From Paraflavitalea pollutisoli (GTDB lineage: Bacteria > Bacteroidota > Bacteroidia > Chitinophagales > Chitinophagaceae), in the NCBI RefSeq assembly GCF_029360705.1, contig NZ_JARKMX010000008.1, positions 2,348,202 to 2,412,201 of the forward strand: a DNA stretch of 64,000 bases. Reading direction: 5' to 3'. The position numbers and the translations under genes were made by a program. The notes below the pieces were generated by a model. That model saw only the letters and a program-made list of their open reading frames with translations. It did no database searches and was not told where the DNA came from. Positions 1 to 64,000 of this stretch are shown here, piece after piece; positions within the stretch are counted from its first letter, which is position 1, and each line of letters begins with the position of its first letter.

Positions 1-3000
1 ATTGTTGCGGCCATACACTTCAAAACCCGTCATAGTGATAGCATGGCTTTCTTGTTGGTCAGCCACCTCCTGCTGCACCAATTCCTGCACGGGGAAGTTC
101 TCAAACAGCATAATGTGGTTGAACAGTTCCCTGCCCTGCCCGGCAACTTCCCGCACGGCTCCCAAGGGTAGGTAGCGGTAGGGAAGGTTGTCCAGGGAAG
201 CCTGTTGAGCAGCCCGCAACAAATCGGTTACCGTTGCCTTATTCGAAAGGTCGATCCGTACAGGGATCGTATTGATGAACATACCGATCATCTCTTCCAC
301 CCCCTCCAGCTCTGCAGGCCTGCCGGATACCACAGCACCGAAGACTACATCGGAACTATTGGTATACCGGGCCAAAACGAGCGCCCAGGCAGTTTGAATA
401 AAAGTGCTTTCTGTAACACCCAGCGTCGCGCACAACCTTTGAAGTTGCTTGCGCAGTGGTTCATCCAGTGAAAACCCTACAAACTGCGGACGAAAAACGG
501 TTCCATCCGCCGATTGCTTACCCGGCAATAGGCTCATCGTATCCATGCCGGTCAGGTATTGTTTCCAATACGACATTGCCAGTTCGCTATCCTGCTTGCC
601 GAGCCATTTGATGTATTGTGCATAGGCGGGTGGTTTGGGAAGGTCCTCTACCCTACCCTGCAACAGCCCATGGTAGATCGCAAAGAACTCACGGATCAGT
701 ATACTCACACACCAGCCATCCATCAGGATATGGTGGTGACTCCACAAAAACTCATACTCCCCATCCGCTACCCGTACCACCTGCAAGCGCATCTGGGAAC
801 CCTCCTGCAGGTTGAACCCACGTGCCCGGTCTGCCGAACGCCAATCAGCCACATTAAAGCTGCTGTCTCCTGAACGGTCGGCATAATCAAAATCACCCAA
901 CACACCCTTTCGAACGATCTGCACAGGCTTATTCCCCAGGTCGTGCCGGAAGCTCGTCCGCAATACCGCATGACGCGCTACCAGACGCTGGTAGCTCTGC
1001 CCCAGCAAGTCGATATCCACCACCCCTGCTACCCGGTAACTCATCTGCTCGAAGTAGGCACCGCTCTGCGGCCACATCAACCATTGGTAATAGAGCCCCT
1101 CCTGCAACGGGCTCAACGTATATACATCTTCCAGGTCGCCTTTCGTATTCAACGCCAGGCATTGACCAATGCTTAATTCTTTATAGCCAAGATCAGAAGG
1201 CGTCAGGTATTCGCCAGCAGTATCAGACAACAGGTCGATCAACCCTTCCAGCTCCTGCCGGTAGGCTGTCATTAGTCGCTCCATCGTGGCAGCATCGTAT
1301 TGACCGGTACTGTAGCTGATCGAGATACCCAGTTGACCACCCACCGTGATGCCCGTGATATCCAGCAAACAGTCACGCTGCCAGCCACCACCGATGTTGC
1401 GACCATGGGCCTCCCCCGAAGGAACCAGCACCTGGTCACCAGATCCGCCCCTGCCGAAGTCGCCGAGATAATTAAAATTGATAGCGGGACTAAGGCCATA
1501 GTCACGGCCACGCAGGTATCGAAGGATCCCATAACCGATGCCACGGCCGGGCACAGCCTGCAGGTCTTCCTTCACCCCGATCAGTTGCAACAACCGGTCG
1601 GCAGAACGCCCCATATCCAATAACACCGGGTACATGCTCGTAAACCAGCCCACTGTACGGCTGGTATCAAGGCCACCGCCGATGTCTTCCCGCCCATGAC
1701 CTTCCAGGTTCACCAGTACACGGTTCAACCCCCACACACGCTTCAGCGCCAGACCAAGGCCAGTCAGCAAAACTTCATTGGGACCCGTACGGTAACTTTT
1801 ATAACAACGCAGCAGGAAACGCTCCGTCTGTTCAGCCGTCAACGCAAAAGAACAGTTGGCAATCGACTCCTGCAGGTTACTGCCTCCTTCCCGGTCCACC
1901 GGAAGCGAGGCAAAGTCATGCTGCGACAACGATGACCAGTATTGATCTTCCTGCAGCAAAGCTTCGCTTTGCGCATACGATCCCTGCTGCAGCTGCCAGT
2001 CACGGAAAGCATCCGTCTTCAGTGGCAGCGTCAATGCTTCGCCTGCCTGGTGCTGCACATACAACTGCTCCAGGTCTTCCAGCAGGATACGCCACGATAC
2101 CCCATCGGTCACCAGGTGATGGATCACCAACAGCAAACGGTCCTCCGCTTCCCCACGGAACAAACAGGCTTTTAACAGCGGACCCGTTTGCAGGTCCATA
2201 CCGGATTGTATCTCCTCACAATGCGACACAAAACTATCCCCCGTCGCTCCTGTTACCACCGTAAAACCGTATCCCTGCGCCAATCCCAGGTTCTCCTGCA
2301 CCCACCCTTGCGGCGTAGCGCGGAAGACCATCCGAAGTGCATCATGGTGTTTTACCAGTTCCATCAACGCTGCACGCAGGCCAGCCTCCGATAAAGGGCC
2401 ACGGCTGCGCAGCAGCATCGATTGATTATAATGAGCAAATGCTTTACTCCCGTTGTTGAAAAACCAATGTTGTACAGGGCCCAGCGGCACCGCTCCCTGC
2501 ACCACCTCCTGGCCAATGCTGCGGCCAGACAGGCTCATACGCCCGGCCAGTTCTTCCAGTACAGGGTACTGCAACACGTCCTGGATCGTTAAACTATACC
2601 CCCGTTGCTTCAGCCGCGACACCACCTGGATGCTCTTGATGGAATCTCCACCCAGCACGAAAAAATCATCACCGATACCAATGGGTTGCTTCTTCAACAC
2701 CGCCTCGCACACTGCCACCAGCTGTTCTTCCGCATCGGTACGGGCCGCTACATACCCAGCACCACCACGTAAGCCATGCACAGCAGGATCGGGCAATTTC
2801 CGTTTATCGATCTTGCCATTCGTGGTCAGGGGCCAAGCATCCACCTGAACGAATTGGGCAGGCACCATATAAGCCGGCAATTGCCTCGATAACCAGCTGC
2901 GCAAAGCAGGCGCCTGCAAATCGGCATTACCGATCAGATAGGCCACCAGTTCCTTACCGCCGTCGGGAAGCTCCCGCACCACGACCAACGCCCCATCAAT

Positions 3001-5844
3001 ACTTTCATATTGCTGCAAGGCAAATTCTATTTCACCCACTTCTATCCGATAACCCCTGATCTTGACCTGCTCATCTTTGCGCCCGATGAAGACAAGGTTA
3101 CCGTCCGGCAACCACTTCGCAAGGTCACCGGTGCGGTATATCCGCTCACCCGTTACAAAAGGGTTGGGTACAAATTTCTCCATCGTCAGGTCGGGCCGGT
3201 TCAGGTAACCGCGGGCCAGCCCCATACCACCGATGCAGAGTTCACCCACAACGCCCACCGGCACCAGGTTGCCCTGGTTGTCCAGTATATAGATCCTGTC
3301 ATTGGCAATAGGCCTGCCAATGGGAATATTTTTATGCGTAAGGAGGCTTCCCTGATCGATGCGGTACAAACTGGCACAGATGGTTGTTTCCGTAGGACCA
3401 TAAGCATTGAATAAAGTGCCGGTCTTGATAAAGGCAGCTACATCTTCAGGATTGGAAGGCTCCCCACCAACGATTAATTTCTTCAGGGAGGTAAGTTGAT
3501 CGATCTGCAATTGGTGCAACAGGGCGGTGGGCAGGCCGGCTATTTCAATTTGCCGGTCGATCAGAAAAGCTTCGAGCAATGCAGGGTTCTTCCGGTCTTC
3601 GTCTTTAATAATGTGCATCTCCGCACCCGCCACAGGTGCCGAGAAGATCTCGAAAACCGAAACATCGAACGACAGGGAATAGAACTGCAGGAATTTCTCC
3701 CGCTGCCTGATCTCATAAACAGCATTCATCGCCTGCATGGAGTTGGCGAGTGAGGCGTGTGTGATCATCGCGCCTTTGGGCTCACCCGTCGATCCCGAAG
3801 TATAGATCACATAGGCCAACTGTGCACCATCGATGGCGGGTTGAGCCGGAATAACATCCGGTACAACCCCGGTAAGTTCAATATCGAGCGCCAGCAAAGC
3901 GCCGTCGTAATAATCCAGGTCAAAAATAAGATCGGTGCGCGTGAGCAACACCTTGAGGCGGGTATCCCGGAATATGAATTCCTTTCTGTTTCTCGGATGT
4001 TCCGGATCGATCGGCACGTACACACCCCCTGCCTTCAAAATGGCATAAGCAGCCACCATCATTTTTTCCGATCGTTCGATCATCACACCTACCAGATCTT
4101 CCTTACCCACCTGATACTGCTGCTGCAGGCATGCTGCGAGCAGATCGGATTGCTCATCGAGTTGCCGGTAAGTAAGCGTAACGCCTTCATACACGACCGC
4201 CAGGGCATCCGGAATGGAAGCAACCTGTTTCCTGAACAACCCGATCACATCCTGTGCGCCACCGAAGTTCACTTGCGTATCATTGAACACATGGAGCACC
4301 TGCCTTTTTTCTTCAACACTCAGGTAATCGAGCTGCTGCAAGGGCATAGCGGGTGCCTGCACGATCGCTGCCAGCAATTGCTGCAGGTGTTGGCAGAGCC
4401 GCTCAATATTACCATAGGAATATACATCGGGATTGAAAATAACCCGTAACTCGAGCGCTGTTACCGACTCGACAAAGTTGAGTACCATATCGAAGGCGCC
4501 GATGTATTTGGCAGCTCCTTCAAATTTTTTTATACTCAGTCCTTCCAATTGCTGCAGGGACTGCGGATCGGCATTTTGCAGCAATACCTGTATATCGAAC
4601 AAGGGGTTGCGGCTGATGTCGCGCTGACCGCTCAATTGCTCTACCAATTCATCGAAGGGATAAGCCTGGTGTTCATAAGCACCGGTCACCGTTTGCTTTA
4701 CCCCTTGCAACAAGGCATCAAACCCCTCTTCCGCTGAAAAACTGGTACGCAATGCCAGTGTGTTTGCATAAAAACCAATCTGGCTTTCGAGATCGGTATG
4801 TTGCCGGCCTGCGACCGGGCTGCCGATCACAATATCCGATTGCCCTGTATAGCGACAACAAAGGGTGTAACAGGCGGCCAGCAGTCCCATATACAAAGTA
4901 GCCTGTTGCTGACGGCAGAGCGCCTTCAGTGCACCGACCACTTTTTCATCCAGCACCATACCATAGTATTCACCATTGAAAGTCTTCACCGCAGGCCGTA
5001 CCAGGTCGGAGGGCAATGGCAATACCGGCAGATCGCCTTTAAATTGCTGCAACCAGTACGTACGCAGACTGTCGTTACCGGCTACCTGTTTTTGCTGCCA
5101 GTCTACATAATCTTTATACTGTAGTTCCGGCGGCGCCAGGGGATCCGGCAGGCGTTGTTGTAAAGCATTATACACCGTAATGATCTCGCGTATCAGGAGG
5201 TTGATGGACCAGCCGTCGCAGATGATGTGGTGCAACACGTACGCAAACACCCATTGGTTATCAGTCAATTGGTACAGGTACAAACAAAGTAATGGTTGAT
5301 CGAGCGCAAAGGGTCGGGCAAGCTGGCTTTCCAGCCCTTCGACCAGCGCTGTCTCCGGCGATGCTACTGTTCTCAGATCACGACACAGGATGCCGGGCCA
5401 TGCACTATCCGCCGGAAGTATATATTGCCGTACGATTCCCTCCTCATTTTCCCGGAACACAGTGCGCAGACTCTCATGACGCTCCACAACACTCCGGCAA
5501 GCCGATTCCAGCAAATGAGGATGCAGGTCGCCTTCCAACTGGTACACACCCGACATATTGTAGGCGATACTCGCCTGCTCCGACTGGCTCAGTACCCACA
5601 GGCGCTGCTGCGCGGAAGACAGCGGATAATCCGCCTGCTCCGGCGCACGCGGAATGCGCTGCAGGCTTTGGCTATTTTTCTGGTGGGATTGAATAAAACC
5701 GATCAGTGCTTCTTTGTGCAGGCGGATGGCAGCCAGTAACTCGCTGTTCATCGCACCTTTCGGCGCCTGTACATCGAGACGGCCATCTATTACCCTGACA
5801 CGAACCTTTAACGTTTTCAGGGTTTCATACAGCTCAGCGATCAT
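1..5844 (-). CDS. Non-ribosomal peptide synthetase, C-A-PCP-E-C..., truncated by window edge
   Basis: This is the most downstream visible protein of a lipopeptide assembly line; its carboxyl end lies beyond position 1, and 1,948 codons are open. Visible order: TubC-type docking domain (residues 1-50), condensation domain (about 72-500, HHIICDG near 205), adenylation domain (about 525-1015, YVIYTSGSTG), carrier domain (LGGDSI, Ser near 1063), epimerization domain (about 1110-1540, HHLVTDG near 1243) and most of a second condensation domain (HHILMDG near 1703). The specificity pocket, read by eye, is D-V-F-G-I-G-A-I-C-K, which I cannot assign to a substrate. The E domain implies a D-residue, and the next C domain begins SPLQEG, as expected for one accepting a D-donor. 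The ATG overlaps the upstream stop as ATGA, implying translational coupling. The domain calls are firm; the substrate is not. Confidence 0.95.
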   Translation of the reverse strand, partial: MIAELYETLKTLKVRVRVIDGRLDVQAPKGAMNSELLAAIRLHKEALIGFIQSHQKNSQSLQRIPRAPEQADYPLSSAQQRLWVLSQSEQASIAYNMSGVYQLEGDLHPHLLESACRSVVERHESLRTVFRENEEGIVRQYILPADSAWPGILCRDLRTVASPETALVEGLESQLARPFALDQPLLCLYLYQLTDNQWVFAYVLHHIICDGWSINLLIREIITVYNALQQRLPDPLAPPELQYKDYVDWQQKQVAGNDSLRTYWLQQFKGDLPVLPLPSDLVRPAVKTFNGEYYGMVLDEKVVGALKALCRQQQATLYMGLLAACYTLCCRYTGQSDIVIGSPVAGRQHTDLESQIGFYANTLALRTSFSAEEGFDALLQGVKQTVTGAYEHQAYPFDELVEQLSGQRDISRNPLFDIQVLLQNADPQSLQQLEGLSIKKFEGAAKYIGAFDMVLNFVESVTALELRVIFNPDVYSYGNIERLCQHLQQLLAAIVQAPAMPLQQLDYLSVEEKRQVLHVFNDTQVNFGGAQDVIGLFRKQVASIPDALAVVYEGVTLTYRQLDEQSDLLAACLQQQYQVGKEDLVGVMIERSEKMMVAAYAILKAGGVYVPIDPEHPRNRKEFIFRDTRLKVLLTRTDLIFDLDYYDGALLALDIELTGVVPDVIPAQPAIDGAQLAYVIYTSGSTGEPKGAMITHASLANSMQAMNAVYEIRQREKFLQFYSLSFDVSVFEIFSAPVAGAEMHIIKDEDRKNPALLEAFLIDRQIEIAGLPTALLHQLQIDQLTSLKKLIVGGEPSNPEDVAAFIKTGTLFNAYGPTETTICASLYRIDQGSLLTHKNIPIGRPIANDRIYILDNQGNLVPVGVVGELCIGGMGLARGYLNRPDLTMEKFVPNPFVTGERIYRTGDLAKWLPDGNLVFIGRKDEQVKIRGYRIEVGEIEFALQQYESIDGALVVVRELPDGGKELVAYLIGNADLQAPALRSWLSRQLPAYMVPAQFVQVDAWPLTTNGKIDKRKLPDPAVHGLRGGAGYVAARTDAEEQLVAVCEAVLKKQPIGIGDDFFVLGGDSIKSIQVVSRLKQRGYSLTIQDVLQYPVLEELAGRMSLSGRSIGQEVVQGAVPLGPVQHWFFNNGSKAFAHYNQSMLLRSRGPLSEAGLRAALMELVKHHDALRMVFRATPQGWVQENLGLAQGYGFTVVTGATGDSFVSHCEEIQSGMDLQTGPLLKACLFRGEAEDRLLLVIHHLVTDGVSWRILLEDLEQLYVQHQAGEALTLPLKTDAFRDWQLQQGSYAQSEALLQEDQYWSSLSQHDFASLPVDREGGSNLQESIANCSFALTAEQTERFLLRCYKSYRTGPNEVLLTGLGLALKRVWGLNRVLVNLEGHGREDIGGGLDTSRTVGWFTSMYPVLLDMGRSADRLLQLIGVKEDLQAVPGRGIGYGILRYLRGRDYGLSPAINFNYLGDFGRGGSGDQVLVPSGEAHGRNIGGGWQRDCLLDITGITVGGQLGISISYSTGQYDAATMERLMTAYRQELEGLIDLLSDTAGEYLTPSDLGYKELSIGQCLALNTKGDLEDVYTLSPLQEGLYYQWLMWPQSGAYFEQMSYRVAGVVDIDLLGQSYQRLVARHAVLRTSFRHDLGNKPVQIVRKGVLGDFDYADRSGDSSFNVADWRSADRARGFNLQEGSQMRLQVVRVADGEYEFLWSHHHILMDGWCVSILIREFFAIYHGLLQGRVEDLPKPPAYAQYIKWLGKQDSELAMSYWKQYLTGMDTMSLLPGKQSADGTVFRPQFVGFSLDEPLRKQLQRLCATLGVTESTFIQTAWALVLARYTNSSDVVFGAVVSGRPAELEGVEEMIGMFINTIPVRIDLSNKATVTDLLRAAQQASLDNLPYRYLPLGAVREVAGQGRELFNHIMLFENFPVQELVQQEVADQQESHAITMTGFEVYGRNN

Positions 5845-8800
5845 ATCGAAAATGTTTCAGTATTAGCAATAGCGTCGGCATCAAACAATTCACCGTTGGC
5901 CCACCTGATCTTTTCCACTTCGCCTGCAATCGCTTCGATGGTGGGCGCCACGAATACGTTGCGCATGTTGACGGTAACGTCCAGCTCACGCTGCAAGCGA
6001 TTGACAAAAGCACCTACAGACAGGGAATTGGCGCCCAGCTCGAACAGGTCATCGCGGATACCGATCCTGTTCACATTGAGAATAGAGGCCCAGATCTTTT
6101 CGATTTGCACCTGCAGTTGGGTTACAGGCCCGAGATAGGTTGATAGCAATAGGCTTTCGTTTTCTGTTGGCCGGGGCAATGCTTTCCGGTCGATCTTCCC
6201 ATTGCTGTTGAGCGGAAACGCTTCCACCAGCAGGAAGTGGGCCGGCACCATATAAGCAGGCAGGCTGTTCTTCAGGTAGTCTTTAATGGCCGGAATATCC
6301 GGTTCATCGCTGCGCAGCAGGTAGCCACACAACTGGTTCATGTTATTGCCGTCCTGGTATACGTGAACAATGGCCCCTTTCAGCTGCTCATGCTTTTGCA
6401 ATACACTTTCTATTTCGCCCAACTCTACGCGGAATCCCCGTATCTTAACCTGGTTGTCTTTCCTGCCCAGGAATTGCATGTTACCATCCGGCAGAAAGCG
6501 CCCGAGGTCACCCGTTTTGTACATGACGCCACCGAGGCGATCGTTGAAAGGATCGGGCTTGAAAGCCGCGGCCGATTTCTCCGGATCATTGGCATAGCCC
6601 CGCGCCACACCTACTCCACCGATGTACAACTCACCCACCACGCCTTTCGGCACCGGTTGTCCATGATCATTCAAAATATAAAAGCTATTGTTCCAGATAG
6701 GACGACCATAAGGGATACTTGCCCAGGAGGGCAATACCGTTTCGATGGGATAGTAATTGGACCACACCGTTCCTTCTGTGGCGCCGCCAAGACTAATGAC
6801 CGAAGCGGCCGGAAAGTAAGCGCGGATCTGATCGGGCAGCTTTACGGGTATCCAGTCACCGCTAAGAAAGACGAGGCGAAGATCGTTTTGCCGGAAGGGG
6901 TCGTTGGCTGCCGCCAGCTCACCGACCAGGTAATGCATGGTAGAAGGAACCGAATCCCAGAAAGTGATCCGTTCTTCGAGCAGCAATTGTTTCAGCCTGC
7001 CGATCTGTTGTACCTCTTCCTGGCGGGCAATCACTACGGTACCACCGGCAGACAAAATGCCGAATATGTCGTACACCGACAGATCGAAGCACATAGACGT
7101 GATGAAGAGCATCCGGTCTTCCGGCCCCACCTGAAAGGTTTTATTGACCCAATCGACGAGGTTCACCGCAGCATGGTGTTCGATCATCACGCCTTTGGGT
7201 CGGCCTGTCGATCCCGATGTATAGATGGTATAAGCGAGCTCACGGCTGCTGTGCAGTATGCCGGGATTGCCCGGATGGAAGTCTGCGAGTGCTTCCTGAC
7301 TCATTAAAAGCATATCAATCCCGTCAAATGCCGCGGTAGCAAATGTCGTGGCATCGCTGACCACCAGCTTCACGGCCGAATTGCGGGCAATGTATTCCTG
7401 GCGATCTGCCGGATAGTCCGGATCGATGGGTACATACGCCGCGCCTGCCTTCAGGATACCATACATCCCGATGATCATAGAGAAACTGCGGCTCGCATGG
7501 ATGCCGATATTATCGCCACCCTGTACCCCCTTTGCAAGCAGGCAGGCAGCGAGGCGGTTCGCCTCCTCGTTGACTGCCTGGTAGGTTAGTCCTACCCCAT
7601 CCTGCCGCAGCGCCACAGCGCCGGGCGTCAGCGCAACCTGCCGCTCAAACAGCTTATCCAGCGTCATCGCCTGTTCATAGGGTTGCTCTGTATCGTTGAA
7701 GGTGGTCAGCAAGCTGGTCCTTTCATCTGCTGTCAGCAGGTCGAGCGCCACCAAAGGAGTATGCACCTGCTGCGCAAAAGCGCCCAGTATCCGGATATAC
7801 AGTTCCAGCGCATAAGCCACTGCTTCGGTCTCAAAATAAGCGGGCGCATATTTGATCCGTGCCGTAAATCGGTCCAGTGTTTTACCAACCTCCACATCGA
7901 AAAGCGTATTGGTCATCTCGTGTGCCACCTCCAGGTCCGACACTTTTTCACCAGCCTCCAGTATATTGATCAGCGCATCTTCCCCCACGTCTTCGAAGCG
8001 GTGAAAATCCGTATAGTTCAGGATCGTATCGAAAACAGGATTGCCGACGGAAGTCTTATCGCCGATGAACCGGGCTATATCACTCAAATGCACTTCATGT
8101 GCCTTGACAGTAATGAGGTATTCGTTGACCTGTTTTACCAGCGACAACAGGTCTGTGCACTTACCTAGATCGATGCGTACCGGAATGGTGGTCAAAAAGC
8201 AACCGAGCATATTCTCACCATCCTCGATCTCCGGCCGCTCATGGGTCACTACCCCCGTCACCACGTCCTGTTCGGCGCAGATGATGTGCAGCAGACAAAT
8301 ATGGGCCGCCAGGCAGATCGCTTTGAAGGAAACCTGTTGTTGTTCGGATAGCGCTGTCAATTGTAGCAGCAACTCGCGGCTCACGGGTCGCTGCACTTTC
8401 AGCATCCCGGTGGCATCACTGATCCTGGTACCCTTATAATTGAAAGGAAGTTTATTCCGGGTATAACCCTGCAGCAGGTTTTTCCAATAGGATGCTGTTG
8501 CGCTGCCGGTCTGCCTGCCAAGGGTGATCGCACAATAATCCTTGTAGCTGTGTTTCAAAGGAGCAGGTTCCCCGCCGGTATAATTGGCAATTTCCGTTTT
8601 AAATACCGACACACTCCAGCCATCCAGCATCGCATGGTGAAAGCTGTAGGTAATGTAATGCCGGTCCCCTTCCAGCCGGAACAGGTTAATCCGCCACAGG
8701 AGTTCATTATCGAACCGCAGCCGCTTGTCGAGGTCCATGCGCACATAGTCCTGTACCCGGACTGTCTTTTCCCCGGTCGTCAACGCGCTCAGGTCTTCAT

Positions 8801-11800
8801 AGGTCAGGGGCAACTCCAATGCGGGCAGCACTACTTTTGCAGGGCGGCTGAAACTGCTCATAAAATACCGGGTCCTGAGAATAGCATGACGCTGTACCAG
8901 ACGGTGCAACCCCTCCAGGAACCGGTCGACATCATCGATCCGGATGATAAAAGAGAACTGATCATAATACACCGGTTCGGCCGGATTGAGCAGGGACGAA
9001 AAGATCATCCCCTGCTCGATCGGCACTACGGGATAAATATCTTCATAAACAGCGGGTAATATCTTTTTGGTAAGATCTTCCTCTTCGATGCCGGCAGCAA
9101 AAGCAGCTATGGCGGCATGGCCGGCCTGCAGGTACTCTTCTACGGTATTGGGTGCATTGGTAAGATCAGGGACAGCCAGCGACTCCGTCAGCGACTGCAC
9201 GGTGGGATGTTCATACAGCTCATGCACACTGATCTTCATCCCCAGTTGCTTACGGGCATGTACGACCAATGTAATAGCCTTGATGGAATCGCCGCCCAGG
9301 GCAAAAAAATCATCATCGATACCAATGGGCGCCCGGCCGAGCACCTCCTGCCACAAGGCAACCATGGCCCGCTCCTGGTCCGAACGTGGAGCTGTGTATG
9401 GATTGCGTGCCCCGTCAGCTATTTCGTCAGGCGCTGGCAATTGCTTTTTATCCACTTTACCATGCGAGGTCAACGGCAAACGCGCAAGCTGCACCCATTT
9501 TGCCGGGATCATCCAGGCTGGTAACAAGGACGTGAGCCATCCCCGCAGGTTGTCGGTCGTGACGGCATCATCGATCACTACGTAGGCTACCAACTCTTTT
9601 TCACCAGGCCTGGTTTCTTTAACAACCACCACAGCAGCCTCCACTGCTTCGTGGCGGCAAAGCACCTGCTCTATTTCTCCCGGTTCAATCCGATACCCCC
9701 TGATCTTTACCTGATCATCCAGGCGGCCGAGAAACCGGATATTGCCATCGGGAAGCCATTGGGCCAGATCGCCCGTCTTATACACACGGCCTTTGCCCGT
9801 ATAGGGATTTGTCAGGAAGCGCGCCTCCGTAAGCGCTGCGTTGTTCAGATAGCCGAGGGCGAGGCCCGCACCGCCAATGTATAGCTCGCCTGGTATGCCC
9901 ACCGGGCACAATCCTCCGTACGCATCCAATATATAGATCTGCGCAGCGGCCGCAGGCTTTCCGATCAGTATGCGTCCTGGACCTGCTACTTCCGTAACAA
10001 TGCAACCGACCGTTGCCTCCGTGGGACCATATTCGTTGTACACCCGCATCGCCGGATTGATCGCTTTCAAGGTATCGACCTGGTCCATCGTCAATTCTTC
10101 TCCCCCCACGATCGCACAGGATAACTGCGACGATCCGATCGGCAGCTGCTTCAACAGATTAATATGAGAAGGCGTCAGCTTGATGGTATCGATCGCAGTA
10201 TTACTGAATACCTGCTGTAAGGTATCTCCCAGGTGTTGCTGTTGATCATAAATGGTCAGCGTGCCACCCAGCATCAGCGTACAGTAAATGCTGGTAACGG
10301 TCAGATCGAAGGTCAGGGAAGTAAACAGCGGGAACCCATGGATCGGTTTATACTGAAAATAGTAACTGGCAGCCCATTGAATATAACTGGAAAGATTGCT
10401 GTTGGAGATACAACATCCTTTAGGATTACCGGTAGAGCCGGACGTATAGATCACATAGGCCAGGTCATCCGGCTGCGTAACGACGCCTGTTGCCGTCGAC
10501 GGTGTTGTGAGCGTGTCCAGTTGTGCGTCCATGGCAAACAGGTTGCCCGTATACCCAGCGAGCTGAAACAACTGATTCGTCTCTGTGAGGAGCAGTTGCA
10601 GACCGGTATCCTCCATCATGAACGCTTTACGGCTATCCGGATAGTCGGGATCTATGGGCACATAAGCAGCTCCAGCCTTTAGCACGGCCAGCAAGGCGAT
10701 CACGAGGTACTCCGAACGGCCCAGCATGATACCAACCACATTGTTGGGCCGAATGGCACAAGAGTCGATCAGGTAATGGGCCAGCTGTGTTGCCCGTTCA
10801 TCCAGTTGCCGGTAAGTAAGCGTATTACCGTTACCAACGAGGGCAGTAGCGTCCGGTGATATTCGCACACGCTCCTCTATACAAGCAACGGGTGCTTTCC
10901 AGGCGGCAGCAGCGGCAGTATCCCGGCCAAATGCTACCAGCTTGTCTTTTTCCTCCCCACTCAGGAGATCAAGTAAGGCTATCGGCTGCGCGGGATCGGC
11001 GACGATGGCGCTCAACAGGTGATTGACCTGTTGTACTATACGCAAGGCGGTAGCCCGTTCAAAAAGATCACTGTTGTATTCAACAGACAGGAGCAGCTCC
11101 TTGCCCGATTGCATGAACATGAACGTGAGATCGAATTTACTGACACGATGGGCACCCATTTCATAGGGCCCTACGTGCAGATGGCCGATCTGCCTGCCAG
11201 GATCGACACCGCCCTCGTGCAGGTCTATGAACACATCGAACAGGGCATTCCTGCCTGACTCCCGTTGCAATCCCAGTTCCGATACCAGCAAATCGAAGGG
11301 GTGATACCGATGTTCGTAGGCTTCCAGGGTAACCTGCCGCACGCGTTGCAGCAACGACACGAATCCCTCCATCGGCTCGAATCGGGTGCGCAGGGCCAGC
11401 GCATTCAGGTAAAGGCCAACCTGGTCTTCAAGGTCTGCATGCTCGCGGCCGGCCGCAGGACTACCGGTAATGATATCGTGCTGACCCGTGTGGCGAAACA
11501 ACAGCACGTTGACCAGTGCCAGTAAGCCCATGAACAAGGTACATCCTTCTGCCTGCAGCAATGCCTGTAGCGATGCTACGTGTTCTTTATCGAGCAGCGC
11601 CTGCACCATGCCTCCTGCATAAGACCGTACAGCAGGCCGCTGTTTATCGAGGGGCAGGGAGAGTACGGGCAATTCACCGCCCAATTGACGCGCCCAGTAG
11701 GCAGCGTGTTGCCGGTCACCGCCGGCACGCAACAGTTCGTGCTGCCAAACGGCATAGTCTTTATACTGAAGACGCGCTGTCGGCAAGGAAGGCTGTCGCC

Positions 11801-12500
11801 CTTCCGTATGCGCAGTATAGCATTCAAGTAATTCACGGATCATGATGTCGAGCGACCAGGCATCGCAAACGATGTGGTGCATCACATAACAGCACACCCA
11901 TTCCTCCGCCGCCAGGCGGAACAGACCCGCCCTGATCAGTGGCCCATTAGCAAAATCGAATGGCAGGGTCGCCATTTGCTGCAGCGCTGCGGCAAGTACT
12001 GTTTCTCCATCTTCCCGGCTGCTCAGGTCCCGGTGCAAGAACACGAAGCCGCAATCCGATAGCGGCTGTATCCATTGCCGGATCTCCCCCTCTTCGTTTT
12101 CCCGGAATGCCGTACGCAGACTTTCATGCCGCGCCAGCAATTGTACAAAAGCGGCCTCGAAAGCTTGCTCGTTTATCATGCCCTGCAAGCGGTAGGCCCT
12201 GGCCATATGGTAAGCCTGACTGCCTGCCGCTACCTGTCCCACCAGCCACAACCTGCGTTGCGCGGAAGAGAGCGGATAACTATCCTGCACACCCGTCAAG
12301 GGAATGGGCGCTGCGTAAGCTACCTGTTGTGCCGGCTGCTCATTGTCGTGCAGGAACTGCAACAGTTCCTCCTTTCGCTCGCGGATCGCCGCCAACAATG
12401 CCGGATCGATGGCATCCTCTCCGGCATAAACCTGGAGTTTCCCTTCTACCACTTCCAGCAATATGTTGTTGTCGCGGATATTTTGCAAGAGTTCTTTCAT
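5841..12500 (-). CDS. Non-ribosomal peptide synthetase, two modules (C-A-PCP-C-A-PCP; Asn, then unknown)
   Basis: A dimodular NRPS of about 2,219 residues. Order: TubC docking domain (1-52), C domain (about 75-500), A domain (about 530-1020), carrier domain (GGDSI, Ser near 1072), C domain (about 1155-1590, HHAMLDG near 1290), A domain (about 1620-2110) and carrier domain (ELGANSLS). The first pocket reads D-L-T-K-I-G-E-V-G-K, essentially the established asparagine code. The second reads D-L-Y-D-F-S-L-V-W-K, which resembles cysteine-type codes except for Asp at the fourth position, so the substrate is left open. The first C domain carries HHIVCDA in place of HHxxxDG; the second His and the Asp remain. 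I start at ATG 12500 because the longer reading begins with GTG two codons upstream. The gene sits 34 bp after the preceding NRPS gene and overlaps the next by 4 bp. Confidence 0.95.
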   Translation of the reverse strand: MKELLQNIRDNNILLEVVEGKLQVYAGEDAIDPALLAAIRERKEELLQFLHDNEQPAQQVAYAAPIPLTGVQDSYPLSSAQRRLWLVGQVAAGSQAYHMARAYRLQGMINEQAFEAAFVQLLARHESLRTAFRENEEGEIRQWIQPLSDCGFVFLHRDLSSREDGETVLAAALQQMATLPFDFANGPLIRAGLFRLAAEEWVCCYVMHHIVCDAWSLDIMIRELLECYTAHTEGRQPSLPTARLQYKDYAVWQHELLRAGGDRQHAAYWARQLGGELPVLSLPLDKQRPAVRSYAGGMVQALLDKEHVASLQALLQAEGCTLFMGLLALVNVLLFRHTGQHDIITGSPAAGREHADLEDQVGLYLNALALRTRFEPMEGFVSLLQRVRQVTLEAYEHRYHPFDLLVSELGLQRESGRNALFDVFIDLHEGGVDPGRQIGHLHVGPYEMGAHRVSKFDLTFMFMQSGKELLLSVEYNSDLFERATALRIVQQVNHLLSAIVADPAQPIALLDLLSGEEKDKLVAFGRDTAAAAAWKAPVACIEERVRISPDATALVGNGNTLTYRQLDERATQLAHYLIDSCAIRPNNVVGIMLGRSEYLVIALLAVLKAGAAYVPIDPDYPDSRKAFMMEDTGLQLLLTETNQLFQLAGYTGNLFAMDAQLDTLTTPSTATGVVTQPDDLAYVIYTSGSTGNPKGCCISNSNLSSYIQWAASYYFQYKPIHGFPLFTSLTFDLTVTSIYCTLMLGGTLTIYDQQQHLGDTLQQVFSNTAIDTIKLTPSHINLLKQLPIGSSQLSCAIVGGEELTMDQVDTLKAINPAMRVYNEYGPTEATVGCIVTEVAGPGRILIGKPAAAAQIYILDAYGGLCPVGIPGELYIGGAGLALGYLNNAALTEARFLTNPYTGKGRVYKTGDLAQWLPDGNIRFLGRLDDQVKIRGYRIEPGEIEQVLCRHEAVEAAVVVVKETRPGEKELVAYVVIDDAVTTDNLRGWLTSLLPAWMIPAKWVQLARLPLTSHGKVDKKQLPAPDEIADGARNPYTAPRSDQERAMVALWQEVLGRAPIGIDDDFFALGGDSIKAITLVVHARKQLGMKISVHELYEHPTVQSLTESLAVPDLTNAPNTVEEYLQAGHAAIAAFAAGIEEEDLTKKILPAVYEDIYPVVPIEQGMIFSSLLNPAEPVYYDQFSFIIRIDDVDRFLEGLHRLVQRHAILRTRYFMSSFSRPAKVVLPALELPLTYEDLSALTTGEKTVRVQDYVRMDLDKRLRFDNELLWRINLFRLEGDRHYITYSFHHAMLDGWSVSVFKTEIANYTGGEPAPLKHSYKDYCAITLGRQTGSATASYWKNLLQGYTRNKLPFNYKGTRISDATGMLKVQRPVSRELLLQLTALSEQQQVSFKAICLAAHICLLHIICAEQDVVTGVVTHERPEIEDGENMLGCFLTTIPVRIDLGKCTDLLSLVKQVNEYLITVKAHEVHLSDIARFIGDKTSVGNPVFDTILNYTDFHRFEDVGEDALINILEAGEKVSDLEVAHEMTNTLFDVEVGKTLDRFTARIKYAPAYFETEAVAYALELYIRILGAFAQQVHTPLVALDLLTADERTSLLTTFNDTEQPYEQAMTLDKLFERQVALTPGAVALRQDGVGLTYQAVNEEANRLAACLLAKGVQGGDNIGIHASRSFSMIIGMYGILKAGAAYVPIDPDYPADRQEYIARNSAVKLVVSDATTFATAAFDGIDMLLMSQEALADFHPGNPGILHSSRELAYTIYTSGSTGRPKGVMIEHHAAVNLVDWVNKTFQVGPEDRMLFITSMCFDLSVYDIFGILSAGGTVVIARQEEVQQIGRLKQLLLEERITFWDSVPSTMHYLVGELAAANDPFRQNDLRLVFLSGDWIPVKLPDQIRAYFPAASVISLGGATEGTVWSNYYPIETVLPSWASIPYGRPIWNNSFYILNDHGQPVPKGVVGELYIGGVGVARGYANDPEKSAAAFKPDPFNDRLGGVMYKTGDLGRFLPDGNMQFLGRKDNQVKIRGFRVELGEIESVLQKHEQLKGAIVHVYQDGNNMNQLCGYLLRSDEPDIPAIKDYLKNSLPAYMVPAHFLLVEAFPLNSNGKIDRKALPRPTENESLLLSTYLGPVTQLQVQIEKIWASILNVNRIGIRDDLFELGANSLSVGAFVNRLQRELDVTVNMRNVFVAPTIEAIAGEVEKIRWANGELFDADAIANTETFSI

Positions 12501-12534
12501 ATGCACTGTTTATCGGTTGACAGGCTACCTTCCA

Positions 12535-15500
12535 TCAGATCTCTACCTGACGCAGGTGCTTTCGATTGGCTTTCTGTTTATGTTGATCCTGCACAAAACT
12601 GATCTGCAGGGCAATATTTTCGATGGTAGGTTCCTTGTAAAATTGTTGAATATGTATGCGCACGGAATAGTGGCGGTGGATCCTGGCGATGAGCTGCATC
12701 ATTTTGAGGCTGTGTCCGCCCAACTGAAAGAAATTGTCCAATACCCCCATGACCCGGTTGCCCAGCAATTCGTGCCAGAGCTGCAGCAATTGTGCTTCCA
12801 GTTCGTTGCGGGGCGGTACCGTAGTATTGGAAGACCAGCCTGCGGCTTCTACGGGTGGCAGTGCCGATCGATCGACCTTTCCATTCAGCGTCAGCGGCAG
12901 TTTATCGAGTAGGATAAAATGAGCGGGGATCATGTAAGCGGGCAACGACTTCGCCAGCCAGGCACGTAGTACGGGTGGCGCTACCCCGGCTCCTGCAACG
13001 TAGGCAGCCAATGCCTGATCGCCACCAGCCTGTGGGACTGGCAATACGATGGCAGCTTCCACGCCGGGACAGGAGCGCAACACGGCAGCTATTTCGCCGG
13101 GTTCTACCCGGTAGCCACGTATCTTGACCTGGTCGTCCTTGCGGCCATGAAAGGTGACCAACCCGCCGGCCACCCAGCGCCCCTGGTCGCCCGTGCGGTA
13201 AAGACGTTCGCCCGGCAGCAATGGATGAGGAATGAACTTTTCGGCGGTCAGCTCGGGTTGATTATAATAACCACGCGCCAGCCCCACGCCCGACAGGCAT
13301 ATCTCGCCCAATACCCCTTCGGGTACTGGTTGACCATAGGCATCGAGCAGGTAACAGGCCGATCGGCAAAAGGGCCGTCCCAATGGTACAGGAGCAGACA
13401 ACTGACCGGGATCGAGACGGTTGATCAACTTACCGATGGTCGCTTCTGTAGGTCCGTAATGATTGTATACCTGGCAAGCAGCGCCCGCCGACCTGATCAG
13501 ATCAAGTACATCAGCCGTAAGTACTTCTCCGCCAAAGATCAGGCACTTCGACGGCAGGTATATATTGTCCGGCAGCTGCAGGGATTTCCAATGCGAAGGA
13601 ACGATCTTGATGCAATCGAGTGGCTGGCGAAAAAAAGCCGTGGCATCCATCAGTTCGGCTGCGGAAAAAACATGCAAGGTCCCGCCGGTGAAAAGTGCGG
13701 TATAGAGGATCGTATTGCCAAGATCTGCCGCAATCGTCGACACCAGTCCAAAATGCTGGCAGTCGGTAATGTTGGTAACCTCGCGTATGCCAAATGAATA
13801 ATCGACCAGGGCCCCGTGCTCTACCATTACGCCTTTGGGACGCCCGGTAGATCCGGACGTGTAGATCACATAAGCCAGGTGATCTGGCCGAATGCTGGCC
13901 GGCAGATACGGCGCAGACGTGATATTTCTGTCGAACTGATCGATGGCGATCTTATGTCCTGTATAATCAGCAAGACCATCGAGGTAACAGACAGAGGTGA
14001 TCAATACACCCGCCTGACAGTCGTGCAAAATGTATTCGATGCGGTCGGCCGGGTACTCGGGATCAACCGGTACATAAGCGCCGCCCGCTTTTAGTACCGA
14101 CAGGATGGCGATGATAGCATCGGCGGAACGATCCAGCAGGATCGCCACCAGGCAATCGGGGCCGATGCCCTGTAACTGCAGCAAACCCGCCAGCCTGTCC
14201 GATTGCTCATCAAGCTCCTGGTAGGTGTATCGTTCATCACCAAACACCAGCGCAAGGGTATCTGGCGTCTGCTTCACCTGCGTAGCAAAGAGATCGTTGA
14301 GCGTCACAGCTGGTGGTTCCACCGCTGCCGACACATTCACGCCTTCCAGCAACCGCCTGCGTTCCGAAGGATCCAGGTACGGCAACCTGCTGACAGGGGC
14401 GGTTGGGTGATCAACGACCGAAGCCAGTAATTGTACCAGGTGCCTGCCCATGCGGGCAGCGGTATCCGGCAGCCAGGTATCGCTGTTATAAATCAAGGTG
14501 CCTGTTATCTCGTCGCCTTTGTCGACAAAATGGAAGGTCCAGTCAAATTTGCTGCTATATTGTTTCTCCGCCTCGTAGGCAGTTACCCGTAATGGCCCCG
14601 GAAGCTCCTGCCCGTGGCGTTGTATCAGGTCATCATCCTGCACAGACACCATGACATCGAACAGGGGACTGCGGCTCAGGTCACGCTCCGGCTGCAACTC
14701 GTCGAGCAACAGATCGAACGGGTAGGCCTGGTGTACCTGTGCATCGAGTACCGTTTGCTTTGCAGCGGCGAGCAGGGTTAGAAAATCCGTTGCCCCTTCA
14801 CACCGGCTGCGCAATACGACGGTATTGAGGTAGAGTCCCACCTGGTGTTGAAACGCTGCCTGTTCACGCCCCGATGCCGGTGTACCGATGACCAGTTCTT
14901 CCTGTGCCGTATAACGGTACAGCAGCGCCTGCACCAAAGCGAGCATGGCCATGAACAGGGTACACTCCTGTTGCCGCACCAGGGCTTTACAGGCGACCGT
15001 CAACTCCGGCGGAATCGTGACAGGCACAGCAGCACCGTTGTACGATCTTACTGCGGGCCGTGGCCTGTCTTCCTGCAACGAAAGTATTGGCAGTTCACCG
15101 CTCAATTGTTCCATCCAATAACGACGATGCGGCAGGTAAGCGCCCGACCTCAGTTGTTCTTGCTGCCACCAGGCAAAATCCTTGTACTGTAAAGCCAGCG
15201 GCAGCAACAGACCGGCTTCAGTTCCGGAAACATAATACTGCATCAGGTCGCGGACCAATATCTCCATCGACCATCCATCACCAATGATATGATGTATCGT
15301 CAGTTGAAATAGCCACCGTTCGTTGTCTACCTGCAACAGGTTTACCCGCCAAAGCGGTCCCAGCTCCAGGTCAAAGCCGGCTGCTGTTGCCGATCGAAAA
15401 AGTTTGCTTGCACTCGTCCATACATCGCCATCACCACGCAGATCGGCAAAGGACCAATCAAACCCGGCTTCATCGACGGGCGCTATAAATTGTCTTACCT

Positions 15501-15909
15501 CCCCGTTTTCCGTTTCAACAAAACGGGTCCTTAAGATTTCGTGTCTTTCCAGGAGCTGGCGAAAAGCCACTTTCAAACGGCCTTCATCCAACCTTCCTTC
15601 CACCACGTTCGACAGCGACATATGATAGGCCGCACCGCTCCCCAAACGATGCAAAACCCAGATCCTTTGCTGCGCAGCGGAAAGCGGATAATGGTCGGCA
15701 GCAGGGGCAGGCGGTATGGCCGCCTCCTCGCCCAACGGCTGCGTCAGCAACGACAGAATGGTCGTTTTATGTGTACGCAGCAATCCTACTTCGGCTTCTG
15801 ACAACAGGTGGATATTGCCCTGCATTTTCAATTGCCTGCCAGAATCATCGGATGTAAAATGAATCCCATGTTTCCTGCAAACGCTCAGTACATCCAGCAA
15901 TGCTTTCAT
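12535..15909 (-). CDS. Non-ribosomal peptide synthetase, single module (C-A-PCP; Asp predicted)
   Basis: A monomodular NRPS of 1,124 residues: TubC-like docking domain (about 1-55), C domain (about 72-500, HHIIGDG at 206-212), A domain (about 530-1035, YVIYTSGSTGRPKG) and carrier domain (QLGGHSLKM). The A4 region is unusual (AADLGNT), but the pocket reads D-L-T-K-I-G-H-I-G-K, matching the established aspartate code. It should add the third residue. There is no E or thioesterase domain, so the chain must pass to the next protein through the terminal docking regions. One base separates its start from the stop of the upstream NRPS gene, typical of a single polycistronic message. Family assignment is certain; Asp comes from by-eye alignment with the GrsA pocket positions. 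Confidence 0.95.
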   Translation of the reverse strand: MKALLDVLSVCRKHGIHFTSDDSGRQLKMQGNIHLLSEAEVGLLRTHKTTILSLLTQPLGEEAAIPPAPAADHYPLSAAQQRIWVLHRLGSGAAYHMSLSNVVEGRLDEGRLKVAFRQLLERHEILRTRFVETENGEVRQFIAPVDEAGFDWSFADLRGDGDVWTSASKLFRSATAAGFDLELGPLWRVNLLQVDNERWLFQLTIHHIIGDGWSMEILVRDLMQYYVSGTEAGLLLPLALQYKDFAWWQQEQLRSGAYLPHRRYWMEQLSGELPILSLQEDRPRPAVRSYNGAAVPVTIPPELTVACKALVRQQECTLFMAMLALVQALLYRYTAQEELVIGTPASGREQAAFQHQVGLYLNTVVLRSRCEGATDFLTLLAAAKQTVLDAQVHQAYPFDLLLDELQPERDLSRSPLFDVMVSVQDDDLIQRHGQELPGPLRVTAYEAEKQYSSKFDWTFHFVDKGDEITGTLIYNSDTWLPDTAARMGRHLVQLLASVVDHPTAPVSRLPYLDPSERRRLLEGVNVSAAVEPPAVTLNDLFATQVKQTPDTLALVFGDERYTYQELDEQSDRLAGLLQLQGIGPDCLVAILLDRSADAIIAILSVLKAGGAYVPVDPEYPADRIEYILHDCQAGVLITSVCYLDGLADYTGHKIAIDQFDRNITSAPYLPASIRPDHLAYVIYTSGSTGRPKGVMVEHGALVDYSFGIREVTNITDCQHFGLVSTIAADLGNTILYTALFTGGTLHVFSAAELMDATAFFRQPLDCIKIVPSHWKSLQLPDNIYLPSKCLIFGGEVLTADVLDLIRSAGAACQVYNHYGPTEATIGKLINRLDPGQLSAPVPLGRPFCRSACYLLDAYGQPVPEGVLGEICLSGVGLARGYYNQPELTAEKFIPHPLLPGERLYRTGDQGRWVAGGLVTFHGRKDDQVKIRGYRVEPGEIAAVLRSCPGVEAAIVLPVPQAGGDQALAAYVAGAGVAPPVLRAWLAKSLPAYMIPAHFILLDKLPLTLNGKVDRSALPPVEAAGWSSNTTVPPRNELEAQLLQLWHELLGNRVMGVLDNFFQLGGHSLKMMQLIARIHRHYSVRIHIQQFYKEPTIENIALQISFVQDQHKQKANRKHLRQVEI

Positions 15910-15910
15910 G

Positions 15911-18900
15911 CTAAAATATTATCTCGTCTCCGGTTCCGGCCGGTACTTCGTGCCGGGTTTCCATCCAGCGGATCGTTTCTATGTAATCGGAAAGATGCTC
16001 TATCGTAGGATCGATAAAGAGTGCTTTGAGGTCGATCCGCACCCCCATGGTCTCATGGATACGTGCCACCACCCGCGTGGCCTTCAGGCTATGCCCGCCG
16101 AGATCGAAGAAGTTATCCCGGATACCGATGTTCCTTCTGTCCAGTACGGACTCCCAGATAGCCACAATAGCCCTATCGGTCTCATTGCGCGCAGGCAGTT
16201 GCGGCAGCTCATCCGACCCTATATCGGACGGCCGGGGCAAGGCTTCTTTGTCGAGTTTGCCATTGCTGTTGATCGGAAATTGATCGAGTTCGATCAGGTA
16301 AGAGGGCACCATATAAGCGGGCAGCAGGTCCGTCAACGATTTTCGCAACTGGCTGGTTCCTTCAAACGCTTCAGTAGCAATGAACCAGGAAGCAAGCTCA
16401 TAGTCACCACTGTCGCTTTTCAACGGCAATACGACGGCATCTCCGATACCGGGCTGGCCAAGCAGCGCGTGTTCCACTTCAGCCGTTTCGATGCGGTGGC
16501 CACGGATCTTCACCTGGTCGTCGCGCCGGCCGATGTATTCAATATCCCCGTTGGATAAGATGCGCGCAAAATCGCCGGAGCGGTACATGCGCGCGCCTTG
16601 CTGAAAGGGATGTGCTATAAATTTCGTAGCGGAGAGCTCGGGTTTGTTCAGGTAACCGCGTCCTACGCCCGCTCCCCCCACACACAACTCACCGATGACG
16701 CCAACAGGTACCTGCATCAAATCACCATCGAGTACAAAACAACTTACGGTAGGCATAGGGATACCGATATTGCTGCGGTTCTCTGTGATCTCCAAATGGG
16801 TAATTTCTTTATACGTAACATGCACGGTCGTTTCCGTAATGCCATACATATTGACGATGCGACAGGCCGGTACCGCCTGGTGCCAGCGTAGCAGCATAGC
16901 AGGCAGCAGCGCTTCGCCGCCGAAAATGAGGTATCGCACGGCCACGTTGCGATTCAGTTCGCCACCATTGACCTGCAGCATGCTGCGGAAAGCAGTCGGC
17001 GTTTGGTTCAGCACCGTGATCTGTTCCTGCACCAGAAAATCAAAGAAGGCGCGCCCATCCCGGGCAATGTCCGCGGGCACCATGACCAGCGTAGCGCCAT
17101 ACAACAAAGCGCCGTACATCTCCCATACGGAGAAATCGAAACAGTAGGAATGGAACATCGACCAGCGATCGTTGGCCGTGAAGGCAAAGCGATTGCCTTC
17201 ATGATGGAGCAACCTGGCCACCTGGCGGTGTTCTATCAACACGCCTTTGGGATTGCCGGTTGTGCCAGAGGTATAGATCACATAGGCCAGTTGTTCTGGT
17301 GACACCTTACGCGCTTCTCCTTCTCCCGTGTCATCCAATCGGGTAATATCCAACAGGATTCTGTCGCCGGCCACCTGGGCAACTTGACCACGCTTGTCGC
17401 TATCGCACAAAATGATCGCCGGATCGGCATCCTGCACAATGTAGGAGATCCTTGCCAGCGGGTATTCCGGATCGACCGGTACATAAGCACCACCAGCTTT
17501 CAGGACCCCAAGAATAGCGATCAGCATCCACTCGTTGCGGTCGAAATGCAATACTACCAGATCTTCCGGCTGCAACGCATACTCCCGGATCAGTACGCCG
17601 GCAAGCTGACTGCTGGCCCTGTCCAGGGCACGGTATGACCACCGTTGGTCACCCACCACCAAAGCAATATGGTCGGGATAGCTGGCCACAGCCTGCGCAA
17701 ACAGACTGACAATGCTGGCGGTGGGATCAAATGCAAAGGCAGTCTGGTCCGCCTTCGCCGTCAGCAGGGCAAATTCATCCCTGCCCGGCAGCACAATATC
17801 CCGGATACGTAGTTCCGGTGAAGCGATCAATTGCTCCAGCAACCGGTTCAAATGCCCGGCCATTCGGTCGATCGTACTGGCCTCAAAAAGGTCGGCATTG
17901 TATTCGAGCATGAGCAGTAGTCCGTCTGCCTGTTGGGCATAAGAAAACTGCAGGTCGTATTTGGCAACACCTGTCGGCAGGGCAATCGGTTCCAGGTAAA
18001 GACCCGGCTCCAGCATATGCTGCGTCCCATTACCCGGGTCATCGGGATTCATCAGGATCACCAGCACATCAAACAAGGGCGAACGCGAAAGATCCCTTTT
18101 GATGGCCAGTTCTTCTACCATCGTTTCGAATGCATAGGCCTGGTGCTTCCAGGCAGCGAGCAGCATTTCCTGCTCCCGGCGCACCGCATCGGTAAAACGA
18201 TCGGCACTGTTTACCTCCAGCCTCACCGGCAAGGTATTGACATAAAAACCGATCTGATCATGCAGTTGCGGATGCTCTCTCCCGGCCACCGGCGTACCAA
18301 TCACGATATCGTGCTGGCCGCTGTATTTTTTCAACAGCACCCGGGTGGCAGCCAGGAGGACCGTGAACAGGCTCGCGTCGCACTGGCGTGCCAGCTGCTG
18401 CAAACCGCTTTCAATAGCAGGAGCAAAGAGGTGTGTACGGCGTTCACCGCGGTATGTTTTAATGGTTGGACGGTTGTGATCAGTGGGCAACTCCAGCGCA
18501 GGTGCAGGCGACTCGAAGAGGCGCATCCAAAACTGCCGGTGTTGCTCCATAACTGAAGACAATGCGCGCGAGCGCTGCCAAACCGAATAATCTTTGTATT
18601 GTATACTTAGCTGGCCGGATAGTAGTCCGGCATCTACAGACGAATGGTAAGCAGCCACCAGGTCCTGCAAGAGGATGCCCAGCGACCAGCCATCGCCGAC
18701 GAGGTGGTGCATATTGAAAGACAGGAAGTGATTATCACGTCCCTGCACAATCGCACAGCGCAGCAAAGGGCCGGTACCGAGATCGAAAAGCGTGGTCCAT
18801 TGTCCGGCGATCCATTGCAATACCTGTTCGTCGTCATACGCAGGAAACGGCATTTCCGTTACCACGAATCCTATCTCTTCAGCCGGCAACACTTGCTGTA

Positions 18901-21900
18901 CCGGCACCCCCTCCTTTTCAACAAACACGGTCCGCAAGGACTCGTGGCGCCTGATTACCCCTTGAAAAGCCCGCTGCAGCCGCTGCACATCCAGGACACC
19001 TTTGATCCTATAGACTGCCGGCATATGATAGGCCACGGAAGCATCCGCAAACTTCGTCAACACCCACAACCGCTCCTGGGCCATCGAAATGGGATAATAC
19101 GTTTGCTCTACGGCCTTCCCGATCGGCTCAACGCTGGTGATCGGTTTGGATTCCAGTAGCAATACCTGTTGCCCGATGGTGGGGCAGGCAAAAAGTTCGT
19201 TGAGACTTACTTCCCTGCCCAATTCCTTCATGAGCAGAAACCTCAGTTTCGTGGCCTTGAGGCTATGGCCACCCATATCGAAGAAATTATCCGTTGCACC
19301 AGGGCTAACAGGCCCCAGCACTTTTTTCCACAATCCTATCAGTTGGTAATGCAGGGAGGTGAGTGGTTCTGCCCGCGATGGTTCCAATAAATTATCAGCA
19401 ACCGGCTCCGGCAATCTTTTCCTATCCACTTTCCCATTGCTATTGAGCGGCATCACGGGCAACAATACCCACCAGGCAGGTATCATCGGTGCAGGCAGCA
19501 GGCCGGTAAGATAGGCTTTCAGCCGGGAGGCTTCCAGTGACGCATCTCCCTGAACATACGCAACCAGTTCCTGTTCATCCTGCACAGTGCGGGCCACCAC
19601 CACGGCCTGCTGAACCAGCGGATGTAGTTCCAGCTTCGCTTGTATTTCGCCGGGCTCGATGCGGTAACCCCTGATCTTGATCTGGTCATCGACCCGCCCT
19701 AAAAACTCCACCATCCCATCGGGGGTCCATCGACCACTATCTCCGGTAGCATACATCACCCTACCAGGTTCAAAAGGATCGGCCACAAACTTCTCGGCGG
19801 TTAAAGCCGGCCGGTTCAGGTAACCCTTCGCTACTCCCTGGCCACTTAGCCATATTTCGCCGGGTACACCGATCGGTTGCAGTTGCCGGTTGGCATTCAG
19901 AATATACAATCTGGTATTATCGATCGGCACACCGATCGGAACGAAATCATACCGGTCGGCTGCGAAACGATAAACGGTGCTGTAGGTAGTATCTTCCGAA
20001 GGTCCGTATAAGTTCCTGCAGGCGAGGTGCGCCAACTGCGGGGCCTGCCTGAACCAGCAAGGCACCGGCTCGCCGGCCACATTCAGTGCAGTAACAGCCT
20101 GCCAGTCCATGTCTGTTTGCAGCAGGTGCCGCACTACGGAGGGCACGGTATTCAGCATAACCGCCTGGTCGAGCGGCAGCATATCGGGTATAGACATGGC
20201 AGTAGGCAGTAAGCGGATCGCCTTTCCCTGCATCAACGGAAACAAACATTCGAATACCGACAGGTCGAAACAGAACGATGTAGTAGCGTATAAAACATCA
20301 AAGCGCGTATCGGCATATTCACGGGCAGCCCATTTCAACAGCGCTATAGTATTGCGGTGACGGATCTCCACGCCTTTGGGCTGGCCGGTAGATCCCGAGG
20401 TATAAATAACATAGGCGGTATGCTCACGCAGATCGGGCCAGGAAGCAGACAGCCCTGCCCCATCACCTGCCAGTTCGTGCAGATGAATAACACGACCCGC
20501 ATAAGCGGGTGGCACGCAGCCAAGGCCGGCGTCATCAGCGATGATATAGGGCAACTGCGCATCTTCTATGATGTATTGAATGCGGGCTGCCGGATAATCC
20601 GGCTCGATGGGCACATACGCCGCTCCCGCTTTTAATATCGCCAGAACACTCACCACCAACGATGCCTTACGCTCGAGCATCAATCCGATGAGGCAATGGC
20701 CCGACGGGCTGGTAATTTCCCGTAGCCGTGCAGCTGCCGCATCAACAGCCTGTTGCAGTTGTGCGTAAGTGAGGGTTGTTTCGCCGGCGTACAATGCCGG
20801 CTGATGGGGAAAATGACGAAAGGCCGGCTCCAGCAATTGCAGGATATGATGCTCTCCGATGTGTTGCACCGGAGCATTAAAGACCGACAAGATCTGCTGC
20901 TGCGCTACCGGTGTCGTCAGCACGACCTGTGCGAGGGGCGTTTCCGGGTTGTCGATCACCTGACCGACCACGTGCATAAACAATTCGAAAAGTTGAACAA
21001 TGCGCTGCTTCGTAAACAACGCAGTATCGTATTCGATCTCTACATAGAACCGGTTGTCGGGTTCATAGTCGAGGTTAAAGGTCAGGTCGAATTTTGCCGC
21101 CATCGGAACAGCTTCCGCCGCCCCCTCGGGGTACAGGTATTGTTGCAGCAAGCTTAGTTGAAAGCCATACTGCTGGTGTTTATTGACACTCCCCTCTCCG
21201 ATCGCGGCATCCTGTACAGCCAACATCACATCGAACAGGGGATTCCTGCTCAGGTCTCTTTTGAGTTGCAGGTCTTCGACGAGCTGATCGAACGGATATT
21301 CCTGGAACTCGAACACCTTGAACGCGTGTTCTGACAATTGTTTCAGCCATGCCAGGAAAGACAACGCTTCCTTCACCGTAGACCGGAATGGAAGCGTATT
21401 CACATAAAGCCCTATCTGTCCTTCCAGGTCAAGATGATTTCTGCCGGAGGCGGGACTGCCGATCGTGATATCTGTTACCCCGGTGAGTTTACTGAGCAGC
21501 AGGGACAGTGCAGCTCGAAAGAAGTTGAAGGCCGTTGCATGATGCGCTTTGCAAAAACCGGTAACCCGGCCATGCAGGTCCTTACCCGGATAAAACCGGA
21601 TGACGGCTCCTTCGAAGGTGCGGATGGGTGGCCGGGGCTTATCTGCCGGCAGTTCAAGTGCCGGTGGCAGTTCGGCAAACTGGCTTTCCCAGAATTGCCG
21701 CGCCTGTAGGCCTTTGTCGCCCTGCACACGCAATTGATGCCATTGGCAATAATCCTTGTACTGTATACTCAGCGTTTCGGCTACCGGTTTATCGCCTTTG
21801 CACAACATTTCATAAGCACGCATCACTTCGGGCACCAATACAGCAATGGACCATCCATCGCTGATGATATGATGTATACCGAAGACCATCGCCAATGACG

Positions 21901-22480
21901 TATCGGCCAGTCGGTACAGCTTAACCCGGAGGAGTGGTCCGCTCGTAAGATCGAAATGCCAGTAAGCAGCTGCATCGGCGGCAGCCTGCAACGTAGCATG
22001 CTGGCCCGTATCGTTGCTGATATCTGTATAGGCAATAGTAAAGGACAGGTCCGGAAGGATCACTTGCCGCAACTCACCTTCGCGCTCGCGAAAGACAGTG
22101 CGCAGGCTTTCATGCTTTTGAACCGCCAGCTGAAAAGCCTGCTCCAGGCAGGTGATATCGACGGCTCCCTGCAGGTAAAAGCTGCGAACAATATTGTAAG
22201 CGGCGCTGCCCCCCTGCAGTTGACTGAGTACCCAGATCCTTTGCTGTGCATTGGAAGCCGGATAATCAGCTTGTAGCGGTATGGCAGGTATGGGAGCAAA
22301 AGCCCGCTGATCCAGGGCTTCGCGCAGGAAGTTGCGCAAGGCCTCTTTGTTGTGTCGCACTTCCTGCAGCAACGAAGCCGGCAGGCTTGCCGTTTCGCCT
22401 ACCAGGCGTAGTTGATCACCCACTAAACGGGGTATCACCCTGTACGTCTTTAAGGCAGCAATGATTTCCCAGGTATTCAT
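15911..22480 (-). CDS. Non-ribosomal peptide synthetase, two modules (C-A-PCP-C-A-PCP; Ala, Thr predicted)
   Basis: A dimodular NRPS of 2,189 residues directly downstream of the acyl-loading protein. Order: TubC docking domain (1-52), C domain (about 72-500, HHIISDG at 203-209), A domain with pocket D-L-F-N-N-A-L-T-Y-K (an alanine code), carrier domain (DMGGHSLKA), C domain (HHLVGDG near 1290), A domain with pocket D-F-W-N-I-G-M-V-H-K (the classical threonine code) and carrier domain (DLGGHSLKA). Its first C domain should act as a lipo-initiating condensation domain joining the activated fatty acid to Ala. Thr at position 2 offers a hydroxyl for later macrolactone closure, an inference only. 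Its ATG overlaps the FAAL stop codon (ATGA). Confidence 0.95.
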   Translation of the reverse strand: MNTWEIIAALKTYRVIPRLVGDQLRLVGETASLPASLLQEVRHNKEALRNFLREALDQRAFAPIPAIPLQADYPASNAQQRIWVLSQLQGGSAAYNIVRSFYLQGAVDITCLEQAFQLAVQKHESLRTVFREREGELRQVILPDLSFTIAYTDISNDTGQHATLQAAADAAAYWHFDLTSGPLLRVKLYRLADTSLAMVFGIHHIISDGWSIAVLVPEVMRAYEMLCKGDKPVAETLSIQYKDYCQWHQLRVQGDKGLQARQFWESQFAELPPALELPADKPRPPIRTFEGAVIRFYPGKDLHGRVTGFCKAHHATAFNFFRAALSLLLSKLTGVTDITIGSPASGRNHLDLEGQIGLYVNTLPFRSTVKEALSFLAWLKQLSEHAFKVFEFQEYPFDQLVEDLQLKRDLSRNPLFDVMLAVQDAAIGEGSVNKHQQYGFQLSLLQQYLYPEGAAEAVPMAAKFDLTFNLDYEPDNRFYVEIEYDTALFTKQRIVQLFELFMHVVGQVIDNPETPLAQVVLTTPVAQQQILSVFNAPVQHIGEHHILQLLEPAFRHFPHQPALYAGETTLTYAQLQQAVDAAAARLREITSPSGHCLIGLMLERKASLVVSVLAILKAGAAYVPIEPDYPAARIQYIIEDAQLPYIIADDAGLGCVPPAYAGRVIHLHELAGDGAGLSASWPDLREHTAYVIYTSGSTGQPKGVEIRHRNTIALLKWAAREYADTRFDVLYATTSFCFDLSVFECLFPLMQGKAIRLLPTAMSIPDMLPLDQAVMLNTVPSVVRHLLQTDMDWQAVTALNVAGEPVPCWFRQAPQLAHLACRNLYGPSEDTTYSTVYRFAADRYDFVPIGVPIDNTRLYILNANRQLQPIGVPGEIWLSGQGVAKGYLNRPALTAEKFVADPFEPGRVMYATGDSGRWTPDGMVEFLGRVDDQIKIRGYRIEPGEIQAKLELHPLVQQAVVVARTVQDEQELVAYVQGDASLEASRLKAYLTGLLPAPMIPAWWVLLPVMPLNSNGKVDRKRLPEPVADNLLEPSRAEPLTSLHYQLIGLWKKVLGPVSPGATDNFFDMGGHSLKATKLRFLLMKELGREVSLNELFACPTIGQQVLLLESKPITSVEPIGKAVEQTYYPISMAQERLWVLTKFADASVAYHMPAVYRIKGVLDVQRLQRAFQGVIRRHESLRTVFVEKEGVPVQQVLPAEEIGFVVTEMPFPAYDDEQVLQWIAGQWTTLFDLGTGPLLRCAIVQGRDNHFLSFNMHHLVGDGWSLGILLQDLVAAYHSSVDAGLLSGQLSIQYKDYSVWQRSRALSSVMEQHRQFWMRLFESPAPALELPTDHNRPTIKTYRGERRTHLFAPAIESGLQQLARQCDASLFTVLLAATRVLLKKYSGQHDIVIGTPVAGREHPQLHDQIGFYVNTLPVRLEVNSADRFTDAVRREQEMLLAAWKHQAYAFETMVEELAIKRDLSRSPLFDVLVILMNPDDPGNGTQHMLEPGLYLEPIALPTGVAKYDLQFSYAQQADGLLLMLEYNADLFEASTIDRMAGHLNRLLEQLIASPELRIRDIVLPGRDEFALLTAKADQTAFAFDPTASIVSLFAQAVASYPDHIALVVGDQRWSYRALDRASSQLAGVLIREYALQPEDLVVLHFDRNEWMLIAILGVLKAGGAYVPVDPEYPLARISYIVQDADPAIILCDSDKRGQVAQVAGDRILLDITRLDDTGEGEARKVSPEQLAYVIYTSGTTGNPKGVLIEHRQVARLLHHEGNRFAFTANDRWSMFHSYCFDFSVWEMYGALLYGATLVMVPADIARDGRAFFDFLVQEQITVLNQTPTAFRSMLQVNGGELNRNVAVRYLIFGGEALLPAMLLRWHQAVPACRIVNMYGITETTVHVTYKEITHLEITENRSNIGIPMPTVSCFVLDGDLMQVPVGVIGELCVGGAGVGRGYLNKPELSATKFIAHPFQQGARMYRSGDFARILSNGDIEYIGRRDDQVKIRGHRIETAEVEHALLGQPGIGDAVVLPLKSDSGDYELASWFIATEAFEGTSQLRKSLTDLLPAYMVPSYLIELDQFPINSNGKLDKEALPRPSDIGSDELPQLPARNETDRAIVAIWESVLDRRNIGIRDNFFDLGGHSLKATRVVARIHETMGVRIDLKALFIDPTIEHLSDYIETIRWMETRHEVPAGTGDEIIF

Positions 22481-24504
22481 ATGGTGATCTGTTCTCCGGA
22501 AGTTTGCTCATTCTTCAGCCATAGCATCGACTCGATCATGTTGACGAGACTACTGAAGCTGTTATGCTGTAGTACTTTGGCAATATCTATATTGATACCA
22601 AGTTCCTTATTGATGAGGTTGACGATTTCGGTGGCGCGCAGGGAATCGATCCCGATGGACGTCAGCTCGGTGGTATCTACCACACCATTTACCCCCTGCC
22701 ATCCCACCCGGGCACCGATTACTTCAAGCAGGTAATGACGGATACTTTGGTCATTGACCTGCTGTAACAATTGGCCGGCAGCAAAGCCAGGCCGGTGTTG
22801 AGTATCCGCCAGGGCCGATCGGGCAGCCAATACATTGAAACCACCTTGTAAATACTCCTCCCGGCATTTCACCCGCTGCAATTTTCCGCTCGTGGTACGC
22901 GGGATGCCCAGCGGTGTCGTCAATACAATGTCTGCCGGCGACAATCCAAACATACCTGTCACGGCCATATCGATGGCAGCCATCACGGTGACTGGGTCGA
23001 TCTCCCTGATGCGGCTTCTCCTGATCTCGGCAACAATCACCCATTGGTCACGGGCAGCATTGATGCAAAAAACAGCCACCCCGTTGTGCTCGATCGCTTC
23101 GTGGCAGCCTTCTACCAACTGCTCAATATCGTATGGGTATACATTTCTGCCGCGGATGATGAGCATTTCGGTGAGGCGTCCATTGACGAAAAGCTGGTCA
23201 TTGTACAGAAACCCCAGGTCACCGGTACGCAGGTAGCGCTGGTTGTCAAATTCATAAAAAAAAAGGTCATTGTCCTTGTTCCAGTAACCTTCCGTAACAC
23301 TGGGACCACCGATGCAGATCTCTCCTTCTTCCAGAACGGCGCAGCGACGCGCAGTCTCAGGCGCCACGATCCTGACCTCCATACCCGGCAGTATACTGCC
23401 GGAACTCACAACCGGCCGGGCATTGTTATCACTGGCATCCGATAGCAGGATGCGGCCCAAAGGACCGCGTGCTTCCTGCACGTAAAGTACGGGCGGCGGT
23501 TGCCCCTGCCGGTGACCGGTTACCAGTAAAGTAGCTTCAGCCAATCCATAACAGGGTTTGAAGGCTGCTGCATCAAAACCAGCCGGACCAACATGCGCCG
23601 CAAAACGCAACAGGGTATCGTGCCGTATGGGCTCCGATCCATTGTAGGCCACTTTCCAACTGGATAGGTCCAATAGCGCCAGGTCGGCTGCTGGTATCTT
23701 GTCTACACAAAGGTCATAGGCAAAATTGGGTCCTCCGCTGTGGGTGACCTCGTACCGGGAAATGGCCTGTAACCAGCGGCGCGGATGTTGTATGAATTGT
23801 ATCGGCGCCAGGAGTATGCAGGTGCATCCGCAATAGATAGTATGTAAAATATTACCGATCAATCCCATGTCATGGTGAAACGGCAGCCAGGAAAGGATCA
23901 CCGATTGGCTATCGCATCCGAATGTATCCCGGATGAGTGCCTGATTGTGCAACAGGTTGCTGGCCGTAATCACGACCCCCTTGGGCTTTCCGGTCGACCC
24001 GGAAGTATATTGAATGAATGCCGTGTTATGGTACCGTGGCTTTTTATTGACGGGCACATCGATCGTCTGGTAAGCAACATCCGTAGCGATGATGGGTATT
24101 GCACACCGTTTAAAATAATCCGACAAACCAACCCGCAGCTGATCGATGGAAAAATGCGCGCACAACACCGCCGCTACATCGGCATCCTCCATGATGTGTT
24201 GCAGCCGCGCCATTTGTCTGGAGCCCCGGGCAAAAGGTACAGGCACCGCAATGATGCCCATGTATTGACAGGCCAGGAAGGACAGCAGAAACTCGAGCGT
24301 ATCGTGGTACACCAGTAATACCCGCTTGCCATACAACTCCTGCTCACTCAATTGAGCAGCCAGCGTACGCACCCACCCATCGACATCCTGGTACGACACC
24401 CTGCGCTCAACCGCCTCCCCATCCTCAAGTATAATGAAAGCAGTAGCAGCTGGCCGTTGCTCGGCGTGCCCCATGAGCCGGTCAATGATCGTCGGTATAC
24501 CCAT
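22477..24504 (-). CDS. Fatty acyl-AMP ligase fused to acyl carrier domain (lipopeptide loading)
   Basis: A 675-residue FAAL with a C-terminal carrier domain. FAALs activate free fatty acids as acyl-adenylates and load them on a carrier phosphopantetheine instead of coenzyme A. Visible features are the adenylate-former motif YTSGSTGKPKG, the FAAL-type SGGPNFAYDLC and YNGSEPIR motifs, and GLAEATLLVTG. The carrier domain covers about residues 590-665, with GIDSL and the attachment Ser at 621. It sits first in the NRPS operon, so it supplies the acyl tail to the Ala module. I chose ATG 24504, 38 bp after the NusG-like gene; a longer reading would overlap that gene by more than 100 bp and adds no recognizable domain. 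Chain length cannot be read from the sequence. Confidence 0.93.
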   Translation of the reverse strand: MGIPTIIDRLMGHAEQRPAATAFIILEDGEAVERRVSYQDVDGWVRTLAAQLSEQELYGKRVLLVYHDTLEFLLSFLACQYMGIIAVPVPFARGSRQMARLQHIMEDADVAAVLCAHFSIDQLRVGLSDYFKRCAIPIIATDVAYQTIDVPVNKKPRYHNTAFIQYTSGSTGKPKGVVITASNLLHNQALIRDTFGCDSQSVILSWLPFHHDMGLIGNILHTIYCGCTCILLAPIQFIQHPRRWLQAISRYEVTHSGGPNFAYDLCVDKIPAADLALLDLSSWKVAYNGSEPIRHDTLLRFAAHVGPAGFDAAAFKPCYGLAEATLLVTGHRQGQPPPVLYVQEARGPLGRILLSDASDNNARPVVSSGSILPGMEVRIVAPETARRCAVLEEGEICIGGPSVTEGYWNKDNDLFFYEFDNQRYLRTGDLGFLYNDQLFVNGRLTEMLIIRGRNVYPYDIEQLVEGCHEAIEHNGVAVFCINAARDQWVIVAEIRRSRIREIDPVTVMAAIDMAVTGMFGLSPADIVLTTPLGIPRTTSGKLQRVKCREEYLQGGFNVLAARSALADTQHRPGFAAGQLLQQVNDQSIRHYLLEVIGARVGWQGVNGVVDTTELTSIGIDSLRATEIVNLINKELGINIDIAKVLQHNSFSSLVNMIESMLWLKNEQTSGEQITI

Positions 24505-24542
24505 CTTTATAATTAAAGCCCTTTGGTTGAAGTAATGCTGCC

Positions 24543-25049
24543 TTACATAGCAACAAGGTATTCCTGCGGCAAGGACAGCAGGAGGTTGCGCTGCAGCAGA
24601 TCGACACGCACGAGCAACTTGCTCTTGCCATGGTATTGTACGACCTCGCAATACAGCCCGGTCAGTGATCCCTGACCAATCAGGAGCCGGCGCCCGGGCA
24701 GGAAGCGCTCATCCGACACTTCGATGTCCTGCGCCTGCGCTGCAGCCAGTTTCAAATTGGCGATCACCGTATCGCTTACGCGGGCGATCTCTTTGCCTGT
24801 CTTGATATAGTACAAAGAACCTTCGGCATCGAGACCCGCATAATAGCCCTGCATATCAGTCAGGTAAATGAAGACATAAGAGGGAAACAGCGGCTCATCG
24901 ATGATTCTTTTACGATCATGCCAGTTGCGTAATTTCTTCTGCGTGGGTAGAAAACTATCGATCTTCCTGCTCGTCAAATGAGCATGTACTTTCTTCTCAT
25001 GCCTTGGCATGGTATAGATCAGGTACCAGCCAGATTGAAATCCTTTCAT
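24543..25049 (-). CDS. NusG-like specialized antiterminator (UpxY/LoaP type)
   Basis: A 168-residue NusG paralogue. The N-terminal NGN domain is recognizable (GWYLIYTMPRHEKKV, later LFPSYVFIYL), and the C-terminal 55 residues form a KOW-like segment (FLPGRRLLIGQGSLTGLYC). Specialized NusG proteins of this size commonly head long polysaccharide or secondary-metabolite operons in Bacteroidota and Firmicutes and let RNA polymerase read through early terminators. It is the first gene of an operon of more than 24 kb, which fits that role. The target RNA element is presumably in the leader at 25050-25240. Function in this operon is inferred from position. Confidence 0.88.
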   Translation of the reverse strand: MKGFQSGWYLIYTMPRHEKKVHAHLTSRKIDSFLPTQKKLRNWHDRKRIIDEPLFPSYVFIYLTDMQGYYAGLDAEGSLYYIKTGKEIARVSDTVIANLKLAAAQAQDIEVSDERFLPGRRLLIGQGSLTGLYCEVVQYHGKSKLLVRVDLLQRNLLLSLPQEYLVAM

Positions 25050-25391
25050 GTCGGTAATTTGAAGGTAACAGGTATAGCTATCGCTAAGGCAAGTAACGTT
25101 GCCGGTAGATCAAAAACTTTTTATTCAGGTAGTAATGTGGGAGATGCTAAATAGTTGTTCACGCCGGCGAGCCCGCCGTTGACGGGATCATAGTACAAGA
25201 GAAGACGCGATCATTATGAACAAATTAATTCAATATTGAAAAGATGGCGCTTAGTAACGTGCGCATTTCTGAGTTCGGTTTTTACTAAAAGCATTTTGCT
25301 ATTACATTATACGGTCAACCGCAGGGCAGTGACGGCATCGATGGGTTATATTTATAAGTATTCCTTCCTCGAAAAAGTAAAACACAGCGCG
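25050..25391. promoter_or_regulatory. Divergent intergenic region between NRPS operon and PPTase gene
   Basis: About 340 bp separate the leftward NusG-NRPS operon from the rightward PPTase gene. A short GC-rich dyad, CGGCG-AGCC-CGCCG, lies near 25164-25177 and could form a hairpin in the leader RNA of the NRPS operon. The flanks are AT-rich, as expected for promoters, but I found no convincing TAnnTTTG element on either strand. The region is the natural place for both start sites and for any antitermination element used by the NusG-like protein. Confidence 0.45.
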
Positions 25392-26060
25392 ATGTGTATA
25401 CATATCTACTCAATTGAGTTTCGCCATCCTCTACCGCACAACCTGCTGCACACACTGCTGATGGCATTGCCAGGTGGCCTGCGGGAAAAAGCACGCCGCT
25501 ACCGCCGATGGCAAGACATGCACAGTTGCATATTGGGAAAACACCTGATCTCCTTCGCACTGCTCGAAGCGGGCTATCCGGCCAACCTCCGGAACCTGCA
25601 ATACACGGCACATGGCCGGCCCTACATCGCACAGGCGCCGGACTTTAACATTACCCACTCGGGCAACCGGGTCGTTTGTGTTGTGGCAACGTCGGGCGCT
25701 GTGGGCATCGACCTGGAGGCAGTCCACGCCATAGACATTCATGATTTCCGGGATCAGTTTACCAGCGCAGAGTGGCTGCACATCGTTGACGCTACCGATC
25801 CCATCCAAATGTTCTACCACTACTGGACGGCAAAGGAATGTTTATCAAAAGCGGATGGAAGAGGAATGAATATACCACTGGCACAGATAGATCTGTGCAA
25901 CGGCGCCACGGTACAACTGGAAGACAGGTCCTGGCATTTACAAAGCTTATCGGATTTCACCGGCTATGCCTGTCATCTTGCTACAGAAGACCTCCACAGC
26001 GAAGTGGTGGTGGAAGAATACAGTGCGGAAGACATGTTACTGCTGTTACCACAATGCTGA
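25392..26060 (+). CDS. Sfp-type 4'-phosphopantetheinyl transferase
   Basis: A 222-residue enzyme that transfers the phosphopantetheine arm of coenzyme A to the conserved Ser of carrier domains. The two signature motifs are present: GIDLEAV (Mg and CoA binding) and WTAKECLSKADGRG (WxxKExxxK). Length fits the Sfp family when translation starts at ATG 25392; the frame is open upstream, but the extra residues are hydrophobic or basic and unlike the family. Divergent from the NRPS operon, it is the probable activator of the FAAL and NRPS carrier domains. It converges with the glycosyltransferase-like gene that ends 5 bp away. Confidence 0.92.
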   Translation: MCIHIYSIEFRHPLPHNLLHTLLMALPGGLREKARRYRRWQDMHSCILGKHLISFALLEAGYPANLRNLQYTAHGRPYIAQAPDFNITHSGNRVVCVVATSGAVGIDLEAVHAIDIHDFRDQFTSAEWLHIVDATDPIQMFYHYWTAKECLSKADGRGMNIPLAQIDLCNGATVQLEDRSWHLQSLSDFTGYACHLATEDLHSEVVVEEYSAEDMLLLLPQC

Positions 26061-26065
26061 CAACA

Positions 26066-26809
26066 CTATTTTACCGGATGATACAATTTGTTCTTCACGG
26101 GTCCTGCTTCCCGGAACACCGGCCGGTACCGATAAGTACGGTAATCATAGAAGCGGTCTTTGAACCCGGGCGGGGTAAACCTGCCCCGTCCACCGATATC
26201 GAGCAGGGTAAATTGGTGATGATACAACAGCGTAGGCAACAACACTTCGTGATGGCCGCTCCAACCGGTCGTAAGTGACTGATGAATAAAACCCAGTGCG
26301 GCCGCCGACATCCGGTACACCGGATTGAATGAACGAACGCGCTGCTCCCGCGGAATGTTGTGATCGGGATGGTGCAGGGTATCCCAGTAGTGCCAGTGCG
26401 GCAATTTGGGATATAGCTCCAGGCAGGTACTGAGCAGGTCGGCCTCGGCAGCTACCAGTTCATCGAAAAACAGCTGCCAGTTGCCCGTAAAGAGTGCATC
26501 GTACTCGATATACCAATAGTATTTATGCTCCGGATGCTGCAAATAGTATTGCAACAGGGGAAAATGATTGCTGCCCGGAACCAGCGTGGCGGCAATCGGC
26601 TTATACTGCAATTCCTGCAGAATAGCATTGGTGAACGCGTGATGAGGTATTCCATCAAGTCCATCAGGCATAGTATCACCGGTTTGGTGAAACAACAGCA
26701 AGGCCTCACCATAGGCACTGGCTGCGTCCCTGATCAGTTGGTATCGTTTCAGCACCTCTTCTGAAAACACATGGGTAGTGATCAGGAAGACGTGTTGTGC
26801 ATGTTTCAT
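26066..26809 (-). CDS. Glycosyltransferase-like protein (DUF3405-like)
   Basis: A 247-residue protein without signal peptide or membrane segment. The stretch YYWYIEYDALFTGNW is typical of DUF3405-type proteins, which are thought to be nucleotide-sugar glycosyltransferases; the D of the EYD motif could be the metal ligand. It is the last gene of a leftward five-gene operon with two more glycosyltransferase-like proteins, a methyltransferase and a thiopeptide-type biosynthesis protein. I use ATG 26809; the frame is open four codons further to a GTG. The acceptor is unknown. Family placement is from motif memory. Confidence 0.65.
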   Translation of the reverse strand: MKHAQHVFLITTHVFSEEVLKRYQLIRDAASAYGEALLLFHQTGDTMPDGLDGIPHHAFTNAILQELQYKPIAATLVPGSNHFPLLQYYLQHPEHKYYWYIEYDALFTGNWQLFFDELVAAEADLLSTCLELYPKLPHWHYWDTLHHPDHNIPREQRVRSFNPVYRMSAAALGFIHQSLTTGWSGHHEVLLPTLLYHHQFTLLDIGGRGRFTPPGFKDRFYDYRTYRYRPVFREAGPVKNKLYHPVK

Positions 26810-26828
26810 ATGTTGCGACACGTTGATG

Positions 26829-27965
26829 TTATTTTGATGAGGGAACCTGCAAAGCGCTCGCTGCCGCTTTGCGTGGTCGCTTGCGCACAGCGGTATTCAC
26901 CGCTACACGGTGGAGCCGGTTATTTTCTTCCAATACGGTATAGTTGCCGAATACGTTCCTGAGCCACAGCACCCTGTCCAACAACCACGGATCCTCCACG
27001 GCATAGTAGTACACATCGCTGTCTGCTATTTTCATCACATCATAACGGCTGTTGAAAACAGGCGATAACACGAAGCCACTGCCCTGCGCGGGATGAAAGC
27101 ATAGCAGCTGCTCGTTCACAGCTTCTTTCCACCGGCCACCAGGCTGCGGCTGCCACGCCAGCAAACAGGAATCAGCTGCGCGGACAAATAACCGTTCATA
27201 ACTGTCCGATTGTTGCCTTTCGGGCTGCACCAACGTAGCACTATCATACAGGCCATTGGCATGCAGGTACAGCAATTCAGACTGAGCCGGTGAGCAATAC
27301 CGGATATAGAGTTGGGCAACCTCGCTGCCGGCAGGGGAAAAGGAGAGCCCTTTGCCGGCCAGCGGCAACTGCTGCCTGCCTTGCAGGGTAGCGGGTATCG
27401 GTAAAGGCTGCACACCTGCGCGAGCCAGCCGGTTGAGCAGGTCCTGGTCTTCATTACCCATTCCCTGCATGCGTTCATCATAACCGCCCATTGCCAGCAA
27501 ACGTTTCCTGCCCGTACACAATAGGCCGTACACTGTAACAGGTGGATGAACATGGGTGGCGGTGTGTAATAGTGCCAGATCGGCGTGCAGGCAAATCGCC
27601 TCATCGCTGACGCCCGCCCCCAACAAATAAGCATTAAGGCCAGCAACAGCAACCTGCCAGGGGCTGATAAAACAAATGATCTCCCCTTTGGCCAATACGG
27701 CTGCCCTGTTTTTTGCCTGTGCATAAGAGATGGTTTCATCGGCGGGTATCCGTTTGTACCTTAAGGCAGGAGGGTAATGCAGCGTAGCCCGCTGCTGACG
27801 TACCCACTGTTCCATTTCGTCATCCCCCGAAGCATCCAGCAATAAGTACTCTACCTGCTCGTGGCCGAGCAGGTGCTGTACGTTGGCGGGCAGACTTTTT
27901 TTCCAAAGCTGATCGTCGTGCAGCCAAACGGTGCAAAAGGATATCCTGATCGGTTTTCTGGTCAT
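26829..27965 (-). CDS. Family 2-like glycosyltransferase with galactosyltransferase-type C-terminal motif
   Basis: A 378-residue cytoplasmic protein. The N-terminal half has a GT-A-like layout (RISFCTVWLHDD start, AKNRAAVLAKGEIICFIS near residue 85), and GGYDERMQGMGNEDQDLL near residue 155 matches the GGxDE-x-GNEDxDL motif of galactosyltransferase-type (Glyco_transf_7C) domains. The remaining roughly 180 residues are not recognized. It probably moves a sugar onto a small molecule or peptide within the same operon. It follows the thiopeptide-type gene by 37 bp and precedes the DUF3405-like gene by about 20 bp. Confidence 0.75.
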   Translation of the reverse strand: MTRKPIRISFCTVWLHDDQLWKKSLPANVQHLLGHEQVEYLLLDASGDDEMEQWVRQQRATLHYPPALRYKRIPADETISYAQAKNRAAVLAKGEIICFISPWQVAVAGLNAYLLGAGVSDEAICLHADLALLHTATHVHPPVTVYGLLCTGRKRLLAMGGYDERMQGMGNEDQDLLNRLARAGVQPLPIPATLQGRQQLPLAGKGLSFSPAGSEVAQLYIRYCSPAQSELLYLHANGLYDSATLVQPERQQSDSYERLFVRAADSCLLAWQPQPGGRWKEAVNEQLLCFHPAQGSGFVLSPVFNSRYDVMKIADSDVYYYAVEDPWLLDRVLWLRNVFGNYTVLEENNRLHRVAVNTAVRKRPRKAAASALQVPSSK

Positions 27966-28002
27966 GTCGATTCGCTTATAGATGTACCGTTGTTACACGG
28001 CT

Positions 28003-28875
28003 TCAACTCGCAACCACTTTCCTTAAAAAATAAAAGGCGATAAACTTCATACCGGGCGTCAGTCCGAGGTGGCGGTCGATGAGCCCTGCCAGTTGCCGGT
28101 AGGGCTGCCTGGCATCGGCTGATCCACAGGCAGCGAGCCAGCCACGGCAGATCATTGTCCAGTGGACTATCCATACCGGCTGTCGTGGACTGTCGGCCAG
28201 GATAGCCCGCGACACCTCGAACAGTTCGTGCCGGTACTCCTCAAAGGCATGGTGAATGGCCAACCAATCGACTGGCGCGCGATCCTGCAACAGGTTATCC
28301 TGCGAAGGCACTAGCAACTCATCCCAGCCAACCTGGCCGGTAGCGCAAACCTGGCTCATCAAGCCGAGGTAGAATTGAAAAGCAAGCAGTACGAGGGCCT
28401 GTTCGCTGACCTGTTGCACGGAAAACACTTCCATGATCAAGGTCGAAAAAGGTTGTTGTAGCTGGATATCACCGGCAAAGCCTGCCAGCAACTGCCCGGG
28501 GGCGTACAAACCGTAGTGTGTTGTATAGACAGCATAAGGTGCGAACAGGCCATCTGCCCGGCATACGATTTCCTTATCCAGGCCCGGCGCCTGCGAAAAA
28601 TAGGTTTTGAAATGATCGTCAAGCTCAACAGCGATTTCCCGGGCATGGGCAGCGGGTACAGACAACAGCAAGCGCAGGTGATCGCCGCCTGCCGCATCGA
28701 TCGCCAGCAGGTAATGATGCAGGTGATGATTACCCGTAAGACGCTGGAGCAGCGGTTTGATTCCCTCCGCCAGCAGGCGTCGAAAACGTTCTTTATAGCA
28801 AAACAGTGAGACAGGCAACCACAGCCCATCCACTTCGGAAACCCGGTGCGGAGCAACTGACGATTCCATATACAT
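28003..28875 (-). CDS. Stand-alone thiopeptide-type biosynthesis protein (lantibiotic dehydratase C-terminal-like)
   Basis: A 290-residue soluble protein whose overall pattern resembles the thiopeptide-type bacteriocin biosynthesis domain, the C-terminal elimination domain of LanB dehydratases. Supporting stretches are the start (GLWLPVSLFCYKERFRRLL), the strand HLRLLLSVPA and the C-terminal MICRGWLAACGS...HLGLTPGMKFIAFYFLRKV. Such domains act in glutamate elimination or in pyridine-ring formation in thiopeptides; as a separate polypeptide it would need a partner glutamylation domain, which is not in the window. It directly abuts the methyltransferase gene. The call is by sequence style and should be tested with a profile. 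Confidence 0.65.
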   Translation of the reverse strand: MYMESSVAPHRVSEVDGLWLPVSLFCYKERFRRLLAEGIKPLLQRLTGNHHLHHYLLAIDAAGGDHLRLLLSVPAAHAREIAVELDDHFKTYFSQAPGLDKEIVCRADGLFAPYAVYTTHYGLYAPGQLLAGFAGDIQLQQPFSTLIMEVFSVQQVSEQALVLLAFQFYLGLMSQVCATGQVGWDELLVPSQDNLLQDRAPVDWLAIHHAFEEYRHELFEVSRAILADSPRQPVWIVHWTMICRGWLAACGSADARQPYRQLAGLIDRHLGLTPGMKFIAFYFLRKVVAS

Positions 28876-29598
28876 TCAACATTTTATGGGTTCGGTAAAA
28901 AACACTTCTCCAATTCGCGTATAAGCCAGCGTATTCCCCGCATTGATGAATCTGATTCCGTATTCATTTTTCCAAAGCTCGATAATGGATTGCTCCCCAC
29001 TGCGATTGGCATCGTCAAGGTATAGGGAATAATGGGGCAGCAGTCTATCCAGGATGAACGGCAGTGCAGGATAACGTGCTTTTTCCCTGCCCTGTTGCCA
29101 GGCAGGTGGTCCATCTACAATGACCATGTCAAAACGCCTGTCATCAAGTCTTCTGCTTAGCAGATCCCGATCATACCATTCATTGCCATCAAGGCCAAGA
29201 ACAGAATCCGTCAGTGGAGCATGTATCACTTCCGCGCGATCGCCGAGCCCTTCCCGGGTGAGTTGCTCCTGCAATACACCACACCACTCCTCATTGTGCT
29301 CGACCGATATCAACCTCGCCTCCAGCCTGTTCTTCTTCAGCAGACGCCCGATGAGTATTGTCGAAACGCCCGATCCAAATTCAATGATACTTTTTCTCCG
29401 GTTCACAATGATATCGTTCAGGATGTGTACCAGGCAATATGGCCTTAGGGACGCACCGGTGATCGGCAAAAAAGGATAATCCTGCAGTAACGGCTGCAGC
29501 AAACCAAGCGAATAGATATCGTCAAGTTTTTGAGCGCCGATCGTTACGTTTTTTGCCAGGTAGGCGCTTACGCCCGGAAGGTTTTCGTGATCAAGCAT
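28876..29598 (-). CDS. SAM-dependent class I methyltransferase
   Basis: A 240-residue Rossmann-fold methyltransferase. Motif I is seen in IIEFGSGVSTILIG, the acidic ribose-binding position in ISVEHNEEWC, and a post-motif region in FDMVIVDGPPAW, similar to Methyltransf_24 proteins. The substrate is unknown; its place between a PLOD-like glycosyltransferase and a thiopeptide-type protein suggests action on the same peptide or sugar product. The gene stops one base before the start of the thiopeptide-type gene. Confidence 0.82.
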   Translation of the reverse strand: MLDHENLPGVSAYLAKNVTIGAQKLDDIYSLGLLQPLLQDYPFLPITGASLRPYCLVHILNDIIVNRRKSIIEFGSGVSTILIGRLLKKNRLEARLISVEHNEEWCGVLQEQLTREGLGDRAEVIHAPLTDSVLGLDGNEWYDRDLLSRRLDDRRFDMVIVDGPPAWQQGREKARYPALPFILDRLLPHYSLYLDDANRSGEQSIIELWKNEYGIRFINAGNTLAYTRIGEVFFTEPIKC

Positions 29599-29630
29599 TT
29601 TTTCAGTTTTTGTCTATAGAAAATGAAGCA

Positions 29631-30437
29631 TTAGCCTGATTGCGAAGAACGATCGTGTTCATAAATAAAAGCAGTCTGCCTGGAGGAAGCGACTTTACTG
29701 AATACCATATCGATCAGGTCAACATCCATGAGCCATTTGGAAGCCCCGTTAAAATGTGCCTGCGCGGGCCTGGTACCGGCCAAACAACTGTACAACCTGC
29801 CCTGCTCCACCATAAAGTTCTTTGCAAACCATTGTTTCAGATTGTGGTAGTAGGCAACGGTGTTCCTTTCTATACCGGAAGCCGGCGCGTCCTCCCCAAA
29901 GGGCGGAGAAAACGTGTGAAAGATTTCACAGGCCGTATCCAGGCCGACCAGGTGCTGGTTGTCAAAAAAACGTTTGGTCCATACGTACTGATTGCTTTCG
30001 GGAAAACGATCGCCTGCGACGGGATTGACTGCCAGCAGGTTTTTGATGACTCCACAACGACCTACAAATCCCCCGCTGTTGAGAAACCTGAATGGCGAAT
30101 TGCTGGGAGGATATTCACTGGCAAGACTGCTGTCGGGCCAGCAGCCTGCTTCCGCAGAAAAGACCAATTCCTTTCCCATGCTTTCAAATTTGGCAACAAT
30201 CTCCTCCTCTCCTGCAAGCATGACCGCATCGTTGCCATCGGTAAAGAATATCAGTTCATCGTCGGGCACCGCTCGCACAAGGTAGCTCAACAGGAGCTGA
30301 TCTTTGATGCGATTGGAAGGAAACGATGCACCTGCGTGAACGAGCACAACCATCTCCAGCTGGTTAATGATACAAGACAGCCTGAGCAGATTGAATCCGG
30401 GGTGTCCGGGATCGTTTATTACAGTAACTATTTTCAT
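29631..30437 (-). CDS. PLOD-like glycosyltransferase (procollagen lysyl hydroxylase GT-domain homologue)
   Basis: A 268-residue protein resembling the glycosyltransferase domain of lysyl hydroxylases (PLOD) and related bacterial enzymes. Markers are VVLVHAGASFPSNRIK, the metal-binding-type motif FFTDGNDAVML near residue 75, and FRFLNSGGFVGR near residue 120. Such domains transfer glucose or galactose to hydroxylated residues. It is the first gene of the leftward operon. I start at ATG 30437 (MKIVTVIND); the frame is open further to a TTG but the added residues are atypical. No promoter motif was identified. Confidence 0.72.
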   Translation of the reverse strand: MKIVTVINDPGHPGFNLLRLSCIINQLEMVVLVHAGASFPSNRIKDQLLLSYLVRAVPDDELIFFTDGNDAVMLAGEEEIVAKFESMGKELVFSAEAGCWPDSSLASEYPPSNSPFRFLNSGGFVGRCGVIKNLLAVNPVAGDRFPESNQYVWTKRFFDNQHLVGLDTACEIFHTFSPPFGEDAPASGIERNTVAYYHNLKQWFAKNFMVEQGRLYSCLAGTRPAQAHFNGASKWLMDVDLIDMVFSKVASSRQTAFIYEHDRSSQSG

Positions 30438-30649
30438 GCTGCAACATTTTATGGGCCATTCCTTCTTTAGTACCGGGAAGGCATTACCTGCAAGCGTGAA
30501 GGCACAGTACGTTTCCGCAAGCAATGGAGGTCCAAATTAGGGGAAGCAGGTTGCAGCAAACAGGCGGGAATACGAATTCGTCCTGCGGTTTTTGCGAAAC
30601 TTTTGGAAATGGCCCGACAGCCTGTGCGCGCAGCAGCGTCGGTTGGCCA

Positions 30650-31198
30650 CTATTGCAGCTTCTTTTGCGCGTTGAGTTCGTGGATGAGTGTGGGTGTATT
30701 GCGCCGGTCAGTGATGGTGACGCCAGCCAGCGTACCGGGATACCCCAACGACATGACCACCCTGTTTTCGGTATAAAACCCAGGAGTTTTAGGCCACAGC
30801 TGCATGGTGATCGATTGGTCGCAGGAGGAACTGGAGTAGTTGGGTTTGTTCACGAAATAATACACCACGTTATTATTGAGTGTAATCGCCATCGGCTGGT
30901 TGTCTTTCAGCTTACTGAGCCGTTGCCAGGCGGCATCGCTGACCTCCCAGTAACGATCTTCGACCGAGTAGCTGATGATATCGTTGTTGCCGACGATGGG
31001 GCTACTGCTCAGTTTGGCGTTGTCGGGATCGACCTGGCATTTGCCGGCCAGCAATGTCGCAGATTCAAGTTCGTAGAACGCCACCTTCCCTTTTCCTGCA
31101 CGGGCATCACCGTGCTCGTCATTGTCTTTATCACAGCCAGCAAAGGTCAATGTCAGCAATAAGGCGAGGGCAGCTAGTTTGGAGGGCATACAGCTCAT
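30650..31198 (-). CDS. Predicted lipoprotein, unknown function
   Basis: A protein of about 182 residues with a Spase II signal: hydrophobic core LAALALLLTLTF followed by lipobox FAGC and the acidic DKDNDE tail that in Bacteroidota often accompanies surface export. The mature part has four further Cys residues and no recognized domain. ATG 31198 and ATG 31189 are both reasonable starts. It is 212 bp from the glycosylation operon and lies alone on its strand. Confidence 0.7.
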   Translation of the reverse strand: MSCMPSKLAALALLLTLTFAGCDKDNDEHGDARAGKGKVAFYELESATLLAGKCQVDPDNAKLSSSPIVGNNDIISYSVEDRYWEVSDAAWQRLSKLKDNQPMAITLNNNVVYYFVNKPNYSSSSCDQSITMQLWPKTPGFYTENRVVMSLGYPGTLAGVTITDRRNTPTLIHELNAQKKLQ

Positions 31199-31864
31199 TT
31201 TGCCTGGTGACCACATAAATCGCCCGACTGTTGCATGGCTGGTATCTACGGCTTACATATCATTTATTGTACTATCTGCCTATCGACTAATATGTATGAC
31301 ATATACCTCTAATCTTGGACGGCGATTTCGGGGCTGCTGCCAGACCGGTAAATGCCCGAAAAAGGCCAGGTTAAAACTGACCATTTTTCCCGTTAAAACA
31401 CAGTTTATGGGTCAGGATTTCAATTTCTGAAAAACTGACAGCCTGAAAAAAACTAAATCCTTTTAGTGACCGGGTCTTAAACGCCTGTTCTCCCCGCCGG
31501 CCAATCCGAGCTCCAAGGCCGTCTTTTGGCCGGATGTTTCTCTGGCTATGCTCTGCACATGCTCTAAACACTCTCTGGTGATCCTCTCCTTTACAGAGCT
31601 AGCGCAGAGCATGTGCAGAACATGTGATGAGGAGGTGCAGAGGAGCGGCCGAGAACCCATTATGTATTACATAACAGGCAATTGAGGTGTTGTGTTGCGG
31701 CGGCCTCCGGTCGCCCAAACAGTCTTCCCGGGCGACAAAGGACCAACAACAGCCGCTTCTTCACGCATTTTTAACAGCCTCGTTGGTTGCATCTACACAA
31801 TAATCGACAACTTGCTGTTGTGCCACCCACTCATTAAATTCGTGGCTTATCCAAATTCCGGACT
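31199..31864. other. Gene-free spacer with inverted repeats
   Basis: About 660 bp without a credible gene. It holds a nearly perfect 17-bp inverted repeat (arms 31549-31565 and 31606-31622, 16 of 17 matching, 40 bp apart) and a perfect 7-bp dyad GTCGCCC/GGGCGAC (31710-31716 and 31730-31736). The first could fold as a cruciform or RNA hairpin; no transposase or target duplication is associated. The segment before 31865 must carry the promoter of the secreted-protein gene, but no clear element was seen. Confidence 0.5.
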
Positions 31865-32494
31865 ATGCGTATCTTTTTGCCTCTCTTCTTATTGATCAGC
31901 ACCATTTGTCTTGCGCAGGATGAAGAATTCCGCGACTTCCGCAACAGAAAAGACAATTTCAACAAGATCAGCCAGAAAGATATCCGGGCCGATATCTCCA
32001 ATTTTACCATGGCCGGCATCGATGAAAGCATCAGCAAACTCGGACTGAAAACCGTGCCCGTAAAATCTTTCGGCAGCGATTATATGACTTTCGATAATGG
32101 TAACATCAAGGTAACCATTAAGACCGGCGTTTTCAACGAGACGAAGCACAAGATCATGCTGGAAGAAAAACATGTGGTGAAAATAGACGGCAAACCCTAC
32201 TACGGCAATTATGGCGAGATGCCCCGCATCACCATCGAAGAAGTGTTTGTGATGGTCGGCAAAGACACGGTGCAGATCCCAAAAACAGCTTATTTCGACC
32301 TGTACGAACCAGCTTTCTTTTACACGGATAAAGACGGCACCTCCAAAACCCGCAATGGCGTATTCCTGTCCAACGATGGCAATACCTTCTACATCTACAT
32401 GCTCAACACCAACCACAAAGGCAATGAGTACACCTGGGTCATCCGCAACAAGCAGTTCCTGCGCCGTGTGGTCGACTTCGATGTATTGAAATAG
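31865..32494 (+). CDS. Secreted protein of unknown function
   Basis: A 209-residue protein with a clear Spase I signal peptide (MRIFLPLFLLISTICLA, cleavage probably before QDEE). The mature part is rich in beta-type stretches and charged residues, with no Cys and no recognized motif, and should be periplasmic. It is followed 68 bp later by a membrane protein on the same strand, so the two may be co-transcribed. I do not recognize the family. Confidence 0.75.
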   Translation: MRIFLPLFLLISTICLAQDEEFRDFRNRKDNFNKISQKDIRADISNFTMAGIDESISKLGLKTVPVKSFGSDYMTFDNGNIKVTIKTGVFNETKHKIMLEEKHVVKIDGKPYYGNYGEMPRITIEEVFVMVGKDTVQIPKTAYFDLYEPAFFYTDKDGTSKTRNGVFLSNDGNTFYIYMLNTNHKGNEYTWVIRNKQFLRRVVDFDVLK

Positions 32495-32562
32495 TCATGT
32501 AGTGGGTTGCCCCCTCATTTGAGCGATTACAGCGCAGCTTAATTCGACGCACCTTCGTTTAC

Positions 32563-33510
32563 ATGCAGCAATCCTTTGCACAACGGTTGGGTTCGGTAGC
32601 CAGGTTCATAGGCTCCCTGCTACTCACTGTCGTTGCAGGAGGACTGGCCTGGTTCTTTTACCAGCAACACCTCGACCAGCAACAATACAACCAGGTGATA
32701 CGCGAAGGCACGCGCGTAGTGGTCACCACCACCGATGTCAACCGTGCCTCCCGCACCAGGACGGACGCCTTCATGAACGTCGCCTACATCAGCTTTGACT
32801 ATCAGCAAAAGGCCTATACGATCCGGTATCACCAAGACAGCAGCTGGCTGAGCACCGGCGACCGGGTAACCCTCTATTACCATCCGGGGCTCGATCGATT
32901 TCGCCAACCCAGGGGCTATGGGGCATTTAGCAGCAAAAACCGGCAATCGAAGCTCATCGGCTATACTTTTCTGCATGGGTGGAATGCAGAACGCAAATGG
33001 CTGGTGGCCACACTCGCGTTGACAGCCATATTCGTCATCCTCGCCTGCGGGCTGCTGGCCATGATTTCCGGACTAAGCATATTCCGCCTGGTGGGCCGCA
33101 TCATCTTTATCGGCCTGCTGCTGACTGGCGTCGCCTACCTCAGCTACAATAGCTGGCGTTACTACCAGTACTACCACCAGGTAAAATCCGGTGGCAAAGA
33201 AGCAACCGTACAGGTATTGAGTACCAGCCGCCACGCCGTATCGCGCCGCAGCTCCTGGTGGTATACTTACGAAGCCACGGTGCTACACAACAAACAGGAA
33301 CGCGTCATTCCCATCGAAGAGTCCGAATACGACCGGTTGAAGCCCGGCGATCCACTGCAGGCTTATTACAACCCGACGCTCAACGATATGATGTCGGTGA
33401 ACCATACACCCGACAACACCAACCTGCTGGCGGCCGCGTTCGCCGGTCTGCTCCTGATCATTGTTGGCTGGCAGTCTGTGAAAAAACTGCGCCGCCAACG
33501 CACTGCCTGA
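32563..33510 (+). CDS. Membrane protein with two DUF3592-like segments
   Basis: A 315-residue inner-membrane protein with four likely transmembrane segments (about residues 16-34, 150-168, 174-195 and 285-300). Two extracytoplasmic segments repeat one pattern: a strand, a Tyr-rich exchange region, then GDRVTLYYHPGLD (near residue 104) and GDPLQAYYNPTLN (near 260). The G-D-x-V/L-x-x-Y-Y-x-P motif is typical of DUF3592 proteins, and its duplication suggests an internal repeat. Function is unknown. The gene ends 112 bp before a GntR-type regulator. Confidence 0.75.
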   Translation: MQQSFAQRLGSVARFIGSLLLTVVAGGLAWFFYQQHLDQQQYNQVIREGTRVVVTTTDVNRASRTRTDAFMNVAYISFDYQQKAYTIRYHQDSSWLSTGDRVTLYYHPGLDRFRQPRGYGAFSSKNRQSKLIGYTFLHGWNAERKWLVATLALTAIFVILACGLLAMISGLSIFRLVGRIIFIGLLLTGVAYLSYNSWRYYQYYHQVKSGGKEATVQVLSTSRHAVSRRSSWWYTYEATVLHNKQERVIPIEESEYDRLKPGDPLQAYYNPTLNDMMSVNHTPDNTNLLAAAFAGLLLIIVGWQSVKKLRRQRTA

Positions 33511-33622
33511 TTCTTTTTGACAATATTTATCGCGGGTGAATTATATTTATGACGCCGGTAAGGATGCCGGCCACGGTTGCCCATGATCCTCCCACGGATC
33601 GATCGACCCATAAAAACAAGTC

Positions 33623-34633
33623 ATGAAGCTGCTCAGCATTAATGTTAGCCATATACCAAGTAAGATCAAGCAGATCGTCTATGCCGTATCCCTCAATATC
33701 GACAATGGCACTTTAACACCCCATACCAAACTTCCCAGCATCAATGATTTCAGCGCCAACTGGCAATACGGACGCGACACCGTCGAGAAGGCCTACCGCG
33801 AACTCATTGCCGAAGGATACATTTATGCGGTGCCTGCCAAAGGCTACTATGTCGTGGGTAAAAAAGACAAGAAACTGAAGGTATTGCTGATCTTCAATAA
33901 GCTGAGCTCGTACAAAAAGATCATCTATTACAGTTTCCTCGAAACACTGAAAGACAAAGCTGTCGTTGACCTGCAAATACATCATTACGATGTACGCCGC
34001 CTGGAAGAGATACTGGAAGCCAACACCGGCAAGTATCACTACTATGCGATCATGCCGCATTTCTTTCACAAGACCAGTAAAAAGGCCTACCTGAAAGTAT
34101 TGAAATCGATACCTACCTCACAGCTACTGATACTCGACAAGCAGGTTCCCGAGCTGGGCAAGTACCAGATGTCCGTGTACCAGGACTTCAAGGAAGACAT
34201 CCGCGAGGTACTGGAATCATCCGTGAAGCTGCTGAAAAAGTACAACCGGCTTACGATCGTATTCCCGATGCAGAGCAATCACCCGCGGGATATCATCGAT
34301 GGTTGTACGGAGTTTTGCAAACACCATGGCAAGCAGTTCGATGTACTATCGAGCCTGGACAAAGAAACTCCGAAGGCTGGCACAGTATACATCGTAACGG
34401 CAGAGTCGGACCTGGCACAACTGATCAAACAATCGCGGGAAGCGGGCTTACAACCCGGCAAGCAGGTGGGCATTATCTCCTTCAATGAAACCGTATTGAA
34501 AGAGCTGCTGGAGATCACGGTAGTGACTACCGATTTTGAGGCCATGGGACACACGGCAGCGAACCTGTTGCTGCACAAAGAAGTGAAGCAGGTAAAAAAC
34601 CCCTTTAGGATGATTGTTCGAAAGTCGCTGTAA
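33623..34633 (+). CDS. GntR-family regulator with LacI-like sensor domain
   Basis: A 336-residue transcription regulator. Residues 10-75 form a GntR winged helix (LPSINDFSANWQYGRDTVEKAYRELI), followed by a periplasmic-binding-protein-like effector domain (about 85-330; PGKQVGIISFNETVLKELL near the end). In Bacteroidota such fusions usually govern sugar or amino-sugar genes. No catabolic operon is adjacent, so the target is unclear; the putative RNA locus begins about 80 bp downstream. The ligand cannot be read from the sequence. Confidence 0.87.
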   Translation: MKLLSINVSHIPSKIKQIVYAVSLNIDNGTLTPHTKLPSINDFSANWQYGRDTVEKAYRELIAEGYIYAVPAKGYYVVGKKDKKLKVLLIFNKLSSYKKIIYYSFLETLKDKAVVDLQIHHYDVRRLEEILEANTGKYHYYAIMPHFFHKTSKKAYLKVLKSIPTSQLLILDKQVPELGKYQMSVYQDFKEDIREVLESSVKLLKKYNRLTIVFPMQSNHPRDIIDGCTEFCKHHGKQFDVLSSLDKETPKAGTVYIVTAESDLAQLIKQSREAGLQPGKQVGIISFNETVLKELLEITVVTTDFEAMGHTAANLLLHKEVKQVKNPFRMIVRKSL

Positions 34634-34720
34634 TCCGCTACCAGCCTATATCACATTGACCATACAACATTCACCGAAATGCATAACTGTTAAAAATATT
34701 TAAAAATAGTTTGTTTAAAT

Positions 34721-34752
34721 TTGGCAACAACGAAAAATTATTTTCATCTTTG
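34721..34752 (+). promoter_or_regulatory. Bacteroidota-type promoter
   Basis: A -33 TTG (34721-34723) is separated by 21 bp from CATCTTTG (34745-34752), one mismatch from the TAnnTTTG -7 consensus of Bacteroidota primary sigma factors. The upstream DNA is very A/T-rich. The start site would be near 34758, giving a purine-rich leader of about 24 nt before the small ORF at 34781. It is the first promoter of the tRNA-fragment/slipin locus. Confidence 0.7.
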
Positions 34753-34780
34753 CACAGCAAAACAAAATAAACAACAGCAA

Positions 34781-34873
34781 ATGATTCGCCTACAATCAAA
34801 CAATAAAAAAAGCTTCCGGATGTATCCAGTGGGTACAGAGGCGGACTGCGGGGCGGGTTATACTGCTGAATGA
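34781..34873 (+). CDS. Possible 30-residue leader peptide
   Basis: ATG to TGA encodes 30 residues beginning MIRLQSNNKKSF and ending GAGYTAE. The ATG follows an A-rich stretch (aacaaaataaacaacagcaa), the usual initiation context in this phylum, and comes just after a good promoter. A strong terminator follows 29 bp later. It may be a real small protein, a leader peptide controlling the terminator, or a chance ORF in a small RNA. No homologue is recognized. Confidence 0.45.
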   Translation: MIRLQSNNKKSFRMYPVGTEADCGAGYTAE

Positions 34874-34901
34874 GTTGAAAACAACGAATTCGATATAACA
34901 C

Positions 34902-34932
34902 AAGCCCCGCAACGATTGCGGGGCTTTTTTTT
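34902..34932 (+). terminator. Intrinsic terminator
   Basis: A perfect stem AAGCCCCGC/GCGGGGCTT with a 7-nt loop (AACGATT) is followed by an uninterrupted run of T residues. It would end a transcript of about 175 nt from the promoter at 34721-34752. Confidence 0.88.
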
Positions 34933-35129
34933 ATGTAAATATTTCTGATGAAACAATTATCAGCAGGTCATAGTACGTGTGCCTCGACGTGGCTAAACCA
35001 GGTATTCCCCGGCGGTAAACGCTGTGCGCATACACCTGCCGGTATGAATTTCATCATTGTTCGGGAAAGTATAGCCAAACGACCGTGTGTGCCACCTGGC
35101 GCTGTGTAAAAGCAGCAGCAGGAGCAGCA
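34933..35129 (+). ncRNA. Candidate small RNA between two terminators
   Basis: About 200 bp bounded by two rho-independent terminators in the same direction, which implies a second transcript starting here or read-through from 34758. No ORF looks convincing. Complementary patches such as CCAGGT (near 35008) with ACCTGG (near 35094) could fold the segment. No promoter meeting the -33/-7 rule was found. Leftward frames here translate partly into PARFERASS-like peptides, a known artefact of reading tRNA sequence backwards. Confidence 0.35.
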
Positions 35130-35160
35130 GCCCGGTCGGACAACGACCGGGCTTTTTTTT
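35130..35160 (+). terminator. Intrinsic terminator
   Basis: A perfect 9-bp stem GCCCGGTCG/CGACCGGGC with loop GACAA is followed by eight T residues. It is the second strong terminator within 260 bp and lies immediately before the tRNA 3'-half. Genes downstream must have their own promoter or depend on read-through. Confidence 0.88.
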
Positions 35161-35170
35161 GCCCCAACAC

Positions 35171-35205
35171 CCCGGAAGATGCACGTTCGAATCGTGCCGG
35201 GATGA
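35171..35205 (+). pseudogene. Orphan 3' half of a tRNA
   Basis: The segment reads as anticodon-stem 3' strand CCCGG, short variable region AAGAT, a perfect T-arm (GCACG-TTCGAAT-CGTGC), acceptor 3' strand CGGGATG and discriminator A. No matching 5' acceptor strand (CATCCCG or a wobble variant) is found within the locus. It aligns closely with the 3' half of the tRNA-Lys that follows 10 bp later, and both are followed by CAAAC. It is either a decayed tRNA or a deliberate fragment. Confidence 0.7.
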
Positions 35206-35214
35206 CAAACTTTA

Positions 35215-35287
35215 CGGCTTGTAGCTCAACTGGAAGAGTCACCGGCTTTTAACCGGAAGGTTGCGCGTTCGATCCGCGCCGGGCCGA
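35215..35287 (+). tRNA. Divergent tRNA-Lys (anticodon UUU)
   Basis: A 73-nt cloverleaf: acceptor CGGCTTG/CGGGCCG (7 bp with two G-U pairs), T8 A9, D-arm GCTC-AACTGGAA-GAGT with one G-U, anticodon arm CCGG-CTTTTAA-CCGG with anticodon TTT at 35248-35250, variable region, and T-arm GCGCG-TTCGATC-CGCGC. Oddities are an A-A mismatch at the base of the anticodon stem, a C at position 26 and the wobble-rich acceptor. It does not look like a housekeeping bacterial tRNA-Lys, so it may be an accessory or non-decoding tRNA. CCA is not encoded. Confidence 0.75.
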
Positions 35288-35406
35288 CAAACAGTAACGC
35301 TTAAAACGAAAAAAATGAAAAGAAGTCAACCCTTCATAATGACAGGAATGGTAAGCGCTGCCACAGCATGGCACCGCAGTTTCCGAACGGAACAAATAAC
35401 TTCATT
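35288..35406 (+). other. Leader of the basic-protein gene with overlapping frame
   Basis: After the tRNA an A-rich tract (cttaaaacgaaaaaa) precedes ATG 35315, which opens a 67-residue frame (start MKRSQPFIMTG) overlapping the next gene in another frame and ending at 35518. A compact dyad TTCCGAACGGAA lies just before the main gene. The overlapping frame could be a coupled leader peptide or chance; codon choice gives no clear answer. Confidence 0.3.
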
Positions 35407-36144
35407 ATGGAGCGAAAACTTATCGAACAGTATGGGGAGGATATCCTCTCCTACCGATTGCGTACCGCGCGACAAAAGAAACGCGCGCAGTACGAGGATT
35501 TTGACAAGCGGCTATTAAAACTGGACAGGGAACGAAATGCACTTAACAAAACGAAAAGAAACCTGGGTTGGGAGCCATTGAACCCTCCCTACCAAAAAGG
35601 ATGGAAACGTTGCTTTGTATTAAGAGAGGATGTGGCCAAAAGCAAGCACGCTGCGTTTTATGAGGGTATCCTGAAAAAGATCAACACCTATGCCTACAGC
35701 AGCCTCAGATCATTCGCTGTAAGCAAGCGAAAAAAACGCAAAGGGCGCAAGCTAGTTAAAAAGGAGCAAGGGTTGCTGGAACCGGCAGACTGGCATATGG
35801 CGAAACTGAAATTCACTCCATTGGAGATGCAGCAGTTTCATGAAACGTATAAGTATGACGCTTACAAGTGCCTGGTACGTCATTGGGTATTTAATGAACC
35901 ATGGAGATTCGTATTAAAAGTATCTCCCAATATGATCACTGAGGTTAAAAGGCGCGATGCAGTCATTGAAGCGAGACTAGCTGAACTGGACGATTACCTG
36001 CAGCAGGTAAAAAACAGTACCCGTTTGGTAACCTTGAAATATGGCCACCACTGGTGGCATCGCGGTTCCTCGAAACGGCAACACAAAGACATATTCAACA
36101 ACAAATCATTAAGTCAGATACTGGACATGATCAAGGAAACCTAA
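35407..36144 (+). CDS. Highly basic protein of unknown function
   Basis: A 245-residue protein (13 more if ATG 35368 is used) with no signal peptide or membrane segment. It is very rich in Lys and Arg, with clusters TARQKKRAQ near the start and SKRKKRKGRKLVKKEQG near residue 110, a WEPLNPPYQKGWKRCFVLRED block near residue 55 and a C-terminal KYGHHWWHRGSSKRQHKD. The charge pattern suggests nucleic-acid binding, probably RNA given the setting; this is inference. I do not recognize the family. It is followed 11 bp later by the YkuK-like gene, so they form an operon. ATG 35407 is preferred because an A/T-rich leader precedes it. Confidence 0.75.
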   Translation: MERKLIEQYGEDILSYRLRTARQKKRAQYEDFDKRLLKLDRERNALNKTKRNLGWEPLNPPYQKGWKRCFVLREDVAKSKHAAFYEGILKKINTYAYSSLRSFAVSKRKKRKGRKLVKKEQGLLEPADWHMAKLKFTPLEMQQFHETYKYDAYKCLVRHWVFNEPWRFVLKVSPNMITEVKRRDAVIEARLAELDDYLQQVKNSTRLVTLKYGHHWWHRGSSKRQHKDIFNNKSLSQILDMIKET

Positions 36145-36155
36145 AACACAACAAC

Positions 36156-36632
36156 ATGGAACAGCAATGGCAGCGGTTGGATGGTTCTGCCATCCGCCGC
36201 CCGATCGAAGAAGAGGTAAGATCGGTATTGGCAAGAGAAAAAGCAACCGGACATGACCTGAAAGTATGCATTGGTACGGATAGCCAGGTAAGAGCGGGCA
36301 CCATCGCATTCGCTACGGTGATCGTCTTCCTCCGCAAAGGACGCGGTGGCTTCATGTACGTACTGAGCGACACCTCCCGTCAACGCATGAGTTTGAAAGA
36401 ACGGATGCTGACCGAAGTGAGCAAAAGTATCGAAGTAGCCTACCCCCTGTGCGGCCTGTTTACCGCCTACGATGTAGACCTGGAAGTACATGCCGATATC
36501 AACACCAACCCCCAGTTCGACAGTAACCATGCCTTGAAAGATGCGATGGGCTATATCATGGGGATGGGATTTGCCTTCAAAGCCAAGCCCTATGCTTTTG
36601 CGAGTTCCTGTTGCGCCGATAAGGCCGTGTAG
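36156..36632 (+). CDS. YkuK/DUF458 RNase H-fold protein
   Basis: A 158-residue protein of the YkuK (DUF458) family, predicted to have a ribonuclease H-like fold. Typical motifs are VCIGTDSQ near residue 40 with the first acidic residue, LKERMLTEVSKSIEVA, LEVHADINTNPQFDSN with a second acidic pair, and the C-terminal GMGFAFKAKPYAFASS. Biochemical roles of the family are poorly known; an RNA-directed nuclease or non-catalytic RNA binder is plausible. The start follows the A-rich leader AAAACACAACAAC. It lies between a basic unknown protein and tRNA-like units, with a slipin downstream. Confidence 0.85.
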   Translation: MEQQWQRLDGSAIRRPIEEEVRSVLAREKATGHDLKVCIGTDSQVRAGTIAFATVIVFLRKGRGGFMYVLSDTSRQRMSLKERMLTEVSKSIEVAYPLCGLFTAYDVDLEVHADINTNPQFDSNHALKDAMGYIMGMGFAFKAKPYAFASSCCADKAV

Positions 36633-36670
36633 GCAACCATCAACAACAAACAATTCCGCAAACTGGGATC

Positions 36671-36907
36671 GTGACGGTCGATGTATCTGTAACACAGATC
36701 ACATTCAGCAGTCCTGACCGATACCAGGAACGAAATCGGCACCGCCTGGTCGATGCACTTTTGAGAGAAGTACATTCAGCAGTCCGGCACGGGCGCCGGC
36801 CTTCGTTCAACACGCATAAAAAGCTTGCTTCACGGCAAGAAGGGCTCTGGACCTGTAGTCAGGAAACCAGGCTGATGTTTACACGCATCGCAGTGCAGCC
36901 GTCGTAA
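36671..36907 (+). CDS. Possible small ORF (GTG start), doubtful
   Basis: A 78-residue frame starts at GTG after an A-rich tract (aacaacaaacaattccgcaaa) and is rich in Arg and Gln. It contains a 14-bp direct repeat ACATTCAGCAGTCC (36701-36714 and 36772-36785). It ends about 40 bp before the permuted tRNA-like units. It may be a small RNA-binding protein, or non-coding leader that happens to be open. Confidence 0.3.
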   Translation: MTVDVSVTQITFSSPDRYQERNRHRLVDALLREVHSAVRHGRRPSFNTHKKLASRQEGLWTCSQETRLMFTRIAVQPS

Positions 36908-36950
36908 CGTGCTGTATGCTGTTCCGGCGCAGCGCAGGGCCCTCCAAAGA

Positions 36951-37017
36951 TTCGTGGGTCGGGGGTTCGACTCCCCTTAGGGATAAATCCCTATAGCTCA
37001 GCTGGCAGAGCAACGAA
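36951..37017 (+). ncRNA. Circularly permuted tRNA-like unit A
   Basis: The elements of one tRNA occur in the order 3' half then 5' half. First come anticodon-stem strand TTCGT (36951-36955), variable GGGTC, T-arm GGGGG-TTCGACT-CCCCT (36961-36977) and acceptor strand TAGGGAT (36978-36984). After two A residues follow acceptor strand ATCCCTA (36987-36993), T8 A9, D-arm GCTC-AGCTGGCA-GAGC (36996-37011) and anticodon-stem strand ACGAA (37013-37017). Acceptor strands pair 7/7, anticodon strands 5/5, D-stem 4/4 and T-stem 5/5 with one G-T. As transcribed, the acceptor end is closed by a tiny loop and has no free CCA, while the anticodon loop is open. Confidence 0.75.
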
Positions 37018-37025
37018 CCGTTAGT

Positions 37026-37096
37026 ATGGGTTCGAATCCCATTCTTTCCCCAGCGGAAGGATAGCTCAATGGTAGAGCACTACACTGAGGATGTAG
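37026..37096 (+). ncRNA. Circularly permuted tRNA-like unit B (GAG anticodon loop)
   Basis: A second permuted unit directly follows unit A: T-arm ATGGG-TTCGAAT-CCCAT (37026-37042), acceptor 3' strand TCTTTCC (37043-37049), linker CCAGC, acceptor 5' strand GGAAGGA (37055-37061), T8 A9, D-arm GCTC-AATGGTA-GAGC (37064-37078), A26, and a complete anticodon arm CTACA-CTGAGGA-TGTAG (37080-37096) with GAG at positions 34-36. The acceptor strands pair 7/7 with one G-U. Here the split is after the anticodon arm, unlike unit A. The acceptor sequence differs from unit A, so the two are not simple duplicates. Confidence 0.72.
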
Positions 37097-37450
37097 CAGA
37101 CAAAAAAGTACACCGCTTTTCAAATGGTGATCTTTCTAAAGCCCGTACGATGTACCGGCAACCTGTATATCAGTCATCGCAAGACGACAACCATACAGGC
37201 GGCAACCCGATGATTGCCTGCAGGTCAGGCAAACACCCGTCACGGGAAACGCGATGCCACCGGGCCAACAGGCCATCGTTCAGCCGCAAGGCCATGAATT
37301 GCCAGCGGCAATTTATCGGAACCAGCCCGAACGCCCGGCAGCAAACCGTTTCCACCAGCGGGCAGGCAACTGTGCTTCCGCGATCACCAGGTGGTACCTG
37401 GTACAGGCTTTATGTTTTAACAACCAAGACAAACCCATAAAACAAACAAC
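37097..37450 (+). ncRNA. Hairpin-rich leader upstream of slipin
   Basis: About 350 bp rich in short perfect dyads: CCTGTAT/ATACAGG (near 37162-37199), AATTGCC-AGC-GGCAATT (37297-37313) and CCAGGT-GGT-ACCTGG (near 37388-37402). This points to a structured RNA, either the 5' UTR of the slipin gene or the tail of the tRNA-like transcript. A 66-residue frame (37254-37454) ends with TGA overlapping the slipin ATG as ATGA, so a coupled small ORF is also possible; its composition is not convincing. An A-rich tract precedes the slipin start. Confidence 0.4.
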
Positions 37451-38551
37451 ATGAAACAAGTTAGGATCGATACCTGGCAGATAGGCCTGGTATTCAAGCG
37501 TGGTGTTTACCAGCGCATGCTAACCACCGGGAACTACTGGTTCTGGGACAACCCGGTCGTGAACTGCTATGACATCACCAAGCCGTTTATCGCACCGGTT
37601 GAACTGAACATCTTACTCGAAGACAAAGACCTGGCGCAAGCCCTGCACGTCGTGGAAGTGGGCGACCATGAACTGGTGATCCACTACGAAAACGGTTTAC
37701 TGAAACAAGTACTGACAGCTGGCCGGTACACCTTCTGGAGAAGCGTGGTACAACACAATTTCGTGCGCCTCGACACCAGCAAGACTGAGATCACCGAAGG
37801 ATTGAGCCGGGCCACCCTGCAACACAAACTGGTGGCACCGTATGTACGTGGATATTCGGTCGAGAACCATGAAAAAGCTGCCCTGTTCATCGATAGCCAG
37901 TTCGTGCGCATCCTGGCACCAGGGCTGTACAACTGGTATCGCAACAACATCTCCATTCAGGTTGCCAAGGTGGATATCCGCCAGCAGCAACTGGAGATCA
38001 ATGGCCAGGAGATCCTGAGCCGTGACAAGGCGGCCTTGCGCCTCAATGCCTGGGCGCAGTACCGGGTAACCGATATCGAAAGGGCCTTGCTCTTGAACAA
38101 AGAATACGACAAGCAGTTGTACATCGCGTTTCAATTGGCGCTGCGGGAATATGTCAGCAACCTGTCGTTTGATGAATTGCTCGAGAAGAAGGAAAGCATC
38201 GCTCCCTTCGTATTGAAAGCCGTCAACGAGAAGGCCGGCGCCCTGGGTATACAGGTCAATGATTTCGGTATCCGCGACATCATCCTGCCGGGCGATGTGA
38301 AGGAGATCATGAACCAGGTATTGATCGCCGAAAAAAAGGCACAGGCCAATACCATCATGCGCCGGGAAGAAACGGCCAGTACCCGTAGCTTGCTGAACAC
38401 TGCCAAACTGATGGAAGACAACGCTATGTTGTGGAAGCTGAAGGAAATGGAATACGTAGAAAAGATCGCCGACAAGATCACCAACATCAGCGTCAACGGC
38501 AGCGGCGTGCTGGTAGAACAACTGAAACAGATCTTCGTACCACAAAAATAA
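37451..38551 (+). CDS. Slipin / SPFH (band 7) protein without membrane anchor
   Basis: A 366-residue band-7 family protein. Residues about 165-300 carry the SPFH core (VDIRQQQLEINGQEILSRD, RVTDIERALL, GIQVNDFGIRDIILPG), followed by a helical segment typical of the flotillin-like tail. Unlike common slipins there is no N-terminal hydrophobic hairpin. Instead three copies of a short beta motif occur at about residues 11-32, 74-96 and 142-163, each of the form hydrophobic-x-x-G-x-x-hydrophobic-L-x-x-G-x-Y-x-x-W. Slipins are known from bacterial RNA-repair neighbourhoods with RtcB-type ligases; no ligase is in this window. It is the last gene of the locus and is followed by a terminator. Confidence 0.88.
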   Translation: MKQVRIDTWQIGLVFKRGVYQRMLTTGNYWFWDNPVVNCYDITKPFIAPVELNILLEDKDLAQALHVVEVGDHELVIHYENGLLKQVLTAGRYTFWRSVVQHNFVRLDTSKTEITEGLSRATLQHKLVAPYVRGYSVENHEKAALFIDSQFVRILAPGLYNWYRNNISIQVAKVDIRQQQLEINGQEILSRDKAALRLNAWAQYRVTDIERALLLNKEYDKQLYIAFQLALREYVSNLSFDELLEKKESIAPFVLKAVNEKAGALGIQVNDFGIRDIILPGDVKEIMNQVLIAEKKAQANTIMRREETASTRSLLNTAKLMEDNAMLWKLKEMEYVEKIADKITNISVNGSGVLVEQLKQIFVPQK

Positions 38552-38580
38552 CGGATGATTAACATCCGGCAGAAAGATCA

Positions 38581-38609
38581 GGACCGTCTCGGGGGAGGCG
38601 GTCCTTTTT
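38581..38609 (+). terminator. Intrinsic terminator after slipin
   Basis: A 10-bp stem GGACCGTCTC/GAGGCGGTCC (one G-T pair) with a GGGG loop is followed by five T residues. It marks the end of the slipin transcript. Confidence 0.88.
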
Positions 38610-38757
38610 CGTTGCCGTACCAGGGTCCTGATCGATAATATATACATCAACTACCACAGGGTAAGCAAGTAATAACTAAACGGGTTAACCAACCAATGCA
38701 GTAGCTGATTACCTTTGTACCAAGAAACCAGTTATTCATCCTGAAAAGATCAATGTC

Positions 38758-39198
38758 ATGAAAAAATTGTTAAGCGCCTTTGGCTTCCTGCTATGTGTTT
38801 CTGCGGCTACCGCTCAGAAACTGGCACAAACAGCCGTGCCCGCCCCTGTGGTGAAGACCTTTGAAACGCAATTCAAGAGTCCCGCTAAGGTAGAATGGGA
38901 GAAAAAGACGAATCATTATGAAGTAAAGTTCGAGATCAACAAGATCAACCACAAGGCCAAGATCGATGGCACCGGCAAGCTCCTGCGCGTCGATACCGAT
39001 ATCAAACACACCGATCTGCCAGCAGCCGTGCAGAAAGCCATCACCACCCAGTATGCCGGTTACAAGATCAAAGACCCGGAGAAGTTTGACGAAGGCGGCA
39101 AGATCACCTACAAAGTGGAACTGAAAAAAGACGGCGCCGAAGACCAGAAAGTACATTTCAATCCCGATGGCACAGTAGCCAAGAAGAAGGCTGACTAA
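38758..39198 (+). CDS. Secreted PepSY-like domain protein
   Basis: A 146-residue periplasmic protein with a clear signal peptide (MKKLLSAFGFLLCVSAATAQ). The mature part repeats a PepSY-like pattern typical of Bacteroidota putative PepSY-like beta-lactamase-inhibitor-type proteins: VKTFETQFKSPAKVEWEKK with a following beta hairpin, then LPAAVQKAITTQYAGYKI with its own hairpin. Function is unknown. It is monocistronic, with a hairpin terminator 26 bp downstream. Confidence 0.82.
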   Translation: MKKLLSAFGFLLCVSAATAQKLAQTAVPAPVVKTFETQFKSPAKVEWEKKTNHYEVKFEINKINHKAKIDGTGKLLRVDTDIKHTDLPAAVQKAITTQYAGYKIKDPEKFDEGGKITYKVELKKDGAEDQKVHFNPDGTVAKKKAD

Positions 39199-39223
39199 TC
39201 TCGCTCATTATATTTATTGCCCG

Positions 39224-39246
39224 ACGGCCTGCCTTGTGCAGGCCGT
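39224..39246. terminator. Hairpin shared by convergent genes
   Basis: A perfect 9-bp stem ACGGCCTGC/GCAGGCCGT with loop CTTGT lies between two convergent genes, flanked by A/T-rich DNA on both sides, so it could terminate transcription in both directions. The T tract is interrupted. Confidence 0.65.
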
Positions 39247-39258
39247 TTATATTACGGC

Positions 39259-39894
39259 CTATTTCTTTTTGATCACTTTGGCTTCCTCCAACTGACTGAC
39301 AAGGGTGCTGATATAGGATTGGGTAAACTGATCGAGCGACGAGGGATCCGTGACGGGCGATGCAACAGCCAGCAACAACTGACGGGTAGCCGCATCAAAC
39401 AGCATACTCTGAATCGTATACTTCTTTTCATCGGTGAAATAACCCGGCCGGGTGACCGTACTGTACATCATATCGTACCAGCCAGTGAATTCGCCCATCC
39501 AGGTAAAGGTCGTATTGCCGGGCGTATAACTCAGCGCCTCTTCTTTGCGGGCCAACGTAGCCGCAAAAACGGCATCACAACCCGTACGTTGCACATGGGC
39601 GATCACAGAATCTTTATTGGGTCTGGTAGGATTATCGAGTGAAGGAGGCATCACATCGATACTTTTCACTACTTCCACCCCACGACGGGTTAAGCCTGTC
39701 TCCAATGCCTTTTCCAACCTCACCTGGGCCGGAATATCCGCCGTAACGGCTACCACAAATATTTTGTGAAAAGTACGCCCTTGCATCTTGGCCTTATCGA
39801 CCCAAACTGGCGACGGTTTCTTCGAGGCAGCACAAGCCGACAACAGGCCTATCAGTGTACACAAGCACAACCAGTTAAGGACCTTCTTTTTCAT
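39259..39894 (-). CDS. Predicted lipoprotein (DUF4136-like)
   Basis: A 211-residue lipoprotein: signal MKKKVLNWLCLCTLIGLLSAC with lipobox LSAC. The mature chain starts PVWVDKAKMQGRTFHKIFVVAV, has a central GCDAVFAATLARKEE and ends with a helix of Lys and Glu. This layout resembles small DUF4136-type lipoproteins whose core sensed or bound partner is unknown. It is convergent with the PepSY-like gene and alone on its strand. Confidence 0.72.
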   Translation of the reverse strand: MKKKVLNWLCLCTLIGLLSACAASKKPSPVWVDKAKMQGRTFHKIFVVAVTADIPAQVRLEKALETGLTRRGVEVVKSIDVMPPSLDNPTRPNKDSVIAHVQRTGCDAVFAATLARKEEALSYTPGNTTFTWMGEFTGWYDMMYSTVTRPGYFTDEKKYTIQSMLFDAATRQLLLAVASPVTDPSSLDQFTQSYISTLVSQLEEAKVIKKK

Positions 39895-40078
39895 CCTGCT
39901 TCATTTTCAGATAAGACACCGGTGGCCAACTGATTGCGCCACCAGCAACGCTTTTTATAAAAAGAGGGGCAAGGCATTCCGCGATCGTAAAACGGGTGAC
40001 TTCAAAAAAAACACGCCGGCCTGGCGGTAATGGCCCTCCACGCGTGTCTTACTCCCGGCATTTAGCGCCACGCCCTCC

Positions 40079-40816
40079 ATGATGAAGCAACTCTTCACCT
40101 GTTTAGTAGCCGCAGTCCTGTGCCTGCCAGGCCAAGCGCAAGGCAGGCAGCAGGACTCACTCGCCATCCTCCTCATCGACCGCATGAGTGATGTGATCGG
40201 CGACCTGGAAAGCTGCCATTTTACCGTGCAAAGCAGCCGCGATGTGGTTGACACACACGGGTTGCAAGTGAAGCAATTCACCCAATACGAGGTATACCTG
40301 TCCGGCAACGACAAGCTACTGGTCAATGCGCAGGGACCCCGGGGCCATCGTGCGTTATGGTTCAACGCCGGTGTGCTGGCCCATTATAACCAGGAAGAAA
40401 AAAATTACGCCTTGTTGCGTGTGCCGGAGAAAACGATCGAGATGATCGACAGCGTCAGCAAATGGTACGAGATGGAGTTTCCCGCTGCCGACTTCTTCTA
40501 CCCCACCTTCACCGACGACCTGCTTGACCATGCGGACGTCGTCAAATTCCTGGGCCGTACCACCATCAACGGACAGGAATGTTTTCATGTATTGGCTTCC
40601 AATCAAGAGATGACCATGCAGTTCTGGATCGCCAACGATGCCTTTAACCTGCCAGTGCGTTATGCGATCACCTATACCGGACAATCGGGCCATCCGCAAT
40701 ACGAAGCCTCCTTCAGCAACTGGCAGGTCAACCCTTCCTTACCGCTAGCCATGTTCAACTTCCAGCCTCCACCCGGTGTGACCCAGGTACGAATGCTCGC
40801 CACCGACGAACGATAA
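40079..40816 (+). CDS. Secreted DUF2092-type protein
   Basis: A 245-residue exported protein (signal MMKQLFTCLVAAVLCLPGQAQG). The mature part follows the DUF2092 pattern, related to LolA/LolB-like half-barrel lipoprotein carriers: LLIDRMSDVIGDLESCHFTV, a strand FTQYEVYLSGNDKLLVNAQG and a C-terminal FSNWQVNPSLPLAMFNFQPP. It is followed 17 bp later by a DUF6515-type gene, a pairing often seen in Bacteroidota, so they are likely co-transcribed. Function unknown. Confidence 0.8.
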   Translation: MMKQLFTCLVAAVLCLPGQAQGRQQDSLAILLIDRMSDVIGDLESCHFTVQSSRDVVDTHGLQVKQFTQYEVYLSGNDKLLVNAQGPRGHRALWFNAGVLAHYNQEEKNYALLRVPEKTIEMIDSVSKWYEMEFPAADFFYPTFTDDLLDHADVVKFLGRTTINGQECFHVLASNQEMTMQFWIANDAFNLPVRYAITYTGQSGHPQYEASFSNWQVNPSLPLAMFNFQPPPGVTQVRMLATDER

Positions 40817-40833
40817 CCTATCAATCATCCCGT

Positions 40834-41889
40834 ATGCGTTTACACATTCATCCTATAGGCATTTTCCTCGTATTCTTCCTGATCTGCCACGCAGACGATG
40901 TATTGGCGCAACGCTTTGGCCATGGTGGCGGAGGCGGTGGCGCACGGGGAGGTGGCGGCAGACCTGGTGGTGGTGGCGGTGGCGTACGTGCCGGAGGCGG
41001 CAATCCCCGCAGCATCAATGGCGGCGCCGTTAAATCGCCCGACCGCAACGTGCGCACCAATCCTGGCGGCAACCACACCATCGGTGGCGCCACCCGCAAC
41101 GATAACCGACCTGCCAACAACAACCGCAATACCGGCAACCGCGACATCGGCAATAACAATCGCAACAATAACAACAACAATCGCAACATCACCGACAACT
41201 CCCGCACCAACAACGTCAACAACAGAAGCAACAACAATATCGGCAACCGTACCAATGTAGGCAACAAGGTGAACGTCGACAACCGTGACATCAACATCAA
41301 CGTCGACAACAGCCGGAACTTTAATTCCTTCAACAACCGGAACACGGTTGTGCGGCCAAGGCCCATCTCTTACTACCCAAGACCTCCCTATGCCTATGGC
41401 GGAAGACGTTATTATTGTTACCATCCTTATATCTATCACCCTTATCGGCCTTTTGTCTGGGGTCCTGTTTGGCATCCCTGGGGATTCCTGGTAGCTACCC
41501 TGGCCGTCACCGCCATCGTGGTATCGGTTGAGAACGAAAAGTACCACTACGATCAGGGCGTATGGTATTCACAGGCCAGCAACGGCTATACGGTGGTGCA
41601 GGCACCGGTGGGCGGCACCGTAACGACGATTCCCTCCGGCAACCAGCCGGTGGTCGTCAACAATGTCACCAATTATTACTATGGCGGTGCCTATTATGAA
41701 AAGTCGGGCAGCGGCTACAAGGTAGTAGCGCCACCGGCCGGTGCCGTGGTAGACAACCTACCCGATGGAGGTGAAGAAGTGAAGATCGGCGATCAGACCT
41801 ATGTCAAGATCGGTGAAACTTACTACCAGCCTGTCAGCGTAGATGGCAAGAATAAATATGAAGTCGTTCAGATAGAAGATGGAAAATAG
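40834..41889 (+). CDS. DUF6515-type exported protein with Gly- and Asn-rich region
   Basis: A 351-residue exported protein. After the signal (about residues 1-25) comes a low-complexity block of about 140 residues, first Gly-rich (RFGHGGGGGGARGG), then Asn-rich with many NNN/NRN repeats. A Tyr/Pro-rich segment, a hydrophobic stretch (WGFLVATLAVTAIVV near residue 215) and C-terminal repeats around VWYSQASNGYTVVQAP and AYYEKSGSGYKVVAPP follow; these repeats are typical of DUF6515. Localization is uncertain: the internal hydrophobic stretch could anchor it. The Asn-rich part may evolve by codon-repeat slippage. Confidence 0.8.
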   Translation: MRLHIHPIGIFLVFFLICHADDVLAQRFGHGGGGGGARGGGGRPGGGGGGVRAGGGNPRSINGGAVKSPDRNVRTNPGGNHTIGGATRNDNRPANNNRNTGNRDIGNNNRNNNNNNRNITDNSRTNNVNNRSNNNIGNRTNVGNKVNVDNRDININVDNSRNFNSFNNRNTVVRPRPISYYPRPPYAYGGRRYYCYHPYIYHPYRPFVWGPVWHPWGFLVATLAVTAIVVSVENEKYHYDQGVWYSQASNGYTVVQAPVGGTVTTIPSGNQPVVVNNVTNYYYGGAYYEKSGSGYKVVAPPAGAVVDNLPDGGEEVKIGDQTYVKIGETYYQPVSVDGKNKYEVVQIEDGK

Positions 41890-41890
41890 C

Positions 41891-42964
41891 TTATTCCGCC
41901 CACGCTTTTCGGAGAAAGCGCAGCCAATTGCCATGCATCATGTTTTCAATATCCTCCGTCGTGAAGCCTCTTTTCTCCAATAATCCCGGCAGCTTTTGCA
42001 GATCGGCAATGGTCTCCAGGTCATAAGGACATTGCTCCTTCCCAAAGGCGCCATCGAGATCGGTGCCAATCCCTACATGTAGCGTATTACCGGCCAGCTG
42101 GCAGATATGATCGAGATGATCGATCAGTTTGTCGAGGTTGCATTGCATGGCTTCCGGCGTAGATTGCTGCCGTACCCAGTCCGGCACCATCATCCAGGCA
42201 TCGAGTGCGCCACCAATCACTGCACCCCGCGTGATCAGTTCGCGGATCATGTCGTCACTGAACTGGCGATTATGGTTGACCAGGCTGCGGCAATTGTTGT
42301 GGCTGGCCCATACTGGTCCTTTAAAGATGCGCATCGCATCCCAGAAGGCATCGTCGCACAAATGCGTGGCATCGAGTATCATGCCCAGGCGATCCATTTC
42401 GCGCAACAAGACTTTACCTTGGTCATTCAAATTCCCCGTAGCATCGGTACCATTGGCATAACGACCAGGACCATAGTGCGCAGGGCCTACCGCCCGCAAT
42501 CCATATCCATACGCTGTTTCCAGGTGCTGCAGGGTCACCAATGAATCGGCTCCTTCCAGGCTGAGCATATAACCAATGGGCTTTCCTTCATCAGGCTGAC
42601 CATTGTTCCATAATGCGATATGATCTTCCAGCGCCGCCAGGTCTTTGATCATCACCATCTCTCCTTCAGCTTCCATCGCCCGGTACCAGGCCAACTGCGC
42701 CTGCGTTTGTGCCCAGGCTTGTTGTGGTGAATGCCAGCCCGGCAACGGATTACCCGGTCCTACATACCGCGCGATCTGTGTAGCCACCACCAACCCTACC
42801 CTGCCTTTCCGCAGCTCGGGCAGTGCAACGGTACCTTTCGCACGGTCGGGCTTATCTGTTTGCCCCTGCTCACTGGCACGGATATCCATGACCGGCCAAC
42901 GCAGGTCGCGGTTCCATTCCATGGCATTCATACTAAGGTCGAGGTGTGCATCTATCGTGAACAT
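41891..42964 (-). CDS. M19-family dipeptidase
   Basis: A 357-residue cytoplasmic dipeptidase of the renal-dipeptidase (M19) family, zinc enzymes that tolerate D-residues at the C-terminal position of dipeptides. Expected ligands are visible: DAHLDL at the start, the bridging Glu in SLEGADS, His in DATHLCD and ASHNNC, and Asp in GIGTDLDG. No signal peptide. I use ATG 42964 after an A-rich leader; an in-frame GTG at 43015 abuts the upstream stop. It is the last gene of the SusC-to-dipeptidase operon and probably releases D-amino acids for the enzyme encoded just upstream. Confidence 0.88.
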   Translation of the reverse strand: MFTIDAHLDLSMNAMEWNRDLRWPVMDIRASEQGQTDKPDRAKGTVALPELRKGRVGLVVATQIARYVGPGNPLPGWHSPQQAWAQTQAQLAWYRAMEAEGEMVMIKDLAALEDHIALWNNGQPDEGKPIGYMLSLEGADSLVTLQHLETAYGYGLRAVGPAHYGPGRYANGTDATGNLNDQGKVLLREMDRLGMILDATHLCDDAFWDAMRIFKGPVWASHNNCRSLVNHNRQFSDDMIRELITRGAVIGGALDAWMMVPDWVRQQSTPEAMQCNLDKLIDHLDHICQLAGNTLHVGIGTDLDGAFGKEQCPYDLETIADLQKLPGLLEKRGFTTEDIENMMHGNWLRFLRKAWAE

Positions 42965-43015
42965 GTTATTTTTCTTTTCAGGCCATTCAATACTATAAGA
43001 CAGTTTGGGCACCAC

Positions 43016-44128
43016 TCAGATCGTGATCTTCCGGTCGCGGGCCACCACGCGCCATTCGCCGATGAACCGGTGATCCTCGATCACCAGTGCACGCTCATAC
43101 AGGGCCACGGTAGGACAAATATGGTTCGGCACCCCATACAACACATCGCCTACCCGGTATTGGGCAGCATCGTGCACCCGCAACACCAGGTGCTCTTCAC
43201 TTTGACCTGTCGGAACGGCTTCGGGCGCATTCAAAAAATACACACGCGGCAATGGACCTTCTGCTGCCACCGATTTGTGTCCCAGATCGATGCAGATCGT
43301 TTGCGCGTCGATCACAGAGATCACCCTGCTCAATACCAGGGCGGCATACTCGAAAGGCAATTCGGGCATCTGTAGTTTATAGCTCCTGTCCCAGAACACG
43401 AAGGTACCCGGACTACACTCCACCCCTACCCGGTGCACATGCGTGGGAAAAGTTGGCGAACCGCCGGCAATGATCACTGGCGCCTTCCCACTTTGCTGGG
43501 CGATGCGGCGGGCCAGGTCCTGCACGTGGCGAAACAACGCATCACTTTGCTGTTGCCGCAACAACGGATCCACCTCTTTGACATGACCATCGTAGGCGTG
43601 CAAGCCGACGACATGTATGTGAGACAATGTTGTCAATTGCTCGTATAATGTCCAGGCGGCCTCACCGGTAGCAATACCGGTACGCCCCATGCCTACATTG
43701 AGGTCGATATACACATCGAGGACGATGCCTTTTTCAGCAGCCCCGGCAGACAGTGCAGCCGCTACCTGGGCATTATCGACCAGGCAGGAAAAATGGGAAG
43801 CCGGGTACGTCCTGATCAACTGCAACAGGCGTTGCAGCTTGGGACCTACCGGTTGATAAGCCAGCAAAATATCGGGCGCCTGCACCAAGGCCAGCATTTC
43901 CGCTTCGGCAATGGTTGCACACTTGAACCGGGTGACACCCTGCTCCAGCATCTCCCGGCACACTTCTGCGATCTTATTGGTCTTGACGTGCGGTCGTAAC
44001 AAGTGCACATCACCCTGTATCGCTATTGCCTGCCGGATGTTTTCCCGCACCCTGTCAGCATACACTACCAGGGCCGGCGAGTCGATCTCCTCCACTCCTT
44101 CTATCGTATACCATTCCATATCATTCAT
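43016..44128 (-). CDS. D-threonine aldolase / D-serine dehydratase-like PLP enzyme
   Basis: A 370-residue fold-III PLP enzyme of the D-TA/DSD1 family, which cleaves D-threonine or dehydrates D-serine and related D-hydroxy amino acids. The PLP Lys lies in LRPHVKTNK near residue 49; the barrel strand DVYIDLNVGMGRTG and metal-type residues near the C terminus (VPNHICPTV with His and Cys) fit the family. It is followed by a dipeptidase and preceded by RidA, a partner that hydrolyses the enamine/imine formed by such dehydratases. Exact substrate cannot be decided. Confidence 0.85.
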   Translation of the reverse strand: MNDMEWYTIEGVEEIDSPALVVYADRVRENIRQAIAIQGDVHLLRPHVKTNKIAEVCREMLEQGVTRFKCATIAEAEMLALVQAPDILLAYQPVGPKLQRLLQLIRTYPASHFSCLVDNAQVAAALSAGAAEKGIVLDVYIDLNVGMGRTGIATGEAAWTLYEQLTTLSHIHVVGLHAYDGHVKEVDPLLRQQQSDALFRHVQDLARRIAQQSGKAPVIIAGGSPTFPTHVHRVGVECSPGTFVFWDRSYKLQMPELPFEYAALVLSRVISVIDAQTICIDLGHKSVAAEGPLPRVYFLNAPEAVPTGQSEEHLVLRVHDAAQYRVGDVLYGVPNHICPTVALYERALVIEDHRFIGEWRVVARDRKITI

Positions 44129-44145
44129 TTAATTCCTGCTACCAA

Positions 44146-44625
44146 TCAATGCAATTCAAATACAGCTTCAATTTCCACCGGAATATTATCGGGCAGAGAG
44201 CCAAAACCTACCGCGCTCCGTACACCGATACCGTGCTCTTCGCCCCAAACGGCGGCAAATAATTCACTGCAGCCATTGATCACATAAGGATGGCGCTCGA
44301 AATCGCTGGTACAATTGACCATTCCCAACACTTTGATCACGCGCCTAACCCGGTCCAGGCTTCCCACATGCGTGCGGATGGTCGAAAGGATCGTTAAGCC
44401 TACCTGGCGTGCAGCTAGTTTTCCCTGCTCCATATCCATGTCTTTACCGATGCGGCCAATGATGAGCGAACGATCGTCCTGTACGGGTCCATGTCCAGAC
44501 ACATAGAGGTACCTCCCATCGATGAGCATTGGTTTGTACACACCCAATGGTGCCGGCGCCGGCGGTAAGCTAAGTCCTAATTTAGCAAACTGTTCCTCTG
44601 CACTTGCAATTGTCAAATCCTTCAT
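44146..44625 (-). CDS. RidA/YjgF-family protein
   Basis: A 159-residue RidA superfamily protein, longer than the archetype (about 128) by an N-terminal extension. Arg136 in the segment VRSAVGFG aligns with the catalytic Arg105 of E. coli RidA, and the VEIEAVFE end is conserved. It should hydrolyse reactive 2-aminoacrylate-type enamines made by PLP dehydratases, which suits the neighbouring D-serine dehydratase-like enzyme. The longer form matches a distinct Rid subgroup, so substrate range may differ. Confidence 0.87.
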   Translation of the reverse strand: MKDLTIASAEEQFAKLGLSLPPAPAPLGVYKPMLIDGRYLYVSGHGPVQDDRSLIIGRIGKDMDMEQGKLAARQVGLTILSTIRTHVGSLDRVRRVIKVLGMVNCTSDFERHPYVINGCSELFAAVWGEEHGIGVRSAVGFGSLPDNIPVEIEAVFELH

Positions 44626-44635
44626 GATTTCGTTT

Positions 44636-45952
44636 TTAGATCCACAAACTTAACAGCAGTACACCGATCAAACCCACCACCGAAACGATGGTTTCCATCA
44701 ATGACCATGTTTTCAAGGTATTCCTGATACTCAAATTGAAATATTCTTTAAACAACCAGAATCCCGCATCGTTGACGTGCGAAAAGAACAGGCTACCCGC
44801 TCCGACCGCCAACACCATGAGACTGGGATCCACTTTTGTTTGTTCCATCAGCGGCGCAATAATGCCGGCGGTGGTCAGGCCGGCCACTGTGGCCGAGCCC
44901 ACACAAACACGGATGATCGCCGCCATCAGCCAACCCAGCACCAGCGGATGCAGGGGCCATTGTTGCAAGGCATCACCGATCTGCTGACTGACACCACTAT
45001 CCGTGAGCACCTGCTTCAAAGCACCGGCGCCCGCGATGATCAGCAATATCAGGGCAATGTCTTTCACCGAATCCGCCAGCAGGTTCATGACAGCAGGTAT
45101 GGATCTACCACCCGCTTTTCCGAGTGTAAAAATAGCTACCAGCAGCGACAACAACATCACCACGGCCGGATCACCGATAAAAACGAGCGTATCTTTTACC
45201 GATGCAGGGCTGTCGGCCATCCAATACGGCAAAGCGGTGGTCAGCATCAGCAAACCTACCGGCAACAGGGCCGTAAAGAAACTGATACCAGCACCGGGCA
45301 GCAAGCGTGCCTCGATATCGGCCGGTTTGAAAGTATCCAACGGCTTCGCGGGCACGTGACGCACAAAACGCGCAAAACAGGGACCTGCCACTATGATGGC
45401 CGGCACAGACACGATCAAGCCATACAACAAAGTATGGCCCATACTGGCCTTCAGCTGACCCACCAAGGCTACCGGGGCCGGATGGGGCGGCAGGAACCCA
45501 TGTGTTACCGACAAGGCGGCCAGCATCGGCAGCGCAATATAGACGGCGGGTAACCGGTACTGGTAAATGACCGAAAAGATGAGGGGTACCATCAGCACAA
45601 ACCCCACCCCATAGTAGAGCGGAATACCTATGATGAATCCCGCGATCATCAACGCCCATTGTACATACCGGGGACCAAAGGCTTTCATGAGCACCCCGGC
45701 GATCTGCCGGGCCGCCCCACTCTCCGCCACGAGTTTACCGAGCATGGCGCCCAACACGATGATGATAGTTAGCGAGCCCAGGGTATCACCAATCCCTTTT
45801 TGCAGCGAACCGACCACTTGCTTCAACGGCAATTGTAGCAGTATGCCAGCCAGTATCGACACCAGCAGAAAAGCCAGAAAGGCATTCACCTTCCACCGGG
45901 TGGTGAGCAGGATCAGCCCCGCAATACAAACAATGACGATCACAAATGACAT
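44636..45952 (-). CDS. GntP-family permease (gluconate / D-serine type)
   Basis: A 438-residue integral inner-membrane protein with about 12 hydrophobic segments throughout. Motifs typical of GntP permeases are seen: LGAMLGKLVAESGAA, a loop FLPPHPAPVAL, and VCVGSATVAGLTTAGII near residue 350. The family includes gluconate importers and the D-serine transporter DsdX. Given the neighbouring D-amino-acid enzymes, a D-serine or similar substrate is more likely here than gluconate (inference). ATG 45952 is used; the frame is open two codons further to TTG. Confidence 0.88.
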   Translation of the reverse strand: MSFVIVIVCIAGLILLTTRWKVNAFLAFLLVSILAGILLQLPLKQVVGSLQKGIGDTLGSLTIIIVLGAMLGKLVAESGAARQIAGVLMKAFGPRYVQWALMIAGFIIGIPLYYGVGFVLMVPLIFSVIYQYRLPAVYIALPMLAALSVTHGFLPPHPAPVALVGQLKASMGHTLLYGLIVSVPAIIVAGPCFARFVRHVPAKPLDTFKPADIEARLLPGAGISFFTALLPVGLLMLTTALPYWMADSPASVKDTLVFIGDPAVVMLLSLLVAIFTLGKAGGRSIPAVMNLLADSVKDIALILLIIAGAGALKQVLTDSGVSQQIGDALQQWPLHPLVLGWLMAAIIRVCVGSATVAGLTTAGIIAPLMEQTKVDPSLMVLAVGAGSLFFSHVNDAGFWLFKEYFNLSIRNTLKTWSLMETIVSVVGLIGVLLLSLWI

Positions 45953-45996
45953 GTACAAACAAGTTACTGGTGTTATACAATGCTACAAGCGGGCTA

Positions 45997-48261
45997 CTAC
46001 TCTACGATGACCTCATCGATCATCAGCAGCGCCTGGCTGCCCGCCCCATATTCGCCCGGCGGCAGCAGTCCTTTATTGATGGCTTTGATCCGGATATACC
46101 GTACCGGCAAGGTGCCGATAACCGCTTTGACCGGATTGATGCCATTGATCCCAAAATGGGTTTGTGTAAAAACTGTTTTGAAGGACTTTCCTTCATCGGC
46201 AACAGCGATCTCTAGCACCACGGGTGCCCAGATACGTTGCCAGTGGTAATTGAGCCAGTTCATCCGCACCTGCCCAATGGATTGCTCACTGCCCAGGTCG
46301 ATGATGGCTTCACCATCGCTGCCGCTAAAACCCAACCATTGTGCATCGTTGTACCGGTGGGTACCCTGTATACCATTGACAAGGGCTTCACTCCCTGGAT
46401 CCCACCGGGCCAGTGGTTTATTGGTCAACTGCACCGCTGCACCGGTCGCTTTGTGCACCGTAACCGGCTGCTCCAGCACCGAACCCACCGCACGACCCAG
46501 CCGATCGAAAGCCTGCGCTTTCAAGGTGGCACTCCTGGTCAGGACAACCGGCTGCGTATAGTGCAGGCTGTTGAGACCGGGCATACTGCCATCGAGCGTA
46601 TAGCGGATTGCTCCTTCCGGAGCGGTACTGCTTAGCGTTAACAAGACGGCACCAGGACGGGTGGTCACTTTGTCCAGCACCACTTCATCGAACCGGTTAT
46701 CGGCTGTTATCCCGTACTGCTGCAACAGTCGCGTTTGCCCCCGCAGTCTCGACAGAAAATGATCGTATTGGCGCAGGCTATCGGGCGACCAGGCCACTTC
46801 GGCCAGGGCCATTGCCCGCGGAAAGATCATATAACGCGCCTGCTGTTCGCTGACCAGGTATTCACTCCAGGCCTGCCCTTCGAGGCCTATTATATACCGT
46901 TGCAGGGAATCAGCCAGGGTAGCCGCCGGCCGGTAGCTGTACACTTTTTGTAAGGGCGTATAGTGACCAGCAGCAACGGGCTCACGGTTCCGGCGCGACT
47001 GGTAGTAATCGAAATATACATGCGTTTCGGGCGTCATGATCACCGGATGCCGTTGTTGTGCCGCCTGCAATCCACCCTCCTCACCCCGCCAGCTCATGAC
47101 AGTGGCATTGGGGGCCAGACCACCTTCGAGGATCTCATCCCACCCGATGATCTGCCTATCCCTACTGTTGAGGTATTGCTCGATGCGCTGTACAAACCAG
47201 GATTGCAGCGCATGCTCGTCTTTTAGCGACAATGCTTTCATGCGTTGCTGACAGCGGGCACATTGCTGCCAACGTGTTTTGGGACATTCATCGCCCCCGA
47301 TATGGATGCGGGTCGATGGGAACAGGTACATGACCTCATCCAGCACATCCTGCAGAAAGGTAAATACACTGTCGTTGCCCGCGCAAAAGACATCATCAAA
47401 TACACCCCAGAAACGAGCCGCCGCATAAGGGCCGCCCGTACACCCCAACTGCGGATAAGCCGCCAGGGCAGCCAGCGCGTGGCCGGGCATTTCTATTTCC
47501 GGAATGATGGTAATGCCCCGTTGAGCAGCATACCGCACCAACTGCTTTACTTCCTGTTGGGTATAATAGCCGCCATATCTTTTTCCGTCAAACCGATGCG
47601 GTGTTTCTTTTTTATGCCCGATCAACGTAGCTGAGCGCCAGGCCGCGACAGACTGCAAACGGGGATATTTTTTGATCTCTATCCGCCAACCCTGGTCATC
47701 GGTCAGGTGCCAATGAAAAGTATTGAATTTGTACAGGGCCAGCAGGTCGATGTATTGCTGTAAAAAATCGATGGAGAAAAAGTGGCGACTCACATCGAGC
47801 GCCATGCTGCGGTAGCCAAAACGTGGATGGTCGGTCATCTCGCAGGCAGGAATGCGCAACCTGGCATTGCCCGGTTGCCACAGCTGTCGCAACGATTGTA
47901 TGCCATGTAATACACCTGCAAGATCGTGCCCGGTCAAGGTGATAGCTGTAGAAGTAACCTGCAACAGGTACCCTTCAAGATCGGGCACCCTGTTGGAATC
48001 CACCTTCAGGCTGATAGCGTTGCCGCCGGAGGATGCTGCCACCGCCACGGGCACACCCGCTTCCTGCACATAACGTTGTAGTAGCTGTGCGGCACCTGCC
48101 AGCGCAGGCTCCGTAAGTAATAGGCGCGTATCGGCGTCGAGCACAAATACCCCGGCATCGGGCCGGTAGGCAACCGGCCTTGGTATGATCGATGACTGCG
48201 CCTGTATCGTAAGCTGCCACCAACAAATCGTGAACAGCAATAGCCAGTGTCGTTTCAGCAT
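45997..48261 (-). CDS. GH20 beta-N-acetylhexosaminidase
   Basis: A 754-residue exported enzyme. After the signal (about 1-22) there is a GH20b-type N-terminal domain, then the catalytic barrel (about 145-500) with the Asp-Glu pair D324-E325 in HIGGDECPKT, the residues used for substrate-assisted catalysis. WHLTDDQGWRIEIK near 185 is also typical. A chitobiase C-terminal-type segment (EGAIRYTLDGSMP) and a discoidin-like sugar-binding domain (about 620-754) follow. It removes terminal GlcNAc or GalNAc from glycans, probably in the periplasm or at the surface, next to SusC/SusD. Confidence 0.92.
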   Translation of the reverse strand: MLKRHWLLLFTICWWQLTIQAQSSIIPRPVAYRPDAGVFVLDADTRLLLTEPALAGAAQLLQRYVQEAGVPVAVAASSGGNAISLKVDSNRVPDLEGYLLQVTSTAITLTGHDLAGVLHGIQSLRQLWQPGNARLRIPACEMTDHPRFGYRSMALDVSRHFFSIDFLQQYIDLLALYKFNTFHWHLTDDQGWRIEIKKYPRLQSVAAWRSATLIGHKKETPHRFDGKRYGGYYTQQEVKQLVRYAAQRGITIIPEIEMPGHALAALAAYPQLGCTGGPYAAARFWGVFDDVFCAGNDSVFTFLQDVLDEVMYLFPSTRIHIGGDECPKTRWQQCARCQQRMKALSLKDEHALQSWFVQRIEQYLNSRDRQIIGWDEILEGGLAPNATVMSWRGEEGGLQAAQQRHPVIMTPETHVYFDYYQSRRNREPVAAGHYTPLQKVYSYRPAATLADSLQRYIIGLEGQAWSEYLVSEQQARYMIFPRAMALAEVAWSPDSLRQYDHFLSRLRGQTRLLQQYGITADNRFDEVVLDKVTTRPGAVLLTLSSTAPEGAIRYTLDGSMPGLNSLHYTQPVVLTRSATLKAQAFDRLGRAVGSVLEQPVTVHKATGAAVQLTNKPLARWDPGSEALVNGIQGTHRYNDAQWLGFSGSDGEAIIDLGSEQSIGQVRMNWLNYHWQRIWAPVVLEIAVADEGKSFKTVFTQTHFGINGINPVKAVIGTLPVRYIRIKAINKGLLPPGEYGAGSQALLMIDEVIVE

Positions 48262-48306
48262 GGTGCGTTATTGGGTGCGGTTACGCAGGATATCGGATCG
48301 GGTACG

Positions 48307-49854
48307 TTATTGCTTATCCCACCAGATCCTTGTCAGCAGGTCATCAGTACCCTGCCTTTTGACGGCATCACTATAAGCAGTGCGGTTGAGTGTTTGCTCA
48401 GCTACCGGATAAATGAAGCGACGTGGTATTTTGCCACCGGTCGCATTGCCGGGATAGTTATTCGGTACCAGGGCCGGATAGCCGGTGCGGCGGTAATTGT
48501 TCCAGGCTTCCTGGGCATCCGGGAATAGGCCTACCCATAACTGCTGGTGCACCTGCTCTATCTGTGCTTCCATCCCGGCACCGGTTTTCAAAGCATGCGC
48601 TGTCACATAACCATTGATGCGCGAAGCCTCCACAGCACCCGTTGTACCAGCAATGAGATCCCATTGCAACATGGCCGAGCGGATTCCCTTTTCATACAGA
48701 CTGGCCGCCGTTTCGGCATTGTACCAGCCACGCAGGGCAGCTTCTGCCAGCAACAGATCGGCTTCGGCTACGGTTAAAATGAGCAAGGGCGCATTCTGCC
48801 GTAGGACCGTCGTTTGCTTCGGTTCGGAGTAAGTTACGAAATCGGCAGGTTTTGTACCATTGATGGTGGCAGGCAATCCTTTTTGCAGACTCTCTGTAGT
48901 AGTCGCCACGCCGTTTACATACACGACGGAGAGCACAGGCAGTCGCGGATCGTTATTCGCTTTGAGGCTATCGATGAATGCCTGGTGGTACTTGCCCCCT
49001 TCGGGATTGCTGATACCATCGGCTTTCACATAATTATCATTAAACAACTGTAGCGCGATCGGGTTCTTGTTGATGTTTTGGCCAGAGCCTACATAGTCTA
49101 CTTTAGCGAGGTCGGCCACATCCCGGATCACGCCACCAGCTACCGCCTTAGCTACCCAGGACTTCGCCGCATTGGCATCGACCTTCGAGAGCCGCATGCC
49201 CAGGCGCAGCATCAAAGAGTAGGCAAACTTCTTCCAACGCTGGGTGTTGCCCTGGTACACCAGGTCGGCAGCACCGAAAGTAGTAGCGTTGGCCGGATTG
49301 AGCGCTACAGCCGCCTCTTCCAGCTCTTTCAACATATCGGCATAGATCGCACTTTGTGCATCGTACTTAGGTTGAAACAAAGACAGGTTATATCCCTGTC
49401 CCGCTTCCGTATAAGGGATATCGCCGTACAGGTCCGTCAGACGACTAAAGCAATACACCCGCCAGATACGCGCGACCGCATATAGATTGACCTTGGCGGG
49501 ATCGCTTTTCACCGCCTTGATCACTTCGCCGATCTCATTGATCTGGGCAGGATAGGCCGTGGTAAACACGGCTGTACTCAGGTTGACCTGCGCCGCCACA
49601 TACTTCGACCCAAAGCCTTCTACATCGTTGAAGCTGGTCGTGTATTGCATGGTACCCAGCAACAGCTTGCTGACATTACCGCTATTCAGCGCGGCGTCGT
49701 ACACGGCTTTACTGAAGATATAGGCCGGCGTGGGCGTCGATACCGCATTCGGATTGGTATTGATGGCTTCGAAGTCTTTATCGCAGGATGCGAACAGGGC
49801 AGTGCACAGCAGGGCCGGCAACAGCCTGGTATAGTTTGACAATGATTGTTTCAT
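48307..49854 (-). CDS. SusD/RagB-like surface lipoprotein
   Basis: A lipoprotein of about 515 residues (signal ending LFASC, then DKDFEAINTNP). The pattern fits the SusD-like family 2: N-terminal DKDFEAINTNPNAV, several TPR-type helices (AVARIWRVYCFSRLTDLYGDIPYTEA), and a C-terminal GLFPDAQEAWNNYRRTGYPAL. Such proteins form the lid on SusC-type transporters and bind the oligosaccharide or peptide cargo. It lies 18 bp downstream of the SusC gene. Ligand unknown. Confidence 0.92.
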   Translation of the reverse strand: MKQSLSNYTRLLPALLCTALFASCDKDFEAINTNPNAVSTPTPAYIFSKAVYDAALNSGNVSKLLLGTMQYTTSFNDVEGFGSKYVAAQVNLSTAVFTTAYPAQINEIGEVIKAVKSDPAKVNLYAVARIWRVYCFSRLTDLYGDIPYTEAGQGYNLSLFQPKYDAQSAIYADMLKELEEAAVALNPANATTFGAADLVYQGNTQRWKKFAYSLMLRLGMRLSKVDANAAKSWVAKAVAGGVIRDVADLAKVDYVGSGQNINKNPIALQLFNDNYVKADGISNPEGGKYHQAFIDSLKANNDPRLPVLSVVYVNGVATTTESLQKGLPATINGTKPADFVTYSEPKQTTVLRQNAPLLILTVAEADLLLAEAALRGWYNAETAASLYEKGIRSAMLQWDLIAGTTGAVEASRINGYVTAHALKTGAGMEAQIEQVHQQLWVGLFPDAQEAWNNYRRTGYPALVPNNYPGNATGGKIPRRFIYPVAEQTLNRTAYSDAVKRQGTDDLLTRIWWDKQ

Positions 49855-49872
49855 AACGATCAAATGGTGTGG

Positions 49873-52800
49873 TTAGAATTTCAATTGCAGGTTGATGCCA
49901 TAAGAGCGGGTACGGGGCAATCCGATGGATTCGATACCCTGTGCAGCCCCGTTGGACAAACTTTGTTCAGGATCGAAGTTGTCGGTCTTCTTGTACAGGA
50001 TCAGCAGGTTGCGGCCGACCAGTGAGATATTGGCCGATTGTACACCTAACCCTTTCAGGAATTTTTCCGGCATTTTGTACGACAGGATCACCTGGCGCAG
50101 TTTGACGAAACTGGCATCGTGCACAAACAACTCGGTGTAGCGGTTAAGGTTGTTGTAGTACGCCGCCCGCAGGTTATTGGACGGTACCGTGTAACTGTAT
50201 TTGGCCCCATTGCTGGTCACCCCTTCGAGCTTCAACCCACCTTCGCGGCCGGCCAGGGTCGACTTCATCAGGCCCAGGCGGGTAGCATACACTTCCATCA
50301 CCGAAAATATATTGTTGCCGAATTTGCCATCCACCAGCACATCGAGTGAAAAGTTCTTGTAGCGGAACTGGTTGGTCAATCCCATGGTGAGCGGTGGTAC
50401 CCCCTTGCCCAGTTCCTGGTTTACATCCGTCTGCAACGGCAGGTTGGCATTGGGATCGTACACGACCGTACCATTGGCATCGCGCAACATGCGGAAACCA
50501 TAGATAGCGCCATAGGTGCTGCCTACCTTGTTATTGATAAAAGCATTGCCGTTGACGGAGTTACCCAGCGAGAAAGTACTGATACCATCGGCCAGCTTCA
50601 ACACTTCGCTTTTGTTGTACGCAACGTTGTAACTGACATTCCAGCTAAAGTTACTGCGCTTGATGGGCGTACCATCCAGCAACAACTCGATGCCTTTATT
50701 ACTGAGTTCACCCGAATTGAGGATGGCACTGGTATAGCCGGCAGCTGTAGAGATGGGCACACTCACAATATCGTCGGAGGATTTTCGGTCATACACGGCT
50801 ACATCGAGCCCCAATCGTCCGCCAAACAGCTGCGAGTACAAGCCTACTTCCAGTGTCGTAGAGGTAAAGGGTTTCAGGTTGGCATTGGTGATCGCCGCAG
50901 AGCTGACATTCTGCAACGGTACACTGCTGGCGCTGGGCACGCTGGCATACGCGAGGTTGATCGCATAAGGATCGGGGCCACCGCCACCCACTTGGGCCCA
51001 GGAAGCACGTAGCTTAAGCATATCCACCGACGCCGGCATCCTCAACACATCCGACAGGATAAAACTGGTACCGACACTGGGATAAAATACGCTGTTGCTC
51101 GACGGACTGAGGGTAGAGAACCAGTCCTGCCGCCCGGAGGCAGTGAGGAACAACACACTTTTATAATCGAAGTCGACCGAGGCAAACAGCGAATTGGTCT
51201 TTACATCCCCCGCGACCGGTGTGGTGGAAGCGGTAGAGAGGTTGGAGAAGCTGTAGAAATAGGGCGTGGTAAAATCACGGCCGGCGAGGGTCAGCTCATC
51301 CGACTTGAAACGGCGGGTATTGCCACCTACCAGTACGGTAAAACCGAGGTCGCTGCCGACATTTCCTTTATAGGTGGCAGTGAGCATGCTGTTGGTTTCC
51401 GATACATCGGACTTGATACCGTCGTACTGTCCGTTGGGCCAGTATTGGGTACCCGTGGGTACAATGCTGGTGAAATTGTAATTGTAGAAATCACGTGTAA
51501 CCGTTCCCTTCACAGACAGGTTCTTCAGGATATCGTAGCTGATGGCCGCCTGTCCGATAAAACGATTCTTGGTATCGGTTTCCTTGAACTTGTTGATCAC
51601 AAAATAACTGTTGGTCACAATGCCGGCATCGTTCCAGACGATCTCGTTGCCCTGGGCGTCGTGGCCGGGACTCAGCCAGCGGATATCGACGGTATTGGCC
51701 ACTTCATAAGGTGTCCAGTTGGGATTGCCGAGGGCATCGCCGGCGATGGGCCGGTTATTGCCTTTCTCCAGGTTGTACTGGATCACAGATTCCAAACGAA
51801 GCTTATCGCTCAGTTTGGCGGAGATATTGAGGTTGGCGGTTTTGCGGTTGTAGGTATTGGTAGGCAATACGCTTTTGGCGTTGAGGTCGGACAGGGATAA
51901 CCTGTACACCACATTTTCGTTGCCACCGGAGAGGGCTACCGTATTGGTAAAGGTAGAGCCCGTCTGGTAAAAGTTTTTGAGGTTGTCTTTTTGCGCCGTG
52001 TAGGGATGTGTCTTACCATCCGCTGCCATATAATCGGTAGAACCATCGATGCGGGCCCCAAAGGAGCGACGGCCGGTGGCCTGTGCCTGGGCCAGTGTGG
52101 TGGGCTTTACGCCGCCATCACCCTGACCATACTCGTATTGATAATCGGGAAACACCGCCACATCTTCGAGCGTCAGCGTTCCATTGTACTCGACACCGAT
52201 CCCTTTTTGCGAGCGGCCTTTCTTGGTCGTAATGAGAATGACGCCATTGGCGCCGCGTGATCCATACAGGGCCGCGGCGGCTCCTCCTTTCAACACGGAA
52301 ATCGATTCGATATCATCCGGATTGATGGCGGCAATACCATCGCCGCGATCGGTACTGTTGCGGATGGTGCTGCCGTTGGGCGTGCTGCTGCCACCGGGTA
52401 CGCTGTTGTCGATGGGCATGCCATTGATCACATACAAGGGTTGGCTATTGCCGGTGAGCGAACCATTGCCACGGATAACGACCCGACTGGAGCCGCCGGG
52501 CCCAGTCGAAAGGCCGGTAGCATTGACCCCGGCGATACGGCCGGTGAGCGCATTGGCCACATTGTTTTCGCGGGCCTGGGTAAATTCACTGCCGCCAACT
52601 TCCGTCATCGCATAGGTGACGGACTTGCGCGACTTGCGGATACCCAGGGCGGTGACCACCACATCGGAGAGCACAGCGCCGCTGTCACGTTGCAGTTCGA
52701 TGTCGAGACGGGTTTGTCCGGCGGACAATGCCACCGTACGGGTAGCAAATCCAATGGAACTGATGGTCAGCTGAACATCGCCGGTCCGGGAAGTGGCGGG

Positions 52801-53010
52801 AATGGTGAGCGAGAAAGAACCGGTCTGGTCGGTGACGGTGGCCGCCTTGCGTTGGCCGGCGAGGGTGATGGTAGCCCCGGTAACGGGTTCATTACCGGCC
52901 TTAACCGTTCCGGTCACTACGGACCCGGTTTGTGCAACGCCTGCGAGCGTGCTGGTGAGCAGCCAGACCATGCCGAGCAGGCATAGTCCTGTTGATGAAA
53001 TCTTCTTCAT
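49873..53010 (-). CDS. SusC/RagA-type TonB-linked outer-membrane transporter
   Basis: A 1,045-residue SusC family protein: signal peptide (about 1-26), CarboxypepD-regulatory-like beta domain (30-110, VTGTVKAGNEPVTGATITLAG), TonB plug (about 120-240, with the family motif SISVLKGGAAAALYGSRGA), then a 22-stranded-type barrel ending in phenylalanine (NLQLKF). It imports cargo captured by the SusD partner using TonB energy. First gene of the seven-gene utilization operon; a promoter with an overlapping palindrome lies upstream. No extra sigma-regulator (STN) domain is visible. Confidence 0.94.
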   Translation of the reverse strand: MKKISSTGLCLLGMVWLLTSTLAGVAQTGSVVTGTVKAGNEPVTGATITLAGQRKAATVTDQTGSFSLTIPATSRTGDVQLTISSIGFATRTVALSAGQTRLDIELQRDSGAVLSDVVVTALGIRKSRKSVTYAMTEVGGSEFTQARENNVANALTGRIAGVNATGLSTGPGGSSRVVIRGNGSLTGNSQPLYVINGMPIDNSVPGGSSTPNGSTIRNSTDRGDGIAAINPDDIESISVLKGGAAAALYGSRGANGVILITTKKGRSQKGIGVEYNGTLTLEDVAVFPDYQYEYGQGDGGVKPTTLAQAQATGRRSFGARIDGSTDYMAADGKTHPYTAQKDNLKNFYQTGSTFTNTVALSGGNENVVYRLSLSDLNAKSVLPTNTYNRKTANLNISAKLSDKLRLESVIQYNLEKGNNRPIAGDALGNPNWTPYEVANTVDIRWLSPGHDAQGNEIVWNDAGIVTNSYFVINKFKETDTKNRFIGQAAISYDILKNLSVKGTVTRDFYNYNFTSIVPTGTQYWPNGQYDGIKSDVSETNSMLTATYKGNVGSDLGFTVLVGGNTRRFKSDELTLAGRDFTTPYFYSFSNLSTASTTPVAGDVKTNSLFASVDFDYKSVLFLTASGRQDWFSTLSPSSNSVFYPSVGTSFILSDVLRMPASVDMLKLRASWAQVGGGGPDPYAINLAYASVPSASSVPLQNVSSAAITNANLKPFTSTTLEVGLYSQLFGGRLGLDVAVYDRKSSDDIVSVPISTAAGYTSAILNSGELSNKGIELLLDGTPIKRSNFSWNVSYNVAYNKSEVLKLADGISTFSLGNSVNGNAFINNKVGSTYGAIYGFRMLRDANGTVVYDPNANLPLQTDVNQELGKGVPPLTMGLTNQFRYKNFSLDVLVDGKFGNNIFSVMEVYATRLGLMKSTLAGREGGLKLEGVTSNGAKYSYTVPSNNLRAAYYNNLNRYTELFVHDASFVKLRQVILSYKMPEKFLKGLGVQSANISLVGRNLLILYKKTDNFDPEQSLSNGAAQGIESIGLPRTRSYGINLQLKF

Positions 53011-53051
53011 GAGCGTTAGTTATGGTATAGCGTAAAAATTGCAAGACTTAC

Positions 53052-53094
53052 CAAACCTAGTGCAAATAATTCAAATACTGCAAATAATTTGCAG
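53052..53094 (-). promoter_or_regulatory. susC promoter with overlapping palindromic operator
   Basis: Reading leftwards, TAGGTTTG (53052-53059) matches the TAnnTTTG -7 consensus exactly, with TTG (53081-53083) as the -33 element after 21 bp. The -33 lies inside a perfect palindrome CTGCAAATAATTTGCAG (53078-53094). TTGCAA half-sites recur at 53039-53044, 53111-53116 and twice at 53269-53283, just before the DeoR gene. The arrangement suggests that the divergent DeoR protein represses the operon and itself. Confidence 0.7.
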
Positions 53095-53293
53095 TTTAAT
53101 TCATAGCCCGTTGCAAATTCTGCTGATGCCTGTTTTCTGAAATATAAACTTAACTGCTAGTTAACAAGCGATATTAAAATACTTATTAACTGATAATCAA
53201 TATGTAAAATAGAAACAGGGTAGTTACACTAAAGCGGGCCTCGCTTGGTTGCAGGAATTATCGTATTATTGCAAAAATTGCAACCCGGAGATC

Positions 53294-54076
53294 ATGTCAG
53301 ACAACCAGCCCCAGCAGCCGGCCCCGGTCGCCCTGCAAAAAAAAGAACGGAAGCAACTGATCATCAAACAGGTGAATATCCACACCCGGTTGATGTATGC
53401 CGACCTGGTCAAGCTTATCGATGTATCGGAGGATACGATCCGCCGCGATGTCAATGAGCTGGCAGAGGAAGGGCAGTTGATCCGCATTAAGGGCGGTGCG
53501 ATGTCGGCAGCTTATCATATCGGTGATGACTCCAAAACCTACTCGCTCAACAACAAGGTGGTCATTGCCGACAAGGTGTTGACCTTGCTGAAAGACGATA
53601 TGATCGTATTGATCGGCGGCGGTACTACCATCCGTGAATTCGTCAAGAAGATCCCCACTACCCTGCGCGCCACTTTTCTCACGGTCAATCCATTGACGGC
53701 GGTTGAACTGCTGGACAAGCCCCTGATCAAAACGATCATGATCGGCGGACAGATCTCTGCGTACAGCCAGATGACGGTGAGCGGTGAAGTTTTCGCGTAC
53801 CTGGCTACCATCCGGGCCGACCTCTGCATCGTGGGCATCAATGCCATCGATGTCACCAACGGCCTGACCGACTCCGACTGGGAGACCATCCAGGTTAAAA
53901 AAGCGATGATCAAGGCGGCAGATAAAGTGGCGGTACTGACCATTGCGGAGAAACTGAATTCTTCCATGCAAATGAAGATTGCCGATCTGCAGGAGATCGA
54001 TTACCTGGTAACGGAGTTATCGCCCGATGACGCCGCCTTACAGGATTACAAAGTCAACAAGCTGGTCATCCTCTAA
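53294..54076 (+). CDS. DeoR-family transcription regulator
   Basis: A 260-residue regulator: winged-helix DNA-binding domain (about 20-75, with LVKLIDVSEDTIRRDVNEL, the DeoR signature) and a C-terminal sugar-phosphate-sensing domain (DMIVLIGGGTTIREFVKKI, VNPLTAVELL). DeoR proteins usually repress catabolic genes until a phosphorylated intermediate binds. It is divergent from the susC operon and close to TTGCAA repeats, so it is the likely local repressor. ATG 53294 gives the usual length; the frame is open 15 codons upstream. Confidence 0.9.
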   Translation: MSDNQPQQPAPVALQKKERKQLIIKQVNIHTRLMYADLVKLIDVSEDTIRRDVNELAEEGQLIRIKGGAMSAAYHIGDDSKTYSLNNKVVIADKVLTLLKDDMIVLIGGGTTIREFVKKIPTTLRATFLTVNPLTAVELLDKPLIKTIMIGGQISAYSQMTVSGEVFAYLATIRADLCIVGINAIDVTNGLTDSDWETIQVKKAMIKAADKVAVLTIAEKLNSSMQMKIADLQEIDYLVTELSPDDAALQDYKVNKLVIL

Positions 54077-54133
54077 GCTTTTGCCGCTTTACCTGGCGTC
54101 TCGTTGCAGCAACTGTGATATATTTACGGCGCT

Positions 54134-56785
54134 ATGCTGAAACGGATATTACTCCCCCTGCTGTTGCTACACCTGCAAACCACTGCGCAGGTATTGCCTC
54201 CCTACAAAGATGCCCGCCTGCCGATCGACACCCGGGTGAAAGACCTGCTGGCCCGTATGACGCCGGAAGAAAAATTCTGGCAGCTGTTCATGATCCCCGG
54301 TGATCTCGACCAGGCGGCGCCCGGCCAGTATCGCCATGGCTTGTTTGGCTTCCAGGTGAGCGCCGCCGCCCAGGGCGATGCAGGCGGCCAGCTGTTGAGC
54401 TATGGTACCCGGGAGAATGCGGGTACGCTGGCCAAAAAGATCAACCGTATACAACGTTATTTTATAGACAGTACGCGGCTCGGTATTCCGATGATCGCCT
54501 TCGACGAAGCCCTGCATGGACTGGTACGCGATGGCGCCACCGCCTTTCCGCAGGCGATCGGCCTGGCTGCCACCTTCGATACCGCTTTGATGCGCCAGGT
54601 ATCGACGGCGATCGCCACCGAAACAAAAGCGCGCGGTATCCGCCAGATATTGACGCCGGTTGTGAATATTGCCAGTGATGTACGGTGGGGCCGCACCGAA
54701 GAAACCTATGGCGAAGATCCCTTGCTCAGCAGCGAGATGGGCGTTGCCTTTGTACGTTCTTTCGAACAAATGGGCATCGTTGCTACGCCCAAACATTTTA
54801 TTGCCAATGTAGGAGACGGCGGTCGCGACAGCTATCCCATTCACTTCAATGAACGCCTGCTGGAAGAGATCTACCTGCCGCCGTTCAAGGCCTGCATCGA
54901 AAGGGGCGGAGCGCGGTCGATCATGACGGCCTACAATACCCTCGATGGCATTGCCTGCTCGGCCAATAGCTGGCTGCTGCAGCACAAGCTGAAAGAACAA
55001 TGGGGTTTCAAAGGATTCGTGATCTCCGATGCCAATGCCGTAGGAGGTGCAGTGGTGCTGCACAACACCGCGGTAGATTATGCCGATGCCGGCAAGCAAT
55101 CCATCAACAACGGGCTGGACGTCATCTTCCAGACCAGCTATGATCACTACAAATTATTCATCCCGCCGTTTCTCAACGGGCAGACAGATACGAACCGGAT
55201 CAATGAAGCGGTAGCCCGGGTATTGCGCGCCAAATTCGAACTCGGTCTTTTTGAACAGCCGTATGTCGATGAAGCAGCAGCTGGCAGTACGCGCTATGCC
55301 CAGGCACACAAAACCCTGGTAGCTACTGCAGCCCGTAAGTCGATGGTATTGCTGAAGAATGATCGGCGGGTGTTGCCATTTGCCGCTGGCATCAAAACCA
55401 TTGCTGTGATCGGCGAAGAAGCACAGGCAGCCCGGCTGGGTGGCTATAGTGGTCCGGGCATCAACAAGGTATCCATACTGGATGGCCTCCGCCGACGTGC
55501 CGGTAAGTCCGTCCAGGTACTGTACGCTCCTGGTGCTGGCATCAAAGACGAGCGATTGACCGTCATCCCTGCCCAATACCTGCAACACAACGGCAAGCCG
55601 GGGTTGCAAGGCGACTATTACAACAACCTGCAACTAACGGGAACACCCGTGCTGACACGTACAGATGCGACAATCGACTTCAAATGGACATTGTATGCTC
55701 CGGCTTCTTCCCTGGCAGTGGACAACTATGCGGTACGCTGGAGCGGACAGTTGATGGCACCCCGTACCGGCATCATCAACATCGGCCTCGAAGGCAATGA
55801 TGGTTACCGGTTGTACATCGATAACAAACTGGTGGTGGACAACTGGCAGAAACGATCTTACCAAACAATTACCGGCAAGGTGTCGCTGGAAAAAGGCAAG
55901 CAGTATGCCATCCGGGTAGAGTTTTATGAACCGGCGGGCAATGCCATCCTTAAACTGGTGTGGAATGAAGGGGTCGCGAAAAACCAGGCGGCAAAGATCG
56001 CCGCAGCGGTGGCCACGGCCCGCCAGGCAGATATAGCCGTGATTGCAGTAGGCATACACGAAGGCGAGTTCCAGGATCGCGCCCTGTTGTCATTGCCGGG
56101 CGAACAGGAAAACCTCATCAAAGCCGTAGCGGCGACCGGCAAACCGGTCGTGGTATTGCTGGTCGGTGGCAGTGCCATCACCATGAGCAACTGGGTCGAC
56201 AAGGTGCAGTCGGTCGTAGCGTGCTGGTACCCTGGTGAGGAAGGCGGCCATGCGGTAGCCGATGTGTTGTTTGGCGATTACAACCCCGCAGGTCGACTAC
56301 CGATCACCTTTCCTGTACATGAAGCACAGTTACCCCTGGTATACAACCACAAACCGACGGGTCGCGGAGACGACTACCACAACCTGAGCGGGCAACCCCT
56401 CTTTCCCTTTGGGTATGGGCTGAGCTATACCAGCTTTGCTTATAGTGATCTGCAACTTGATAACAAACAGATCGGCGTGGGAGCATCGACCACGGTGCAC
56501 TGTACGATCACCAACACCGGCAAGCGGGCCGGGGAAGAAGTGGTGCAGCTGTACCTCAAAGACCTGTTGGCTTCTGTGGCAAGGCCGGTGCTGGAGCTGA
56601 AAGGTTTTCAACGGATTGACCTGGAGCCGGGTCAATCCAAAAAGATTTCGTTCACTATAACGCCCGAGATGCTGCAACTGCTGGACAAAGACCTGAAGCG
56701 CGTGATTGAGCCCGGTGATTTCCGCATCATGATCGGGTCTTCCTCCCGCGACCTGCATCTGAAGGAGACGTTGACGGTGAAGTGA
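54134..56785 (+). CDS. GH3 glycosidase with PA14 domain
   Basis: An 883-residue exported enzyme (signal about 1-19). GH3 (alpha/beta)8 barrel (about 35-370), with the catalytic nucleophile Asp299 in GFVISDANAVGG; C-terminal GH3 sandwich interrupted by a PA14 domain (about 485-625, LQGDYYNNLQL), and a terminal fibronectin-like domain (EVVQLYLKDLLASVARPVLELKGFQR). PA14-containing GH3 enzymes are mostly beta-glucosidases or beta-xylosidases. It follows the DeoR gene by 57 bp on the same strand and may be co-regulated with it. Substrate unknown. Confidence 0.92.
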   Translation: MLKRILLPLLLLHLQTTAQVLPPYKDARLPIDTRVKDLLARMTPEEKFWQLFMIPGDLDQAAPGQYRHGLFGFQVSAAAQGDAGGQLLSYGTRENAGTLAKKINRIQRYFIDSTRLGIPMIAFDEALHGLVRDGATAFPQAIGLAATFDTALMRQVSTAIATETKARGIRQILTPVVNIASDVRWGRTEETYGEDPLLSSEMGVAFVRSFEQMGIVATPKHFIANVGDGGRDSYPIHFNERLLEEIYLPPFKACIERGGARSIMTAYNTLDGIACSANSWLLQHKLKEQWGFKGFVISDANAVGGAVVLHNTAVDYADAGKQSINNGLDVIFQTSYDHYKLFIPPFLNGQTDTNRINEAVARVLRAKFELGLFEQPYVDEAAAGSTRYAQAHKTLVATAARKSMVLLKNDRRVLPFAAGIKTIAVIGEEAQAARLGGYSGPGINKVSILDGLRRRAGKSVQVLYAPGAGIKDERLTVIPAQYLQHNGKPGLQGDYYNNLQLTGTPVLTRTDATIDFKWTLYAPASSLAVDNYAVRWSGQLMAPRTGIINIGLEGNDGYRLYIDNKLVVDNWQKRSYQTITGKVSLEKGKQYAIRVEFYEPAGNAILKLVWNEGVAKNQAAKIAAAVATARQADIAVIAVGIHEGEFQDRALLSLPGEQENLIKAVAATGKPVVVLLVGGSAITMSNWVDKVQSVVACWYPGEEGGHAVADVLFGDYNPAGRLPITFPVHEAQLPLVYNHKPTGRGDDYHNLSGQPLFPFGYGLSYTSFAYSDLQLDNKQIGVGASTTVHCTITNTGKRAGEEVVQLYLKDLLASVARPVLELKGFQRIDLEPGQSKKISFTITPEMLQLLDKDLKRVIEPGDFRIMIGSSSRDLHLKETLTVK

Positions 56786-56822
56786 GGCAACGAGGCACAA
56801 AGGCAGCGAGGAAGCATGGCAA

Positions 56823-56840
56823 TCCCGACATATGTCGGGA
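56823..56840. repeat. 18-bp perfect palindrome
   Basis: TCCCGACATATGTCGGGA is a perfect dyad within the 135-bp spacer after the GH3 gene. It has no T tract and resembles extragenic palindromic repeats. The preceding purine-rich text (GAGGCAACGAGGCACAAAGG) looks like repetitive spacer sequence. Confidence 0.6.
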
Positions 56841-56920
56841 CAACAAGGTAAGGTGGGGAGACGGCTTCCAATAATTGCATTTAGTTGGCGGACTCTTGTC
56901 AAGACCGGTGTCATCCAGGT

Positions 56921-57604
56921 ATGAAAACAGGGATTCTTTTCCTCGCCGTACTCCTGCTGTCTATCCAACAGACGATGGCTCAGCTTCCCATGGAACTAAC
57001 ACCCCCACCAACGACGAAAGACAAACCTGGCCCCTATCGCATTAACGCCTATGTAGGTTACGTATTCGACGACAAGATCTCTCATTACGGCGATCCTACC
57101 AGTTATTATACAGGAACCATTCAGGGCGGATTGCAATGGGGTATCAGCGGCGAATACCTGCTGGAAGATTATTTGGGTATCAGCCTTTCCTATTCCCGAC
57201 AGGACACCAAAGCAGACATGATTGCCTATGAAAATACGGAGCGGCAAGTCAACCTCGACATGGGCATCAGCTATGTACTGGTCGGCTTAAACGGTTATTG
57301 GCCTATCAGGCATTTTCCCGTCGTCCCCTATGGCGGAGCAGGGATTGGCTTTGCTTTTATCGGCATCGATAATCCAGCCAATGGCTGGCGGGATAGCGGA
57401 TCCAAATTGGCCTGGGGCGTAAGAGGTGGAACGAATATTACACTGGCACACCGATTCGCCATCAAGCTGCAGGGGCATTTGTTATCGGCGGTGTACGCAT
57501 CTGGTGGCGCCTTGTTTTTTGGCGACACCCCCAACGGCGGATTGAGTGCCTATACCACTATTTTTCAGTTTGGCCTGGGTGGTGGCCTGGTGGTGACCTT
57601 TTAA
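56921..57604 (+). CDS. Outer-membrane beta-barrel-like protein (paralogue 1)
   Basis: A 227-residue exported protein: signal MKTGILFLAVLLLSIQQTMAQ, then alternating hydrophobic strands (YRINAYVGYVFDD, LQWGISGEYLLEDYLGISLSYSRQD, FAIKLQGHLLSAVYASGG) and a C-terminal Phe (GGGLVVTF), as in small eight-stranded OmpA-like barrels. The next gene is a tandem paralogue. A 9-base sequence ACCGGTGTC lies exactly 8 bases before the ATG in both. Function unknown. Confidence 0.8.
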   Translation: MKTGILFLAVLLLSIQQTMAQLPMELTPPPTTKDKPGPYRINAYVGYVFDDKISHYGDPTSYYTGTIQGGLQWGISGEYLLEDYLGISLSYSRQDTKADMIAYENTERQVNLDMGISYVLVGLNGYWPIRHFPVVPYGGAGIGFAFIGIDNPANGWRDSGSKLAWGVRGGTNITLAHRFAIKLQGHLLSAVYASGGALFFGDTPNGGLSAYTTIFQFGLGGGLVVTF

Positions 57605-57662
57605 CCTGGCTCGAAAATCCATGGAGATGGCGGTATGGTGTTCTGACCGGTGTCGTACCCAT

Positions 57663-58313
57663 ATGAAAAGACTGATCATGGGCCTGGCCCTTTTGCTGCT
57701 GCTGACCCAACAGCTGACAGCCCAGACGAAAACAGCTAAATACCGCATCAATGCTTATGCCGGTTATGTATTTGATGATGGGGTAGATTCTTATTACGAC
57801 GCTTTCAATTACTACGATGGCACCATCAAAGGTGGCTTCCAGTGGGGACTTGGCGCCGAATACCTCGTGCATCCCTACTATGGTATTGAACTCTCCTATT
57901 ATCGCCAGGACACGGATGCACCCATGACCTATTACCAGAATGGCATTAAGAATACCAACTTCGACCTGGGCATCAGCTGGATTTTATTAGGGGTGAATCG
58001 TTATTTCAAGCTCGACGCACCGATGATTACGCCCTATATAGGCGGTGGTGTCGGTGTAGCCATCGTCGATATTGAAAATCCCAACACCAATTACAGCGAC
58101 AATGCGACCAAGTTTGCCTGGAACTTCAGAGGGGGCACCAATATCAATCTTTCTTCCCGGGTGGCCTTTAAAGTGCAGGCTCAATTGATGTCGGCCGTAC
58201 AAGGTGCCGGCGGTGGTCTATATTTTGGAACCGGTGGTGTGGGAGCTGGTTTGAGTACCTACTCTACCGTACTGCAGTTTGGTTTTCATGGAGGATTGGC
58301 GTTGTCGTTTTAA
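57663..58313 (+). CDS. Outer-membrane beta-barrel-like protein (paralogue 2)
   Basis: A 216-residue paralogue of the preceding gene: signal MKRLIMGLALLLLLTQQLTAQ, shared blocks YRINAYAGYVFDDGV, QWGLGAEYLVHPYYGIELSYYRQDTDA and RGGTNINLSSRVAFKVQAQLMSAV, and C-terminal Phe (GLALSF). It probably arose by tandem duplication that included the leader, since ACCGGTGTC again sits 8 bases before the ATG. It converges on the dnaE2 gene with a gap of only 9 bp. Confidence 0.8.
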   Translation: MKRLIMGLALLLLLTQQLTAQTKTAKYRINAYAGYVFDDGVDSYYDAFNYYDGTIKGGFQWGLGAEYLVHPYYGIELSYYRQDTDAPMTYYQNGIKNTNFDLGISWILLGVNRYFKLDAPMITPYIGGGVGVAIVDIENPNTNYSDNATKFAWNFRGGTNINLSSRVAFKVQAQLMSAVQGAGGGLYFGTGGVGAGLSTYSTVLQFGFHGGLALSF

Positions 58314-58322
58314 CGCGTCCTG

Positions 58323-61300
58323 TCATTTGAAATTACGTGCATGCCCAAACAAGGAAGATTGGATCTCTTGCTCTTTGGGTGGCTGTGCCGGTACATAGGC
58401 ACCATCGCGTTCATCGCCGCGGGCGGGCACCTGCACCACCGGCATGGCTTCTTCCGCAGGCGTCAGCGTGCGCAATAGCTTGTTGAGGTTATGGCAGCGG
58501 TGCACGACGACGTGTACAACTTCTCCCGCTTTTTGTACTTTTCCTTCAACCATGATCAGTTGTGATTGCAGGATCTCTTTACGGTACTGATCGAAGAGGT
58601 TTTTGAAGATGACGAGGTTGGCATTGCCGGTTTCATCCTCAATGGTCATGAAACAAATACCACTGGCCGTACCAGGTCGTTGACGTACCAATACCAACCC
58701 AGCCACTTTTATCAACTGCCCATCTTCCGTATCCGCCAATGCGCCCGTTGGCAGGATGTGCAGCAGTTGCAATTTCTCCCGCACAAAACTGACGGGGTGC
58801 GATTTCAACGACAAGGATACCGCACCATAATCATGCACGACCTGCTCGGAGTCGGCCATCAGCGGCAATTGCACGGCATCTTCTTCTTCATCGGGTTCCT
58901 GGGTACCGCGGAAGATACCTACCGGTGCATCTTTACGCGAAGCCTCCCACAAGGCTTCCCGTCGATCCATGCCCATCGACCGGAAGGTATCGGCATAGGC
59001 CAATCGCTCCAACACGGCGACGGGTATTCCCATATCGCGTAACTGGTTGAGGTGCGTATAAGCTTGTTGCCGGTTCGCCACCAATACTTCCACGTCTTCC
59101 TGCTTCAGGCCTTTTACCTGCCGGAAACCTAGCCGCAGGGCTTTGTACCGGCCGGCCTGCTCTTCCAGGGTATTGTCCCACTGACTCAGGTTCACATCTA
59201 CCGGCCGGACCACCACCCCATGATTACGGGCATCGATCACGATCTGCGCCGGTGCATAAAAACCCATCGGCATACTGTTGAGCAACGCACCCGCAAACAC
59301 ATCGGGATAATGGCATTTGAGCCAGGCAGACACGTTGACCAGCAACGCAAAACTCGCAGCATGGCTTTCCGGGAAACCATAGGAGCCAAACCCTTCCAGC
59401 TGCTTAAAGATCCGCTTCGCATAGTCCAACTCGTAGCCGTTCTGCAACATACCCTTGATCAGCTTCTCCTCAAATTTGGTGACCATGCCATGCGATTTGA
59501 AAGTAGCCATGCTGCGACGCAAGGCATCAGCTTCTGCCGGCGTAAAGCCGGCACAACGGATGGCGATCTGCATGGCCTGCTCCTGGAAAAGCGGAACCCC
59601 CAGTGTTCGTTTCAATATTTCGTACAATTCAGGGGATGGATAGGTGACGTCTTCTTCCTTATTGCGCCTGCGCAGGTAAGGATGCACCATATCGCCCTGG
59701 ATGGGGCCGGGGCGAACAATAGCTACCTCGATCACCAGGTCGTAGAAGTTGACAGGTTTCATACGGGGCAACATGGCTTGCTGCGCCCGGCTCTCGATCT
59801 GGAACACGCCAATGGTATCGGCATGGCCGATCATCTCAAACATGGCTGGATCGTTGATGGGGATATTGGCCAGGGTCAGGTTCAATCCATAATGCTGCTT
59901 ACCCAGATCGAAGGCTTTGCGGATGCAGGTCAACATACCCAGTGCCAGCACATCGATCTTGAGAAAACCCAGTGCATCGATATCATCTTTGTTCCACTCG
60001 ATACAGGTACGTCCTTCCATGCGGGCATTCATGATGGGACACAGATCGGATAACTTACCCCTTGTAATAACAAAACCGCCGGTATGCTGACCCAGCTGTC
60101 GGGGAAAACCCATATACTGTTGCGTTAGCTGCAGCACTTTCAACAGCAACCGGTCACCGGGATTCAACCCCTGCTCTACGATCCGCTTTTCATCAAACCA
60201 CTCATTGGTAAACTCCCAAATAGTGCCCGATAACCGCTTGACGGCATCGACGGATAATCCCATCGCTTTGCCTACATCGTTGATGGCGCCTTTCTGGTGC
60301 AGGGTGGTGACGGTCGCCACGATGGCCGCCCGGTCGCGGCCATATTTCTCATAGATATACTGGATCACTTCTTCCCTTCGCTCATGCTCAAAATCGACAT
60401 CGATATCGGGTGGTTCATTGCGGGCGGAAGAAATAAAGCGTTCAAACAGCAGATCAAACTGTGTAGGATCGACGGAGGTAATGCCGAGGCAATAACAAAT
60501 GGTGGAGTTGGCGGCCGATCCCCTGCCCTGGCAAAGTATGCCTTTGCTGCGGGCAAATCGTACCAGGTCGTATACCGTTAGAAAATAGGCCGCATAGTTC
60601 ATTTCTTCGATGAAGGTGAGTTCATACCGGATGGCATTTCCGATCTTATCGGGCACCGTATCACCATAGCGGTCATGAGCCCCCTGCCAGGCCAGCATGG
60701 TCAGTTCTTCCTGGGTGTTGCGTCCTTCGGTCGTGATCTCTTCGGGATATTCATATTTCAGTTCATCGAGTGAAAAATTACATTGCTCCATCACCCCGAT
60801 CGTACGGGAGAGGGCATCGGGGTATTGCAGAAAAAGCCGTTCCATTTCCGATACCGGCTTCAGGTACCGCTCTGCATTGGCGTGGAGGCGATAGCCTGCC
60901 GTTTCGATGGTACAATGTTCGCGGATGCAGGTGATCACATCCTGCAACTCACGCCTTTCAGCGATATGATAGTACACATCGTTGGTGACCACCATCGGGA
61001 TAGCCATGCGCGCCGCAATCTGGCCCAGGCGAAAGAAACGCTTGCGGTCTTCCCCGTTGTAACTGGTGGCAGCGGCGATGTACAGATGTTTTAAAGCATC
61101 CCGGTACACCTTCAGGTGCTCATAAAATGTTTTATCGAAGTCATATTCTTCATTCAGGGTATCGGGTGGCACCACGATAAACAGTAAATCGGCAGAGCAG
61201 GTTTGGATATCTTTTTGGAACAGCTGGCAGTCGCCTTTCTCTGCACGGAGGTTGCCCAGGGTGAGCAAAGCAGACAGCTCCTTGTAGCCGGTCAGGTTGC

Positions 61301-61538
61301 GGGGATAGGCCAGCAGGGAGGCTCCATCCTGCAGATCGAGCCGGCAGCCCGGTAGAAAACGTATACCTTGTTCTTTGGCCGCCACATGGGCGCGCACCAC
61401 ACCGGCCAGGGTATTGCGGTCGGTGATGGCAACTGCCGCATACCCCAGTTCGGCCGCCTGCGCCACCAGTTCTTCCGGGTGCGAAGCGCCGCGTAAAAAA
61501 CTGAAGTTGGATGTGACCTGTAATGCTGCATACTTCAT
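58323..61538 (-). CDS. dnaE2: Error-prone DNA polymerase III alpha subunit DnaE2
   Basis: A 1,071-residue C-family polymerase, the catalytic part of the ImuA-ImuB-DnaE2 mutasome used in damage-induced mutagenesis. It has an N-terminal PHP domain (about 1-200), the palm acidic residues in PDIDVDF (377-383), a fingers and HhH region (about 800-860), and an OB domain near the C terminus (LIKVAGLVLVRQRPGTASGICF). Length fits DnaE2 rather than replicative DnaE1 (about 1,160 or more). It is the third gene of the cassette, 12 bp after imuB. Confidence 0.93.
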   Translation of the reverse strand: MKYAALQVTSNFSFLRGASHPEELVAQAAELGYAAVAITDRNTLAGVVRAHVAAKEQGIRFLPGCRLDLQDGASLLAYPRNLTGYKELSALLTLGNLRAEKGDCQLFQKDIQTCSADLLFIVVPPDTLNEEYDFDKTFYEHLKVYRDALKHLYIAAATSYNGEDRKRFFRLGQIAARMAIPMVVTNDVYYHIAERRELQDVITCIREHCTIETAGYRLHANAERYLKPVSEMERLFLQYPDALSRTIGVMEQCNFSLDELKYEYPEEITTEGRNTQEELTMLAWQGAHDRYGDTVPDKIGNAIRYELTFIEEMNYAAYFLTVYDLVRFARSKGILCQGRGSAANSTICYCLGITSVDPTQFDLLFERFISSARNEPPDIDVDFEHERREEVIQYIYEKYGRDRAAIVATVTTLHQKGAINDVGKAMGLSVDAVKRLSGTIWEFTNEWFDEKRIVEQGLNPGDRLLLKVLQLTQQYMGFPRQLGQHTGGFVITRGKLSDLCPIMNARMEGRTCIEWNKDDIDALGFLKIDVLALGMLTCIRKAFDLGKQHYGLNLTLANIPINDPAMFEMIGHADTIGVFQIESRAQQAMLPRMKPVNFYDLVIEVAIVRPGPIQGDMVHPYLRRRNKEEDVTYPSPELYEILKRTLGVPLFQEQAMQIAIRCAGFTPAEADALRRSMATFKSHGMVTKFEEKLIKGMLQNGYELDYAKRIFKQLEGFGSYGFPESHAASFALLVNVSAWLKCHYPDVFAGALLNSMPMGFYAPAQIVIDARNHGVVVRPVDVNLSQWDNTLEEQAGRYKALRLGFRQVKGLKQEDVEVLVANRQQAYTHLNQLRDMGIPVAVLERLAYADTFRSMGMDRREALWEASRKDAPVGIFRGTQEPDEEEDAVQLPLMADSEQVVHDYGAVSLSLKSHPVSFVREKLQLLHILPTGALADTEDGQLIKVAGLVLVRQRPGTASGICFMTIEDETGNANLVIFKNLFDQYRKEILQSQLIMVEGKVQKAGEVVHVVVHRCHNLNKLLRTLTPAEEAMPVVQVPARGDERDGAYVPAQPPKEQEIQSSLFGHARNFK

Positions 61539-61550
61539 ACTGCTACCTCC

Positions 61551-63053
61551 TTATGCAAAGAACCCATGCAGGTACCATTGCGTTTTGTTGTGGGCATCGT
61601 AGTGACCGCTGCGGAATACCCAGTAGCGCTTACCAGCTTCATCTTCTACGACATAATAATCGCGGTGTTCACCGGTTTGCAGCCACCAGGCCTGCTCGAT
61701 CCGTTCGGGCCCGTCGGCTTTTTTAATATTGTGTACCTGCCCTTTGTAACGGAACAGGATGGGCGGGTAATCGGGTACCGGTGCTGCCACCTGTATGGGA
61801 GCAGGTTGGTACAACAGGGTGAGCGGACGCCGACGGCTGGCCGACCAGGCATCGGGTAAGCGACCATGTAAGGCCGGTGCATCGCGGAACGACCATTCGG
61901 GCCAGTATTGCTCTGCCGGTGCAAAACGGTGGATCTGGTTGATATCGATCCGGTTCGACAAGCGGTCGATCAGTTCGGAGAGACCCGTATCATCGAGTCC
62001 GCCACTACCTTCCCAGATCTTTTCCTGCAAGGGTTCTACTGCTTCCACTTTCACTGCTTCGAGTAGAAACAGCTCGATGCCCAGCGCAGGCTCTACCTGA
62101 TCGATCTTCAAAGCAAAAAGTTTGAAGAGATGTGCCACATGAAGTGAAGCCCGGTGGGTACCGATGGCGATCTGTTCGATAGCTCCATCTACCCGGAATG
62201 CTTTCAGGACGGCCTGGCGGATCCCCTTGCCCTCCTGCTCCAATCGCTTGCACAGGGAAGTGAGCAATTGCTCGATGGCCATTTCGATACCGGTGGCCGT
62301 CACGATGGGCTCCAGGCAGGGTAACCGTTCTTCGAATGGGGCCGGCGCTTGTATCGGTGTGAGGGTTTCAGTAGCCGTACCCAGTGCCTGATCGAGGCGG
62401 AGCAGGAAATGGGTGCCAAAGCGTCGTTGCAATACGGCCCGTGGCATAGACAGGAATCGTTTGATACGCCGTAATCCCAGTTGCCGCAACCTGGCTGTAG
62501 TGGCTGGTTCCAGCCGGAGTGCTTCGGGCGGTAAGCCCTGCAGCGCTTCAATATGACCACCCGCCGGTACGATGGTGGGATGTTGGGTAAAACGTGCCAT
62601 GGCCCAGGCAGCGCCGATGGTATCTGCCATGGATGCCTGGACAGTAAAGCCCAGCTGTTGTAATCGTTGTACCAGGTCATGCAGGTAGGCCGCTTCCCCA
62701 CCCCACAGGTGTGCGCAACCGCTGACATCGAGCAGCAACCCCTCCGCGCCATCGATGGCCGACACGGGGGTAAAACGTATACACCAGGCAGCGAGCCGCT
62801 GCAACAGGCTATCGACCAGCGCAGGGTCATCATCCCGAACTTCTACAGCGGCATAGATGGTGCGGGCATCGGCCACGGTGATACCGGCTTCGATGCCGGC
62901 CTGCAGCGCAGCGGCATTGACGGCGCGCACCATCATACGGCCATGGTCGGGGGATGCCAGCACGAAGGGCCCAGAGCGCAGTGCCGGTTGACGCAGTGCA
63001 CAATAATCCGCCTGCAGGAAGCGGAACCAGATGGATACATACCGCCGCGCCAT
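61551..63053 (-). CDS. imuB: ImuB-like Y-family polymerase homologue
   Basis: A 500-residue Y-family protein. ImuB members adapt DnaE2 to the sliding clamp and lack polymerase activity because catalytic acids are lost. Seen here: N-terminal YVSIWFRFLQADYCAL, the palm segment AIDGAEGLLLDVSGCAHLWGG, a helix-hairpin motif LRQLGLRRIKRFLSMPRAVLQRRFG near residue 210, and a C-terminal extension with DYYVVEDEAGKRYWVFR. ATG 63053 is used because it starts the conserved region one base after the imuA stop; the frame is open about 67 codons upstream. Confidence 0.9.
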   Translation of the reverse strand: MARRYVSIWFRFLQADYCALRQPALRSGPFVLASPDHGRMMVRAVNAAALQAGIEAGITVADARTIYAAVEVRDDDPALVDSLLQRLAAWCIRFTPVSAIDGAEGLLLDVSGCAHLWGGEAAYLHDLVQRLQQLGFTVQASMADTIGAAWAMARFTQHPTIVPAGGHIEALQGLPPEALRLEPATTARLRQLGLRRIKRFLSMPRAVLQRRFGTHFLLRLDQALGTATETLTPIQAPAPFEERLPCLEPIVTATGIEMAIEQLLTSLCKRLEQEGKGIRQAVLKAFRVDGAIEQIAIGTHRASLHVAHLFKLFALKIDQVEPALGIELFLLEAVKVEAVEPLQEKIWEGSGGLDDTGLSELIDRLSNRIDINQIHRFAPAEQYWPEWSFRDAPALHGRLPDAWSASRRRPLTLLYQPAPIQVAAPVPDYPPILFRYKGQVHNIKKADGPERIEQAWWLQTGEHRDYYVVEDEAGKRYWVFRSGHYDAHNKTQWYLHGFFA

Positions 63054-63054
63054 A

Positions 63055-63819
63055 TCAACCTGTTTTTTTATTGGAAGCAGGCAACTTGGTAGCGGGCAGC
63101 GGAACAGCAGGCAATTGGCCGAGGGCAGGCGCCTGCGGGAAACGGAAACCACCGGACTGCCATTGAACGGTCCAGCTACCGGTACGGCCATTGCGCACCC
63201 GCAGCAGGTCAACCTTCCAGCGCGGGAAAGAAACCCCGGGCAGTCCATCGGCACTTTCGCTGGGCAGGCTGGTCACCTGCCAACGTGCCACCGCCGCAAT
63301 GGTATTGATGCGACGCTGTACGGTACGCAGGATGAATCCGGTGACACGGCTTTTCTCCACGGCCAGCTGCAAACGGCGGGAGGCTGTGAAGTCGATATTG
63401 TTCAGTTCGCCCACCACTGCTGCCAGCCCGGGGTACTGCAAGGCTTCCTCCATGACCCACAAGGCTTCTTTTTCTTTCCGCAGGTCGATGAGAATGAGGC
63501 GATCGGGTTCAATACCAAACTGTTTGAAAGCAGGCGGAAACAATTTTTTACTGCCGGTGATCCAGATCACCGCGCCGCCGGCCCGCATCAGGTGGGCCAG
63601 TATGCCCGCAATAAAAGCGGTGGTACAGGCATCATCCGAGGGATCACTGATCAGGAACTCGTGGATGCCCCCGGTAGGAAACTGCTGAAAGGGAAAAGAC
63701 TGGGCTATGGGGCCGATATCGATGGCCCGCACAGGATCGGCCGTGAGGGGTTTAAACCCTTGCAACAGGAGTATCTCCTGCTCCAGTTTTGCTTTTATGG
63801 CTGGCTGTTGTGGCATCAT
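63055..63819 (-). CDS. imuA: ImuA-like RecA-fold protein
   Basis: A 254-residue RecA/SulA-like protein (start MMPQQPAIKAKLEQEILLLQG). Markers are FPTGGIHEFLISDPSDDACTTAFIAGILAHL, AVIWITGSKKLFPPAFKQFGI and WVMEEALQYPGLAAVVGEL. ImuA is required with ImuB and DnaE2 for induced mutagenesis, though its own activity is unclear. It is the first gene of the cassette; I did not find an SOS box with confidence upstream. Confidence 0.85.
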   Translation of the reverse strand: MMPQQPAIKAKLEQEILLLQGFKPLTADPVRAIDIGPIAQSFPFQQFPTGGIHEFLISDPSDDACTTAFIAGILAHLMRAGGAVIWITGSKKLFPPAFKQFGIEPDRLILIDLRKEKEALWVMEEALQYPGLAAVVGELNNIDFTASRRLQLAVEKSRVTGFILRTVQRRINTIAAVARWQVTSLPSESADGLPGVSFPRWKVDLLRVRNGRTGSWTVQWQSGGFRFPQAPALGQLPAVPLPATKLPASNKKTG

Positions 63820-64000
63820 GCAAGTACATTGTTCCCCACTGCAATACTACTAATATTTTTAGCATTTCGCCCATATAATTTATCCACCTTGTTTCAAATC
63901 GACGGGTAATGTGGTACTATCGTGCTAACAACAAACTGGAGGCAGCTTGTATCGGGTACCCTGCCCCCTGCATCGGCAACAGTCCCATTTTTACCACAAA
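63820..64000. other. Spacer upstream of imuA
   Basis: About 180 bp with no credible gene. It should contain the imuA promoter in the A/T-rich segment 63840-63900. The last 90 bp are GC-richer and may belong to a neighbouring leader or gene beyond the right edge. I could not recognize a riboswitch or LexA site. Confidence 0.4.

Follow-up and report, generated by a model that had tools for sequence, protein, structure and literature searches.

Tandem permuted tRNA-like units in a conserved RNA upstream of slipin genes in Bacteroidota

We analysed a window of 64,000 nucleotides from the 8.76 Mb genome of Paraflavitalea pollutisoli (contig NZ_JARKMX010000008.1). The window carries a gene group in reduced form, which consists of tRNA-Lys, a protein gene (unk258), a DUF458/RNaseH_like gene, the RNA described here, a gene for the membrane protein slipin and a terminator-like site. 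As shown in Table 1, the RNA lies on the plus strand between the DUF458/RNaseH_like gene and slipin. Family searches placed unk258 in no family, and its AlphaFold model (pTM 0.41) was too weak for a fold search. Homologues of unk258 occur in some of the tRNA-array and DUF458 loci. The scan for terminator-like sites found 7 in the region versus 5.2 expected from shuffles, and none in the window on the plus strand in the interval from the RNA to slipin. The Bacteroidota promoter pattern matched the window twice, which is no more than chance predicts, and both matches are distant from the locus. There is no RtcB gene near the RNA in the window genome, which counts against a link to RNA repair. 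The host genome has three RtcB-family loci, and one of them (L254, G000:C10), situated elsewhere, holds RtcB behind tRNA genes and an AAA ATPase gene, the combination also seen in L128 and L129.

Table 1. Features of the gene group and of the RNA, in window coordinates.
Feature	Position	Strand	Basis or remark
Terminator-like hairpin, 10 pairs + 7 T	35129..35153	+	Before tRNA-Lys; likely end of the preceding unit
tRNA-Lys(UUU) gene, head of the gene group	35215..35288	+	ARAGORN, Rfam
unk258, protein without known family	35368..36144	+	Homologues in a minority of loci (6 including the window)
DUF458/RNaseH_like (PF04308) gene	36150..36632	+	E 5.1e-34; in many, not all loci
5' hairpin CTTGC-TTCACG-GCAAG	36824..36839	+	Stem altered yet paired in several relatives (by eye only)
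Stem X, CAG-TG-CAGC ... GCTG-TATG-CTG with inner hairpin	36891..36921	+	Motif count versus shuffles
Unit A, YrlA-type permuted tRNA-like module	36951..37017	+	Sequence read directly, RF02553 match, covariation
Unit A anticodon-stem strands, TTCGT and ACGAA	36951-36955, 37013-37017	+	5/5 paired
Unit A T-arm	36961-36977	+	After the variable loop
Unit A acceptor strands, TAGGGAT, AA, ATCCCTA	36978-36984, 36987-36993	+	7/7 paired
Unit A D-arm	36996-37011	+	Direct reading
Unit B, complete tRNA-like fold permuted at the variable loop	37026..37096	+	Direct reading, covariation, loop profile, reordering test
Unit B T-arm	37026-37042	+	Direct reading
Unit B acceptor strands, TCTTTCC, CCAGC, GGAAGGA	37043-37049, 37055-37061	+	7/7 paired
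Unit B D-arm	37064-37078	+	Direct reading
Unit B anticodon-like arm, CTACA-CTGAGGA-TGTAG, 7-nt loop	37080-37096	+	Directly 3' of the D-arm
H-type pseudoknot AAAAG/CTTTT + CACCG/TGGTG, A-rich third loop	37104..37129	+	Score versus shuffles
Slipin (SPFH/Band_7) gene, constant downstream neighbour of the RNA	37451..38551	+	PF01145, E 6.6e-24
Terminator-like hairpin, strong, 3' of slipin	38580..38605	+	Terminator-like site scan

The segment 36951-37097 consists of two permuted tRNA-like units. Unit A runs in the order anticodon-stem strand, variable loop, T-arm, capped acceptor, D-arm and anticodon-stem strand. A preliminary description of this DNA had reported a reversed tRNA order, 7/7 pairing in both acceptor stems and 5/5 pairing of the anticodon strands of unit A. 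All of these were present on direct reading, and the observation turned out to be understated: the anticodon strands of unit A had been seen, but the complete anticodon-like arm of unit B had been omitted.

To describe the RNA beyond the window we used 88 two-unit RNAs, whose sequences were chosen from the loci collected. Sequence counts given here do not stand for numbers of independent events. The loop of the unit B arm has 7 nt in 81 of the 88. Among these 81 loops, Y32 is found in 79, U33 in 74, R37 in 77 and A38 in 68, and positions 34-36 are variable. The anticodon triplet varies even among four members of the window's genus, in which the anticodon stem is identical. The two extra hairpins of Table 1 both lie 5' of unit A, and the motif of stem X occurs in 37/88 RNAs versus 16/1760 shuffled sequences. 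In the 55 nt 3' of unit B, the best pseudoknot score averaged 22.3 versus 9.4 in shuffles, and scores of at least 24 were reached by 37/88 RNAs versus 5/264 shuffled sequences. Across relatives the number of units per RNA ranges from one to three, with several relatives having a single unit.

Standard tools overlook this RNA. The tRNA-Lys gene at 35215 was the only ARAGORN call in the whole window, with none at 36951-37097. Rfam gave a YrlA match below its cutoff, described below, and weak tRNA matches at 36993-37043 (31.5 bits) and 37055-37138 (38.9 bits), in which the units are read in ordinary order. Minimum-free-energy folding of the window stretch was unremarkable (z -1.22) and did not recover the full structure.

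We compared the pairing of the structure with shuffled alignments in sets of 9, 48 and 88 sequences. In A2, an unfitted MAFFT alignment of nine two-unit RNAs on which the structure itself was drawn by hand, 92.4% of 340 cells were paired versus 70.8% after shuffling, and 31/40 pairs had double-sided changes. The two larger alignments, A4 and A6, were fitted to our models, which favours the structure. With this advantage, A4 (48 sequences) had 95.9% of 1863 cells paired, double changes in 36/40 pairs, and 522 double-change cells versus 149 ± 12 in shuffles. A6, the alignment of the 88 RNAs across the phylum fitted to model R2, had standard pairs in 96.0% of 3459 cells versus 67.3% shuffled, with 37/40 pairs changed on both sides and 1034 double-change cells versus 292 ± 17. 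For each of the three sets, none of 500 shuffles matched the real alignment in any of five pairing measures. Compensatory changes, on which the preliminary description had made its observation depend, are thus abundant in both acceptor stems of relatives. The RNA might also be the functionless remains of a decayed tRNA array, as tRNA arrays often adjoin it and unit B retains tRNA features. With compensatory change in 37/40 pairs phylum-wide and a constant placement, we give this reading next to no probability.

The acceptor strands were also compared directly, as 7-mers cut at the boundaries of A6, which is itself model-fitted. Own strands paired on average at 5.93 (A) and 5.98 (B) of 7 positions in the 88 RNAs. 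When the partners were swapped between loci, the averages were 3.49 (A) and 3.47 (B), with maxima of 3.89 and 3.80 in 1000 swaps. Paired in ordinary tRNA order, the strands reached a mean of 3.27/7, no better than swapped partners. We rejected ordinary tandem tRNAs, because the acceptor strands pair across the permutation and not in ordinary order. Imperfect acceptors, with at most 4/7 pairs, occur in 8/88 (A) and 6/88 (B).

The preliminary description knew of no such tandem pair in Bacteroidota. The RNA is no rarity of a single genome and is widespread before slipin genes. A slipin search in 59 related genomes, including the host's own, gave matches in 18, of which 14 are loci of full length. 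Upstream of slipin, each of these 14 has T-loop motifs and, by eye, the permuted form with one or two units. Model R1 was then run on 294 genomes of the family. It gave matches in 293/294, mostly on tandem tRNAs, and by this count the two-unit RNA is found in only 48. At 69 bits or more there were 51 matches, of which 3 lie on ordinary tRNA genes and 48 are the RNA. Slipin is the next gene on the same strand in 48/48. The R1 scores of the two classes overlap, since tandem tRNAs score up to 74.5 bits (G001) and two genuine copies have 73.7 and 69.4.

Model R2 was run on genomes of the order and of the phylum. Matches of at least 94 bits were found in 27/298 genomes of the order and matches of at least 97 bits in 16/395 genomes of the phylum, both lower bounds owing to strict filters and a high threshold. 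We examined 32 order and phylum loci. All 18 loci with at least 97 bits have slipin downstream (one, G058, was already known), whereas the 14 loci that score no more than 88 bits coincide with tandem tRNA genes and none has slipin within about 1.5 kb. The R2 scores of the loci examined thus split between 88 and 97 bits, and genuine single or divergent copies score 46-87. Seven candidates (G001/L108, G095/L110, L119, L079:4964, L097:9484, L038:7311 and L086:5925) were dropped as tRNA arrays because ARAGORN tRNAs overlap them.

Starting from slipin instead, we took the best 80 of 513 loci, from Chitinophagaceae, Cytophagales, Flavobacteriaceae, Bacteroidales and Sphingobacteriaceae. This set overlaps the earlier loci (for example L166 and L026), so the counts are not additive. 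Among these best 80 loci, 65 have an upstream match of at least 74 bits, 12 have weaker matches in which a permuted unit, mostly single, is readable by eye, and 3 (L204, L205 and L210) have no permuted unit. Where the preliminary description had left room for ordinary tandem tRNAs at homologous loci, the permuted form was found in 77 of the best 80 of 513. In L204, L205 and L210 a tRNA-Tyr-like element of ordinary order takes the place of the permuted RNA (by eye). These elements have an odd D-arm and a long variable arm, and ARAGORN calls a tRNA in L210 only. The element lies about 50-140 nt 5' of the slipin at 6001 in L204 and L210, and 5' of the slipin at 227 in L205. Since single-unit relatives and these three ordinary-order elements exist, permutation and tandem arrangement may not be essential. 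A third permuted unit is seen in four Aquimarina loci (L213, L222, L228 and L238) and in L145 and L146. In the sequences read (L228, L238 and L145), unit B resembles a Leu-type tRNA.

A census of neighbours covered 63 of the best 80 of 513 slipin loci, those with about 6 kb on both sides, with queries taken from previously collected loci. Co-directional tRNA genes lie upstream in 50/63 loci, 301 tRNAs in all and up to 18 per locus; 12 other tRNA genes are downstream and co-directional, and 8 are on the opposite strand. RtcB is on the same strand in 42/63 loci, DUF458 occurs in 26/63, a divergent WYL gene in 17/63, RlaP in 7/63 and TROVE in 2/63. At least one of tRNA, RtcB or RlaP is present in 58/63. 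Two results count against the repair link: both RtcB and RlaP are missing from the surrounding 6 kb or so in 20/63 loci, and slipin is followed by an unrelated gene in L026 (LRR), L027 (FecR) and L031 (DapB). In L033 the gene after slipin has no assigned identity. Pfam searches on tested examples found RtcB 3' of slipin in five loci, RlaP in L035, WYL in four loci and TROVE in six of six tested. Of 8 proteins submitted to Padloc, a single regulator gave matches, namely with WYL models and, weakly, with a Cas3 model.

The 301 array tRNAs are uneven, with 1 Ala, 1 Thr, 2 Val and 4 Gly and many Phe, Arg, Lys, Gln, His and Tyr. Counted without a genome-wide tRNA baseline, this bias may mirror the tRNAs that nucleases attack.

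Permuted tRNA genes of red and green algae and of Thermofilum likewise place the 3' half first, and at the acceptor end a short intervening sequence separates the halves (PMC3978253). In the RNA described here, too, the 3' half comes first and the halves pair across a short intervening sequence. Unlike those genes, it is a tandem with a variable anticodon, CCA is rare and unit A has no anticodon loop. It also stands in a bacterial RNA-repair context. The preliminary description had suggested genuine permuted tRNAs. In such a pathway RtcB or another ligase would circularise the units, and RNase P/Z would open the acceptor to yield working tRNAs. Consistent with this, unit B reordered to an ordinary tRNA gave a tRNA call in 78/88, with the variable loop and CCA supplied by us, RtcB is nearby in the 42/63 slipin loci noted above, and the intervening sequences of algal and archaeal permuted tRNAs span 1-74 bp (PMC3978253). 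In its native order, unit B gave a tRNA call in 0/88 when isolated and in 1/88 within full loci (L180). A loop of 0-6 nt closes the acceptor in 78/88, CCA follows the acceptor strand in 4/88, the 1:72 pair is present in 56/88 and the linkers have 0-1 nt in 16/88. The missing anticodon loop of unit A and the anticodon triplet that differs among four congeners with an identical anticodon stem also speak against maturation. Permuted tRNA maturation is therefore unlikely, and the suggestion of genuine permuted tRNAs keeps a very slim chance. The preliminary description had also offered unit A as a mimic of a tRNA nicked in its anticodon. We dropped this candidate, because the bases on either side of the stem do not resemble an anticodon loop.

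The comparison with YrlA made in the preliminary description fits. Rfam YrlA (RF02553) matches 36936-37037 with 43.6 bits (E 2.9e-8), under its gathering score of 69. The score stems from the tRNA-like module, with 42.4 bits at model positions 23-88, and it is unit A that matches this module. In YrlA the module has a T-arm, an acceptor hairpin and a D-arm in permuted order, and the window RNA has the same. The gathering score of 69 bits is reached neither by the window RNA nor by Ro60-linked units of the same family. Permuted units adjacent to TROVE in this bacterial family (L116, L117, L127 and L130) score 33.8-49.2 bits with YrlA, which is the range of the window RNA. The operons of L116 and L117 contain TROVE, units, RlaP, RlaP and RtcB and no slipin, and L127 contains TROVE and a unit. 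Because related permuted units occur in TROVE operons, the RNA looks like a YrlA relative that belongs to the slipin form of the gene group. Salmonella YrlA lies in the rsr-yrlBA-rtcBA operon together with RtcB RNA repair (PMC7790460, PMC8394870). The likeness thus extends to the surroundings, as RtcB is near many slipin RNAs. L130 (G249) carries TROVE with a single unit and, further on, a two-unit RNA before slipin.

Could it be an ordinary Y RNA of a Ro60 particle that stands near slipin by chance? The module match of unit A at 43.6 bits and the four loci that hold both TROVE and slipin (L130, L203, L223 and L241) would agree with this. However, TROVE was not found in the own genome (0/1), and among 58 carrier genomes tested it is present in 5 and missing from 53 (other carriers, such as G030 with L116, are outside this list). 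Unit B begins 3-15 nt after the unit A stem in 86/88 RNAs (median 8; the two exceptions have 26 and 33 nt), which leaves no room for the basal stem that binds Ro60. None fits as a Ro60/Rsr-binding basal stem, several outer RF02553 pairs are broken in the window alignment, and the RF02553 score is owed to the module. We consider an ordinary Y RNA improbable. Since the features tied to Ro60 are lacking, the RNA is partly YrlA-like and is not classed as a Y RNA. It differs from YrlA in having mostly two units, a full anticodon-like arm in unit B and a 3' pseudoknot, in having no basal Ro60 stem and no Ro60 gene in most carriers tested, and in its slipin neighbour. It looks like a YrlA-related but distinct RNA, marked by the tandem, the anticodon-like arm, the pseudoknot and the slipin gene.

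The architecture, the covariation, the phylum-wide spread, the constant place 5' of slipin and the frequent linkage to repair genes are direct observations. Judged by sequence comparison, this is a structured noncoding RNA before Bacteroidota slipin genes, often in a gene group for tRNA damage and RNA repair. RNA and slipin are probably transcribed together, and the RNA probably has a part in how these bacteria survive tRNA damage.

Our preferred reading, to which we assign a probability of about one half, is that a tRNA-damage operon encodes a tRNA-mimic RNA that does not depend on Ro60 and most likely serves tRNA-recognising factors as a bait or platform. The closed acceptors suggest that the RNA cannot be charged as it stands. 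With elbows made of T-arm and D-arm, tRNA-recognising proteins would bind it without its being charged, and the anticodon-like loop of unit B would offer them a generic target. During an attack on tRNAs, replacements would come from the array of the gene group and repair from RtcB and RlaP. As a bait or platform, the RNA would occupy a tRNA nuclease or tether a repair or decay enzyme. Its slot in the slipin group would correspond to the slot of YrlA in Ro60 operons. This reading fits because the gene group holds both reserve tRNAs and repair enzymes. The preliminary description's idea of a decoy fits as well. A point against comes from Salmonella YrlA, for which no fragments are reported to have been detected after nuclease activation and competitive inhibition is raised as a possibility only (PMC7790460).

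A cis-acting leader would account just as well for the strict placement ahead of slipin, which makes this the main and serious rival. Here the tRNA-like units would act as a sensor near the 5' end of the slipin(-RtcB) message, where binding of a tRNA-specific protein or a nuclease cut of the anticodon-like arm would alter how stable the downstream genes' message is or how it is translated. RNA and slipin share a strand, slipin follows at a distance of 138-454 nt (slipin loci of the R1 family-genome set), and the interval in the window has no terminator-like site on the plus strand. In 5/14 WYL loci of that set (L033, L034, L035, L037 and L072) the RNA is within 400 nt of the divergent regulator and so near the likely transcript start. 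The three loci with an ordinary-order tRNA-like element keep it in this place, as if any tRNA shape sufficed. In contrast, other WYL loci and the DUF458 loci have other genes preceding the RNA, and L116 and L117 carry related units between TROVE and RlaP. The spacer to slipin is long and less conserved past the pseudoknot even within the genus; its mean column identity is 61%, pseudoknot included, in four congeners and one duplicate. We regard a leader as possible, though clearly less probable than a bait or platform.

A palindrome, TGYGCAAAAAGAYTGYGCA, lies 5' of the RNA or tRNA-like element in L173, L178, L180, L218, L226, L243 and L210 and is likely an operator. It occurs in 6/22 hand-listed WYL loci, 1/58 others and 1/800 shuffled stretches.

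The bait or platform may be extended, though this is speculative. Across the phylum, the chained permuted mimics, independent of Ro60 and with an anticodon-like loop that changes freely, could serve both to bait and to sense anticodon nucleases while diversifying. The anticodon-like arm of unit B, whether intact or cut, would then report an attack on tRNAs and control or recruit slipin, RtcB, RlaP and the reserve tRNA array.

Parts of this gene group are known elsewhere. In Anabaena a silent tRNA array is induced by translational stress, and removal of TrcR raises the tRNA array, rtcB and the slipin alr0740 (PMC10272220). The TrcR regulon thus shares the tRNA array, rtcB and slipin with the slipin loci. 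It differs in that its genes are not one operon, and 'tRNA-like' is absent from the main text of PMC10272220. The RNA brings together reserve tRNA arrays, repair by RtcB and RNAs that mimic tRNA, three topics commonly treated separately. The cited accounts (PMC7790460, PMC8394870) do not settle what Y RNAs that mimic tRNA do in RNA-repair operons of bacteria. A Ro60-free relative with a full anticodon-like arm, one to three units and a tie to slipin is a natural test of the purpose of this mimicry. Our literature searches found no description of the RNA; they covered the likeliest sources incompletely, so that its absence from print is unproven.

tmRNA, including its permuted forms, combines tRNA mimicry with pseudoknots, and the RNA resembles it in both respects. 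The tmRNA model RF00023 had no match in the window at its gathering score, and relatives reached about 16-18 bits with T-arm fragments only.

Elsewhere in the window, the minus strand at 5841-24651 carries four long open reading frames of 2221, 1124, 2189 and 724 aa, perhaps a large biosynthetic cluster.
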